A stretch of DNA of 64,000 nt from Theobroma cacao (lineage: Eukaryota > Streptophyta > Magnoliopsida > Malvales > Malvaceae): the NCBI RefSeq assembly GCF_000208745.1, contig NC_030857.1:5902746-5966745 (forward strand), read 5' to 3'. Made by a program: the position numbers and the translations under genes. Shown here in pieces: positions 1 to 64,000 of the stretch. How positions within the stretch are numbered: position 1 is the first letter of the stretch; the number at the start of each line of letters is the position of its first letter. The notes under the pieces were generated by a model, which did not search any database, was not told the origin of the DNA, and saw nothing but the letters and a program-made list of their open reading frames with translations.

Positions 1-3000
1 GGATATTGTGTCTTTTATAAAAAGTGGATATAGTGGATAAAAAAAAAACTTGGATATTGTGTTGGTTTATTGCTTATTTTCTATGAAAATATTGATGTTT
101 ACTCAAATTTGAGTTTATTGCCCATTTATTTGCTTGATCACCATTTAAATGTATCTAAGTATTTAGATGACACTTGAGAGAGTTAATCTAAATTAACTCT
201 TTTCTAAGTATTTTCTAAGTATTTCTTTGTTGGATTTATGAATCAACTGTCTATAATTGCTTTGCTTTTGATCATGTTTTCTTTGACAGTACCTGTTCCC
301 TAGTTCTACTTGTCTTGTGATATTGATCTTGAAAAAGAGAAGAAAACAATCTTCTCAGGATCTTGAATCGAACAGTGTGCTGATGCTTGCTTTGCTGTTG
401 GTTTCTTATGATTCTATGGGATGGAATGTCTTATTGCTTAATTAACTTAAAATATATATAGAGGGCAATGACTTAGCTTAATTATGGTCATTAGGAAAAG
501 AAAAATAATACATAGTCAATCATATGGTAACCCGGTCTTTGAAATCGACAATGTCTACTATGCATCATCAACTTTTTCCCTACCGAGCCAATCAGCTTTG
601 AACACATGCTTAAGCATAATGAACAATTGAACGACATTCCTGCTTCTTTTATAAAATTTGAAAAAGAAGTATGGAGGCAGCCATGTAGGCAGGGCTGGTG
701 AATATGAGGTGCTACTTGACCAAAAATCTCATGCTACAGGACCAAATAAAAGGTATGGCTTTTTTTTTCTGTACAGCAAGAAAACTGTCCTAAACCAATA
801 GCAAAGCCATACGAAAAAGACCGAACATATTCTCTTCCAAATCTTATCCCCCGCCCCCCCCCCCATATTATCTTTGATGGAGTATTTTTTTATCTTTTAC
901 TTACCCTTTTCCAGGACAATCCCATCATACAAATGGTGAGGAGGAGCCGAGTTGTTTCCCCCAACCATGTTTATATTTAGAAAAAAAAACCTTAAAAGAA
1001 CTAAAAAAAAAAAAACATTAAAAGGAATTGAGAAAGTTGCCCCTCAATCTATGGACCCTATTCAAGTTTGACACAACTTTTTTGTCTGCTGGCAGTCTAC
1101 AGATGAGAGCCAGCAGAAACCAAGGTGGCTCAACGCTTCACCAAGGGCCAATATCTCATTTCCCCCTCAATTCCCTATTAGCCGCCCCCAGTCTTGACTC
1201 TGTTCTTTGGTGACCCTTTCCATTTTTGTTACCTTTACCCGTACTCTCTCTTTCCTCCTGCCATCAAAACCCGCCCCACGTTTTTGTTCATTGGCCGTTG
1301 GCCTCTCCCATGCGCCACTTCCCATTGCCCACAAAGGCAATCAAATTGCCCCTTTGCTCATTTGCTACACCTTTGGCCCCAACCCGGCTTGACCCTCGCC
1401 TGCTCCCTGTCCTTCTCCCCACCTTCCTTTTAACCCCTTTTATTTCTTTTTTACCTCTTAGTTGTCTAAACAATCTATTCTTTAATTAATTAGGAGGACT
1501 CTCTTTATTATTGTCTTTGCTTAGCCTCTTAATTATTGTCTCGCCTCATTCAAATCCAAAGAATCTTCACATTTTTAATCTAGTCTAGTCTAATCTCCTT
1601 CCATTAATCAAGCTCATTAAACTTTTAATTAAGCCTGCCCTAACCTTGTCGCCACATGTATTACTTGAATAATAATCTTACTACTTAGTTTAATACCCTT
1701 GTTGTCACGGACCGACAACAAAATTTCCACAAATGGGTATTACTATTACTTTTTGTTTATCGTCTTATTCCATGTTCATAATGTAAATTTTACCAAATAT
1801 CTATTAATTTATAATTATAAAGTAAAAATTTACATTAGTTATATTTTCTAATTCGATTTATAAACTAAGGTTGGATATTAATATCCAAGGTGCTAATTAA
1901 ATAGGCAAAAGCGTTTGATCCGAAAGCAACTTATTTGCAACTTCCTAAGTCTTAGCATTATAAATCCATGCTCCTACCTTACCAATTGGACCATATCCCA
2001 TTTTTGACTTTGCAATGCTAGCTATAACATAATACTAATAAAAAAGAAGTATAAATATATAAATCTTGCTTGTTTTTTGGTGTCTTTCATCATGCAAGGA
2101 AAATGATTAAATTTCCATGCGGCCAAATTTTGTAGCCTTTTTTTCCCTCAACATGACTAGTCAATAGGACATGCCAGGCTATTTCGTGAACAAAGTGAAG
2201 CGACAAAGGCAGGTTCAGAAAGGCAACCACATTATTATCTTTTATGAAAATAGATATTTGATGATAATGATATTTCTTAGCTCTGATTTTTTTTAATTAT
2301 TTTTTGTGGTAGAAAATAATGAGAAAAAAAAAATATGACAAATATATTTAGACCCATACGAAAATTCTTATCTCTTTCGTCAAAAGTGATGAAAATTGAC
2401 AAATAATTCTATTTCCAACCTTAAATTTTTGGTTTAAATGATTTTAGTCTGTCAAACTTTACTTCTTTTTCATTTTTCTCCTTTGGTATGGAAAAAATGT
2501 CAAGATTTATTCAACATATCAAGTATAGGGAAACAAAAGAAAATCCTGCATGAACAATATTTAGGCAAAAGGGTTGTAGATATGACCCTCAAATAATAAA
2601 GTTTTTATTTTCTAATTCCTTTTGTGTAAGCTTAAATAAGTAAAAGGTAAGAATCGTTTTTGTCCTACTGAATTTAAAATCAGTGGCTAAATTACTTCAA
2701 GGTTATTGCTTGTAAGAAAGGATTTCTGATGCAACAATGATCCTTGACCGTACAGCTAGTCGTCTTATTAATTTTAGGGAAATATATAAATACGAAGGCT
2801 CGTATACCTATACTCAAGTCACATTCTTTGATCAATCAAACCACTTGCAAACATATCATTTTGTCTGGTAAATTTAATTATAAGATCAACGACGATTTCT
2901 TGTCAACGTTGAATGATTGAATTATCAACCTTACATACTAGGATATTAGTTAATTAATTTGAGAGATTAGGGAATTCAAATTTTTTTTTTAGCAAAAAAA

Positions 3001-3800
3001 TCATGCGTTAATTATTGAATTGAGACTTTTTTAATTATTTTTTTAAAGCTATGGGCTAGTTAAATGTTATCATAGTAAGAATAAACTTAAACGTAATCCA
3101 ATAAAGATAAAGAGGTAAAAGCATATTGGCTTTTTAAATGTTATTTTGTAGTCATTTGCTTTTTATCCAAATGAGTAAAAAAATGATTTCTCAGTCTGAC
3201 GAATCGGATACATTGCATCCATAAGAGGAAATTGGCTTTAAAATTGTTTGGGAGTACAGGAATTCAAAGTCACACTGTTGATAATGGTACTCTTTTTTTC
3301 CCCAGATACCAACACTTTTGTCTTCCAGGAAAGTTACCATCCAGCCAGTGTTTAACTAATCACTGGATTAGCTTTATGAAAGCCACATGAATACTAAGCC
3401 GATAAAACAAATCCCTTTGGCAGGAACTTTACTCATCATCAGAATACATTTAAATAGATGAATACCCAGCACCAAAAGTGGATGGATCCTTCGTTTGTAA
3501 GAAGGATGAGTAGTGAAAATATATAAAAAAAAAAAAGGTGGACGGTATAACCTTAAATGGTGTATATTTATTTAGCCTGATGCGATCTGCAAAATAATCG
3601 TGTGGCTATAGGGGAACCCTACTTGCCTTCTTGACCCACCACCGCAGCCACTTGAGCCGACGCGACGCCAACCATCGAGCCAAAACAAAATTTCTCTCTC
3701 ATGAAAAAAGGGAGATTAAACAAACAATCTGTAAAGAGAAAAACAGCTTTGATGTCGCTAGATTTATAATGCAATCGTGCAATCGTTTAGGGTCCCATTT
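1..3800. other. Gene-free region upstream of nitrate reductase
   Basis: No convincing gene is visible. The stretch is AT-rich with homopolymers. There is a C-run near 846-866, A-runs near 986-1018, and a pyrimidine-rich, relatively GC-rich block at about 1140-1440. That block contains several overlapping short open frames on both strands, none of which I recognise. A tRNA-like segment near 1905-2000 is listed separately. The last few hundred bases are the presumed nitrate reductase promoter. Confidence 0.6.
1905..2000 (-). repeat. Degenerate tRNA-like / SINE-head-like segment
   Basis: On the minus strand the block TGGTCCAATTGG fits the Pol III A-box form (TRGYNNARNNGG). About 60 bases downstream, CTTTCGGATCA partly matches the B-box (GGTTCGANTCC). 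A GCAT/ATGC mini-stem around TTATA lies between them. The acceptor ends do not pair convincingly, so this is not a functional tRNA. It could be a decayed tRNA gene or the head of a tRNA-derived SINE. No A-tail or target duplication was found. Confidence 0.3.
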
Positions 3801-3829
3801 TCTCTTGACACGGTTCTACCCCACGAGCC

Positions 3830-3837
3830 TATATAAA
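3830..3837 (+). promoter_or_regulatory. TATA box of nitrate reductase gene
   Basis: TATATAAA lies 163 bp before the ATG in a locally GC-richer context. A start site around 3860-3870 would give a 5' UTR of about 130-140 nt. That UTR is almost pure purine (GA-rich) between 3897 and 3960. Confidence 0.65.
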
Positions 3838-4000
3838 GCCTTCACCCAAGCTTCGTTCATTTTCTCAGAGGAACTCAAATCCCAAAAAAAAAGGGTATAG
3901 AGTGAAAAAGAAGTAGAAAAGAAAAGGAAAAAAAGAGTGAGAGAAAAGAAAAGAGGTTTTTGCTTTCTTTCCTCCTTCTCTTTTCAAGTAACGCTCCATT

Positions 4001-7000
4001 ATGGCGGCTTCGGTCGACAATCGACAATTCAGGCGCCTTGAACCGGCTTTGAACGGTGTTTTTAAGCCCTTGAAGCCCGGTCCAACCCCAACCCACCGCC
4101 CTGTGAAACATGTTTTCGTGGACCAAGATTATGACTCTTCCAGCGAAGATGAAGAGAATGAGGCAAACCATTACAAAGACATGATCATCAAATCCAACAG
4201 GGAGCTTGAACAGTCCATCTTGGATCCTAGAGACGAAGCAACCGCTGATAACTGGATCGAGCGTAACCCTTCCATGGTCCGTCTCACAGGGAAACACCCT
4301 TTCAACTCTGAAGCCCCCTTGAACCGTCTCATGCACCACGGCTTTATCACCCCTGTTCCTCTTCACTACGTCCGTAACCATGGTCCAGTCCCTAAAGCTT
4401 CATGGGACGACTGGACTGTCGAAGTGACCGGTTTGGTTAAAAGGCCGATGAAGTTAACCATGGACCAGCTTGTCAACGAGTTTCAAAGCCGTGAGTTCCC
4501 GGTTACCCTCGTTTGCGCTGGAAACAGACGTAAAGAACAAAACATGATTAAACAAACGATTGGCTTCAACTGGGGCGCTGCCGGAGTTTCCACTTCGGTG
4601 TGGAGAGGTGTACCATTGTGTGACGTGCTCAAGCGATGTGGGATCTTTAGTAAGAGACATGGGGCCCTCAATGTGTGTTTTGAAGGGGCTGAGGATTTGC
4701 CAGGTGGCGGTGGTTCCAAGTATGGAACTAGCATAAAGAAGGAGTTTGCTATGGACCCGTCTCGGGATATTATCTTAGCTTACATGCAAAACGGTGAGTG
4801 TTTAGCTCCTGATCATGGCTTCCCTGTTCGGATGATCATTCCAGGGTTTATTGGTGGGAGAATGGTGAAATGGTTGAAGAGAATTATCGTTACCACCCCA
4901 GAATCTGAGAATTATTATCACTATAAAGATAATAGAGTGCTTCCTTCTCATGTTGACGCAGAGCTAGCCAACGCTGAAGGTACATAGAAAAAAAGGAAGA
5001 AGTTTTACATTTTCTATTAATAGAGCAGTAAAATTACCTTGCATGGGAAAATGCTGATAATGAAACATGTGATGTAATGTTCGCAGCTTGGTGGTATAAG
5101 CCAGAATACATCATCAATGAGTTGAACATCAACTCGGTGATAACGACACCTTGTCAGGAAGAGATCTTGCCAATCAACTCATGGACGACTCAGAGGCCAT
5201 ACAATATGAGGGGCTATGCATATTCCGGTGAGTTAACAGAGATTTGTTTTTCAAATTTTCTCGCTTTTTTTAGGCTTTGTTTTCAAAGGGAATCTTTTGG
5301 TCTTTGTCTCCAATTGGAATCATCCGTACAAAAGACCTCGACATGGTTTGCGTTAGCTTAGGTCCATGCACCACTACAAAACTGGACAAGACTTAAGGTT
5401 GTCCTCTAATAGATGCCCCTTGCCTATTTTTTTAATTCATCCGATCGATGGGGAACCTTTTGTCGTAAGTACTGTAGATTTTGGTGCACATGAAAAACCT
5501 TGATCATCATTTTTTTTTCCATAAAATGCTACTTTTGTTTGTTGGCTTGACTTACATCAAATCCTTTGGAATTTTTTTTAATTTGGCTTTTGGCCGTCAT
5601 ATTGATAGGAACATGGGACAGATACAATGTGTTTTCTTTTTTTTGGGCTTATCATTTGGTGAGAATAGCTGCTGGTTTCAGTGCCAAATCTCAAGAACCC
5701 CGTAAAACTTTGAAGAGCCAATCTTTCTAAAGAGAAATGATTTCTTTGCAAATGGCAATTTCTGTTCTGACATTACCGACAAAGACTAAAATTTATTTTA
5801 AGTTTAATGGAAGAGAAATCAAAGACGTCAGGGAAAATGTAAAATGGCAAAGTCGTTTGGTTGAAAACTTGTGTGCTGGAGAGTGCAAGTTGTGTTTTCC
5901 CGTTGTGGGAAGAGTCGTGGAAATGAAAGTAATCTCCTACATTAACGTGCTTTGTTTTTCCTGGGGTGAAATTGACAACAGGTGGAGGGAAGAAGGTGAC
6001 ACGTGTTGAAGTGACAATGGACGGTGGTGAAACGTGGCAAGTGTGCACGCTGGACCACCCTGAGAAACCCAACAAGTATGGCAAATTCTGGTGCTGGTGC
6101 TTCTGGTCGCTGGAGGTGGAGGTGCTCGATCTGCTTGGAGCCAAGGAGATAGCGGTTCGAGCCTGGGATGAGACCCTCAACACCCAGCCCGAGAAGCTCA
6201 TTTGGAATGTCATGGTAAGAACTTTTTTATGGCTTTTTTTATATATGTTTTTTTTTAAGGATAAATACCGAGTATATTCTGTAGTAGTAGTAGTAGGGAA
6301 GTAGCTATCACATCAATCTTGATCATCCAGTGCAGTTCTGACACGTGTCAACAAAGGGTCGAAAGTGGCTTGTAGGACACTTGCGGCCCATTGGGGATAG
6401 CCAGCTAATGTTAGGTTAGTTGGCTGGAGCCATAAGTCCCTACTAGCCCCTGCATGGAGGAGGCTATGGCGTGTGGTGGGATTGTGTGCCTTCATATCCA
6501 CCCCATGGGGTTACTTCTAAGGCCAAAAAAAAGACGAAAAACAATTTAAAGTTTAACTAAAAATCAAAAACAAACAAAGAGCCAGATACTCTTTTATAGT
6601 GTCTGATTCTAATTTTGCATAAAAAATATTTAATTTTTTACAAAATTAAGAGCTTATTTGATTTAATTTTTTAAATTTAAGAGTTATTATAAAATTTTAT
6701 AAAAATAATAACTTTTAAAATTAAATTAAAATTATTTGATAAAATTTTTATAAATTTTTTAGAAATTATAATTTTATTAAATTATTATAAAAAATATTTT
6801 TTTTGAGAAGGTAATATTATAATTATTTTTAACAGATTGAGATATTTTTAAAATAAAAATAAAAATTTTCTTATATTTTTAAAAGAAGAGAAAAAAAAAT
6901 TCTTTATAGGAGTTTTTCTTAAATTTTTTTTTAAAAATTTTATTTTTTAAAAAAAATTAATTTTTTTAAAAACTTCTCAAAATTTAAATTTAGTCTTATT

Positions 7001-8465
7001 TTTACTTTTAAGAAGTAAATAAGATGAAAAAAAATCATGCTAAACAAGTACTAAGAATGCATAGTTATTTTTTAAGGGAAAAATAAATGGATGAGCTCTA
7101 ATGGATTTAATGAATGGTTTCATAATGTAACAGGGAATGATGAACAACTGCTGGTTCCGTGTAAAAACAAACATATGCAAGCCACACAAAGGAGAAATCG
7201 GCATTGTTTTCGAGCACCCAACGTTGCCAGGCAACCAATCCGGCGGATGGATGGCAAAGGAACGACACCTCGAAAAATCGGCCGATGCAAACCCAAGTCT
7301 GAAGAAGAGTGTCTCATCTCCTTTCATGAACACTGCCTCCAAAACGTTTTCGATGTCCGAGGTCAATAAACACAACTCCGCTGATTCTGCTTGGATCGTC
7401 GTCCACGGTCACGTTTACGATTGCACTCGGTTCCTCAAGGATCACCCTGGTGGCACCGACAGTATTCTGATCAACGCTGGAACCGATTGCACCGAAGAAT
7501 TTGACGCAATTCACTCCGACAAAGCCAAGAAAATGCTAGAAGATTATCGGATCGGTGAGATGATCACGACGGGTTATGCTTCGGACTCGTCTACGTCATC
7601 GCCTAATAACTCCGTGCATGGGGCATCGAACTTGAGCTTTTTAGCTCCTATTAAAGAAGTTGCGCCAACAAGACCTGTAGCGCTGGTTCCACGTGAGAAA
7701 ATCCCATGCAAACTCGTCGAAAAAACATCAATCTCTCACGATGTTCGTTTGTTCAGATTTGCACTGCCATCGGAAGATCAAGTTCTAGGATTACCCGTTG
7801 GGAAGCACATATTTCTGTGTGCTACTATCGATGATAAGCTTTGCATGAGAGCCTACACCCCAACTAGCACCATTGATGAAGTGGGCCACTTTGATCTAGT
7901 GGTCAAGGTTTATTTCAAAGGGGTGCACCCGAAATTCCCTAACGGAGGGCTCATGTCACAACATTTGGACTCTCTGCCACTAGGGTCATTTCTAGACGTG
8001 AAGGGTCCTTTGGGTCACATTGAATATACGTGCCGTGGCAATTTCATGGTTCATGGCAAACCCAAGTTTGCCAAGAAGCTGGCAATGTTGGCTGGTGGGA
8101 CAGGTATCACGCCAATTTATCAAGTCATTCAAGCTATCTTGAAGGACCCCGAGGACGAGACAGAGATGTATGTGGTGTACGCGAACCGAACAGAGGACGA
8201 TATTTTGCTGAAAGAGGAGCTGGATGGTTGGGCTAAGAAGCATGATAGGTTGAAGGTGTGGTACGTGGTGCAAGAATCTATCAGGGAAGGATGGCAATAT
8301 AGCTTGGGATTCATCACGGAGAGTATTCTGAGGGAGCACATCCCGGAGGGGTCCAACGACACTCTTGCCTTGGCTTGTGGGCCGCCGCCAATGATTCAGT
8401 TTGCCGTGCAACCTAATTTGGAGAAGATGAACTATGACGTCAAGGATTCTTTGTTGGTTTTTTAA
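4001..8465 (+). CDS. NADH nitrate reductase, four exons
   Basis: Reduces nitrate to nitrite with NADH in the cytosol, the first step of nitrate assimilation. Exons read as 4001-4979, 5087-5227, 5982-6214 and 7134-8465. All three introns are GT-AG and the joined frame is open for 894 codons, within the usual plant length of about 900. Domains in order: an acidic N-terminus (about 41-56); a molybdopterin domain with the Mo-ligand Cys172 in [10 protein letters not shown]; a dimerisation domain; hinge 1 with KSVSSP, whose Ser512 matches the known 14-3-3/phosphorylation site; cytochrome b5 with heme ligands His555 (HPGG) and His578; an FAD domain with RAYTPTS at about 690; and an NADH domain with GGTGITP at about 772 and Cys866 in CGPPPM. 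The protein ends in the family-typical SLLVF. Nothing looks broken. Intron 3 (919 bp) carries an AT-rich insertion. Confidence 0.97.
6640..7065. repeat. AT-rich MITE-like block in nitrate reductase intron 3
   Basis: About 400 bp of nearly pure A/T sits inside the third intron, unlike introns 1 and 2. The left edge (GAGCTTATTTG) and the reverse complement of the right edge (AGTACTTGTTTAGC) resemble the short ends of hAT-type MITEs. The interior is full of A-run/T-run pairs that could fold back. No clean target duplication was found, so the call is tentative. Confidence 0.35.
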
Positions 8466-11369
8466 AATTATGATAAGTCTTGTGGGATGGATGGGATCAT
8501 GCAGTTTGTGTATATATGAATATTATAATCCCTTTGCTTTATTTATTTTCTTTTTCTTTTTTGTTTTTGTTTTAAATTTGTTTAATCCACTGTTCCTTGT
8601 ATTAGTCTTATTTTTCCCCCTTGAAAAGTAGAAAGGCAGTTGCTGGAAAAGATTGACTTTTCTCTTTAGTCTTTTCAATGAGCAGCAACAGCTCAGTTAG
8701 AGTAGTACTTCTCTTGTAGAGAATGATGTATATATATAAATCAAGGGTGCTGTTCAATTCAAAAGAAGAAAAATCTTCTTGTGTCAAGTTCTATATATAT
8801 ATCGTTTTCATCATAAAAAATAATTCCAAAGTCTTGGCTGAAATATCTAAATTTTATACAACTAACTTCAGAGATTATTTAATTGGTGAGAGGTTTTGTT
8901 TGTCATCATCGTGGTCTGAGTATGATTTTTTTGAATTTCTCTTTCAACTCAAATTAACGTTAGTTTTGGGTTAGGGATTCAAAGTATACATAGTGAGCAG
9001 TATGAGTACATCCCACTCGCTGACCAATGAATTTATTTGAAGTTGATGGCACTCTGGCAAACAGGGACAACTAACATGGATTGAGCAGTGAGGAAACAGT
9101 GAAGGATGATAGCTTAGAGGAAAACAAACGCAGTTTCAAATTTTCTTTAATCGATTTGTTTGTGTAATTCAAATATATTCATCGATTCCCATTTCACTAA
9201 CTACTTGATTATATCTAAGAAAAAGTCGCTTCACAAAAGTTTAACAATGATGAGTCTAATGTAAATTGGGCTTTCTATACATGATAAGTTGTTCTCTAGC
9301 AAATGATACTAAAATTTTCTTTGCCGTATTCAGAACCAACCAGTAAATATGCAGACAGCAAGTTTACGTGCAGTTCTGCAGGAGTACTGAAAAATGGAAA
9401 AAAGAAACATCTATGTGACATATCGGAGTACAAAGCTTAGTCTCCTTATTTGACTGATTTAGGCTGCTACCAATCACCATACAACCGGATTAATTATCCT
9501 ATACAGAGATCACGACAAAGCCAAGGTGACATAGTCATTAAACACGAAAACCTACCAAACCTTATACCTAGTTAAGTTACGGGTTTTGACAGTGATGCTT
9601 CGTGTGTTTATTGGCTTGGACACCATTTTTTTTCTTGCAAAGAAAAGGGGGTTTGGAGACTTGATTCTGTAATCCCACTTGAAGAAAATGCTACCGACCT
9701 TAAATTCCTGCATTGACCAAAACAGCAAGTTGAAGTTCAGTGCACTTATTAAGACTAGAGATAGCGTTGCAATTGGTTATTTACACACCATAAGTATGTA
9801 CAGAAATTCTATATAAAAAAGTCTTCGAATTTTCATCCACGTGAATTATTTGCAATCGAAACAGTAGAGAGAAAAGACTAGAAATTTCCTTCACCACAAG
9901 AAGCTAGCCGAAAGTCAGGATTTTGTTTTTCTCCCCACAAATTCCTGTAGAATATCTTACTCTGCAAAACTAATACTTAAGCAACCAAGAGGTACCTTTC
10001 ACTTAGTACTCTGGATATATTCCGTATGCCTTCTCTGATATTTATAAATCTCCACACAAATTTTATGTGGTCTTTGCTTTAATTTGTATTCGTCTATAAA
10101 ATGAGCAAAAACACGTAACAAACTGACCAAAGGCAGCAAGTTGCATAAATCCAGAAATTTCATACTGCAAAATAAACCTCTCCAAAAATATAAAAATTTC
10201 ACGAACGGTATAGAGTACGGAGACAGAATGTGACATGTGTGTGCCCCGATAAACCCGACCCACTGTCATCGCTAGACACCAAAAAAACACCGCGAGCCAG
10301 AATGGGGGAATGAAGCGTGAATTAGAGCAGCGTGGGTCCAAGAGCAGTGCCTTTTTTGGCCACCGCCGCGTCCGATAGCTGCGTTGGCTACTCCTCTCGC
10401 CGTGAGCCAAATTGACTAACCCATTGCTTTGGCATTGCAACCTTTGTGGTTCCTTGGAATGTTGAAGGGTCACCTTCTGCTTAGTTTCCGCGCTCGCCTT
10501 ACATTGGCCCCCCCTTCCCTGATCTTTTGTCTTTATTCAATTCACGCTTGAAAACTTGAGATCTTTCCCCCAGCTGCTCTTCTATTTAATTCATTAAAAA
10601 TATTTCAAATCTGACTTTATTTAAGTAGGTGGGAATCAAACCAGCAAATCATTTCATGCTGTTACTCACCTCAGTTTGAGTGCTGCGGTCAAATACATTA
10701 ATATAAATTTGTACTACTCCATAGATTGTTTTTGTGTTTTTCTAACTTTTTTTTATGGTAACAACATCTCATTTTACATTATATTTTACTGCTGGCTCTC
10801 TAGGAGCTCCCCTGAATCTCCTATTTTTTTAATGTGGCATGTTGTTTTTGAAGAATCTTTTCAGCTACAACTTGCCTGCCCTGGTGGGAATCTCCTTATT
10901 ACCAGTCACTACACATCTTGTTACAAGCAGTTAAACCAAGTTGGCGAAATTAATCTCAAATCCAAATGATTCTTTGGTTAAGTTGAGGACCACATATGCA
11001 TGCTGAATCAACCAGATTTTGATTAATCGTTAAGAAATTCAATCCAGTGTTGAATATAAAGAAGAAACATTTATGAAGAGGTAGAAATGGCCAATGAAGA
11101 AATTTCCAACTGATCTGTAAGTCAGCAATTCACTAGGAGTGTTCGACCTCAAAACAAAAATATTTGTCACCCAACAAAAATCCTACTATGTGAAAACCAC
11201 CTTGGTTTTTCAGTTCTTTAATTGTACATTGCTGCAATGTGTGAATGGCCCTCAATTAAAAAATTGGTAGATGGACAAATTTTAGTAGAACACTTGCACT
11301 TTATTCCTAAAAGTTCCTTTGACTACTATAGAAAGAATGCACTTTAATGAACTAGCTAGCAATGATGAT

Positions 11370-11416
<47 letters not shown>

Positions 11417-11552
11417 NNNNNNNNNNNNNNNNNNNNNNNNNNNNNNNNNNNNNNNNNNNNNNNNNNNNNNNNNNNNNNNNNNNNNNNNNNNNNNNNNNNN
11501 NNNNNNNNNNNNNNNNNNNNNNNNNNNNNNNNNNNNNNNNNNNNNNNNNNNN

Positions 11553-11610
<58 letters not shown>

Positions 11611-13113
11611 AGCATTTAAGAAAGCTTAATACATTAAATTTATATTTAGCAAAGGAAGCCTATGAGCCAAGCTTGGGAAACTATGGGCTTTAGCCGCTCT
11701 TGCGCCAGAAAAAATATATAATTGGAGTTCAAATTTTAAGAAAAGTTACGTAACAAATAAAAGAAAAAAACAAGTACGCAATTGCTGAAATAAACGTCAT
11801 AGATTATTTTTAATTATCTTGGAAGTATCATTAGGATAATTTAATTGGTTGAAATGTAAGTGGCATGTTTGTCGGCAGGATAGAATATTGAAAGTCCGCA
11901 CAATTTGGAAATAGCCTCCAAACACTTTGGGTGGTAGTAGCATTTGATCATTTTATATATTTATTTTATTTGTTTTAACAGTTTGATGCTCCGCTGTCTA
12001 GTGGCCATGGGCAGCAATTTTAATTTGGCCTGTTACTTTCCCAACCCCTGTGGACTGTGGGCGTCTAATTAACAATGCAGAAGAAATTGTAAGTTGCATT
12101 TTCTTTACTTAATTTTATATATATATATATATATATAAAACAGGGTAGTAGCCATTCTTGTATTCTTCTAGTGTGTTAAAATACCCTAAAGACAATGTGA
12201 TCTTTGGAAACAAATGGATTACTCTTATGGTGCTTTTGATTATAGATATATACACTATTGTTAACTTGAGAAGCTGTTAATTATGATTAAGATTTAGATA
12301 AACAGATTTTGCGCTGGCATTGGAAACCCCCTATTTCTCCGTTTTTCAGTGGTCAAGTCGCCTTTCTTAAGTCGCTCCCATTTGTGTATAGTATTTGAAT
12401 GCAATAATAGTTTCTGACAAGTGGTATGTTCAGCTTTTGTGCAACTACATCACAATAGGGAGCCAAAGATTTCTAAGGGGAACAAATGGCTGTCTTAATG
12501 TTGATAACAAAGTCTAACCAATCGACATTGCTGGTTCCGAACACGAGATGGCTGTCAGAATTTATGTGGGCAACTTGCTTCTAACTCCCCAGTTGATATT
12601 TTTCTACGCCTTGAGAACGACTTTCTGATGTTAATATATTCAAACTAAACATCTTACACACAACTGCGCGTCTGGTTGGAACGATGGAAGAGTATCGAAC
12701 GACAAAAAGCTTTCGAGCAAGATGTACAAATTAACCAATGGCCCGTTGAGAGAGATTTGCGTAGACAGAGTAATTAGATAAAGGATGATAATTTTCATAT
12801 TTTGTGGTGGACAGCTCGAAAATGTGGATAAGGCAGAGAGGCGTTGGCAGGACCAGTACTGCCTCATTGTCATTGGCTTTCTGCATTTGTCAATCACATT
12901 CAAAGATCATAATCTTTTGACACCCAAAACCTTGAGGAAGCTCACTGAGGTACTTGGGACTGGAAAGACATGAAAGGACCTTAGCTCGTGCTCACAGGAG
13001 TTGGGACGCTGAAAATTTTTCAGATTTTTCAAGCTTCCTCCTTTTTCTTGCCTTGTTTTTCTCCACTTAATTGGTTTATGTTACAATACAGAAGTGAGCT
13101 TGATTTGTTACGG
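8466..13113. other. Gene-poor region between nitrate reductase and the gypsy element
   Basis: It begins with the nitrate reductase 3' UTR. No protein family is recognisable afterwards. A relatively GC-rich stretch at about 10,200-10,520 contains a 136-codon minus-strand frame with no recognised motif, which I do not call a gene. Short AT microsatellites occur near 8774-8800 and 12,117-12,137. The large (AT)n tract is listed separately. Confidence 0.55.
11373..11608. repeat. (AT)n microsatellite spanning an assembly gap
   Basis: Uninterrupted AT dinucleotides run from 11,373 to 11,416, then 136 Ns (11,417-11,552), then AT dinucleotides again to 11,608. The true tract is probably one long (AT)n array that could not be assembled. 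Reading frames crossing it as IYIYIY are artefacts. Confidence 0.95.
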
Positions 13114-13118
13114 TGGAT

Positions 13119-15730
13119 TGTCGTAACGTGCGGGTCCGGGAACCCGACCGCCAGACGCGGACGAAAATTAAAATGGTTAGGGAGTCGCCACCAATCTTTT
13201 TTTTCTTATCTAGGTATGATTGGTCACCTATTAATCCGATTCTAATCGACGAAGTCCTAAATTAATTTTAGGTCCGTCGAAAGAACAAGAACTGATCTAC
13301 GTTTTTTAGAGACGGATTCGGGAGTACGGTTACAGACGGAGAAGGATTAGCACCTCCATAGCGCTCGTTCCACAAACGATACCATTTAATCTTAAGTTAT
13401 CTTATTATAGTCTACTTTTAATTTAATCCCTACTTATTAATTAAACTTTTATTAAATTGACTGATTGAGTTTTTTTATTTGGTTTTACGTATGCACATGA
13501 TGCAAGCGTAAAATGATGTCATGACTTGTTTATTTTAAATAATAGAGTCGGTAATCTTTTATTGAAAAATCATTCGAAGACCATCCCAACGCTTTGGTGA
13601 AGTCTCGAAATTTTCCTCACCTAGAAATATCCCCGGAAGAACTCGTCTCTACAAGCTCCTAGGGGAAATCCCATCATCAGGATTCCCGTGCCATTTGCAA
13701 AATAAATGTGGCGTGTTATGACAGGATAAAATGCTAATGTCTACATGCACGCGTTTATTGACTTAGGTGATTCATAATTCACCCAACTATGTATTTAAAT
13801 ATTTATCACCTTGTTTATATACTTAGTATTATTTTAATTATTATTATTATTTTTAGAGTTTCCTATTTAAATCTATATTCTTTAACTAGCATAGTGAATT
13901 AATATTCCATCTTATGTATTATTTTCCTTTTTTAATCAAATAAATAATTAATTAAATTAATGGTTAACTTAATTTTATTTAATGATATTTATTTGCTAAT
14001 TAACTAACTACACTAACCTAGATTTAAATGTGATATTATGTAGATTTATTTTTCTCAATATATATTATTATTTTAGCAACGATTATTTGAGTTGATGGGT
14101 ATTGAAATTTGGAGTTCGGATTTATCCCGACGCTTCGGTGAAAATCCGTCTCGAACTTCGCATTTAAAAAAAAATCCACTTAGAAGATGCAACTCTTTAC
14201 CTATCTTAGGTGAAATTTTTCAAATAATCATTTCATTCATTTTTTTTATTTTTATTATTTTATTATTTTTATTTTTTTTATTTCTTCTCATTTACTTATC
14301 ATTATTACTATATTTATTTAAAAAAAAAACAAACTAAATCTATTATGAATTTTCTTATGTTATATATATATATTTCTCTAAACTATGCATCTTTACTATT
14401 ATTTTTTATTATTACTATCATTTTTATTTTTTAATATTAAATATAAGCATTCATATTATATATATATTTCTTTCCTAGAAAAAATAAATGCATTTTAATT
14501 ACAGTGGGCTAAACCCAGGCAAAAAAAGAAGAGTTATACCTTATTGGGTTGCAATTGGCCCAATTCGGAGACCCACAAAAAGCCCGAGTCTGCTGCACTG
14601 GATCTGACTTCCTANATATATATATATTCTCTAAACTATGCATCTTTACTATTATTTTTATTATTACTATCATTTTTATTTTTTAATATTAAATATAAGC
14701 ATTCATATTATATATATATTTCTTTCCTAGAAAAAATAAATGCATTTTAATTACAGTGGGCTAAACCCAGGCAAAAAAAGAAGAGTTATACCTTATTGGG
14801 TTGCAATTGGCCCAATTCGGAGACCCACAAAAAGCCCGAGTCTGCTGCACTGGATCTGACTTCCTAGGTCCACTAAACTGAGCCCAAAATGCACCGTTTG
14901 GAGTGTTTGCTTGGCAGCTTGTGCTCCTCCAAAATGGCGTTGTTTTGGAGACCTTAAACCTAAGTATTTAAGCTTTCTTTTTCTCTTCTCCTCTCATTTT
15001 TGGCCCTTTTTTCTCTCTCTAGTCGTCGGCCTCTCTGCCTTCTCTCTAAAATTTTTCCCCTCTCTCTCTTTCTCTTATGGCCGGCGCTTCCACTGTTTTC
15101 CTCACAGCCAACCAGTGAGACTTCAGCCTCCCTCTCTCCCTCGAAGCCTTCTTTCCTTCCGATAGACGGATCTGGCACTCCCTGCCTCGGTCGACGGTGA
15201 CCCAACCGGGTCTACCTTTTCCCTTGTCGGTGGTCGGTATACCGACCTCGAAAAGCTTTGGCTTCCACTCTCCTTTAGCCGGCACTCCAAAGATCCAACC
15301 CTTCCCTCAAAGCTCACCAATCTCCTTCACTCAAACAAACCCGAATCCAAATCCTAGCCCTCTGCTCTCTCTCATTTTTTTTTGTGTATATGTTCTTGTG
15401 CTTTGTTTTTTGATTGTTGTTTTTTTATTTTTGCCTATGGCTAGGTAGCTTGTTGGTAGATTTAGGATTTTTTTTTTTGGATTTTGATCTCCCTTTTGGT
15501 TTTGCAGGTGGTGCCTTAAAAGCTGGGTTGTCCAAAAATTTGGACAACCCGGCAATGGGGTTCTGGCACCAAGGAGTTGGTGGCCAGAGCCCCATCATGC
15601 ATGGTGGTTGGGGAAGGGATGGCCAGGCATACGCCCAGCCATTTCTTTCTCTCTTTTTATTTATTTATTTATTTTATATTTTTTATTATATATATTTTTT
15701 ATTTTATTATTTTTTTTTGAGGTGTCTACA
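13119..15730 (-). repeat. 3' LTR of the gypsy element (left copy)
   Basis: Read on minus it begins TGTAGACACC and ends GTTACGACA. It contains a CT-rich (minus: GA-rich) block near 14,975-15,110. An internal near-identical duplication of about 250 bp (14,363-14,614 and 14,616-14,867) is joined by a single N at 14,615. That is probably an assembly error, because the other LTR has the segment once. Confidence 0.93.
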
Positions 15731-15732
15731 AT

Positions 15733-15744
15733 TGTCCCTCTTTA
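15733..15744 (-). promoter_or_regulatory. Polypurine tract next to 3' LTR
   Basis: The minus strand reads AAAGAGGGACA immediately before the start of the 3' LTR. This is the position and composition expected of the plus-strand priming site of an LTR retrotransposon. Confidence 0.6.
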
Positions 15745-15835
15745 TACATTCTTGAGAATCAAGGATAATGCAAAGACGTAGACACCACATTTGACTTATC
15801 TCGAAGCTAGTTGATTTAATCAAATCGATCTAGAA

Positions 15836-16410
15836 TCGACTTATCTCAAAATAAGTTCGATTTAAACAAAAATGAAATTTTTAGACTTGATCTAGGCTTG
15901 ACCCATATTAGAACAAATTCGATTAAAATTTCTAGATTTAATTTTGGCTCGACCTATCTCACAACAGGTTCGATTTAAACAAAATTGAACTTCCTAAACT
16001 AAATTTAAGCTCGACCTATCTCATAACAGTTTCGATTTAAACAAAATTAAAATTTTTAGACTTAATCTAGGCTTGACCTATCTCACAACAGATTCGATTT
16101 AAAAATTGAAATTCCTAAACTTAATTTAGGCTCGACCTATCTCATAACAGGTTCGATTTTAACAAAATTAAAATTTTTAGACTTAATCTAGGCTCGACCT
16201 ATCTCACAACATGTTTGATTTAAACAAAATTAAAATTCTTAAACTAAATTTAGGCTCGACCTATCTCATAACAGGTTCGATTTAAAAAAAATTAAAATTT
16301 TTAGACTTAATCTAGGCTCGACTTATCTCACAACAGGTTTGATTAAAACAAAATTAAAATTCCTAAACTAAATTTAGGCTCGACCTATCTCACAACAGGT
16401 TCGATTAAAT
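15836..16410 (-). repeat. Minisatellite in the 3' untranslated part of the gypsy element
   Basis: About ten diverged copies of a roughly 61-62 bp unit sit head to tail. The best marker is CGACCTATCTCACAACAG, repeated with small changes. Successive units alternate between two spacer types (TTTTTAGACTTAATCTAGG and TTCCTAAACTAAATTTAGG), giving a higher-order period near 123 bp. The array lies between integrase and the 3' LTR. Tat/Ogre elements are known to carry variable tandem repeats there. Confidence 0.85.
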
Positions 16411-17326
16411 TCTTTAATGCTAACTTAATTAGATTAACATGAAATGAAAAAACTCAAATCCTTCCATCAAAGTTTTACAATCCCAACACTTTAGGTCAAG
16501 TGAATTTCTACCTTCGAAGCTTGGGACATGAATTAATTTTGATTCTTGTCGGGTGCATGGCTAGACATGTATGCGTGATTGACATGATGAAATGTTTTCA
16601 TGTTTATGATTCATTAAGGCTCCGAGACCCTTCTCTTGTTTCATCCGATTTTTCACTGTAACTCTCGATCTTCTTTGCCTGTTTTCTTTCCTTCTGGAGA
16701 CTTCAGGTAACTCCAGATTTTTCTTAAGTACCCTCTCTTTTGACATTTGACTTTGCCTTAGGTTCGAGGCTCTGCCATTCCTTTTTTTCTCATCATTAAG
16801 TTTTTTGCTGAACAATGAGTGTAATTTCTTACTTAATTAGTTTATTTTTTTTACCAGTCATCATTCATTTCTATGACAATCACTATGTGAATCATGGGAT
16901 GGTAAATAATGAAAGGGTTAAAATAAAGAGGCAAAGGAGAATTTCATATATGAGAAATCAAATAATTCAAGGCAAAGAGAATTTACAGAGCAAACATTAG
17001 ATCTTTAAGTGATGAACACTCAGACCATTCAGAGAAAACAATCTGATATTCGATTTCAAGAATTGTCCTTGATTGATGCTTTGAGCAAATCTGTGGGTTG
17101 CAGACTCCCTAACTTCCCCTGTTTTGTGAAATTGTGGAGCTCCATTCATAATGTATTTCTACCTCAATCTTGTGTCCCATTTAGGCTGACATCTTTAAAT
17201 TTCATTATAACTTCCTGCTTTTCGACCTCAAGCCTCCATTTTTGGGTTTTCAGCATGAGTCTCCTCCTTTAGGTACGAGCTGCCCTTTTTGGGTTTTCAC
17301 CACGAACCCCTTCTGGTTTTTTTTTT

Positions 17327-19555
17327 TTAAGCATAGTACTTCTTTACCGCATCCGCATTTATCGGATTAGGCAAATCTTCCCCATCCATGTCAGCCAAAA
17401 TTAAAGCTCTTCCTGAAAAAACCTTCTTTACCACATACGGTGCTTCCCAATTCGGCATCCATTTTCTCCGAAAATCAGTTTGATTAGGGAGTATTCTCTT
17501 GAAAACCAACTCTCCTTCTCGAAATTGCCTGGGATGAACTTTTTTCTCGTATGCTCTCATCATCCTTCGTTGGTACATCTGGCCATGACAAAGAGCTGCA
17601 AGCCTTTTCTCCTCAATCAGATTCAATTGTTCGTAACGGGAGCGGACCCACTCAGCATCTTCCAATTCTGTTTCCATCAACACTCTCAGTGATGAGATTT
17701 CTACTTCAACAGGTAGAACTGCTTTTGTACTATATACTAATAAATACGGAGTTGCCCCGGTGGAGGTAAGCACAGAAGTTCGATATGCATGCAAGGCAAA
17801 AGGAAGTTTTTCATGCCAGTCTTTATAAACTTCAGTCATCTTTTCGACAATATTTTTGATATTTTTATTGGCTGCCTCTACCGCTCCGTTCATCTTCGGA
17901 CGGTAAGTTATCGAGTTATGATGTTTGATCTTGAATTTAGTGCAAACCTCCTTCACCATCGCACCATTCAAATTGCTTGCATTATCAGTGATGATCCTTT
18001 CCGGTAGCCCATACCGACATATGATCTCCTTTTGGATGAACTTGCACACCACCTTTTGTGTCACATTGGCATAGGAAGCTGCTTCTACCCATTTCGTGAA
18101 ATAATCAATGGCCACCAATATGAATCGATGTCCATTAGAGGCTTTCGGCGTAATAAGCCCAATCACATCCATTCCCCACATTGAAAATGATCAATGTGCT
18201 ATGAAAATGTGCAATGGGGCTGGTGGAGCATGGATTCTATCAGCGTAAACTTGACACTTGTGGCATTTTCGAGCAAAGTTTATGCAGTCTAATTCCAATG
18301 TCAACCAATAATAACCAGCTCTCATAATTTGTCTAGCCAACATATGTCCATTAGCATGAGCTCCACAAGTTCCTTCGTGGACTTCTTTCATTATTTTGTT
18401 GTCTTCCGTAATATCCACACATCTCAAGAGTACTTGATCTGGACTCCTTTTGTAGAGCACTTCTCCGCTAAGGAAGAAACCCATTGCTAATCTTCTAAGA
18501 GTTCGCTTGTCATTGTCCGTGACATTCTCAGGATATGCCTGGTGCTGGATGTATGGCATGATATCATGATACCACGGCTTACCATCAACCTCTTCCTCAA
18601 CATTCAAGCAGTGTACAGAGACTTCACGGACTTCTAAATCAAAAGGGCGTACATCAGTCGCTTCTTTTATTTTGAACATCGCTGCGAGGGTGGCCAAAGC
18701 ATCAGCAATCTGATTCTCTTCTCGAGGCAAATGGTTGAAGCTGATTTCTTTGAACTGTTTGCTTAATTCTATAACCAACTTTTTATATGGAACTAGTTTA
18801 GAATCTCTAGTTTCCTATTCACCTCTCATTTGACATATCACCAAAGCCGAATCTTCGTAAACATCTATCATGTCAGCCTTCATCTCGATTGCTGCTTGTA
18901 ATCCCATTACCAACACTTCATACTCCGCCATATTATTAGTACAATTGAAATTTAATCTCGTTGTGGCTGGATAATACTTTCCATTTGGAGAAATCAACAC
19001 TGCCCCAATTCCGTGCCCCAAAGTATTGGATGCTCCATTAAAATACATCTTCCATAGATTAAGTTCATTGGAATCATCATTTTCTATGTGCAAGACGACC
19101 ATCAAATCTTCATCTGGAAAATCGAAACTTATAGATTCATAATCCTCATTAGCTCGATCTGCAAGGAAATCGGCGATGGCGCTCCCTTTGATTGATTTTT
19201 GGGATACATACACAATATCATACTCAGACAATAGCACTTGCCATCGAGCTATTCTTCCAAACAGGTAGGGTTTTTCAAAAATATACTTGATGGGATCTAA
19301 TTTCGTCACAAACCATGTTGTGTGATACAACATATACTGTCGGAGCCTCTGGACAGTCCATGCTAGCGCACAACACATCTTTTCGATCGCAGAATATTTG
19401 GACTCATACTTCGTGAATTTCTTGCTCAAGTAATATACGGCCCGTTCTTTCTTCCCCGTTTCATCATGTTGTCTCAATACACATCCCATAGAATTCTTGT
19501 TCACAGTCAAATACAAAATAAGAGGTTTTCTAACCATCGGTGGCACCAACACCGG
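17327..19555 (-). pseudogene. Gypsy pol remnant: RNase H, second RNase H, integrase
   Basis: One continuous minus-strand frame broken by two in-frame stops: TAG at 18,815-18,817 (where relatives have Trp before ETRD) and TGA at 18,191-18,193. In order: the RT-linked RNase H region (from LYLTVNKNSMG); an archaeal-type second RNase H starting MYFNGASN; the integrase HHCC zinc domain (HEGTCGAHANGH then CHKCQ); and the integrase core with all three acidic residues visible (GMDVIG, TDNASN, NGAVEAANKN). A C-terminal region ends KKYYA. The second RNase H has Asn where its first catalytic Asp is expected (FDGAS in relatives). Everything N-terminal of the RT C-terminus is deleted; the frame fades out just right of 19,555. 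Confidence 0.93.
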
Positions 19556-19767
19556 AGTAGTGTGTGAGAAGGAATATATTGACCTTGGACCAATAATTTC
19601 ACATTCCCCTTATCCTAAATTTCCCGTAATTATTAAAAATAGTGAAGTAATAATAGCAAAATAACTGAATGCATTAAACAAAAATATGCAAAATTGATGC
19701 TAGGGAAAACAACAAATTATTTAAGGCTTAAGATAACTTATGATTAATTAATGGTTTGACTCTCGAT

Positions 19768-19786
19768 GTCCCCAGTGGAGTAGCCA
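19768..19786 (-). promoter_or_regulatory. Primer-binding site of the gypsy element
   Basis: Two bases inside the 5' LTR end, the minus strand reads TGGCTACTCCACTGGGGAC. The leading TGG complements a tRNA CCA tail, and the position is right for a minus-strand primer site. I have not assigned the tRNA. Confidence 0.65.
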
Positions 19787-19788
19787 TC

Positions 19789-21186
19789 TGTCGTAACATG
19801 CCGGTCCGGGAACCCGACCTCCAGACGCGGGCGAAAATTAAAATGGTTAGGGAGTTGCCATCAATCTTTTTTTTCTTATCTAGGTGTGATTGGTCACTTA
19901 TTAATCCGATTCTAATCGACGAAGTCCTTAATTAATTTTAGGTCCGTCGAAAGAACGAGAACTGATCTACGTTGTTTAGAGACAGGTTCGGGAGTACGGT
20001 TACGCACGGAGAAGGGTTAGCACCTCCATAGCGCCCGTTCCACGAACGGTACCATTTAATCTTAAGTTATCTTATTATAGCCTACCTTTAATTTAATCAC
20101 TACTTATTAATTAAATTTTTATTAAATTGACTGACTGAGTTTTTTTATTTGGTTTTACGTATGCACATGATGCAAGCATAAAATGATGTCATGACTTGTT
20201 TATTTTAAATAATTGAGTCGGTAATCTTTTATTGGAAAATCATTCGAAGACCATCCCAACGCTTTGGTGAAGTCTCGAAATTTTTCTCACATAGAGATAT
20301 CCCCGGAAGAACTCGTCTCTACAAGCTCCTCAGGAAAATCCCATCATCGGAATTCTCGCGCCATTTACAAAATAAATGTAGCGTGCTATGACAGGATAAA
20401 ATGCTGATGTCTACATGCACGCGTTTATTGACTTAGGTGATTCATAATTCACCCAACTATGTATTTAAATATTTATCACATTGTTTATATACTTAGTATT
20501 ATTTAATTATTTATTATTATTTTTTAGAGTTTCCTATTTAAATCTATATTCTTTAACTAGCATAGTGAATTAATATTCCATCTTATGTATTATTTTCCTT
20601 TTTTAATCAAATAAATAATTAATTAAATTAATGGTTAACTTAATTTTATTTAATGATATTTATTTGCTAATTAACTAACTACACTAACCTAGATTTAAAT
20701 GTGATATTATGTAGATTTATTTTTCTCAATATATATTATTATTTTAGCAACGATTATTTGAGTTGATGGGTATTGAAATTTGGAGTTCGGATTTATCCCG
20801 ACGCTTCGGTGAAAATCCGTCTCGAACTTCGCATTAAAAAAAAAATCCACTTAGAAGATGCAACTCTTTACCTATCTTAGGTGAAATTTTTCAAATAATC
20901 ATTTCATTCATTTTTTTTATTTTTATTATTTTATTATTTTTATTTTTTTTATTTCTTCTCATTTACTTATCATTATTACTATATTTATTTAAAAAAAAAA
21001 CAAACTAAATCTATTATGAATTTTCTTATGTTATATATATATATTTCTCTAAACTATGCATCTTTACTATTATTTTTTATTATTACTATCATTTTTATTT
21101 TTTAATATTAAATATAAGCATTCATATTATATATATATTTCTTTCCTAGAAAAAATAAATGCATTTTAATTNNNNNNNNNTAATTT

Positions 21187-21226
<40 letters not shown>

Positions 21227-22274
21227 CTTTTCTAAAAAAAATAAATGCATTTTAATTAAAGTGGGCTCGACCCAATACTAACTAAAATAAACCCAAGCAA
21301 AAAAAGAAGAGTTATACCTTATTGGGTTGCAATTGGCCCAATTCGGAGACCCACAAAAAGCCCGAGTCTGCTACACTGGATCTGACTTCCTAGGTCCACT
21401 AAACTGAGCCTAAAACGCACCATTTGGAGTGTTTGTTTGGCAACTTGTGCTCCTCCAAAACGACATCGTTTTGGAGACCTTAAACCTAAGTTTTTAAGCT
21501 TTCTTTTTCTCTTCTCCTCTCATTTTTTGCCCTCTTTTCTCTCTCTAGCCGCCGGCCTCTCTGCCTTCTCTCTAAAATTTTTCCCCTCTCTCTCTCTTTC
21601 TCTTATGGCTGGCGCTTCCACCGTTTTCCTCACCGTCGACCGATGAGACTTCAGCCTCCCTCTCTCCCTCAAAGCCTTCTTTCCTTCCGATCGACGGATC
21701 TAGCACTCCCTGCCTCGGTCGACGGTGACCCAACAGGGTCTACCCTTTCCCTTGTCGGTGGCTGGTATACCGACCTCGAAAAGCTTTGGCTTCCACTCTC
21801 CTTTAGCCGGCACTCCAAAGATCCAACACTTCCTTCAAAACTCACCAATCTCCCTCACTCAAACAAACCCGAATCCAAATCCTAGCCCCCTACTCTCTCT
21901 CATTTTTTTTGTTTTTTTGTATATATGTTATTGTGCTTTGTTTTTTGATTGTTGTTTTTTTATTTTTGCCTGTGGCTAGGTAGCTTGCTGGTAGATTTAG
22001 GATTTTTTTTTTTTTGGATTTTGATCTCTCTTTTGGTTTTGCAGGTGGTGTCCTTAAAAGCTAGGTTGTCCAAAAATTTGGACAACCCAGCAATGGAGTT
22101 CTGGCACCAAGGAGTTAGTGGCCGAGCCCCATCATGCATGGTGGTTGGGGAAGGGATGGCCAGGCATACGCCCAGTCATTTCTTTCTCTCTTTTTATTTA
22201 TTTATTTTTTATTTTATTATATATTTTTTATTATATATTTTTTTTATTATATTATTTTTTTTGAGGTGTCTACA
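19789..22274 (-). repeat. 5' LTR of the gypsy element (right copy)
   Basis: Partner of 13,119-15,730. It contains a 9-base N gap at 21,172-21,180 beside an (AT)n tract. It also holds about 25 bp (CGACCCAATACTAAC and following) absent from the left copy. In the first 75 bp I count six differences from the left LTR, mostly C/G to T/A changes. This suggests an old, methylated insertion. Confidence 0.92.
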
Positions 22275-22279
22275 TGGAT

Positions 22280-23900
22280 AATGACCTGTCATACTAATTT
22301 ATTACTTAATTTCATAAGAAAAGAAAAATTAGCAAGTTTACTTAAAGTTCAAATGTGTTGTGGGGATTTTTTTTTTCAAAAAGAAGTTTGAAACACATAA
22401 ATGAAGTAATGCTTCTCTAAATGTCTTCCCCACATATTTGACCTTGACAGAAAAAGGCTCAAATAGGAAATTGCATTGCGAAGTCAAGGGGATTGAACTT
22501 GGGTTTTGAAGTAAAGCATGCTATGTTTGATAGAAATGTATTGGTTCGGCCCTCCCATTTTTGTTCATGATCAGAAATTTCTATGCTTTCCAACTTTCTG
22601 TTTCGTTAATGGCCGCTTGTTACCACTAAATTTCCCTAAAATATTGGTAAGTCTAAAAATTTAAATATCTAATCTATGTGATTGAATCTTAACAGATCGA
22701 ATAATTGCTTTTTGCATTTTGATTTCACATTAATCATATTAAGGTAAAAGAAAAATAATTAATTAAAATGAGGATTTAATTTATCATGAAATGAAACTAA
22801 GATGTCGATTCAATTTTTCAGAAAGTCTTTAAATTTGCTCAAAATTTTGAAGATTTCAAATTGAAACTTATTGTCAGTTTTATGGCTTGTATACTTATCA
22901 CTCTTTTGACACAATTACTTGGAAACTTGAAAGTGTTAATTCTTCCGCTTGAATATATATATAATATATTTATGTAGTCCAGTCCAATTAACTGAACCTT
23001 GATAGGCCGAAGAACAAGAGAGGCCAAATCCAGGTAATGTAGGCTCAGAGCCTGAGACCACTAAAAACCCTTTCCAACGAGCAGGCCGAAGGGTTTCATT
23101 CTAAACCAGACCACCACCGACTCTGGTCAATGCATGGACTTACAACCTCAAGTTCCTTTTTCTTGTGGCCAAGGCCCAAATATTGAGCACTAATAATAAC
23201 CAATTTTTGTTATTTTCCTAGGTTTCTTGAGAAACAACGGCTCCTCTTTCGAGGTGTCACTATTTTTGTACAAGTGAATATTGGCATCTATTTTATCAGG
23301 AATCCCAGAAAGCAAGATAGTGTTTAGCTGGAAACAACTTGTGAGGGAAATAGACTTCCATTCGTTGGTGAGATAGCAACCCAATATATATATGGTACCT
23401 TTGCCAAGTTGATAAAGAAAGTGAATTATAGTGCTACCCTACCTTGAGTTTGTATTCCATACAATATCAAGTAAATTTATATAATCATAGTCTAATAAAA
23501 ATTTCTAAAAAACATTACAACATATATTACCCATTCCTGATATCTAGACTCATGTTATATTAGTACATTTACAATCTTTCTTTCAAAAAGCTACATCTTG
23601 ATCCAAGGCACGATAGGAGTTTTTTCTTTTTGCAATATGTCAGCAAGTCTTAAAGGAGAGATGAGGCTTGAATCTTAACTCTCAACTGCCTTAATAAGGA
23701 ACACGTATTAATCGTTAGGCCGAATCACCTTATCAGCAACGAAGCAAGAGAATAATTTAAGCAACCTTGTCAAATTTGAGGGCGAGAATCAGCATACTGT
23801 CAACCAAAAGGGAGGATAAGAACCTTTAAGCGTATCTGACATTCTTTTCACTTCAACTTTATGTCGACACAAAGGTGCCAGTGCCACCTTGCCAAAAAAG
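22280..23900. other. Intergenic region between gypsy element and CML gene
   Basis: No gene recognised. It is AT-rich, with a GC-richer patch near 23,030-23,140. Only short random frames are present. The final 80 bp are the presumed CML promoter. Confidence 0.55.
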
Positions 23901-23911
23901 AAATATGCGAT

Positions 23912-23938
23912 CCAATCTTTTCCGCTAGTTATTTATAG
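23912..23938 (+). promoter_or_regulatory. CCAAT and TATA-like elements of the CML gene
   Basis: CCAAT at 23,912-23,916 is followed by TATTTATAG at 23,930-23,938, about 50 bp before the ATG. If used, the 5' UTR would be very short (about 20-25 nt). A short out-of-frame upstream ATG lies at about 23,965. Confidence 0.4.
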
Positions 23939-23984
23939 GAAGGGAGCGAGGCAAAGGTAAGTTGAATGGTAAAATTTAAGCTCC

Positions 23985-24458
23985 ATGGCTCAACCGGGTT
24001 CTTTGTCTGCAGAAACTGAGACACTGAGCCATGTCCTGGGTCTGGTGGAGGCATTCAGAGCATTTGATGCAGACAACGATCGAGCAATCAATGCTGCGGA
24101 GCTGGGTGGAATCCTGGGTTCGCTTGGTTACAACGCTAGTGAACAAGATGTAACGGCAATGATGCAACAAGGAGACACTAACAAGGATGGATTGCTGAGC
24201 ATCGAAGAGTTCCTGGAGATGAACACGAAGGACATGGAACTCGGGGACCTTGCAAGTTTTCTCAGGAGCGCTTTCCAGGCTTTTGATGTTGATGGGGAAG
24301 AGGCTGTGACAGCGACGGAGTTATATCAAATCCTGGGGAATCTTGGAGTTGAGTTGTCCCTGGAGGAATGCCAGGGGGTTATTGCTTCCATGGATGCAGA
24401 TGGCGATGGAGCTGTTAGCTTTGAGGACTTCAAACTAATAGTTAATTCCCTCCTCTAG
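23985..24458 (+). CDS. Calmodulin-like EF-hand protein (CML), intronless
   Basis: 157 residues with four EF-hand-type loops: 28-39 (DADNDRAINAAE), 64-75 (DTNKDGLLSIEE), 101-112 (DVDGEEAVTATE) and 137-148 (DADGDGAVSFED). It presumably acts as a cytosolic or nuclear Ca2+ sensor that relays to target proteins. Loop 2 is fully canonical. Loop 1 has Arg in place of the usual Gly at position 6. Loop 3 has Glu at positions 5 and 6. Loop 4 has Asp instead of Glu at position 12, which often favours Mg2+ or weakens Ca2+ binding. So perhaps only loop 2 is a strong Ca2+ site. A single exon is normal for plant CMLs. The start is supported by an ATGG context and by homology beginning within a few residues. 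The exact CML number cannot be given. Confidence 0.92.
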   Translation: MAQPGSLSAETETLSHVLGLVEAFRAFDADNDRAINAAELGGILGSLGYNASEQDVTAMMQQGDTNKDGLLSIEEFLEMNTKDMELGDLASFLRSAFQAFDVDGEEAVTATELYQILGNLGVELSLEECQGVIASMDADGDGAVSFEDFKLIVNSLL

Positions 24459-25990
24459 ATCAAACTTCAATTCCCGCGTGTTTTAATTAATTAAACAAAT
24501 CATGTTTACTATCTAGGTCTCCGGGCGCTTTCAGTCCATGCATGGGAAACAAGAAAGTCAAGAACATATGTATACTAGCAAAAGTCCTTTTATGTTATTT
24601 AGAATTTCTCTTTCTATAAAGTCATGAACTTAATTTAATAGATCGAAGTGAACAAGTGCTCCTTCATGTCTCCCATAGAGAGCTTTTTCTGTAAAATAAA
24701 TCTACAATTCTCCATCATTAATCTCCACTATGGTTCCCTAATTAAAGGCCTATAACTTTTTTTTTTGTGGGAGAGAGTCCCAAAACTTTAAGGCAAGTTA
24801 CTATTATTTCAATATATATTTAGAGAACCAAGTTGAAAATTCCTTTTTACGTAGAGAACCAGAAACAATAAGAACTGAACGATAAGGTCAAAGCTAAGAA
24901 TCGTGTTAGTTAACAGGCTAGCCTGCTATTCCGTAAAGAATGAAAACAAGTACAGAACTTGCATACAGAAGAACACGAATAATGAACTTCCGTATCCAAC
25001 AAAATAAAATAAAACATACATAAGGCAATTTGAGGTTTGAAGTGAACCTAGCTCGCTCCAGAGTTGGCTAATTTCAGACCTGATCTATCAATATACTAAT
25101 CGATCAATGGCAAAGAGTACATATTAAAAGGAGTACTGAAAGATCATATGAAGATCATCTGTTACTTGTTCAACCTGATCTGTCCAAAGGACAAGCTTAG
25201 GCTACAACAAATATAGGATCTGATTTTTCTTATCATTACGTAGCTTGCAGGAAGTAGTAATATTTATGTACATTTTTTTTTGTCTTTTGCATGTATGAAA
25301 AGACAAAACTCAATTTAATTATTCACAAATGTATTGTGGTTGGAGTTAATTTGGGGGGGTTGGAATCGTATTATGAACCATCTCTTCAACACGTGATTGA
25401 CTAGTAAGATGAAACATGAAAAAGCCACACTAGGAGTTTGAGCTGGTAGCCCTGTCTAGAAATATACCTGGATCACATTTGCCTGGCAAGTAAAACAAAA
25501 GAAAAACGCAACCCGAAATGCACAGGTAAAAGGACTGAATAATTAGTACTTGAGCTAAACCCCGATTGTCAGGACCTCATTGGGTTTGAGGTTCCACAAA
25601 TTTGAAGGGTAATGGAATAATGGCCTTGGCCTAGCATTGCTGGTCCTCGCGCTGGCCAACCATTAACTGCCTTCCAGTAACTTCATCCTTATCCAATACT
25701 TCAGTCAAACTTTTAAAAATAGAAGCAACATGTGATTTATTGCCCCGAAACATCAAATCTTGAGAAGCGACTAGGGGTTGTTTCGTAATTTAAAACTAGA
25801 AAGAACGACCACAAAAAATCCTAGTTGCAGTAGGGGTTCCTGTGCTCCTCTCTTGAAGGCGGCAAAATGTTGGTAATTTATTGTTCTCCCAATTCTCCAA
25901 GAAACGTGAAAGAAAGCCTACAGCATTATTCATGTTTCTTCGCCGTAAATGCCCCAAAAGTCTCTCTCTCTCTTTTGCTGGTCTTCCTGC
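24459..25990. other. Intergenic region between CML and 6-phosphogluconolactonase-like genes
   Basis: CML 3' UTR and AT-rich spacer. I see no further gene, RNA gene or clear repeat. Confidence 0.55.
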
Positions 25991-25998
25991 TGCTAGTG

Positions 25999-26009
25999 TA
26001 TATATATAT
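25999..26009 (+). promoter_or_regulatory. TATA-type element of the 6-phosphogluconolactonase-like gene
   Basis: TATATATATAT lies 55 bp before the ATG at 26,064, just after a CT-rich stretch (TCTCTCTCTC near 25,963). It implies a short leader of about 25-30 nt. Confidence 0.45.
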
Positions 26010-26063
26010 TATGTGTTGTGAAGAAACTTGGTGTATTGAGAGGAGAAAACTGAGCTGCAAGCA

Positions 26064-29000
26064 ATGGAGAAGATAGAGCCAGAGCTGAGACTATTTGATA
26101 GCAGTGAAGAGCTATCGTCAGGTCTTGCTGACTATGTGCTTCAAGTCGCTGAATCTGCTGTGAAAGATATAGGCTCTTTTTCTCTTGTTCTCTCTGGAGG
26201 AGACATACCGAAGCGCTTAGGGTCCTTATAAACCTTTTGCATACACACTATAATACTTGTTTTTCTTTATGGTTTGGTTCTCTCTCCTTTTCATTTTTTG
26301 TGTATGATCATTTTGTAATGCAGGAAACTGACCAAAGCACCGTTCTTGAGACTGGTGGACTGGCCGAAATGGCATGTATTTTGGGCGGAGGAGAACGTCG
26401 TCGCCAAGTTACACCCTGATAGCCTCTATTGGCAAGCCAAAGAATGTTTCATCTCCAAGGTTATTTTGCATCCTTCATCTCTGTTTACCCTTTCGAATAG
26501 TTAGTTACTTGGTAAAAGGTTAACTTTTTTATTCATATTATTATTTGATAATGTAATTATGTGATAATTTTCCACTTTTCTTTAAAACGACTTAGTTTTG
26601 AGAATTCCATATAAACCTTTTCATTTGTTCCTTCCTTTTTCTCTCTCTATCCTCACTTTGCCTCACGATCTCTAGGATCTACCCAGAATCTGACCATTGT
26701 TGTCTCCTCTCGTTGGTGTCTTTCGTCACCAACCAAACCTAAAAAAAATCCTATTTCTGAGTTCCGTACTCATCCTTCTACCTTTTAATTGATTTAATTT
26801 TTTTAAAAAAAAATCTCTATTTTTCCTCATTATTCTCTTTTTTTTCACAAAAAGACAAAATCTGTATCTAGTCATGGCAATATTTTGCTACTAATTCCTC
26901 TCTCTCTCTCTCACTCCACACGTCCACTCGATTTTCAACAAATCTCAAAACTTTTAGATCTTCAGTTTTTTTTTATATTTTAAAAAATTACTCTGAGTAA
27001 AGCAGATAAGAAAATAATAAAAGAAATTGAAAAAGGCTTCTTCTTTTTTTTGTGATTTTGGCGTCAGTAAACGATGGCAATCAACCACCGATGATCGATA
27101 ACAGAGGTAACGATTGTGGTTCACCAAATCTTTGAATTTTTTGTTCTACCATGTGATTACATCTTCAAGTCACATGAGCCAAAAATAGTAGTTGGGACTT
27201 GACGGTGCTTAATTTTCCACGTAAGTTAAAAATTTGTTTGGATATAAATTAAAATGGTTCATTTAAATCTAATAAAAGAATAGGAATTTAAATTAAAGAA
27301 ATTGATAGTGATTCAAGAATTTATAACTATTTAAGCCAACGATAAATAATATGGTATAGCGAGGTTCATAAATTTGAATCAAATAATTACTAATTCATTT
27401 GTATCCTTTCGATATGTCTGAAATTTTTGCTGTATTTGAGCAACCAGAAGTTGGCATCTAATGGCAGCGTAAAAAGAGAGTGGGAGTATTCGGGCTAGAC
27501 TCGTGTAGTGTGCAGGGAGTGTTAGGAATTGACAGGTCCTTTTGTACTATTCTTGATAATTCCTCAATTGATAATTTCATATATTAGCGTAGGTTAAAAA
27601 AAAAATTACTATTACGACGCCCTTTTTAATGCTATTAATGCATGTTTGGTACAGGGAATAGTTAAGCTATACTTTGTCTATTCTCATGTTTTATTTTTAA
27701 CTTCATTTGGTATGCAATGTCATAAGAAATAGTTATTATTTAGTAATAGTTATTTTTGAAAATGGGATAAAATTAAAGTTTAATTGAATTTAAGTTTTTT
27801 TATAAGAATATTTGATTTGCGGTATAAATAAAAATAAAATAAAATAATTATTATGTAAGAATAGAATAAGATGAATATAAAATAAAATAAGTGTTACGTA
27901 ATTTGATATAATTAATAAAATAGAGTAAAAATAATTATTATGATTTATGATAGTATTTGGTTGGTAATAATAATTTTGAAATAAAAAAATAATAGATAAT
28001 AAAAAGATAAAAAATATTTTTTATTAATATATATAATTATTTATTTTTAAATATTAATAATTTATAATTAATTAAAATATTAATAATTTATAATTTAAAT
28101 ATTAATATTTTAATATAATTTAATTATTAATATTTTTAATTAATAATATTTTATTTATAATATATTTTTTTTTATTTTTTATTTTTTTATTTATATTTAT
28201 TAAAAATTTAATGTATTAATAATTTAATAAATAAAACATTAATAGTTTAAAATATTAATATTTTAATTATTAATATTAATAATGTTTAAATTTTATGTAA
28301 AATATTAATATTTTAAATTTTATAAATAATTTTTTTATTTTTTTTATGGGTCGGTCGTCGAAAAGGTAATCGGTGTAATAAAATATCGATTTGGTGCACC
28401 ATGTGGTTGGATTTGACCATTACGGCTTCAGATCAGCACTTCCCTTTCGGTTGGATCTAGTTGTGGAGTGCTAGATCCAACTATGGGATCTGGTTGGGAA
28501 GCACCAGATCCAGTGCTTCTCGCGGCTAGATCTGGCTTTTAAGTGTCATATTTGGTTAGATCTCCGCTTGAATCTTATCTGATCATATTTTGTCGTGAAA
28601 TCGTCGTCACAGTTGTTGCCGTCGTCATGGTCGTAGTCATCGCCACCGTCATTTTCACTGTTGAGTGTCACTTAGAGAGAATGAGAGAGAAAAGAACGTG
28701 AGAAGAGCAAAAAAGAAGAGAAAATGAAAAAAAAATATTTATAGGCCTAGGGTTGTAATATTTTTAAGTTATAAGGAGCATTTTAGTCTCATCTCATTTT
28801 AGAGTTATTCCTTCAATTATGGAATAAAAAACATATGGGGAAGCTCGGGTATAGTTATGCTTGATTTTGACCCATTTTAAAGAATAGTTATTATTGTACC
28901 AAACGAAGGTAAACTATTCCCTTGGGAATAGACAGGGAATATCTTAGCTATTTCTTGTACCAATAGTGCAGCATGAGTTTTGTTATTCCATAATTGGAGG

Positions 29001-30840
29001 AATAATATTAAAATTTAATGAGAATAAAATATTTTTATAATTTAAAATATTACAATTTTAGACTTATAAATGTTTTTTTTCTTCTCATTTTTTTTCTCTT
29101 TTTTCATATTCTTTTCTCTTTCATTCTCTCTCTAACCTGCACTCATCATCGGAGATGGCGACGGCTACGACAGTTTCACGACCGAATATGGTCAGAAAGC
29201 ATCGATCTAGCCCTTTTCAATAAGATTGAATCGAGAAATAGCCAGATCTGGCACTCCACGACTACATTTGGCTATGGAAAGCATCGGATCTGGTGCTTCT
29301 CGACTAGATCCCACTGTTGGATCTAGCACTTCACGGTCAGATCTAGTAGCGAGAAGCGTCGATCTGACGTCTTAGTGGCCAGTTTCGGTCACATGATACG
29401 TCAGATCGACGTCTTATTACACCGATCACTTTTTCGGTAGTCGGTCCATGGAGAAGAAAAGAAAGAAAAAAAATATTTTATAAATTTTAAAATATTAATA
29501 TTAATATGATTAAAATATTAAAATTTTATTTATTTATTAAATTATTAATATATTAAATTTTTAATGAGAATATATAAAAAGTTAATAATATTTTATCATA
29601 ATAGTATTAAAAAATAAATAATAAAATTATATTAAAATAATTAATATTTAAATTAAACTATACATTATTAATATTTAAAAAATAAAATAAAAATAATTAA
29701 TCATATACATAATAAAAGATATTTTTGTTTTTTATTTTTTTTTTTATTTCAAAGTTATTGTTATCAATTAAACGTTGTAATAAGTCATAATAATTATTTT
29801 TACTCTACTCTATTCGTCATACCAAATTACGTAGTATATATGTTATTCTATTCTCACCTCATTCTATTTCAACGTAATAGTTACTCTATTTTATTTTTGT
29901 CTATTTCGTAATTCAAACGGGCTACTGGCGTCTTGCCTAACACTATTAGTGTATTGCATTTAATTTTTTCAAGTTCAATTTATCTAATTATCATTAATTA
30001 AAATTTTAAAAAATTTATTTTAAATTTGTGCATAAAATAATTATCAAATATATATTTGTTAAAATTCAATTTAATCAAATACTTAAAATAGTTCAATTTA
30101 AAATTGAAAAACTTTGATTAAAGAAAATCAAACGAAACAATATTTATGAATGAGTAGCACATTTTGAATATAATAGAAATTAGTATTATTATTAATTATA
30201 TGCAAATATATAAAATAATCAGTATTGTAAGGTGATTTATATAAAAAAATTGTACTTAACGAATTATCCTTTCTTGTAATGTCCCGTTAATTAATCAGAC
30301 TTTGTTTTTTGGCCTAATTCAAAGGAATTTAATCACTTAATTACGAATTTAATACAGGTTCCTTTACTACCAGCACACATTATCTCTGTAAGCCATGGCG
30401 TAGAAGGGGAATCAGCAGCGAGTAGCTACGAGTTCTCTATTAGGCAACAAGTCAAAAAACGAACGGTCCAAGCTTCTCCATCAAGCGACTGCCCGAGATT
30501 CGATCTTGTTCTCCTATCCTTAGGGCCCAACGGCCACGTGGCGTCTCTGTATCCTAATGACCCGGTTTTGCAAGAAGAGTCTCAGTGGGTTGCTTGTGTC
30601 TCCAAAGACGGTACGATAGAGAGCGTGACCCTCACTCTCCCGGTGATCAACGCGGCAGCCAACGTGGCGATCGTGGCCGCGGGGATGGATCTGGCCCGTC
30701 CTTTCATGGATGTAATGGTGAGTCGTAAGCCCATTGGATCACATCCAGCTCAAATGGTCTCGCCCCAAGATGGAAAGCTCGTTTGGTTTGTGGATGCTAG
30801 CGCTGCTTCGTTGTTCCTACGTGGCAATGAACATCGTTAA
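26064..30840 (+). CDS. 6-phosphogluconolactonase-like protein, three exons
   Basis: The family hydrolyses 6-phosphogluconolactone in the oxidative pentose phosphate pathway. Exons read as 26,064-26,221, 26,324-26,459 and 30,358-30,840, all GT-AG, giving 258 residues, a normal length for cytosolic plant enzymes. No transit peptide is seen. Recognisable blocks are LVLSGGD (41-47), WPKWHVFWAEENVVAKLHPD, FDLVLLSLGPNGHVASLYPN, LTLPVINAAANVAIVAAG and KLVWFVDA. Several family-conserved positions differ. Relatives have GGS (here GGD), an ADER-type block (here AEEN, so the Arg is lost) and DGH (here NGH, His kept). Activity may be reduced or changed. There are no stops or frameshifts, so it is not an evident pseudogene. 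Intron 2 is 3.9 kb because of a large inverted-repeat insertion. Confidence 0.9.
27655..29917. mobile_element. Long inverted-repeat (foldback) element in intron 2
   Basis: Two arms, about 27,811-28,827 and 28,983-29,917, are diverged reverse complements along their whole length. Outer ends: TTTGATTTGCGGTATAAAT pairs with the complement of 29,901-29,919. Inner ends: ATTCCTTCAATTATGGAAT pairs with ATTCCATAATTGGAGGAAT. The arms share AT-rich blocks and a GC-richer 'GGATCTGG' block. The 155-bp loop contains GGTAC...AATAGCTAAG, which resembles the sequence just outside the left arm (27,655-27,690). This suggests two copies of one MITE family arranged head to head. No coding capacity was found. Confidence 0.75.
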
Positions 30841-32028
30841 TTAATATCACCTATTTATTATATATGGTATGTCTTTTTACGATTTCGATAAATTCTCCTT
30901 TATGTGGTAAAAGAACGAAGTTTTCCTTTATGTAAATAAAAAAAACAATAATCAATCCTATGTTTATTAAGTTAGACTCAATTATTTTAAGTTAAAATCT
31001 TTGAACATTTTGAACCATATTAAAAATCAATCTTCACTCTTGCATCTAAGTATTTAACTTAACAATAAATATATGAATTCACAGCACTCAAGCATTTTGG
31101 TCATTAGTTTGTGTATGAATTTTTTGCCTAAAGAATAATAAATAAAGTTTAAATCTTCTTTTTCTCAATTATAAAAAAAATAATGTATCCACCATAAGAG
31201 GTTAGCAGAAGCCCTTCTTCTTTTTATAATTTTATCTCTATTTTTTAAAAAAAAATTATAATTTTATCCCTACAAATATTAGAAACATTATTTTTAGTTT
31301 TACAAAATCGAAACTATATCTATTTCTTACTTAAAAAACAGAATTGAATGTTTTCTTTTCTGGAATAATTTTTTTTTAATTTTCATTTTTATATTCCATG
31401 TGGTGCCAAATATTTAAGGATGGAAAGTGACCTCTAGTTGCAGCTGAACGAATTCTCGTAGAACTCTTTGAAATTGGCAAGCAATATTGGACCTTAAGCG
31501 GAAATAGCTAATTTATACTGTAGAGAAGAAATCCGGGTTGAACCAGGATTCATGGACATGCATTTTGTGTGATTCCAGGCGGATGAGCCCCGGGACCACA
31601 TCACCTTCATGGTGATCATATTCGGCAACGAATTAACATTGCTATTTCATGCAAAAAGAGTTGGCTTTTATGTAGCGTATACTCCATCGAGACCTTAATT
31701 ATTGGGCCGTTCCTCTCCATGTTGGCATCATGGCTTCAACCTTAATTATTAGGCCATTCCTGCTCTATTGGCGTTGCTCGAGGCCCAGGTAGCCAACCTT
31801 GGCAGGATAGTGTTCATAATGCTGACAACATAAACAATGGTAATAAGCCTTGAAGACATTCTTAGTTATCTTTATCAAATAATACTTCGTACATTTATCT
31901 ATGCAGAATGACTAGTAACTAAAGTTTTCACTATATACATGAATAAAGTTTGACATCTACGGTATGGAGTGGACGACATGAGATTCTAATATTTACACTT
32001 TAGGTCACTAGATCATTGAAATATAAAA
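30841..32028. other. Intergenic region downstream of the 6-phosphogluconolactonase-like gene
   Basis: No gene seen. A small imperfect tandem duplication of about 45 bp lies near 31,693-31,780 (ACCTTAATTATTGGGCC against ACCTTAATTATTAGGCC). Confidence 0.5.
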
Positions 32029-32037
32029 TATAATAAT

Positions 32038-32619
32038 GGATAAAATACACAAAGTTTCAAAGTTTTAATTATAATTACACATGAGTCCATCAACTTTTAA
32101 AATGAATACTCTGTCTCAAAAACATATCTTCCGCTAGATATATAAATTCAATAGTTAATTTAATATTTTCATTAATTTGATGATGTGACATTATTTAAAA
32201 AGTAATTTTATCTTTCATTAATTTTAAAAATTATTAAATTATAATTTTTCAGAAAAAAAAAACAACCCTGTCGCCTGTTGATTACTTTTGAACCTACCAC
32301 CCCATGGTCGAATCTAGCCAAAGAGCGCCAGATTCTACCAAATCAGTGCTACTTGTGAGCACCAAATTTGGTGCTCTCGTGGGAGCCAAGAGCTTGATTT
32401 GGTGCTCCCTAAGGGAGCCCAAGGAGATGGGAGACTAGTTGATGTAAGGGAACTCCTCGATCGGCATAAGAAAAAAATAGATGAATAAAAAGTATTTTAG
32501 ATATTTTAAATTTAACATTAACGTTGTTTATGTGTTTGGGGTTTGATGTTTATTTTCTAAACTAATAAACTTATGTGTAATTATGGTTAAAACTTAAAAA
32601 TATTAATGTATTTTATCTT
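32038..32619. mobile_element. Mutator-like MITE 1
   Basis: A 582-bp element starting GGATAAAATAC and ending GTATTTTATCT, with terminal inverted repeats recognisable for about 80 bp at each end. Flanks are TATAATAAT (32,029-32,037) and TTTAATAAT (32,620-32,628), a 9-bp repeat with one mismatch. The interior is GC-richer with no coding frame. The 9-bp target duplication and long inverted repeats fit non-autonomous Mutator-like elements. Confidence 0.75.
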
Positions 32620-32628
32620 TTAATAATG

Positions 32629-33124
32629 GGTAAAATACCCTTATTTTTTTAAGTTTTTATCAAAATTATACGAAAGTTCATTAGTTTTCGAAATGAACAC
32701 TCCGCCCCAAAAGTGCAAACACCGTTAATAGAAATTATAAAAAAACTAAAATACCTTTTCTTTCTCTATTAATTTAAAAAATTATTATTTTATTAAAAAA
32801 AAAAAAAAAAAACAAATCAATACTCCCAAGAAAAGGGAGCACTAAATAAGGCTCCCCAAAGGAGCACCAGTGCCCCCTAAATGGGAAGGTTTTTTTTTAA
32901 CTAATAAAATAATATAATAATAATTTTAAAAATTAATTAGAGGTAAAATTGTTATTTTATTATTATCACGTTAGCAAGTTGTCAGAAATACTAACGGTTG
33001 ACTAACAATTGGATCTACATGTCTAGTAAAAAATATTGTTTTAAAGATAGAGTGTTTATTTTAAAAATAAATAAAATTTAATATAAATTCAATCAAAATT
33101 TAAAAGTGTGAGAGTATTTTACCC
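32629..33124. mobile_element. Mutator-like MITE 2
   Basis: A 496-bp relative of MITE 1. It starts GGGTAAAATAC and ends GTATTTTACCC (perfect 11-bp ends, with weaker similarity further in). It is flanked by identical 9-bp repeats TTTAATAAT at 32,620-32,628 and 33,125-33,133. Its left target repeat is the right target repeat of MITE 1. Confidence 0.82.
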
Positions 33125-33207
33125 TTTAATAATTTATAGGAACAATCATTACCCAATGCAATTTCTTTGTTTTTGGAAAAAAGGAAAATTGACTCATCCC
33201 AAGCCTT

Positions 33208-33277
33208 TGGGCCAAGGCAAGACTGGGAACAGATCGAGGCTTTTGTATATAACGGGCTCAGAAGTTTCAGCGGCCCA
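33208..33277 (+). promoter_or_regulatory. Site II motifs and TATA of the mitochondrial S13 gene
   Basis: TGGGCC at 33,208-33,213 and its complement GGCCCA at 33,272-33,277 flank TATATAA (33,246-33,252), 130-200 bp before the ATG. TGGGCC/T 'site II' motifs are TCP-bound elements common in plant ribosomal-protein and organelle-protein promoters. Confidence 0.6.
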
Positions 33278-33405
33278 AGTTGATAATTGCTATTCCCAGT
33301 TCCCACTCCTAAAATGGCAAACAAAATCCTCGGAAAACCCTCTCCACCCAGTCACCGCAGTGCAAACTCTGATTCTTGTCAAACCTACTCTCACCGCCTT
33401 CCAGA

Positions 33406-34537
33406 ATGTTGGGTTTACGGGGTTCAGTTGGAGTACTCTCCGATGTCAGTCATCAGCTTCTCCAAAACATAACGGTGAGTTTCATTCCTTAATTCTCGTT
33501 AGCCAAAATGTCTTCATTAAGAATTTGCTGATCATATTCCTACGCGTTAAGGCCTCTTGCCAAGGTTTGTGATTATATCAAGATTACTATTTATATTCAA
33601 GATTTTAATGTCATACATTTCTGGGTTAATGAGACTGTCTGTTGCTCTTGTCTTTTATTTATATTAACTGTTTAATTATGGGAGGATTTTGATGTTCTTT
33701 TTGTCGTTGTTCTATTAACATGTTGAACTCTAGAAAACAAATTTTCTTTTAACTAAGATGTAAATTGGATAACGGTTAAGGCTTTTATCGCAGTAAGCAG
33801 TGTTATTGTTTAATTGGATTTCTATTTTCTTTCCCCTCAAGTTCAGCTGCAGCTAACCCAGATAGGATCATATGCTTATCTGCACTTTTGTTTTGGTCAA
33901 GGTTTATATGCTTACCTGATAGGATCAGTTGAGCTTGAGAGTTGAAATCAGGCATTTTTTTCTTTGATTTGCCTTCAAAAAATGAATATTTTTTTTTAAT
34001 GAATTCCCCGGTACCAACTGGAACCTATTATTGTTGACATGTTGTTTTCTGCAGTTCCATGGAATAAAAGTGCAATACATTCGTGTGGGAGGTGCTGAAA
34101 TTCCAGACCACAAGCGCCTTGCAGTTTCTCTTCAGAGCATCTTTGGAATTGGCCGTACTAGAGCTCGCCAGATCTTAAGCGAGCTCAATATAGATAACAA
34201 ACTCACTAATGAATTAACTGGAAAAGAACTCATGTCTCTCCGTGAGCATGTCTCTTCCACATATGTCATTGGAGAAGATTTGGTATAAACTTGTTTCTCT
34301 ACTCAACTTCCTTGCGTTAGGAACTTACCTTCTCTAACATTATTCTTTTCTTGGGTGATTTAGAGGCGATGTGTCAATGCAGACATGACCAGATTGAAGG
34401 TTATTCAGTGCTATAAAGGGATCAGGCATGAGGATAAGTTGCCTTGCAGAGGACAGCACACAAAAACCAATGCCCGGACTGCAAAGAAGGGATTTAATGC
34501 TGTTGTAGAGAGACATAAAGCCTCTCCTAAGTCCTAA
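33406..34537 (+). CDS. Ribosomal protein S13, mitochondrial-type
   Basis: Small-subunit protein at the top of the head; S13 contacts the 23S bridge and P-site tRNA. Exons read as 33,406-33,474, 34,055-34,282 and 34,364-34,537, both introns phase 0, giving 156 residues. Exon 1 encodes [20 protein letters not shown], a short amphipathic stretch with no acidic residue before Asp13, typical of a mitochondrial presequence. The S13 body starts at [13 protein letters not shown], with [10 protein letters not shown] and the C-terminal [14 protein letters not shown] signature. The start at 33,406 is preferred because the frame from 33,312 hits a stop before the splice site. It is much closer to the plastid-type S13 at 41.5 kb than a mitochondrion-derived S13 would be. 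The family history (plastid S13 duplicate retargeted to mitochondria in rosids) supports the assignment, but targeting is inferred. Confidence 0.9.
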
Positions 34538-36517
34538 CTAAGGCTTGTTTCTTGCTTTTATTATTTCATGCTGCAGAGAACGAATCCAACGGCATTAAAT
34601 CATGTTCTGGTATATGTAGTTGATCATTAATTTCTGGTGCTGCCGAGATGGTTGCCATTTATTTTTCAAGAAAATTGTAAAAGCTGGTCAAAATTGCCGA
34701 GGATGGTATGTAGTTGCTTTGGTCTCTGTGGAAGCAGCTCTGTTTGCCCTAGCGGTTTGAATTGTAATAATGTTTCAAAAAGTTCATTATTTAAATGATG
34801 TTTTATGCTACTTGAACCTCTTCATTTTTCTTGAAGATACCATATCTAACTCACATCAAGCACCATGGAGTCTGGAACTGCATATGGTAGTTAGGACTGA
34901 CCACCTAAAATGGGGAGAAACTCCCATTTTGCATTCTGCTGGTCAGTGGCCTTGTAACTAACAGATCTCAGCTTAAGAATCAATTCTCCCTGGCTTTCAA
35001 AAGGATGCTTAGGTATTTCGTCAAGCATGCTTAAGCATTTATGAACCAAGACCAGCATATGCGTAGATTATTATGATTTATAACTCGAAGTCAGCTAACC
35101 AATTGTTCGTGCTGGTTGCTGAAGAATCAGCTAAATGGTCAAAATGAAAGAATGATGAAATCTCCAACATCGATTAAGGATGGCAATGGGTATCCAATTC
35201 AATTATATAGGGTTAAGATATTTTATAATTAGGTTTGGGACGGGTTTAGCTAGTAATTTCACTACTCGTGTCAAGTTGATACCACCCCTTGCTACTTGGT
35301 ACTTGAACCCAATTATGTTTTTTTTTTTTATTTCATGTAGTTAAAGATAAATTTATATTGTTAATTGAATTAATTTATGAAATTATCATTATTAATTAAC
35401 TTATAATGTCTTTTATAAATATACTTTATATATTGTGTTAATTTATAAAAAATATAATTACTATTATATATATACATTTAGTATACTTACTTTAAATATA
35501 AATATATTTACTTTTTATTTTGAATTAGCATTACAAAAATTATAACATATAAAATTATTAATTATAATATATATACTTTTATTTACATAAACTTATAATA
35601 TATATACCTAAAAAGAAGTTGTGAGATTAAAATACTTATAGAACCTACCTATTTTTTTTTATTTCATGTAACTAAGGACAAACTCATATTGTTAATTAAA
35701 TTAATTCATGAAACTATGATTATTAATTAACTTGTAATATCTTTTAATATATATATTCTATATATTGTGTTAATTTATAAGAAATATAATTACTACTATA
35801 TATATATATATATATATTACTTTTAGNTGTGTTGACATTCCAAAAATTATAATTTATAAAATTATTAATTATAATATATATACTTTTATTTATATAAACT
35901 TATAGTATATATACTTGTGAGATTAGAATAGTTTTGGAACTTAGTTTTTTTTTTTAATTTTATGTAATTAAGAACAAACTCAATTAGTTAATTAAACTTG
36001 TAATATTGTTGTCTTGTTGAAACTTGTAATGTTGTTTAAGATATTATTTGAATATTTTTATTTATTTTTTTAAGTTGATATTTGAAATATTGTTTTTGAT
36101 TATTTAAATTTAAATTTGATTATTTGTGTGTTTTTATAAATTTAATTTTTAGTGAAATATATGAAATATGGGTGAGAAATATTATTGTATATGGATATAG
36201 GTATGGATTTGAGTTTGGATAATTGAATACTCATGAAGAGTATTTTAATAATTTTTTACATAATTGAGTTTTTAAATGAATTCGGATAATTATTGTGTAG
36301 TGGATATGTATTAAAATTTGGATTAAAATATTAAATTTTAAAAATATTCAAATGGTTGTAATATTCGGATAACTCATTTATTAATCGAATTTAAATTCAG
36401 ATACTTCAAAATTAATGAATACTCTACTTATTGACATTATGGATGGGCTTTCGCGTTTGTAGCTAAGTGACATAGCGAATCAAGGAAAATAAGATGTTAG
36501 GCAGTAAGTAATTGGAT
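34538..36517. other. Spacer between the mitochondrial S13 gene and the hAT element
   Basis: S13 3' UTR to about 34,700, then non-coding DNA. From 35,175 a repeat-rich AT block begins; see the next entry. Confidence 0.5.
35175..36440. repeat. AT-rich element remnant with three tandem units
   Basis: Three diverged units begin near 35,305, 35,640 and 35,940 (marker ATTTCATGTA at 35,329 and 35,661; ATTTTATGTA near 35,957), with spacings of about 332 and 295 bp. The edges TAAGGATGGCAATGGGTA and (complement) CATAATGTCAATAAGTA are weakly similar, so the whole may be one non-autonomous DNA element of about 1.27 kb. One N lies at 35,827 inside unit two, beside an (AT)n tract. Confidence 0.5.
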
Positions 36518-36525
36518 ATCTTGGG

Positions 36526-39500
36526 TAGACTTGTCAATATGGGTCGAGTCGGCCCAGCTCGGCCCAGGCCCTTGTGGGATGAAAAAATATGGGTCGGGCT
36601 AGCCCATATTTTATATGAGTTGTAAAATTCCCAACCCAGCCCACCCTTTGCTAGCCCATGGGTTGGGCTGGGCCAACCCTTTTTTAATTTTTTTTATTTT
36701 TTTATCAATAAAATTATACAATAATTTAATACATAAATTGAATAATAAAAACATATTACAAATAAATAAATTACACTAAACATAAATAAGCAAATACACT
36801 ACATCAAATATAAATAAAATTTCAATCTTTAACATAAATACACAAACTACAATCCCATTAGCATGTAACATAAGTATATAATCAAATATTTATAAATTTT
36901 AAAACTAATTTATATTCTTCTCAATCTTCATCCTCAATCAAAACATTTGAGTCTTATTTGGACAGCAATGATGTCTCCAACTCTGAATCATCATCTAATA
37001 TTCATAATCATAAAAAAAAGAGAATATAGTGAGTTTTAATTTTAATTAAAATTATTAATTTAACAAGTAAAAATTAAAGACATTAAAATATATAAAATAA
37101 ATAATACCATCAGCAGCTAAAGAAAAGCCATGTAACCAATTTTTTGTGCAAACAAGCATTTCAACATTTTCATGGTGGAGAGAACTTCTAAACTTGGTAA
37201 GAACATGACCACCAATACTAAAAGCAGACTCTGATGCTACCGTAGTAATCGAAATGCTCAATACATCTCGTGCCATAACAGAAAGATCAGGAAAGCGCTT
37301 AGCATTATCCTTCCAATAATTAAGCACATTCAAGTCTTCAAACACTTCATAATCAAGCTTTGCCTCACCTAAATAAACATCAAACTCAAACTTTCTAGCA
37401 ATAGAAATTGTTTCATTTTGAAACATTTTGAACTCCTACAATTTTTAAATACATAGACAAAAAAAATAATTATCAAAACATAAATAAAGTAACATAAATT
37501 CTCATATAATAAGATGAAGGAAAGACACAAAACTTACACTAAAGATCTTTAATCCCTTGGGTTTAGTTCCTCCTCCGGCTTGCTTAGGCAAATTACTCGT
37601 TGAGTGAGAAAATGTACCTGATGCACCAGTGTTGCTTGCATATTGTTCAAAGAGCTCGTACAACTTTGTCTTCACATTTTCTAACTTTTCATGACAAGTA
37701 GAAGCATCAATCTTAGAATAGCAAAATCTTAAGAAATCAAGCTTCATCCTTGGGTCAAGAATAGCTCCAAATGTAAGCACTACACTGTAATCTTTCCAAT
37801 ACTTTTCAAATTTCATTTTCATCCTTTGAGACATATCCTTGATCACCTCATCTTCATTATGCAAATTCTCATTTAAAATAGATTAAATTTTCCAAACTTG
37901 CATGAAATACAAGTTGAAAGTTGGATAAGATGAACCGGATATCAAGTTTGTGGTCTCATAAAAGGGCTCCAAAAATTCACAAATTATAATCGCTCTCCCC
38001 CATTCCTTATCAGATGGATTATATTTATAAGTTCTATCAACAAACTAGAGGCTAGCAAAAGCTTTTTGATATTTGATTGCACTATCAAGCATCAAATATG
38101 TTGAATTCCATCTAGTTGACACATTTAAACACAACCCAACACTTGCATCAATACCAACACGTTGAACACATTTTTGAAATTTTTTCATCCTCCCGTTCGA
38201 TGCCTTTACATATTTCACGCTCTCCCTAATTTTAAGTAATGCTTCATTGATTGCTTTCAAGCCCTCTTGAACAATAAGATTTAAGATATGAGCACAACAA
38301 TGCACATGAAAAAATTCACCATCACAAATCAAGCTACTTTGCAAATGAAGATGGCTTTTCAAGATACCTTGCATGTTATCATTAGTAGAAGCATTATCTA
38401 AAGTAAGAGAGAAAACTTTTCTATCTATTCCCCATTCTTTCAAACAATTAAATATAGTAGCAACTAATTCAACTCCAGCATGTGGAGGAGGCATATGACA
38501 AAAGTTAAGTAACTTGCTACATAACTTCCAATTTTCATTGACAAAGTGAGCAGTCAAACAAATATAACCCTCAGAAATGATGCTGTCCACACATCAGAAG
38601 TTAAGCAAATTCTATTAGGTACCTTGGCCATGGCTTGTTTAAGTTTCTCTTTCTCTCTCAAATGAATTCTCTGGACATCAGATACAGCAGTGTTTCTAGA
38701 AGGCATCACCACATCTGGATTTACATACTTAGCCCAAGCTCTAATCTTATCATATTCAACAAAAGCATGAGGCAAGTAATGCTTAATTATGGCTTCAGCA
38801 AGCATGTCACGTGAAATCCTAGGATCAAACTTTCTAACCTTTACTTTCCCTTCATAATCCATTAGCATTTGATGTGGATTGAAATAGGAAATGAATTTAC
38901 AAGTGTCAATGTGACGACGCAAATGTGAAGTGCCATAATTAGAGCCACCAGGTTTAGGGCCAACTTTATACTCTGTTTTACAACCATTACAAGTTGCCCT
39001 TTCTACTCTATCTTGCTTTTTGCCTATTTTAGTGAAATAATTCCAAACATTTGAAGTTTCTTTTTTTGCCCTCTTATTCAATTGTTCAGATTCAGATATA
39101 TGAGATTGAGAGGGAATTTCATCCTCATTCAAAATGTTCACGTCATCATCCATATTTATATAGTTTTCAACTGATTGATCCATTACCGTTACCTTCAAAT
39201 AACATAAACATGAATAAAAAAATATTAAAAATTTATAAAAACTTATTGATTCAGTTCAAAAGTTAGATTATAGGCAAGGGTGAATTCATTTTCTAACATT
39301 TCACAAATTCAAAATTCACAAAAATTAAACCACTTCTAACATTTTTAATTTTCTCTACAAAATTACTATTAAAAGTATTCAAAGATTTACCTGTACTGCC
39401 GAAGATTGATCGAGTCTCGAGTGGGTCAAGTAGGAGAAAACTCAGAGCACTAGGCAAGACCGCAAAAGTGGTGGTGTGGTAAAACTGTACTCCAAGAACA

Positions 39501-41155
39501 ATACATTCAGCATGCATCACAAAATGGTAAGCCATAGTGTTTAATATATGCAACTTTTGAATCTATATTTACATTTATTTATTTAAATTTGAGGATTTGA
39601 AAATTGGGAATTATTGTCCTTAAATAGCACATGTGCATTTGTTAAGGCTACCCTTATGTATTTCTTCATTTTTTTTACTTCTTTTTTAAATAATACCATC
39701 ACCCTTGTTAGGTAGTGTATCTACTGGTGGTGAGTATTGTCAATGGATAAAAGTATTTTATTCTCCAACTTATAAGATTACCAAGTATATTAATTAGTAG
39801 AATAAATAGCTACAAAAGTTCTTAATTTGGAGAGGTGAAAGGAAAGGGACATCAAATTTTGTTGCCTTGAGGCACTATCATTCATTATCTTATATTTTCT
39901 CTCTTTTAGGTTCTTTAGTCGTCCCATGTATAATCAAAATTAGATTTCATATTTTCATGTTCCCTTCAAAATATAGAATACCATATGCTCTTTTTGATTT
40001 TAAAATAAAATGTATATCTTAAGAATTTAACACAAATTTGGTCTAATAAATTACAAAGTGTTTCTTCAATTTGCAATAGACATATGAGGGTCCTCCATGT
40101 GCCACTATAATGAAAGATAATACCAAACAAATTTTCAAACAAAATGCAATGTTGTCATCAAAGTAAATACAGTGACAAAGACACCAGTGGCCAAGGGAGC
40201 TTATAAACAAAAAATTAATCATCGAAAAGTCCAAGCATATATAGCCCAAATAACAAATCTTTTAGTAAGAATTTCACAGGCAATACAATTTCTGTCTTCA
40301 GTTAGATAAATCATTTGGAAAAAGTTAATACCAGATGCTGTCATATTTTGAGAAGTTAATACTAGCGATGGGGTGTCAATTTATACCTTATACCAGAGGT
40401 GATGTGTCGATGCCGATAGCCAAATGCCCATGGCCGGATGCCGAATAGGGAGTGAGAACTGAGAGATGAAACCGAGAAGTTGAAAAGCTTTATAGTCAGG
40501 AAGCAAATTGAGACCGCCAGATGGCTCGGGCGGATTGGAAATCTGGGGATTAGGCGATTGTCGATTATCGATTGGCTCCAACCTTAGGTGAGACAGCGAG
40601 ATAAGTCCATAAGGACCATAACCCAGACCAGAACAACTGTAGTGCTACAAAAGAACAGATGGCTCAAGCGGCGATGGGGGATTTGGGGATCTGGGGGTTA
40701 GGCGATTGCCTATTGCTGATTGCCGATTGCCTCCAAGCTTAGGCGAGAGTCGCAGGACGGCGAGAGAAGTCAAAACCCATACCATAACAAGTAAACAACA
40801 GCAGAAACAACTCCCACTAACAGATCACAGATGGCTCGTACGGTAGGGGGATTTGGGGATTTTGGTATTTGGGGTTAGCTGGTTAGGACTTTGGTGGCGG
40901 TTAGGGTTCTTAGGGAGTTAGGGTCTTGGGCTCTTGGCTTGGGCTTCTTAGTCTTGGATCTTTCTTGCCTAGCACTATAAAATTTTTTTGGCCTTCCGAG
41001 CTGGCCCGCCCCAACCCGAGTCAACCCCCTAATCAAACGGGCTAGCCCATTTAGGCACGGTTATAATATGGGTCTCAAATACTCAAACCCAACCCACCCC
41101 ATATTTAATAAAAAAAGTACCGACCCATCGGGCCTAGCCCATATTGACACATCTA
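36526..41155 (-). mobile_element. hAT transposon (Ac/Tam3-type), degenerate but full length
   Basis: A 4,630-bp element flanked by a perfect 8-bp target duplication ATCTTGGG (36,518-36,525 and 41,156-41,163). Ends are TAGACTTGTCAATATGGG and, as complement of the right end, TAGATGTGTCAATATGGG. Subterminal GGCC/GGGC-rich repeats lie at both ends. It encodes a broken BED-finger/hAT transposase on minus. Three copies of an AGATGGCTC...GGGGAT...TTAGGCGATT-like block lie at about 40,518, 40,659 and 40,828, probably subterminal binding repeats. It sits between the two S13 genes, 300 bp upstream of the second. Confidence 0.95.
36954..39198 (-). pseudogene. hAT transposase pseudogene
   Basis: The reading begins MDQSVENYINMD and contains a BED zinc finger (CNGC then HLRRH). 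The catalytic RNase H-fold core has Asp in SDVW and in LDNAS, and the hAT C-terminal dimerisation domain has ESAFSIGG and RSSL. Defects: a frame change at about 38,575 (consistent with loss of one base), a TAG at 38,045-38,047 and a TAA at 37,883-37,885. Two GT-AG introns in the 3' part still look intact (37,537-37,436 and 37,107-36,995), and the last short exon ends LLSK at 36,954. The protein would not be made, so the element could move only with a helper. Confidence 0.9.
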
Positions 41156-41159
41156 ATCT

Positions 41160-41306
41160 TGGGCCATTTCAATGCACAAATAGTAACGAATTCCAACAGA
41201 ACAAAATATAAATTGGGTTGATATCACCTTTGGAGGCCTCAAGTTGGGCCGATACATTGCTACCAGTATTACCGCATCCAATTGGGCTACACCACATTTA
41301 GGCCCA
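41160..41306 (+). promoter_or_regulatory. Four site II motifs upstream of plastid S13
   Basis: TGGGCC at 41,160 (overlapping the hAT target duplication) and 41,245, TGGGCT at 41,283, and the complement GGCCCA at 41,301. All lie within the 300 bp between the hAT end and the ATG. The density is typical of promoters for organellar ribosomal proteins. The hAT insertion abuts but does not remove them. Confidence 0.65.
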
Positions 41307-41462
41307 TTCCGACGTGGCTATTATTAAGTAGCGAGTGTTGTTTTCCATCTTTACTCGAGCGAGTGTCTTTCTCATTCCAATTTAGGAAAGAGGATAGAAT
41401 TACTAGCAACCTCTTGAGCTCTTCCTTCACTCTGCTTGGTTACCGAGAAAATCGATAGGAAT

Positions 41463-42471
41463 ATGGCGCAAACCCTGGCAATGCCCGTGGCACCCTCTCT
41501 CTCCTTCATATGCAACAAAACGAGCTCTCTTTCTCTCTCTAACTCTGTTTCCCTTCCACTTTCGAACCCTCCGAAGGTAAAAATCCCTTTTAATTTCTTG
41601 TCATTTCTGGATTTTCCTCTCTCTTTTTTTTTTTTGCCAATTTTGTTTCATTTCATTGCTTAATCCTGTTTCCTGGAATCAAAGAAGAGAAAATTTTAAG
41701 CTGGAATTTCTTGATTTCAGTGCAATTTTGTTCATATTGGTGTCCTACATTTTCAATAATGACAAACAGAAATTAATTAGTACTATTAGGCTTAATTGAT
41801 ATAGGGTTTAGGCAAAGCGAGTTTCAACATATTTGGAAGTTTCAAATTCAGAACTTCAGTATGCTCGAGGATAAAAAGAGAGAATTTTCATATTCAAATT
41901 TAGAATTCTAAAGCTCTTTCCTTTTCCCCCTTTGTTTAAATTTTAGTTTATTAAGTTGGAAAGCGAATTCTTATTGTTTTTTTTTAAATCAATTAGTATC
42001 GTAGTCTAAGCATCGAATGCGCTCGTGTTGGAGGAGTGGAAATTCCAAACAACAAGAGAGTGGAATTCTCTCTTCAGTACATCCACGGAATCGGTCGTTC
42101 GAGGGCTCGTAAAATTCTCTGCGATCTCAAAATGGAGAACAAAATCACCAAAGATTTGTCTGAGGAAGAACTCATCACAATTCGTGATGAAGTCTCCAAG
42201 TATATGATTGAAGGCGACCTGGTAATTGCCAATTCTCCTTCTGGTAACTCAGCACACGCATTTCTAAGCGATTTGATGATTTTTCTTTCTTGTGGTGTTG
42301 CAGAGGCGGTTCAATGCTCTTAATATAAGGCGACTGAAGGAGATTCAGTGTTACAGAGGGGTGCGCCATATTCAGGGCTTGCCTTGCAGAGGACAGCGCA
42401 CCAAAAACAACACTCGGACTTTGAAGGGTAAGAGGGTTACTGTGGCTGGAAAGAAGAAAGCCCCTCGTTAA
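41463..42471 (+). CDS. Ribosomal protein S13, chloroplast-type
   Basis: Plastid 30S subunit protein. Exons read as 41,463-41,576, 41,997-42,221 and 42,304-42,471, GT-AG and phase 0, giving 168 residues. Exon 1 is a Ser-rich, acid-free transit peptide ([15 protein letters not shown] start; [11 protein letters not shown]). The mature part starts near [14 protein letters not shown], with [10 protein letters not shown], the signature [22 protein letters not shown] and a basic KKKAPR tail. Length and sequence match land-plant nucleus-encoded plastid S13. Acceptor at 41,996 is chosen because it alone keeps phase with the end of exon 1. Both intron positions match those of the mitochondrial-type S13 gene upstream. 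Confidence 0.95.
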
Positions 42472-42760
42472 TCTAATCCTTTTGTTTTCCATCAAGTAAC
42501 TGCATGACTCTGATTTTCAATTTTTGAAATGAATCATTGTCGTACAAATATGATTGATTGGTTTTGTGTTGATAGCAATATGGGATTTTCAATCTCTATA
42601 AGACTTCTGTTTTCAACTTTTTATGTTCCTCGCTTTCCTTCGAGCTTCTGCAAAGCATACGGTATACCTCCTCCGGATACCTTGTTAAAAACCAATTTTA
42701 TCAAACCATTAATTTATATATAAGAGAGCTTCTTTTCCTTGTCTCTAAAACTTTGGGGGG
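42472..42760. other. 3' flank of plastid S13 gene
   Basis: 3' UTR and short spacer. Nothing else seen. Confidence 0.5.
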
Positions 42761-43608
42761 CGTTTGGTATGATGTAAGGAGGAAAGATCCCTGCTTTTTA
42801 ATAGGCCGTAATGTGCTTACCGTGTTTGGTTTGCAAAAGAAACATTGAAAAATCTTCCCATTCTAAAGTGGAGCAAAGAGAATATCATTCTCTTCTCTCA
42901 CGGGAAAAGTTACTTTCCTTGAAGGTAAAGTTATAATTTCTTTCCCCAAATTATCCTCACCATAATCTAATCCTCACTCTTCTTCATCTTTCAAAAAACG
43001 ATCTTCGAACCAGTGGCTATAGCTTTTTTTTTCATCGAGCTTGAGCTTGTACAAAATAGTGGTTAGCAGCATCAAGACCCACCATCTAAATAAGAATCTC
43101 CTTGGCAAAAACCCGGCTAAAGTGCTTTCTAAATGTCAACCCCATCTCTGTTCTTCTCTTTTCCAGCTCAGAGCACTTTGTAGTGTGCTTGGAAGGAGGA
43201 TTTGATCTTTTTACTTTGCAGGGCCATACATACTGGGTAATTTTTAAGTTGTCAGGGGTAAAACAAAGTAAATTAATAAAAAGAAAAAACCCAGTAACAA
43301 TCTGCTTTCAACAGCCCTTCCATTTGTTGCCTTTCTTATTTTATTTGGTGTTTTCATTTCTTTTTTTCTTATATTTTTATTTACCATTTTACAAAATAAT
43401 TTTATATGTTTTTTACTTCAATCAATTTTTATAAAAGAAATGTAAACTTAAAAATTTATATTAAATAGAATGTAACTATTTAATTTTATATTTTCATATA
43501 TAAAAGTAATTTTATAAATTTATAATACATTTTCAATAAAATATTTTCAAACCAAACGAGCCAATGTAATTTACTCAGTAATCATATCTTTTCATATTAT
43601 GCCAAACG
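42761..43608. mobile_element. CGTTTGG-ended MITE
   Basis: An 848-bp non-coding block starts CGTTTGGTAT and ends ATGCCAAACG. A second inner pair follows (GTGTTTGGTTTGC near 42,821 and CAAACCAAACGAG near 43,546). It is AT-rich, with no transposase. The ends resemble those of common plant hAT or PIF-type MITEs. A matching target duplication was not found, so the superfamily is open. Confidence 0.55.
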
Positions 43609-46110
43609 TTGCAAATAGTAACATATCGATGATTTTATGAGTGGTTAAAAAGTAATCACACAAAGTCATAAATTAAGTCAATGATTTGATTTGAAGTAAA
43701 AAATTAATTACTTATGAAATAAATTAAATTATAACAGAATTTTATTAATAATTTAAATATAAATTTTTAGATTCATCAATATCATTATATATAAAATAGA
43801 AATAAAAATTAATATTAAATTTATACATTAGGCATGGTAAATTTTGTGACATGTTTTCATGCTTTGAAGTTCATGGATGATTAAAAAGGAATAAAAAGAT
43901 TTAGTATATTTTTAAAGGAGATAAAAAAAAAGAAAGAAGAAAAAGGAAAGAAAAATAATTCCAAAAGGGTTTAGTATACTTATAAAGAGAAAAAAAAATA
44001 ATTCCAAGATTTGAGCCTAAAAGAACTTCAAACCAACTCTTTAATTGATGCAGGGGTAGCAAAGTTATATATTTTGAATTTTATATACGTTAAAATTAAA
44101 AAAAATTAAAAGCTAAGTGGCGATGACCAACCCCCACCATCCCTCTCCCTTATGTTTGGCCACAAAATTATCTTTCTAATAATCACATACCAAGCAACAA
44201 CATTCTCAACGAGCTCATTCTCAACAAAAATCAAACGGCACCTTATATCAGTAACTAGATGGTCTTTTGCCTTGATGAGCCTCCTAGCCTGCCTAAGTAA
44301 CTACTTTCACTACCATAATTTTGCAGTTCTTTAGAATCCGCAGGTTATCCGTCCTCCTAGTTGGTTTCAGACGCAACGCTACCCCATGAGCGGAGCCATC
44401 AAACAAAGCCCAAATAGTATACGGAGTGGTAACTAAGAGATGAAGGCCTATAAACATGACCCATGATCAGGAAAAGTAAAGACACAGGGAGGGGACAGCC
44501 GAGGCCATTGGTATTAACAAAACAATTCAATAAATAATCTTCAATCATCCAAAAACAATACCAAAAGATCCTTCCCATTCCCGTGGGCAGAATCTGACGT
44601 GCGGAAGGTCTTCAAGGTCAATCATCCTGACAAACAGTATCCAGGCTTAAACAGCAAATGCTCTTTAAAAAAAATGTGAATAGTGGAACCTGCTGCAATT
44701 ATACCGTGGCTCTGCGGCAGCTAGCGTTCAGTGAACTAAAAGCTGATAAGCTGAAAACACAGCCAACACCATACTTGCCAGGTGCAAGATCACTCTCAAC
44801 AAGTCAATCCTGAATCCTAATACTGTCAGTGTTCGGTCTCTTGACTTAGCAAATCCTATTATTGCTCTCAAGTTCTTGTTTTCTTGCCAAGGAAACTAAA
44901 AGGAGAGGAAAGGTACAAATCTGACACTTCTCGAGCGAGAAACTAGGGAAGGAAATACACTTATTAGATTCAACTGTTTTTTTATAATAGAGAAATAGAA
45001 TCTTCACCGACTGGATTCAAGTTGGGCATATTCCTATAGAACTTGAAACCTGGTTTACCAAGGTACCAGAGTTCAAAGTCGTCAGACCCAAATCTTAAGC
45101 CACTTGAGAGACAAAGCAAAGAAGAAAAACAATAATGACCTCGAACTCCCTTCAAAATGTCCAGTCCCTCCATTGATCAGCCATACCTTGGACTTTATTA
45201 TTACAATCCAAATGGCCCATGTGAGTTTAAGGCTGTATACTTTATACTTACCGGTGGTGTATCTGTGTCAGTTGCATTCAGAAAATTGTAGAAGAAATTG
45301 ACAAGAAATGTTAATCCATGACAAGTGCACTACCTAAAAGATAAACTTTGCCTGAAATAGTTTACCTTTGAATATTTTTAATCCATGACAAGTGATTTCT
45401 ATTTTGTATATACTTGTGTCGATTGATAAAAATCAATTAAATATGTTAAATTTATTCAAGAATTTATGGACTTCTTTTATTTAGTTTGATCATTTATTGA
45501 TCACAAATGCTTCTTATTTATAAAGCTTGATCATTTATTGATCTTAAATTAAGCATCTCTTAGAAATGTTAAAGGAGGTTGAACGTTTGTTAAATGAAGT
45601 CAGTATCTCAAACTAAGCATTGCTTAGACCTTTTGTTAAACCAATGACATTTATACACATGAATAGCTCTTTAAAATAGGCAAAGGATAGCCTGGCCATA
45701 AGCCTATATGGCAATCATCTTACAAGTTATATTAATACTATATTGTAGTAATAGGTTCATATGCCAAATGGATCGAACTCATCAAAGTAGAAACCATCAC
45801 CACCACCACCATTGAATAATAAACATTGTACGATGGCTATGAATGGGTAAAAACCTGAAAAATACACTACCATGTGTAGTTCCAGAAGGGTTCCTTACTG
45901 GAAACGAGGAAAGACCATCTCCAAAACAAAACAAAATACTTACGCTTCATCATTCTTTTGTCATGGCAACAACCACATAAAAAGAATGTAGGCAAATTTT
46001 ACAAAGAATCTTTCGATGGGGATGTCCTATTGCCAGCAGCTCATGTATTATATGTGCATCATCTCTGAAGATTGGGACCATTCGGTTTTTTGTTATCCTT
46101 TCTCAAAAAA
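43609..46110. other. Gene-free AT-rich region
   Basis: A-rich low-complexity DNA at about 43,640-44,000, then unremarkable sequence. Short frames on both strands show no recognisable family. Confidence 0.5.
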
Positions 46111-46111
46111 C

Positions 46112-46232
46112 AAGTTTAGTGCAAGGCGCATCCGAGCATTTATCTTATTGGTTGTGCATAATCTCCTACTTAAAGAGTAAGATTCGAATGATCCCTCTTC
46201 AATTATAAAAAAAAAAAAAAAGTTTAGTGCAA
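46112..46232 (+). mobile_element. Short SINE-like insertion with 13-bp target duplication
   Basis: A body of about 95 bp (46,125-46,219) ends in a 14-A tail and is bounded by AAGTTTAGTGCAA at 46,112-46,124 and 46,220-46,232. It contains AGATTCGAATGATCC, close to the Pol III B-box. An A-rich 3' end, target duplication and B-box together fit a tRNA-derived SINE, possibly 5' truncated because the A-box is poor. Confidence 0.6.
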
Positions 46233-46675
46233 AGTGTTGCAGTGCTCAAATATTCACGGGCTGCTATTACTTTGTCTCCTAACTTCGCGAGTTAAGCTCT
46301 TATAGGGCAAATCTTTATACTTGTCTGCTGACTGAGTTTGATTGTATTAAGCAACTAAATGGCAAAGTATATAAGTTCTGACATTGAAATTAGCATGGAA
46401 TGCCTAATCTCCAAAGAACCACCTAAAAAATAAGATTCGATTTTCCCTTCTTCTATTATGAAAAAAAAAAAAAAGTTTAGTGCTAGGTGTCGCAGTGCTC
46501 AAATATTCACAGGGCTGCTATTAATTGGTCTCCTAACTTCGCGAGTTAAGCTCTTATAAGGTAAATCATTATACTTGTCTGCTAACTGAGTTTGATTGTA
46601 TTAAGCAACTAAATGGCAAAGTACATAAGTTCTGACATTGGAATTAGCATGGAGTGCCTAGTCTCCAAGGAACAA
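46170..46675. repeat. 253-bp tandem duplication including the SINE tail
   Basis: Two copies, about 46,170-46,422 and 46,423-46,675, each begin within the SINE body and include the A-tail and AGTTTAGTGC (46,221 and 46,474). They then share TCGCGAGTTAAGCTCTTATA and TTGATTGTATTAAGCAACTA. There are roughly a dozen or more differences. The duplication therefore happened after the SINE insertion. Confidence 0.85.
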
Positions 46676-47362
46676 TAGGCTGGCATGCGAAACAACTTGG
46701 TTATGTTGAAGGAATCTTTAACTGCATTGTCTATACGGTCTGTATAAAGGAACTGTACAGTTCATGATGTCGCGGGTCTTTCCCTCGATTTCATAGGATT
46801 AATAAAATTGCCATCTATCCAAAATATGGAGTTAAAGAGAATATAGCTGGGCTTGACTTCCTTTTTCTTCAAATAATAAAAAAAAAAGGGAGACGGACTT
46901 TTTTCGAGCATAGCATTTGGCTGTGTGTTCTTCAGGATTTTTTTGACAGAAGCTTAACCAATGTACAGATTCTCTTACAAAACTGGGAGTTGACTGGAAT
47001 GATTTTTTTGTGAGTTGGGTCATTTCCAAGTATCCTAAGCCATGTCCAGGAAAGCGCAGAAGGTGGAGGTATCTGGTTTATGGACTGAAATGCGTGAATG
47101 CAGTTTTTGCATATCAATGGAGGGAATTTGTATATCGTGCATGAACATGTACGCGGTTTAATACCAAAAGCCTTAGAATACACACAACACAGCATATAAT
47201 AGCTTCCCACAGATGTCTAATACACACCACAGTTAATAAAAACCCTAACCCATGTTTCCAATTCACCCTAGAGTTTTTAACACCAACCGCCCTAATCCAC
47301 CTAGGGAGACAATGAAAACAAAGGAAGCAGCTCTATTACACAACGAGAGAGTGAAAATGGTT

Positions 47363-49406
47363 TCAAGCTTTCCTGTTCTTCCTTCGGGTCATGATCATGA
47401 CCTTTTCACCCTTTGAAGTAGCAGATGTGTGGGTTCGTCTGCCAACAATGGTTGGCCTCGACCGGGTGAAACCATCCCGTGGAGGAGAAAAAACAACGGG
47501 CAGGTAATCATTTGTATGACACGGAAAGCTTGACCTCTCAAATTGTTCCTTCAAAGCGCCTTTTCCCTGTAGAATTTCACCCAAAACAAAAAGCAAAAGG
47601 GCATCAATCAATTACTAGAAGAGCTTGCAGGACTCAAGACTGAATAAGAAATTCTGACATTAACCAACGCCGTTTAAGAGAATAGAAGGGGAAAACAAAA
47701 AGAGGCAGACCCTTTTGCTTAAAAATGGGCATATGTTACCTGCAGCTTCGCGACAGAAATTTCACAGATTTTGCTCCTAGTATCTCCATACCTCCATTCT
47801 CGGTGGTTAAAGGCACTAGAAAACCTTGATGCAGCATCAGGACTAGTAAAATTCACAAATGCAAATCCCAGATTCAAATGGAACCTGAACAATTATGTCA
47901 GCATTACTCGTTTGCGTCAATTCACTACAATAATCTTTAGACTCAACAAATTTAAAGAACAGAAAAAGAGATGAGACGAGGCAATGATTAAAATTAAAAT
48001 ATTACCCAAAGTCCATGGGCAGATAGAGAAAATCATATGCTGATTTGCAGAAATTAGACACTGGCTGAGCTTTGCTATTTTCAATCTGACAGAAACGATC
48101 TAGCATGCGCTGCAAGTCACTCCTTCTGTTCATTTATCAACAAGAGAATGTATCAATAACAACCAAAGAACCCTGAGCATGTAGAAGTCAAAAAGAGACA
48201 TGTATCAATTTAGTTACATCGATGGACTTTACTACCATGTGATGCATATATGCATGTTAATCGATGTAGGATAAATATGCCATGCATGTTGGAAAAGCAT
48301 ACATGAATGAACATTTAAGAGATCTCCAGACATACATAACTTCCGTACAGCTACAGACTACAGAAGTGACAAAGAAAACCTGAAGAACGAATGGCAAAAC
48401 TGACTCCTCTTCTTCCAGCTTTTACAGACCGTTCCCATATCAAAGGTCGCAAAAGAAACTTAAAACAGACAGGGAGGGAGAGAGAAAAGGAAGTACTGTT
48501 ACTTGACTACCAACGGCAGGAAAAAACCATAACACAGAGAAACTCAAAGATGGGGAAAGAGATGGGTCATTGAGAGATCCATGGCTAAAATAAACAGTAA
48601 AACATACCCATTTTGGCCAATATAACAGCCCAGAAACCTAAATGATTACGGGCTCATGGCAGCTGAACCATGTATGGTAAGATTTAAAAGGAAAATAGAA
48701 AACCAGCATGAGCATGAACAAAAAGACAAAGCGAAAGAAAATGCACGAGATAGAGAAACTACTTGAAGTGATTAGGAACGTTTTTGATCATGATAGAAGT
48801 CTTTCCATCAAATTTCATCTGTTCCTCAGCGGGTACAAGAGGACATAAAGGAGAACCACCACCTTGAACATTAGAACTGGCTCCGATCTTCTCATCATCT
48901 GCTTTTCTAGGGACCCAAACCGGGCTATGCATGGGATACTCACTCCGAGGCTTCAAGCTAGGAGGAACAGACCCACATTTACCTTTCTTCTTATTTCCAA
49001 CGATCCTCTCAGACCCATAGTTCATACCATCATATGGAATAGAATTTGGGCTATTGAAAACTTTAATCCGGGGATATGGCTGCTTCTCTGAGTTATATAG
49101 GTTCAAACACTCTTCCTTATTTTCCCAGCACCAGGAAGAATAATATCCAAAGCTTGGACGGGAACAGAAGTCAGGCAACACAACGGGTAAAAATACCGAT
49201 TGCAATACTGGTACCTGAGGCTGAGGGAGATGTAAGGGAGCTTCATTTTGGTTCCTTTCAAAGTGAAACTGATGAGGCAGGTAAATTTTATCTTGCGGAT
49301 AATGGGGCTTCGCAATCGGTTGCATGGATTGAGGCTCGTAGCTTAAAGCTGATGGGTTTAGTGGTTTAGAATTTGAGGTTTTCACTGGAGAAGAGGAAGC
49401 AGACAT
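47363..49406 (-). CDS. MEI2/TEL-type C-terminal RRM protein, four exons
   Basis: RNA-binding protein with a single MEI2-type RRM. Exons on minus: 49,406-48,763, 48,125-48,006, 47,884-47,740 and 47,566-47,363. All are GT-AG and the frame stays open for 370 residues. The N-terminal half (exon 1) is Pro/Ser-rich and low in known domains. The RRM starts at about 200 with RNP2-like [11 protein letters not shown], continues [13 protein letters not shown], and has RNP1-like [14 protein letters not shown]. It ends [20 protein letters not shown], then a basic tail (RRKNRKA). It resembles plant 'MEI2 C-terminal RRM only-like' and terminal-ear1-like proteins rather than full three-RRM AML proteins, because no N-terminal RRMs are seen. 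An alternative start at 49,481 would add 25 mostly hydrophobic residues; the downstream Met (MSASSSPVK) is preferred. Confidence 0.87.
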
Positions 49407-52400
49407 TTTGGGAGCCCTGGAGCAGAAGAGGAGGAGAAAAAAACACCCCAGGATCCAACTCCCTTTCAAGTTGAGGAACAAATAACACTTTTAGGTAAAT
49501 AGATAAGTTTGAAATATACAGAAAAAGTCCACAAGGACGGTGTAGGAAAGTTTGGAAGGAAGAAAGCATTACTTGTACATGAGACTGACGAGACATTTAT
49601 TCAGGCTTTCGCATAGCAAGGCAGGAAGGGAAGTTTCACCATTTTGGCTAAGGGAATCCCTGTAATGATGAAGACTGGAATGGGAGACTACTCGGTTATG
49701 TCCATCCATTTAATGCTTGGCCCGGCTGTCCCCATTACATGACAAATACATTGTGAGCTTTGGCGGCGTGATAGAGAGAGAAACATACAGATGAGAGTCA
49801 GAGGGCAAGCTTGATTGATTCTCTATGCAATCTGTTCTCTGGGGTATATTACCATTTTTTAATTCCAGATACGTACTTAACTTTATGCACCGTTCCTCAA
49901 TTGAATTGCTGTTCATAGTATTTAAAACTGTAAAACAATGACAAAAAAGAAATACTACCAAGTAAAATAAACAGATGAGGTTGAGCAAATTTTTTCTAAA
50001 TCTTGTGCTACTAAGTTTCTTAGTTCTTGATTCGGTGCACTCATGAAGTTATACACGGGGAAAAGGTTGTAATCTATGGATTGCTTTTTCTCGAAGCTTA
50101 AAAGATTTTCCTGAAAAAGGCAATCATTAAATATTGAACCATTGAAAGTTGACTTCTAGGCCAGGTTTCTGAATGGCAAAAGACCATACCCGTTTGAGAT
50201 ATTAAAGTTTATACTAAATCCATGAACAAAAACTTTTAGGAGCTTTTTTTTGGGTCAAGATCATTTGCCTTGTACAGTATTTACACTATTTGGTAGTAGT
50301 ATTTCCCTTACTGTCTTTTTCTTTTGTGAATGTTGTTTTTAAATTTTAACTATTTTTATAACTAGAAGATGGAGAGACTGCATGGTTTGTCATTTCATGT
50401 CATTCTTAATATAGCTGCCAAATTTTTTAGTTTTATTTCTTTTTCAACAATTCGTATCCTTTTATACATGTCAAATTGTGAATTAATAACATATGTTAGC
50501 TCAAACTTAAAAAATTATTATTAATAAAGTACATTTCAAGAGAGTTTTGATTACCAAAAGTTGAGTTATTTTGTTTGACAAAGTACAATAAATTTGAAAA
50601 GATAGTGCTAAAATATTTAGAGGTGACAACTAGTGTTACCATGTAATCGGTGACTTTATTATTAAATTTTTTTATATAATTAAAAATTTTTATAAATTAT
50701 TTAAATATATTTTATTATATTTGATGAAATTTTTATATTTTTATTTTAAATTAAATAATTTTTTTATAATTAATAATTAAGTAATATGATGATAATATTA
50801 TATTATATTAACATATTACGTTATTATTTATTATAAAATATTAATATATTATATAATATAAAAAATTAATATTTTAATTAATTAATAATTAATTATTAAA
50901 TTATACTTAATTAAAAATAAAAATATAATAAAAATATATTTTTTTATTTTCCTTAATAGGTTGATCATTAGCATTGCAGTACATCCACAGAGGGTAGGGT
51001 TTCTTTTCCCAAGGGTAGGGTGCGCACAAGATTTATACATAGCCAAAGGTTAACTCCACCCCTCTACGTCATCCATTTGCAACATTCGACCACTTTATTG
51101 CCTTCGGCAAAATTTTTTAATATTTAAAAATTTTGCTATATATTATATTAATTTTTTATTAAAACAAATCTTTTTTTTTTAAATTCACTAAAATATTATG
51201 TTGGATCCTTAGCTAAAAAATTGTACTGTTTGAAAAACAAGTAAGTGAAAATAAATTAAAAAGTTAAAAGCACAAGTGATACAAGTGAAATTCACCCTTA
51301 AGTTTATTATAATAGAAATTTATATTCTAAAAAATTTACCAATAATATCAAGTGTTTTTTAAGCAGAATTAAAAATTTAATATCAAGAGTATCTGAGAAG
51401 GATCCTCTATGACCTAATAAGTGATGAAGCTAGATCACTCCAACCAACCATTAGCCATGCTCTGGTCATAAAGTCTCAAATTGACTTGAAATTTGGTCTT
51501 TGGAACTCAATGGCACATGACTATCAACTTATTAAAACAAATCCTATTCAAATAAGATTTGTCAAATTTATGATCTCTTGAAAGCATTTAGAAATTAAAA
51601 AGAAAATTAATTATTCCAAATAAAAACCAAAATTTGAACCATCCTAATCAGATCAAGACTGCTTAATGGCATTAATTACGCACTAATCATTCAATCTTAA
51701 AATCATATTTCCCTAATAACTTAAGGACTAAAGAGTATTCGAGTGAGTTTGTCAAAAATCAAAATCCTATTAAAAGCATAGAAAGAGATGAAGTTCTTTA
51801 ACTCGAAATTCAATTAATTCCCCATTTAAACATTCTAAATAAACCAAAAAATATGTAACATTGGCCTAATTTTTCAGTCATTCATTGAATGTATGCCAAT
51901 TCTTTGCAATTTTTCACTGCAACTATTAAATGGCATTTATTGTAGAAAGACAAGAAAAATGATTAACAAGTTGTTGGTAATGTTGTAATTAGGGTAAGTT
52001 ATTCAAATACTTTTAAATTTTGATAAAATTACATTATAGTGGAGTGTGAAATTTTGATCAAAATTTAAAATTATAATATTTTGTCCTAAAAGTTATGATG
52101 AGTTCAAAATTACTTTGAAACATGGACTTTGCTTATAAACAAAAGAAAGTCATTATCCAATTCGTACCATTTCAAGGTGACGTCTGCTTCTTTTTACACG
52201 TGTCTCACCCTAACCCAGCAACAAGCAATCTTGTCTCACCGTCTGGTCAGTGAAGCATATGATAGATAGAAAAGCGGTAGATGAAAAGGCATGAGCAGCA
52301 TTAAATGGAAAGAGAATTTTTCCTTTTTTTGGGGGCAGGGGGGGTGTGGAGTTCTCGGCTTTTAGAGTTTCGAGGTTGGTTTGAGAATCCCCAAAGTGGG

Positions 52401-53902
52401 TGCAACAAGGACGATTTTCTGATTTTCTCTGTCAAACCTTACCATTTGCTTCTACCGTTTGCTCTACTCCACGTCTCGACCTAGTATGTTTGGCTTCAAC
52501 AGTTAAGGTTTTTACCTAGAGCCATCAGCCATGCAAAAAAAAAAGAAAAGAGCACAAGCCTGACGCCCTGGAAAGGCTATTAGCTGCACCCATCTACCTT
52601 TTTCTCTATAGCTTTATCTGGAGCTCTAGAAGCCTTGGTGCGTTTTTGGCCGAAATTATTACACAAGACCAGAAGAAAAGTCATTGGGTTGGCCTACTAA
52701 GGTTTGAAAATTGGTCTGACTCTTTATCTTCTCTTTGAGTTGAAGCATTGCGCATGGCCTGTCATTTCATGCCATTCTTTAGCTTAGAATGGGAACCCAT
52801 GTGCTGCTGCGGCTGCTGAGAAGAGGCTCCTGTATGTTAGGGCCAGAGAAGGAAAAATATTCTACCGTACCTCTTTGTTATCTCCGTCTAAGCAACCTCT
52901 GCTCTTTCTCTTGCACAGGGTTTTGTTTTTAGCTCAGAGAAAATCATTCTCTTTAAACCTAAAACTTTGATTCTAACGAAGAAATGTGAGATGGTTAAAA
53001 ACTAATGCATATCAAAACAAAATCATTGTCCTGCTTGATCAATTTGTTAAATATTTAATTAAATTCATATGAATTTTGAGTGGAATAGTGGAGAATCGGT
53101 GGGTCTAGAGACCTTGGACTGCTGGTCGGGGAAAAATATATGAAAAAATGATGTGGTTGGTGTTTTGGTGCTTCGCCGCTAAGGAGAGACGAAATCGAGT
53201 AAAGGCATAAAGAAGTTAATTTTTATCGGTAAGTGCGACCGTAAACCTAGGAAGTTGGGAAAAATTGGATGGGATAAAGTTTATTATTATTTATTTTTCA
53301 TGAGTTAATCCTAATAAGAAGGTGAGTCTTCCTTCTTTATTAAGATTTGATTCTTTTGGATAATATTTCGAGAATAAAATTCTAAATATATAGGACGAAC
53401 AATGCAACATTTGAACAAATCTTAATTTAGGATTGTATTAAAAAATGGGGATTTTTATTATCTTTTACTAGTAGTTATTATCCTCCCGCGATATATAAAG
53501 ATTTTTTGCCTGCTCATTGCAGCTATTGACTTTTCACTGGACCTACATGTCCTAGATCAGAGCCGAGTTAATCATAGACAAAGAAAACTAAAGATTATAA
53601 ATTTTTAAAAATATTATTAAAATAAAAACTATAAAATTTTAAAAATTTTGAGTAACCATAACCCCTGTAACTACACAAGACTCCACTCTTTCCCGAACTG
53701 TGAATCATTTGAAAGCGTTAAGGAAATGAGAAAATTGTATTCGTGTATACCAGTAGATCTATAGAACAGTTGTTTAATTATTTTAACACTTATGGATAAT
53801 ATACTTAAATCAGTGCGCAATACTGCATTTGAGTTATGTAAGAATTACTTAATGTCTTGCTTCATTTAACCCCAGAAAGAAAAAGGTTTCAAACATGTGA
53901 GT

Positions 53903-53948
53903 CATGGGCGGACCCATGTTCATGAGAGTGGTGTCATGCGTGACACCA
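53903..53948. repeat. Two adjacent short hairpins
   Basis: CATGGGCGGACCCATG (6-bp arms) at 53,903-53,918 is followed by TGGTGTCATGCGTGACACCA (8-bp arms, 4-base loop) at 53,929-53,948. AT-rich DNA begins right after. The GGGCGGACCCA core recurs near ends of plant DNA transposons, so this may be a transposon terminus. The other end was not found. Confidence 0.45.
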
Positions 53949-54261
53949 CTTAATTAAAAATATTTATTTATTATATATATTTTTTAGTTTTATATATTTA
54001 ATAATATTACGAACTCATTATTTTTTTATAATTTTATAAAGACTGTAGTCAAAAGATAAATTTTTATTAAAAAAATTATATATTAATAATATTTTAATAT
54101 TTTTTAAAAACTAATATTTAAATATTATCAAAACGTAAATTTATTAAAAAATAATTTATATACTAATATTTAAATATTACATGAAAAGATAAAAAAATTT
54201 ATAATTTAAAATTTTATTAAAAAAGTTAAAATCTAAACTACTTTCTCTTTTTAAAAATTCA

Positions 54262-54420
54262 AGTCTTACTTTTAAAATTTAGAGTGACTTTACTATATTT
54301 TTCACTATTTCAAAACAACTCAACTAGGTTTCAATTGTAAGTCTTACTTTTGAGATTTGCAATGATTTTGCTATTTCTTTTACTCTCTCAAAGCAATTCA
54401 ACTAAACTTCAATAGTAAGT
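54262..54420. repeat. Imperfect tandem duplication of about 80 bp
   Basis: AAGTCTTACTTTTAAAATTT and AAGTCTTACTTTTGAGATTT open two consecutive units, each continuing to a shared CAA(A/G)CAA-TTCAACTA-like stretch. Non-coding. Confidence 0.55.
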
Positions 54421-55129
54421 AATTTTTTATAAAAAGAGTTCTTATGATAAGGAAAAAAGGCGTTGTAAACAAATAAAATAATGCACTAAAGATAGCAAAG
54501 AGTAAGATTAAAGTAGTTTTTGAAGTACTGAGTGTCGTAGCAGGTAAAAGACAATAAGAAGAGAATTAAAAAAAATCTCTGGAGGATCATATATTAGCAT
54601 GATGAAGAGCCCTCTAATGAATTGTAAATGCTCAATATATAATGTCAAAAATAATGATTACAAGAAAAGGCTTTAATACGTATAATTAATGGCTTTATTA
54701 ATAAGAGTTTTAATATTAAGTCTCCGTTATTGAGAATTAATGTCAAGCATCGGTTAGAAATCTATTATGTGATTATTAAAGTAATTAAGTATAATAAGAC
54801 TTGTTATCGAGTAAATGATAATAGAAAAAAGATATACGTTAAAAGGTATAAGAAAATAAGCTGTACATGAATAATATAATAAAAGAAGTTGTACGTGAAT
54901 TGGTACAAAAAAAGAAAGTATATGTGAATAAATATACGAGAATGAAGTAAGAGGGTGAAATACTTGTAATTAAAGAAAATGTTAAAAAGAATATCTTTTA
55001 ACTACTTTCGTATTCGAGTCACAAAGTCAAACTCTCTGAAACATTCAAAGATAAAAGTAACCCATGAAACTTGTCACTTATTATGAGTTGCTTTTACTAT
55101 CTTCTATGTGAAGTAATTATTCTGTGTGA

Positions 55130-55240
55130 AGTGAAGTAACACTTCACTTATTATAATTATTTTGTATGAAGTAACACTTCACTTATTTTAATTGTTTTAC
55201 ATAAAATAATATTTCACTTGTCATAATTATTTTTATTTTT
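55130..55240. repeat. Short tandem repeat, about 43-bp unit
   Basis: GAAGTAACACTTCACTTATT occurs twice (about 55,132 and 55,174), followed by a weaker third copy (ATAATATTTCACTTGTCATA). Each copy holds a small palindrome, GTGTTACTTC-like against GAAGTAACAC. Confidence 0.6.
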
Positions 55241-56903
55241 CTTTGAATAATATTATATTATAAAATAATTTTTTAAAAAATATGTATTAATCAAAATCTA
55301 GTATCTACATTTTCAGCTAAAGTTAAGTCTTTAAATATTTAATGTCTAAATATTTTTTTATTACTTTCATAGTTTGGATTCATAATTTTAAAAAATATAA
55401 ATTATGTAATCGAATGAGTGACGAGTGGATAAATGATTACTTTGTAACATTTATTAAAAAAGATGTATCTAATAGTGTTTTTACTATACTATCATACAAT
55501 TCTTTTAACATATGAAAAATCTCATGAATAATTATAATTTTTTTAAATATTTTTACTTTAAAATATTAAATAAATGTATTGAATTTATAATTTTTTAATT
55601 TAATATTAAAATTTTTACTTTATAAAAATTAATATATTTATTTTTTAATTATTATTTTAATTATAATATCATTAAAAAAATTTCAAAATCCGCAAATGAG
55701 GAAGATAAATTGAAAAACGTAAAACATAGGTCAAAGAGGATAGCTTGTCGGTCATGCCTTACCATTCGTGAGTCACATGACCTACAGAAATATAAGAACA
55801 GAAGATCCAACACTTGGCTGGCTTTAGCCGTATCAAAAAGAAAAACCCACGGAAAATTTGACAAAACAAGTTGAGAGGCGCCCTACGAAAGTGAAGCGTG
55901 CGGGAAAGCGAAACAGGGCGGGCTAGCAGTGCTAGTGAGATAGGGATTGAGATCTGTAATCATCACCTTCGCAGGGACACGGCTCCAGAGCTGCTGGGAG
56001 TGAGGGAGTCCCTGCCCTTTTGGCCTTTCCTGACCCAATTCTGATTTGCATAGACACGACACAAAATGATGTGACTGACATATTGCAGATATCATATAGG
56101 GTTTAGAGTTGGTAATGAGATCTCCAACTAACATCATCAATTCTCAGACCCCAAGCCTTTGGCAAATCCTGAGACACCATCTAAAGCTTTACTTGATTTG
56201 AAGTTTCTTTCGTTTTGCATATTGAAACAATTTGATGTACGGAAGGATAACAGAGGATCCCAATAATTGAAATAGTTTTTATAGCGGAGGCCAGTGGCCC
56301 GACGTGCTAAAAGTAGTCCACAACTAATGCTCCCATCACCCATCACAAAGTGAGCTCGGTCCAACCCCAACTATTTGAAAGCTTCATCCAAGCCCACTTT
56401 GCAAGTCCAATTCTTTGTCTTTTTTTTTTCTTAATGGAGATCTGTAGACTAGCAAGTGACTATTTGGGGCTAAAGACTTGTCTGTATGTTAAAAATCTAG
56501 GTCAAAATGTTTTATTTATCTTGAACGAAAGGTAAATTAATTGAAACAGCGGGCTAGAAGAAGCCTGCTTTGTGCTGGGTGTTGGACACTTTAAATTGGT
56601 TAGCCTGGCCACAAAAGTAGTCTCAAAATAACTAGGTATGTATATGGATCGGGCTTCCAATTCCTTTGTCCAAAGGATGCCACTCAACTTTCATAAGCTG
56701 GGCTTTGGACCCCTAAATTAAAAAAGAAACCAAGCAAAAAGATAGTAAGCATTGTTTCAAATTTAGCATCTTAGGCCCTTTTGTCCTCAGAAATAGGCTG
56801 TATATCTGAAATTAAACATGGATTCTTGTTCATCTCCAGACCCTTAACTCCCACCCCCCCACACTACCATAAACACAAACCCCCCCCAAAAAAAAAAAAC
56901 CCT

Positions 56904-57412
56904 TTGAATTTTACCAGAAGAAATAAACAAAAAAAAATATTATGTGAATGATATTTATAGCTCAATGGCTGGTGGCATTTGGAATCATAATGAAAACAGT
57001 TGGGACCAAAACTGTCAATTGGACATGTAGGTCCCCAATTTTAAGTGGCAGTTGCAAGCTACTCAGATAGTATGTTTGATTACCATAATTTCTGTCCAAG
57101 AATAATAGAAAAAATTGTTTCTACAGAGAAATATATATATATATATATAATCTAANACTTGAATTTTACCAGAAGAAATAAACAAAAAAAAATATTATGT
57201 GAATGATATTTATAGCTCAATGGCTGGTGGCATTTGGAATCATAATGAAAACAGTTGGGACCAAAACTGTCAATTGGACATGTAGGTCCCCAATTTTAAG
57301 TGGCAGTTGCAAGCTACTCAGATAGTATGTTTGATTACCATAATTTCTGTCCAAGAATAATAGAAAAAATTGTTTCTACAGAGAAATATATATATATATA
57401 TATATATTCTAA
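56904..57412. repeat. Near-identical duplication joined by one N (likely assembly artefact)
   Basis: 56,904-57,155 and 57,159-57,412 are practically identical over about 250 bp and both end in an (AT)n tract; a single N sits at 57,156. The same pattern is seen at 14,615. The simplest reading is one locus represented twice by failed gap closure at a microsatellite. Confidence 0.85.
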
Positions 57413-60280
57413 ATCAGCTATAGTGACGGTGTTCACATCTTGTTGTCCATGCATCATCAACTTGCTTGCTGTTCCCATTTCTTTCCTGAATTATAAGCCA
57501 CATAAACCTCCATCTCCCGATCCCTTTCACTCCTGTTGTGCTATTGTTTGTTACTATTTGTCCCACAATGGATGCCACTCAACTTTCACCTGCTTGGATT
57601 TTGACAACAACAGAGGGATCCTGTTCCATCGCCATGTATGGTGCTGTTCAATGATGTTACAATCTTTGTAAAATCAAGGCAATGATTCAAAATTATGAAT
57701 TCTCATCCAACAAAGGAGTTGAGCCCAAAATAAGCAAGTGATTACCAAGATAGATGTCAAAGCTAACAAACAGATTTTCCTAAGGAGTAAGGGGACATGA
57801 GAGAACTGCTTTTTCCTTCATATCTTGCTATCAGAATAAACAAAGAAAAAATAAAAGCAGATAAAACAAAAGGAGGCAAGTAGGGAAGGAAGTTTAATTT
57901 GTGGAACTGAAAAAATAGTATTCTACACTACACCTTTTTGGAAGTTGAGACAGTATTATTGAGATACCTAGCTCTGTCTAATCTTTCCTTGGTTTTAGAT
58001 TAGTTAAGGGATAAATGGGTTTTCTTTTCTTAAGTATTTGTCAATGGGTACGATATTAATTAAAAACAACCAAAAATAAAAAGGAGGAAATGGTTGAGGA
58101 AATTTGAGTAGGTGTCCCCTTATGTTGGGGATGACATAGACCTGTTGCAAACCAATATTGGCCTTACTTTTTATTTTCAAAATTAGACAGCTAAGCCAAG
58201 GAAGGGGCACCACCCTTGCCTTTGATTTTTCAAGTGGAAAGTTTGTTAGTTTCCTATCAGAATTCGCCATGTCATGTGAAGGAGCTCGAGGTTACTACTC
58301 ACTAGGTTGTCCATATTTGTGCATTATGTCGCCACAGCCAATTTGAAAACAATAGGTAGGCTCTAGGGTTTTTAGTTATTATTATTATTTTCAATTCAAT
58401 TAAATCTTCATTTTAATTAAAATATATGAATTAGTGTTTTCTTTTTCCTAAAAAATTTAAAGAAATTTCTTTCATTTGATCGAGTCTCAACAGCATGGAC
58501 ACAGTAGTTGCTAAGAAGAAAACGTGAATCATATGTTAACTATTTTTATAAAGCAATAGTCTTCCTTTTGTTTTTTTCGTCTTTTCTTGTGCCACTCACG
58601 TTTTCTGGCATTATGATATAATAGTAATCAATTCCCACATACGTGCTTTCCATTAACTGAAGATTCAGCTGCCTAATCTCAAGAAATTCTCTCTGATTCT
58701 CTATCTCTCATTTACATATAAAAAAAGCATGATGGTAATCATCCAATAGCTTTGTCTTTGTAATTATTATATATATAAACCCACGAGATCTTAGAGATAA
58801 GCCCCACATTCTGTTAAAATGCTAATTACACCTTAGCCTGCCAAACAGCAAAAGCCAATTCTGTGTGATTAGACTGAGCTATTGAAACAGACAGTGTAGG
58901 GTTACATATATACCAGCGGACATAGTCAGTTCCTTGATTAGACTTTGCTTGTTTCATGTATTCAAGGATGAATAAAGAAACTTGAACTAAGTAATCGTTA
59001 TCTTAATTTAATCCAAAAAACTTAGTCATACCTTGTAGTTTATGCCGGCAATATTAGATATCCAAGGCAGTAAGCAGAACCCAAAAAAAGGAAAAGCTTG
59101 ACTTTGTAGTTTGTAGGGTTTTACAATTTCCCATGAAAATGGGTGGCTAAAAGGAGAAACCTTAGAGGCCATTCGGAAATTCAATGCAGCCTACCAAGCC
59201 ACCTTGCCTCATTATAGAAGTATGGCAGTGAAAAAAAAATTACCTGTCTTTTGGACATCATAGGGACACTATAATTAGGGATACAAACTACTTTTCTTGC
59301 ATAAGCTTTGATTTGGGTAGATGAACTATAATTGCTGTATAAAAGTATTTAATTATGGACGGAGACCTTGTCCCCCTCTAAACAAGCCTCATGTTTGGTA
59401 TGATTACGCCTTTTTCCCGACATAGGGCCGCACCCCATTTAAGAATTGGAAGCCAAAGAGCCCATAAGTCCTTGTCATTATGCAAGCCTATATCATTTCT
59501 GATATTGTTTGGCAACATGTTTCAGGTTGTGATCGGACACAACATCGCATGTTACCTTGCGGATATCTCAAGTCTCCTTGACAAACCCAGGTTTTATGTA
59601 TCTGTCATCTTTCTATACTCTAAAGCTTATATGGATGATATCAGTATATTCATATCGTTTTTCCTATTCCATTTTATGGCGAAGAGGAAAACAAAAAACT
59701 GTACTAATCCTTATCAATTTATCATTACATTTTGGGGTGAAGGATAAGTTTGAACAAAGTCGAGGAAGGATGATGTTAAACCTATTAAAATTAAATCTGA
59801 CTTTTTCCATTGGTATAGTATAGGGTAATGACCACATTTTCTTTGTTGATAACTTGCATCGCAAGAATTGAGAGCCTAATGGAAAGAGATTATATTTAAT
59901 TCATATAGGGCAATAATGGATTAATGCCTTAAGCTAAGATTTAATGAATGAGAGAAGGAAACGGCATACAGTACACTGATAATTCAACAAAATTGCAGTA
60001 AATAAGGGCGGTGATCGTTCACAGAGTCTGCAATCACATTGAAATTGTCATCAATTATCTTTTATTTATTAGATAGTACTCCTTATATACAGAGAGAGAA
60101 GATTGTACTGTCCTTTAATTGGATTTTTAACCTGCAACGAATGGTATAAATTAACTGTCTCATTTCAATAGCACATGCACTCAATAATAATTCAACAGAA
60201 TTGGTGGTCATTCATTGATCCTTAAATTCAGTTTCTACCTCCATATGTACTCTCCATTCCGTAATTTCTTTGAAATATTT
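57413..60280. other. Gene-free region
   Basis: Mixed unique-looking DNA with short open frames on both strands; none resembles a known family. No RNA gene was seen. Confidence 0.5.
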
Positions 60281-60284
60281 TAGT

Positions 60285-60905
60285 TTATCTAAAGATTGAA
60301 AATAAATTACATAATATACAAATAAATTCTTAAATTATTCAAAAATATTCAAATAAATTTTTATTCTTTTATTGTATTTAATAAAGTCCTCATACTTTTA
60401 TTTTGAGTCAAATAAACTCTTATAACTAATGATTGACTAATTATCATTAGTAAAAATATCACTTGTTATTTTATATCCATATAGTATTGACATAAAATTG
60501 ATATAGAGGGTAAAAAATATCACATGATTATGTTATTATGTTAAATTAGCATGTTATATCATTATCAATTATAATATATCAACATGCCAAATTATAATTA
60601 ATTATGATATTTTAACATACCACATCAATGTCACGCGACATAGAATAACAAATGACATTTTGACTAAATTAATTATTAGTTTTTTTTTGAAAAGCAGGAG
60701 GTGTATCCAAAAGAGAACTTTACAAAAATCTATAAATTATTTGTTATAAGAATTTATTTGACTCAAAATAAAAAGTATAAAGTTTATTTGACTAAAAAAA
60801 AATATAAGAGTTTGATTGTACGCAATAAAAATATAAAGACTTATTTAAATTTTTTAAAATATTTTACAATTTTTTTTGTATATTATGTCAAAATAAATTA
60901 AAGAT
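60285..60905. mobile_element. MITE-like inverted-repeat element, about 620 bp
   Basis: The left arm (about 60,290-60,430) and right arm (about 60,735-60,905) are diverged reverse complements. They share AAATAAATTACATAATATAC at the outside and TTATTTTGAGTCAAATAAA inside. The middle is AT-rich and non-coding. Target duplication is uncertain. Confidence 0.6.
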
Positions 60906-63352
60906 CTCTTTTATCTTTATTGAAAGGCAAAAGATATCTCATTGTATACCCTACTAGGCCTCTCCCACTTCTTAAAGGTGATGCATAGTTGAGCTTAGAT
61001 TCCAGAAACAAAAAAAAGACCAAAATGCCAAGTGGACGGTCAATTTCTTCTTATCTACTAATACTTAAGTAATTAAATTAAGAGAGATTTCGGATAAGAT
61101 AATTAATTTGACTTTGATTTGAGTCAGCTGGTAGATATCTCAGAATAGAATTCTTAGGTAGATGTGTAAAAGGTTTTACTACTTGAATAGACATGCAAAG
61201 AAACACAGACTTCACTCCTCACGTACGTGTAAATTTTTTTGGGGTCGAAAGTTAAGTGAAATGTACTATCCCTAATTTCCTTGTCCACAACTATGTTATA
61301 CTTTCGTACTTTATTGAGTGATTTGTACTGGGGTGGGTTGCAGAAATTCCAATCTTTCTGAAGTCTTTTGTTAGCTGAAAGTACTTATTTTTCTCTATAT
61401 ACAAATGTACACAATGTGTACAAATATGTATTAGTAATTGAAAATATATCGAAATTAGGCAATAATAGAAACAGAAAGACACAATAATAAATACACCAGA
61501 AGAAAAATTAAAGGTGAGAGAAGAGGTGAAAAGTTTTGGGACAGGGGACAATGGCAAATGTATGTATCTACCAAACACTTTAAATTTACCTCAGTTTCTA
61601 ATAATGTGACCCCAAAAGCCAAAACTATTGAATGGAGAGGGAAGGCCAAACTCCAAGCTCCAACCAATCCCAAACCAAGTCCTATGATTGAAGAATGAGG
61701 GCAGAGAGAGGTTGGGTTTGTGTGGTTATGGCGGGTTGTTTTCTCGACATAACCCAAAGGGACCAGAGTAATTAAAAACGCAGTTTAATTTTGAAGGCAA
61801 TACATACCAACTATTTGCATGTGAATAGTCCCCATCATTCTTAATTCGTTTCCTTCTAATTATTAATAATTGGTACTAAAACAATGGAGCTCTCGTATTG
61901 GCTGCTGCCAGTGGAATGCGAATCTGGCTTTGATTGAGAGATTTCTCATAAATACCAACTACAAAAAAGTCGAAAGGCAAGTGTCTTACAGTCATGGTAC
62001 GTACGAGATAAATGTTTTCCAGGGGTAGATGTTGGTTTGACTTTAGATTTTAAGCCATGGATGAACCGTGCGGTGATGTACTGATAACTATATTAAAGCA
62101 ACAAAAGCTAGTAGGAGATGAAGTTATTAAAAGTTGTATTAGTGTTTTAGTACAGTTTGAAGTAAATATACGCATCTACCAACAAGAAAAAGAGGTAAAT
62201 GCACGTAAATATCAAGCTAGCCATAGACGAAAAAAGTCAGATATCATATTGTCGAAATGTACATGATCTTGGAATGGATAGGCAAAAGATCCGTGCCATG
62301 GTTGGATTCCTTGGAGGACATGCCAGAAGGACTTGTCCAAGAGTTAGGAAACAACCCTTTTTATTTTTTGTAATAAGGTGTTGCTGAGAAATGGAGTGAA
62401 AACTACAGCTTTTGGTATCTCATGGCTGGCCGCATGGGCTTAAAGGGTTTATATTCTTGCACGTCGAAGGAGATGCATGCACTGTACTGGCCGCTGGGTG
62501 TTCAATGGGGTTAGCCAAAATTGTTGGGAACTTCTTGTTGCGGCATTTTGTATGAAAGGGAGGGATATTGGTGGCACGTGCACGTGCATTTTTTAAGGGC
62601 TTGTTTTCGACTTCTGCTTTTGTATTTATGCGTGTGGATAGTGAAAGCTTCATTGTAGTATCGGGTATTTATTGACTGGGATTGAGACAAGAGTAAATAA
62701 TTAACCTTACATTAATTATTATTATATTATAATGTTTTGTTACATTTCGTGAGCAACGGAAAGGAATTCGAATTTAATTTATTGAATATAGAAATACTAA
62801 TAATTACCCATCTGGGATGAAAATAATTTTAATTAATGTTATTAAGAAACTCAACTTAATTTAGTTTAGAAGCACAAGATCTATGTGTGTATAAATGAAT
62901 GCAATATCATATAAATTAACTTAATTAAGAATTTAGTTTAAATTTGAGATTTGGAAAGGGAAAAAAAAAGAGTAATTAGGTTAATATGGCAATTTTACGT
63001 TCACCTCCAATCATGAAATTAAATATATGTCGATAAATTGATATATTTGGTATCCATGAGATCAATATGACATGATTTTAATATATTATAACAATAATAA
63101 CCCAACCTACGGATGAAAGAGAGGTAAGTACAAATTGTGAATACTTTCAAACTTTGAAGGAATTGAATATGGTATTAAGTATTATTAATAACTTTAACTT
63201 GGTGTTATTGGAAATCAATATTTTACAAACTTATTTAGTTCATATTTATTTCTATCATATAAATTATAATTAATATATATATATAAATCTTGATTATTAA
63301 AATTTCCAACAGCATAAATATTTAACAATATACTATCTAGCATTTTAGTATG
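60906..63352. other. Gene-free region
   Basis: Short frames only. A weak one at 62,057-62,266 starts MDEPCGDVLITILKQQKLVG, but I do not recognise it and see no exon partner. Confidence 0.45.
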
Positions 63353-64000
63353 TGTCGTGACGTGCGGGTCCGGGAACCCGTCCGCCAGACGCGGGCGAAA
63401 ATTAAAATTCTCAAAGGTGTGGGAGTCGCCACCAATCTTTTTTATCTAAGGTGTGATTGGTCACCTATTAACCCGATTCTTAATCAACGAAGTCCTAAAT
63501 TAATTTTAGGTCCGTCGAAAGAACGAGAACTGGTCCACATTTTTTAGAGATGGGTTCGGGAGGGCGGTTACGCACGGAGAAGGGTTAGCACTTCCGTGAC
63601 GCCCGTTCTACGAACGGTACCATTCAATCTTAAGTTATCTTAATATAGCCTTTCTTAGTTTAATCCCTATTTTATTAATTAAACTTTATTGAATTGTCAG
63701 ACTGAGTTTTTCATTTGATTTTACGTATGCATATGATGCAAGCGTAGAATGATGTCGTGACTTGTTTATTTTAAATGGTGGAGTCGGTAATCTTTTATTG
63801 AAAAATCATTCGTAAACTATCCCAACGCTTTGGTGATGTCTCGAAATCCTCCTCACCTAGAGATGTCCCCGGAAGAACTCGTCTCTACAAGCTCCTCGGG
63901 GAAATCTCATCATCGGGATTCCCGCGCCATTTACAAAATAAGAGTGGCATGCAATAACAGTATAAAAATGATGATATCTATATGCACGCGTTTATTAGAT
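63353..64000 (-). repeat. Partial gypsy LTR, second insertion, cut by window end
   Basis: Begins TGTCGTGACGTGCGGGTCCG and stays alignable with the start of the LTRs at 13,119 and 19,789 for the 648 bp available. It has an extra segment (TCTCAAAGGTGT) near 63,410 and several small indels. It is a related but distinct copy in the same orientation, either a solo LTR or the left end of another element. Confidence 0.9.

What the first reader, a model, noticed from the sequence alone, without database searches (positions are those of the whole stretch)
33406..42471. Mitochondrial-type and plastid-type RPS13 genes are adjacent tandem paralogues
Two S13 genes lie in the same orientation. One has an Arg-containing amphipathic presequence, the other a Ser-rich plastid transit peptide. 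Both introns fall at the same places and in the same phase: between presequence and body, and just before the RR of the C-terminal third. It is established that in rosids the mitochondrial S13 was replaced by a retargeted copy of the nuclear gene for plastid S13. Here the two copies are still neighbours. The gap is 6.9 kb, of which 4.63 kb is a hAT element and about 1.27 kb another repeat, so the underlying distance is roughly 1 kb. I infer a local tandem duplication followed by a presequence change in exon 1 as the mechanism of the gene replacement.
Basis: partly seen in the sequence, partly recalled or inferred. Interest (0 to 1): 0.88.

Follow-up and report, generated by a model that had tools for sequence, protein, structure and literature searches.

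The report
Neighbouring plastid and mitochondrial S13 genes
In the cacao tree a chloroplast ribosomal protein gene and its descendant, which has the features of the mitochondrial version, still sit side by side, and many related plants seem to keep the two linked, so this known change of destination probably began as a simple local gene duplication.

Summary
The window is Theobroma cacao. Two S13 genes lie in tandem on the + strand: a mitochondrial type (numit, 33406-34537, 156 aa) and a plastid type (nucp, 41463-42471, 168 aa). Both have two phase-0 introns at matching positions. The 6,925-bp gap holds a 4,630-bp hAT element with identical 8-bp target duplications. That rosid mitochondrial S13 derives from plastid S13 is already published; the linkage I did not see in print (10 paper searches, subscription papers mostly missing). 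It is not peculiar to cacao: in 19 of 28 other rosid species with comparable rows, numit and nucp proteins lie on a contig of identical length, in 9 orders of fabids and malvids. A Cephalotus gene model fuses the two, numit first; locus tags are consecutive in Juglans regia and Diplodiscus. In 9 species they lie on different contigs. The 44 numit rows tested form one clade (100/100). Local duplication in a rosid ancestor, then a new exon 1, is the best mechanism. Open: targeting in cacao, its mitochondrial rps13, the outgroup locus. A poppy relative (Macleaya) has an extra S13 on its nucp scaffold: a possible parallel or older event.

The parts
33406..34537 (+). numit RPS13 (mitochondrial-type S13), 3 exons: 33406-33474, 34055-34282, 34364-34537; 156 aa
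   Evidence: Splice-consistent model; 100% match to T. cacao protein P0001; Pfam Ribosomal_S13 E 7.9e-29; in the 44-row numit clade
33406..33474 (+). exon 1 of numit: 23-aa mitochondrial-type presequence
   Evidence: M[LF]G.R.S start in 27 of 38 numit N-termini cut out; one match only, itself, in the cacao genome; no profile similarity to the nucp N-terminus (hhalign probability 0.2%)
36526..41155 (-). hAT DNA transposon, 4,630 bp, with 8-bp target-site duplications ATCTTGGG at 36518-36525 and 41156-41163
   Evidence: Inverted ends and duplications; Dimer_Tnp_hAT and BED domains on the - strand
35180..36460 (.). A+T-rich stretch with imperfect direct repeats spaced about 300-330 nt (35.3-36.0 kb); outer limits set by eye
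   Evidence: the repeat finder D1-D4; genome copy number not obtained
41463..42471 (+). nucp RPS13 (plastid-type S13), 3 exons: 41463-41576, 41997-42221, 42304-42471; 168 aa
   Evidence: Splice-consistent model; 96% identical to Herrania '30S ribosomal protein S13, chloroplastic' (P0025)
3992..8462 (+). nitrate reductase (NIA) coding region, synteny marker; not all exons modelled
   Evidence: Oxidored_molyb, Cyt-b5, FAD_binding_6, NAD_binding_1
47722..49490 (-). MEI2 C-terminal-RRM-like gene (MCT1-like), synteny marker; exons not modelled
   Evidence: ORF ending [12 protein letters not shown] and a later stretch GFAFVNFT; named by eye, Pfam gave no match to the first ORF

Best explanation
The two genes are the products of one local (tandem), DNA-level duplication of the nuclear gene for plastid S13 in an ancestor of most rosids. 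The upstream copy acquired a new exon 1 coding for a mitochondrial presequence, while the intron that separates targeting peptide from body stayed in place. Its product then took over the S13 position of the mitochondrial ribosome. The two have stayed linked in cacao and in many other rosids; a hAT insertion later widened the gap in the cacao lineage. Shown here: adjacency in cacao, shared introns, clade membership, linkage in other rosids. Inferred: the order duplication then presequence change, adjacency at the time of origin, and the mitochondrial destination in cacao (from orthologues).
For: Same orientation and two phase-0 introns at matching positions, which speaks against a retroposed copy. 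The 44 numit rows put into the tree, from 10 rosid orders, form one clade (100/100). Of 28 other rosid species with one row of each kind from comparable assemblies, 19 have numit and nucp on a contig of identical length, among them small scaffolds: Cephalotus 0.26 Mb, Tarenaya 0.68 Mb, Parasponia 1.96 Mb, Momordica 2.35 Mb, Ficus 4.76 Mb (the class of every row in the tally except the fused Cephalotus model was checked with two profiles). Cephalotus P0003 is one model made of a numit body followed by a nucp body. Locus tags are consecutive in Juglans regia (F2P56_031107/031108) and Diplodiscus (0155400/0155500), and 9 apart in Ficus. With an assumed chance of 0.2 per species, 19 of 28 has P = 5e-8 (species are not independent, the 0.2 is my guess). 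Position agrees too: AT1G77750 is numit and AT1G77760 is NIA1; Populus numit is POPTR_002G088400 and Potri.002G088200 is the MCT1 orthologue; cacao has NIA and an MCT1-like gene on either side of the two. The best structure hits are two mitochondrial uS13 chains, matched nearly end to end.
Against: In 9 of 28 species the two lie on different contigs (Reevesia, Hibiscus sabdariffa, Durio, Corchorus, Tripterygium, Manihot, Gastrolobium, Sesbania, Vigna angularis); some are recalled to be old polyploids and the Corchorus numit contig is only 17 kb, but none of this was tested. If the 4 species set aside for differing annotation names (all with different contigs) are counted, it is 19 of 32. dS of 1.0 is lower than one might expect for so old a pair, though 117 codons give a wide error. 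Nucp relationships are unresolved on 106 columns, so the tree does not place the duplication inside the rosids (a clade of all rosid rows is 33 log units worse, AU p 0.12, not rejected).
Confidence: 0.87

Rival explanations
1. The mitochondrial S13 gene arose elsewhere (dispersed duplication) and the two genes came together by chance or by a later move in the cacao lineage.
For: The genes are unlinked in Arabidopsis (numit AT1G77750; nucp At5g14320 is recalled) and on different contigs in 9 of 28 species.
Against: Linkage in 19 of 28 species over 9 orders, a fused Cephalotus model and consecutive tags in Juglans regia and Diplodiscus would need many independent meetings. Tarenaya, also Brassicales, has both on one 682-kb scaffold, so the Arabidopsis state looks derived.
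Confidence: 0.05
2. A recent, cacao-specific tandem duplicate of plastid S13, not the rosid numit gene.
For: Such lineage-specific nucp tandem copies seem to occur: Arachis models P0022, P0027, P0059, P0065 and P0067 contain nucp pieces repeated.
Against: The cacao gene groups with Malvales numit inside the 44-row numit clade, carries the conserved MLGLR.S presequence, and is only 49% identical to its neighbour.
Confidence: 0.02
3. The duplication is much older than the rosids (early eudicot), kept in rosids and in poppies and lost elsewhere.
For: Macleaya cordata (Papaveraceae) has a second S13 (P0202) on a scaffold of the same length, 107,722 bp, as its nucp (P0128); the tree puts it sister to rosid numit (100/95); it shares numit residues at 6 columns.
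Against: By profile it is still plastid type (nucp 199.9 bits, numit 166.2). At 3 of the 6 columns the commonest residue of five bacterial-like rows is the same, so convergence on a mitochondrial ribosome is possible. Holding it with the Macleaya nucp is not rejected (AU p 0.218). Its N-terminus resembles the nucp N-terminus (hhalign probability 41.5%, E 2.7e-4) and not that of numit (0.5%). Liu and Adams found no numit in Vitis.
Confidence: 0.12

Closest known systems
numit rps13 of rosids (Adams et al. 2002 and Mollier et al. 2002, seen only as citations; Liu and Adams 2008, PMC2258280: abstract, sections 5 and 13 and passages read)
   Same: Same gene: plastid-derived S13 with the conserved mitochondrial presequence, fast-evolving, not found in Vitis in their search.
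   Different: The 2008 main text gives no location: 'adjacent', 'intron', 'linked', 'chromosom' and 'synten' occur 0 times and 'tandem' once, generically; its additional files were not seen. The linkage and the matching introns are what this window adds.
VTI11/VTI14 and VAMP722/VAMP723 of Arabidopsis (PMC4202327, passages read)
   Same: Tandem duplicates, one of which moved to another compartment.
   Different: Studied as Brassicaceae-level duplicates and between endomembrane compartments; here an organelle-to-organelle switch shared across rosids.
rpl10 in Arabidopsis and Silene, rpl16 in Silene (PMC13308715, passages read)
   Same: Mitochondrial ribosomal genes that are duplications of the plastid counterpart.
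   Different: Linkage of the copies is not discussed in the passages read.

Membership tests
rosid numit rps13 | S13 of plastid ancestry, inside the numit clade | tested here: met
   44 numit rows one clade, 100/100; lies among nucp rows when rooted on 3 monocot rows, forks there weak
rosid numit rps13 | conserved numit presequence | tested here: met
   Alignment of 8 rows; M[LF]G.R.S in 27 of 38 N-termini, cacao among them
rosid numit rps13 | import into mitochondria, not plastids | not testable with these tools
   Known only for orthologues
rosid numit rps13 | native mitochondrial rps13 lost | tested here: inconclusive
   PF00416 finds no further organellar S13 in G000, but COX1 gives no match either, so the mitochondrial genome is probably not in the assembly. 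Malus keeps both genes (PMC2258280, abstract), so loss is not a strict requirement
tandem duplicate pair | adjacent, same orientation, no other host gene between | tested here: met
   The only ORFs of 100 aa or more between them lie in the hAT element; shorter genes were not sought
tandem duplicate pair | shared intron positions and phase | tested here: met
tandem duplicate pair | linkage goes back to the duplication | tested here: inconclusive
   19 of 28 species in 9 orders on one contig makes it likely; adjacency was seen only in cacao, Cephalotus (fused model), Juglans regia and Diplodiscus (tags); outgroup locus not tested
hAT transposon | 8-bp target duplication, inverted ends, hAT dimerisation domain | tested here: met

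The most novel reading that the evidence does not exclude
The plastid S13 locus is a recurrent source of mitochondrial S13: tandem duplication followed by a presequence change happened not only in rosids but also, separately, in the poppy family (Macleaya P0202 near P0128), with convergence on the same mitoribosomal residues; or else one early-eudicot tandem event underlies both.
Probability: 0.3. Interest if true: 0.72.

Novelty: new member of a known kind. Interest (0 to 1): 0.52.

Why it matters
It gives a concrete mechanism for a well-known case of organellar gene replacement: a neighbouring copy, an intron between targeting peptide and body, and a new first exon. Two genes that are still linked in many rosids make the junction, the source of exon 1 and the timing testable by plain genome alignment. 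A possible second case in poppies would give a natural replicate for adaptation of a plastid protein to the mitochondrial ribosome.

Tried and rejected
Rejected: cacao-specific duplicate (tree, presequence). Rejected: retroposed copy (matching introns). Arachis P0022 first looked like a second fused numit+nucp model; its sequence is nucp+nucp, and notebook entry 2 corrects entry 1. Six further PF00416 hits at C8:16.54 and 16.55 Mb are by eye two neighbouring genes for cytosolic S18, not organellar S13.

No donor of exon 1 was found: the 101-bp query hits only itself, a DNA-level search that would miss an old donor. Native mitochondrial rps13 could not be tested. The literature searches on Macleaya with rps13 and on Populus gene numbers held no papers. 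Three Corydalis papers (Papaveraceae) list mitochondrial rps13 in their gene tables (passages); Macleaya is not named in them.

Tally: 34 species had a numit row and a nucp row in the printed lists. Two had no contig for one or both (Glycine max, Rhizophora). Four were set aside because the two names bear different annotation styles: Malus domestica, Glycine soja, Acer saccharum, Rubroshorea; their contigs differ. That leaves 28. Searches list only the best 120 of 7988 and 7970 rows. The tally was made by hand from the printed rows. Contig length is that of the longest contig of a 90% cluster. Because adjacency outside cacao rests on three species, I also changed one membership row to inconclusive and the best explanation from 0.88 to 0.87.
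Full report
Where it is. The window matches Theobroma cacao (P0001, 100% over 156 aa) and lies at C8:5902746-5966745 of a 324.85-Mb assembly. A search of that assembly with the S13 family gives 9 hits: one in the numit gene, two in the nucp gene, and six in two neighbouring genes near 16.5 Mb whose translation looks by eye like cytosolic S18.

The two genes. Numit: 33406-34537, three exons, 156 aa. Nucp: 41463-42471, three exons, 168 aa. All introns are GT..AG and phase 0. Intron 1 separates the targeting peptide from the body (RVGG starts at residue 10 of exon 2 in both), and intron 2 lies just before RR in both. The bodies are 49% identical (64 of 130), dN 0.36 and dS 1.02 (117 codons). Matching introns mean a DNA-level duplication.

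The gap. 6,925 bp from stop to start. A hAT element at 36526-41155 (4,630 bp) has inverted ends and identical 8-bp target duplications, and hAT dimerisation and BED domains. Without it and one target copy the gap is 2,287 bp. The A+T-rich stretch that precedes it holds imperfect repeats spaced about 300-330 nt; that it is a dispersed repeat is unproven, so 'about 1 kb' is plausible but not shown.

What the genes are. Liu and Adams 2008 (PMC2258280; abstract, sections 5 and 13 and passages read) state that rosids have a nuclear gene for mitochondrial S13 derived from the plastid gene, that they found it only in rosids and not in Vitis, and that the Arabidopsis, Gossypium and Glycine products go to mitochondria. 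My tree of 94 rows and 106 columns puts the cacao gene with Malvales numit inside one clade of 44 numit rows (100/100); forks among the nucp rows are mostly weak. The best hits among solved structures are two mitochondrial uS13 chains, matched over residues 1-154 of the query, presequence included.

Linkage elsewhere. I had three protein searches. For each species with both kinds of protein in the printed rows I compared the contig length given for them. Same: Herrania, Diplodiscus, Cephalotus, Ziziphus, Tarenaya, Mangifera, Quillaja, Juglans regia, Juglans microcarpa x regia, Carya, Euphorbia lathyris, E. peplus, Parasponia, Erythroxylum, Mercurialis, Fragaria, Morella, Ficus, Momordica (19). 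Different: Reevesia, Hibiscus sabdariffa, Durio, Corchorus, Tripterygium, Manihot, Gastrolobium, Sesbania, Vigna angularis (9). Profile scores agree with the class given to each of these rows, the fused Cephalotus model apart. Four more species with differing annotation names, all with different contigs, were set aside; with them it is 19 of 32. Orders were checked for Cephalotus, Quillaja, Tarenaya and Momordica; the others are recalled. The strongest single rows are the Cephalotus model P0003, in which a numit body runs into a nucp body in the order seen in cacao, and consecutive tags in Juglans regia and Diplodiscus. Tags are 9 apart in Ficus and 126 apart in Erythroxylum. At an assumed chance of 0.2 per species, 19 of 28 would have P = 5e-8, an optimistic figure because relatives are not independent.

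Position. NIA domains lie at 4.0-8.5 kb and an MCT1-like gene, named by eye, at 47.7-49.5 kb. Arabidopsis numit is AT1G77750 (PMC6953067, a table passage) and NIA1 is AT1G77760 (PMC9864231, a legend). Populus numit is POPTR_002G088400 and the Populus MCT1 orthologue is Potri.002G088200 (PMC8935312, a table passage). That neighbouring numbers mean neighbouring genes is recalled. The numit gene therefore seems to sit at one old locus in cacao, Arabidopsis and Populus.

Mechanism. Best supported: local duplication, then a change of exon 1 in the upstream copy while intron 1 and the body stayed. Profiles of 38 numit and 40 nucp N-termini (exon 1 plus the start of exon 2) share nothing detectable (hhalign probability 0.2%), and exon 1 has no second DNA copy found in cacao. 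Since the changed copy is the upstream one, a duplication unit that merely cut off exon 1 is less likely than a full copy changed later; this is inference.

Macleaya. P0202 of Macleaya cordata (Ranunculales) is a second S13 on a scaffold of the same length, 107,722 bp, as nucp P0128. Its N-terminus has 4 K/R and no acidic residue in 33 and resembles the nucp N-terminus (probability 41.5%, E 2.7e-4). The tree puts it beside rosid numit (100/95). Against that, the nucp profile fits it better (199.9 against 166.2 bits), three of the six columns it shares with numit have the same commonest residue in five bacterial-like rows, and joining it to its own nucp is not rejected (AU p 0.218). So it may be a parallel case, an older branch or a plain nucp duplicate; targeting is unknown.

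Prior art. In the listings and passages that I saw from ten paper searches there is no statement that numit and nucp rps13 are adjacent. The library lacks most subscription papers, and I saw Adams 2002 and Mollier 2002 only as citations, so priority cannot be claimed.

Noticed in passing
P0202 and P0128 (Macleaya cordata, scaffold length 107,722 bp for both): A non-rosid has a second plastid-type S13 with a mitochondrial-looking N-terminus and some numit-like residues, apparently linked to its nucp gene.
   Followed up: partly
P0003 (Cephalotus follicularis): One 273-aa public gene model joins the numit body to the nucp body: probably a mis-joined tandem pair.
   Followed up: yes
P0022, P0027, P0059, P0065, P0067 (Arachis): Models with repeated nucp S13 pieces: seemingly separate tandem copies of plastid S13 in peanut.
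   Followed up: partly
P0146 (Xanthoceras sorbifolium): Model that fuses a PF03092 domain to the N-terminus of numit S13, perhaps the upstream neighbour there.
   Followed up: no
G000:C8:16542144-16555733: Two S13/S18-family genes about 12 kb apart on the - strand, by eye cytosolic ribosomal protein S18.
   Followed up: partly
window 17327-19609, - strand: Retrotransposon remains: an integrase core (rve) domain and, by eye, reverse transcriptase/RNase H-like frames.
   Followed up: no
window 23973-24455 (+) and 30295-30837 (+): EF-hand calmodulin-like gene and a 6-phosphogluconolactonase-family gene between NIA and numit.
   Followed up: no
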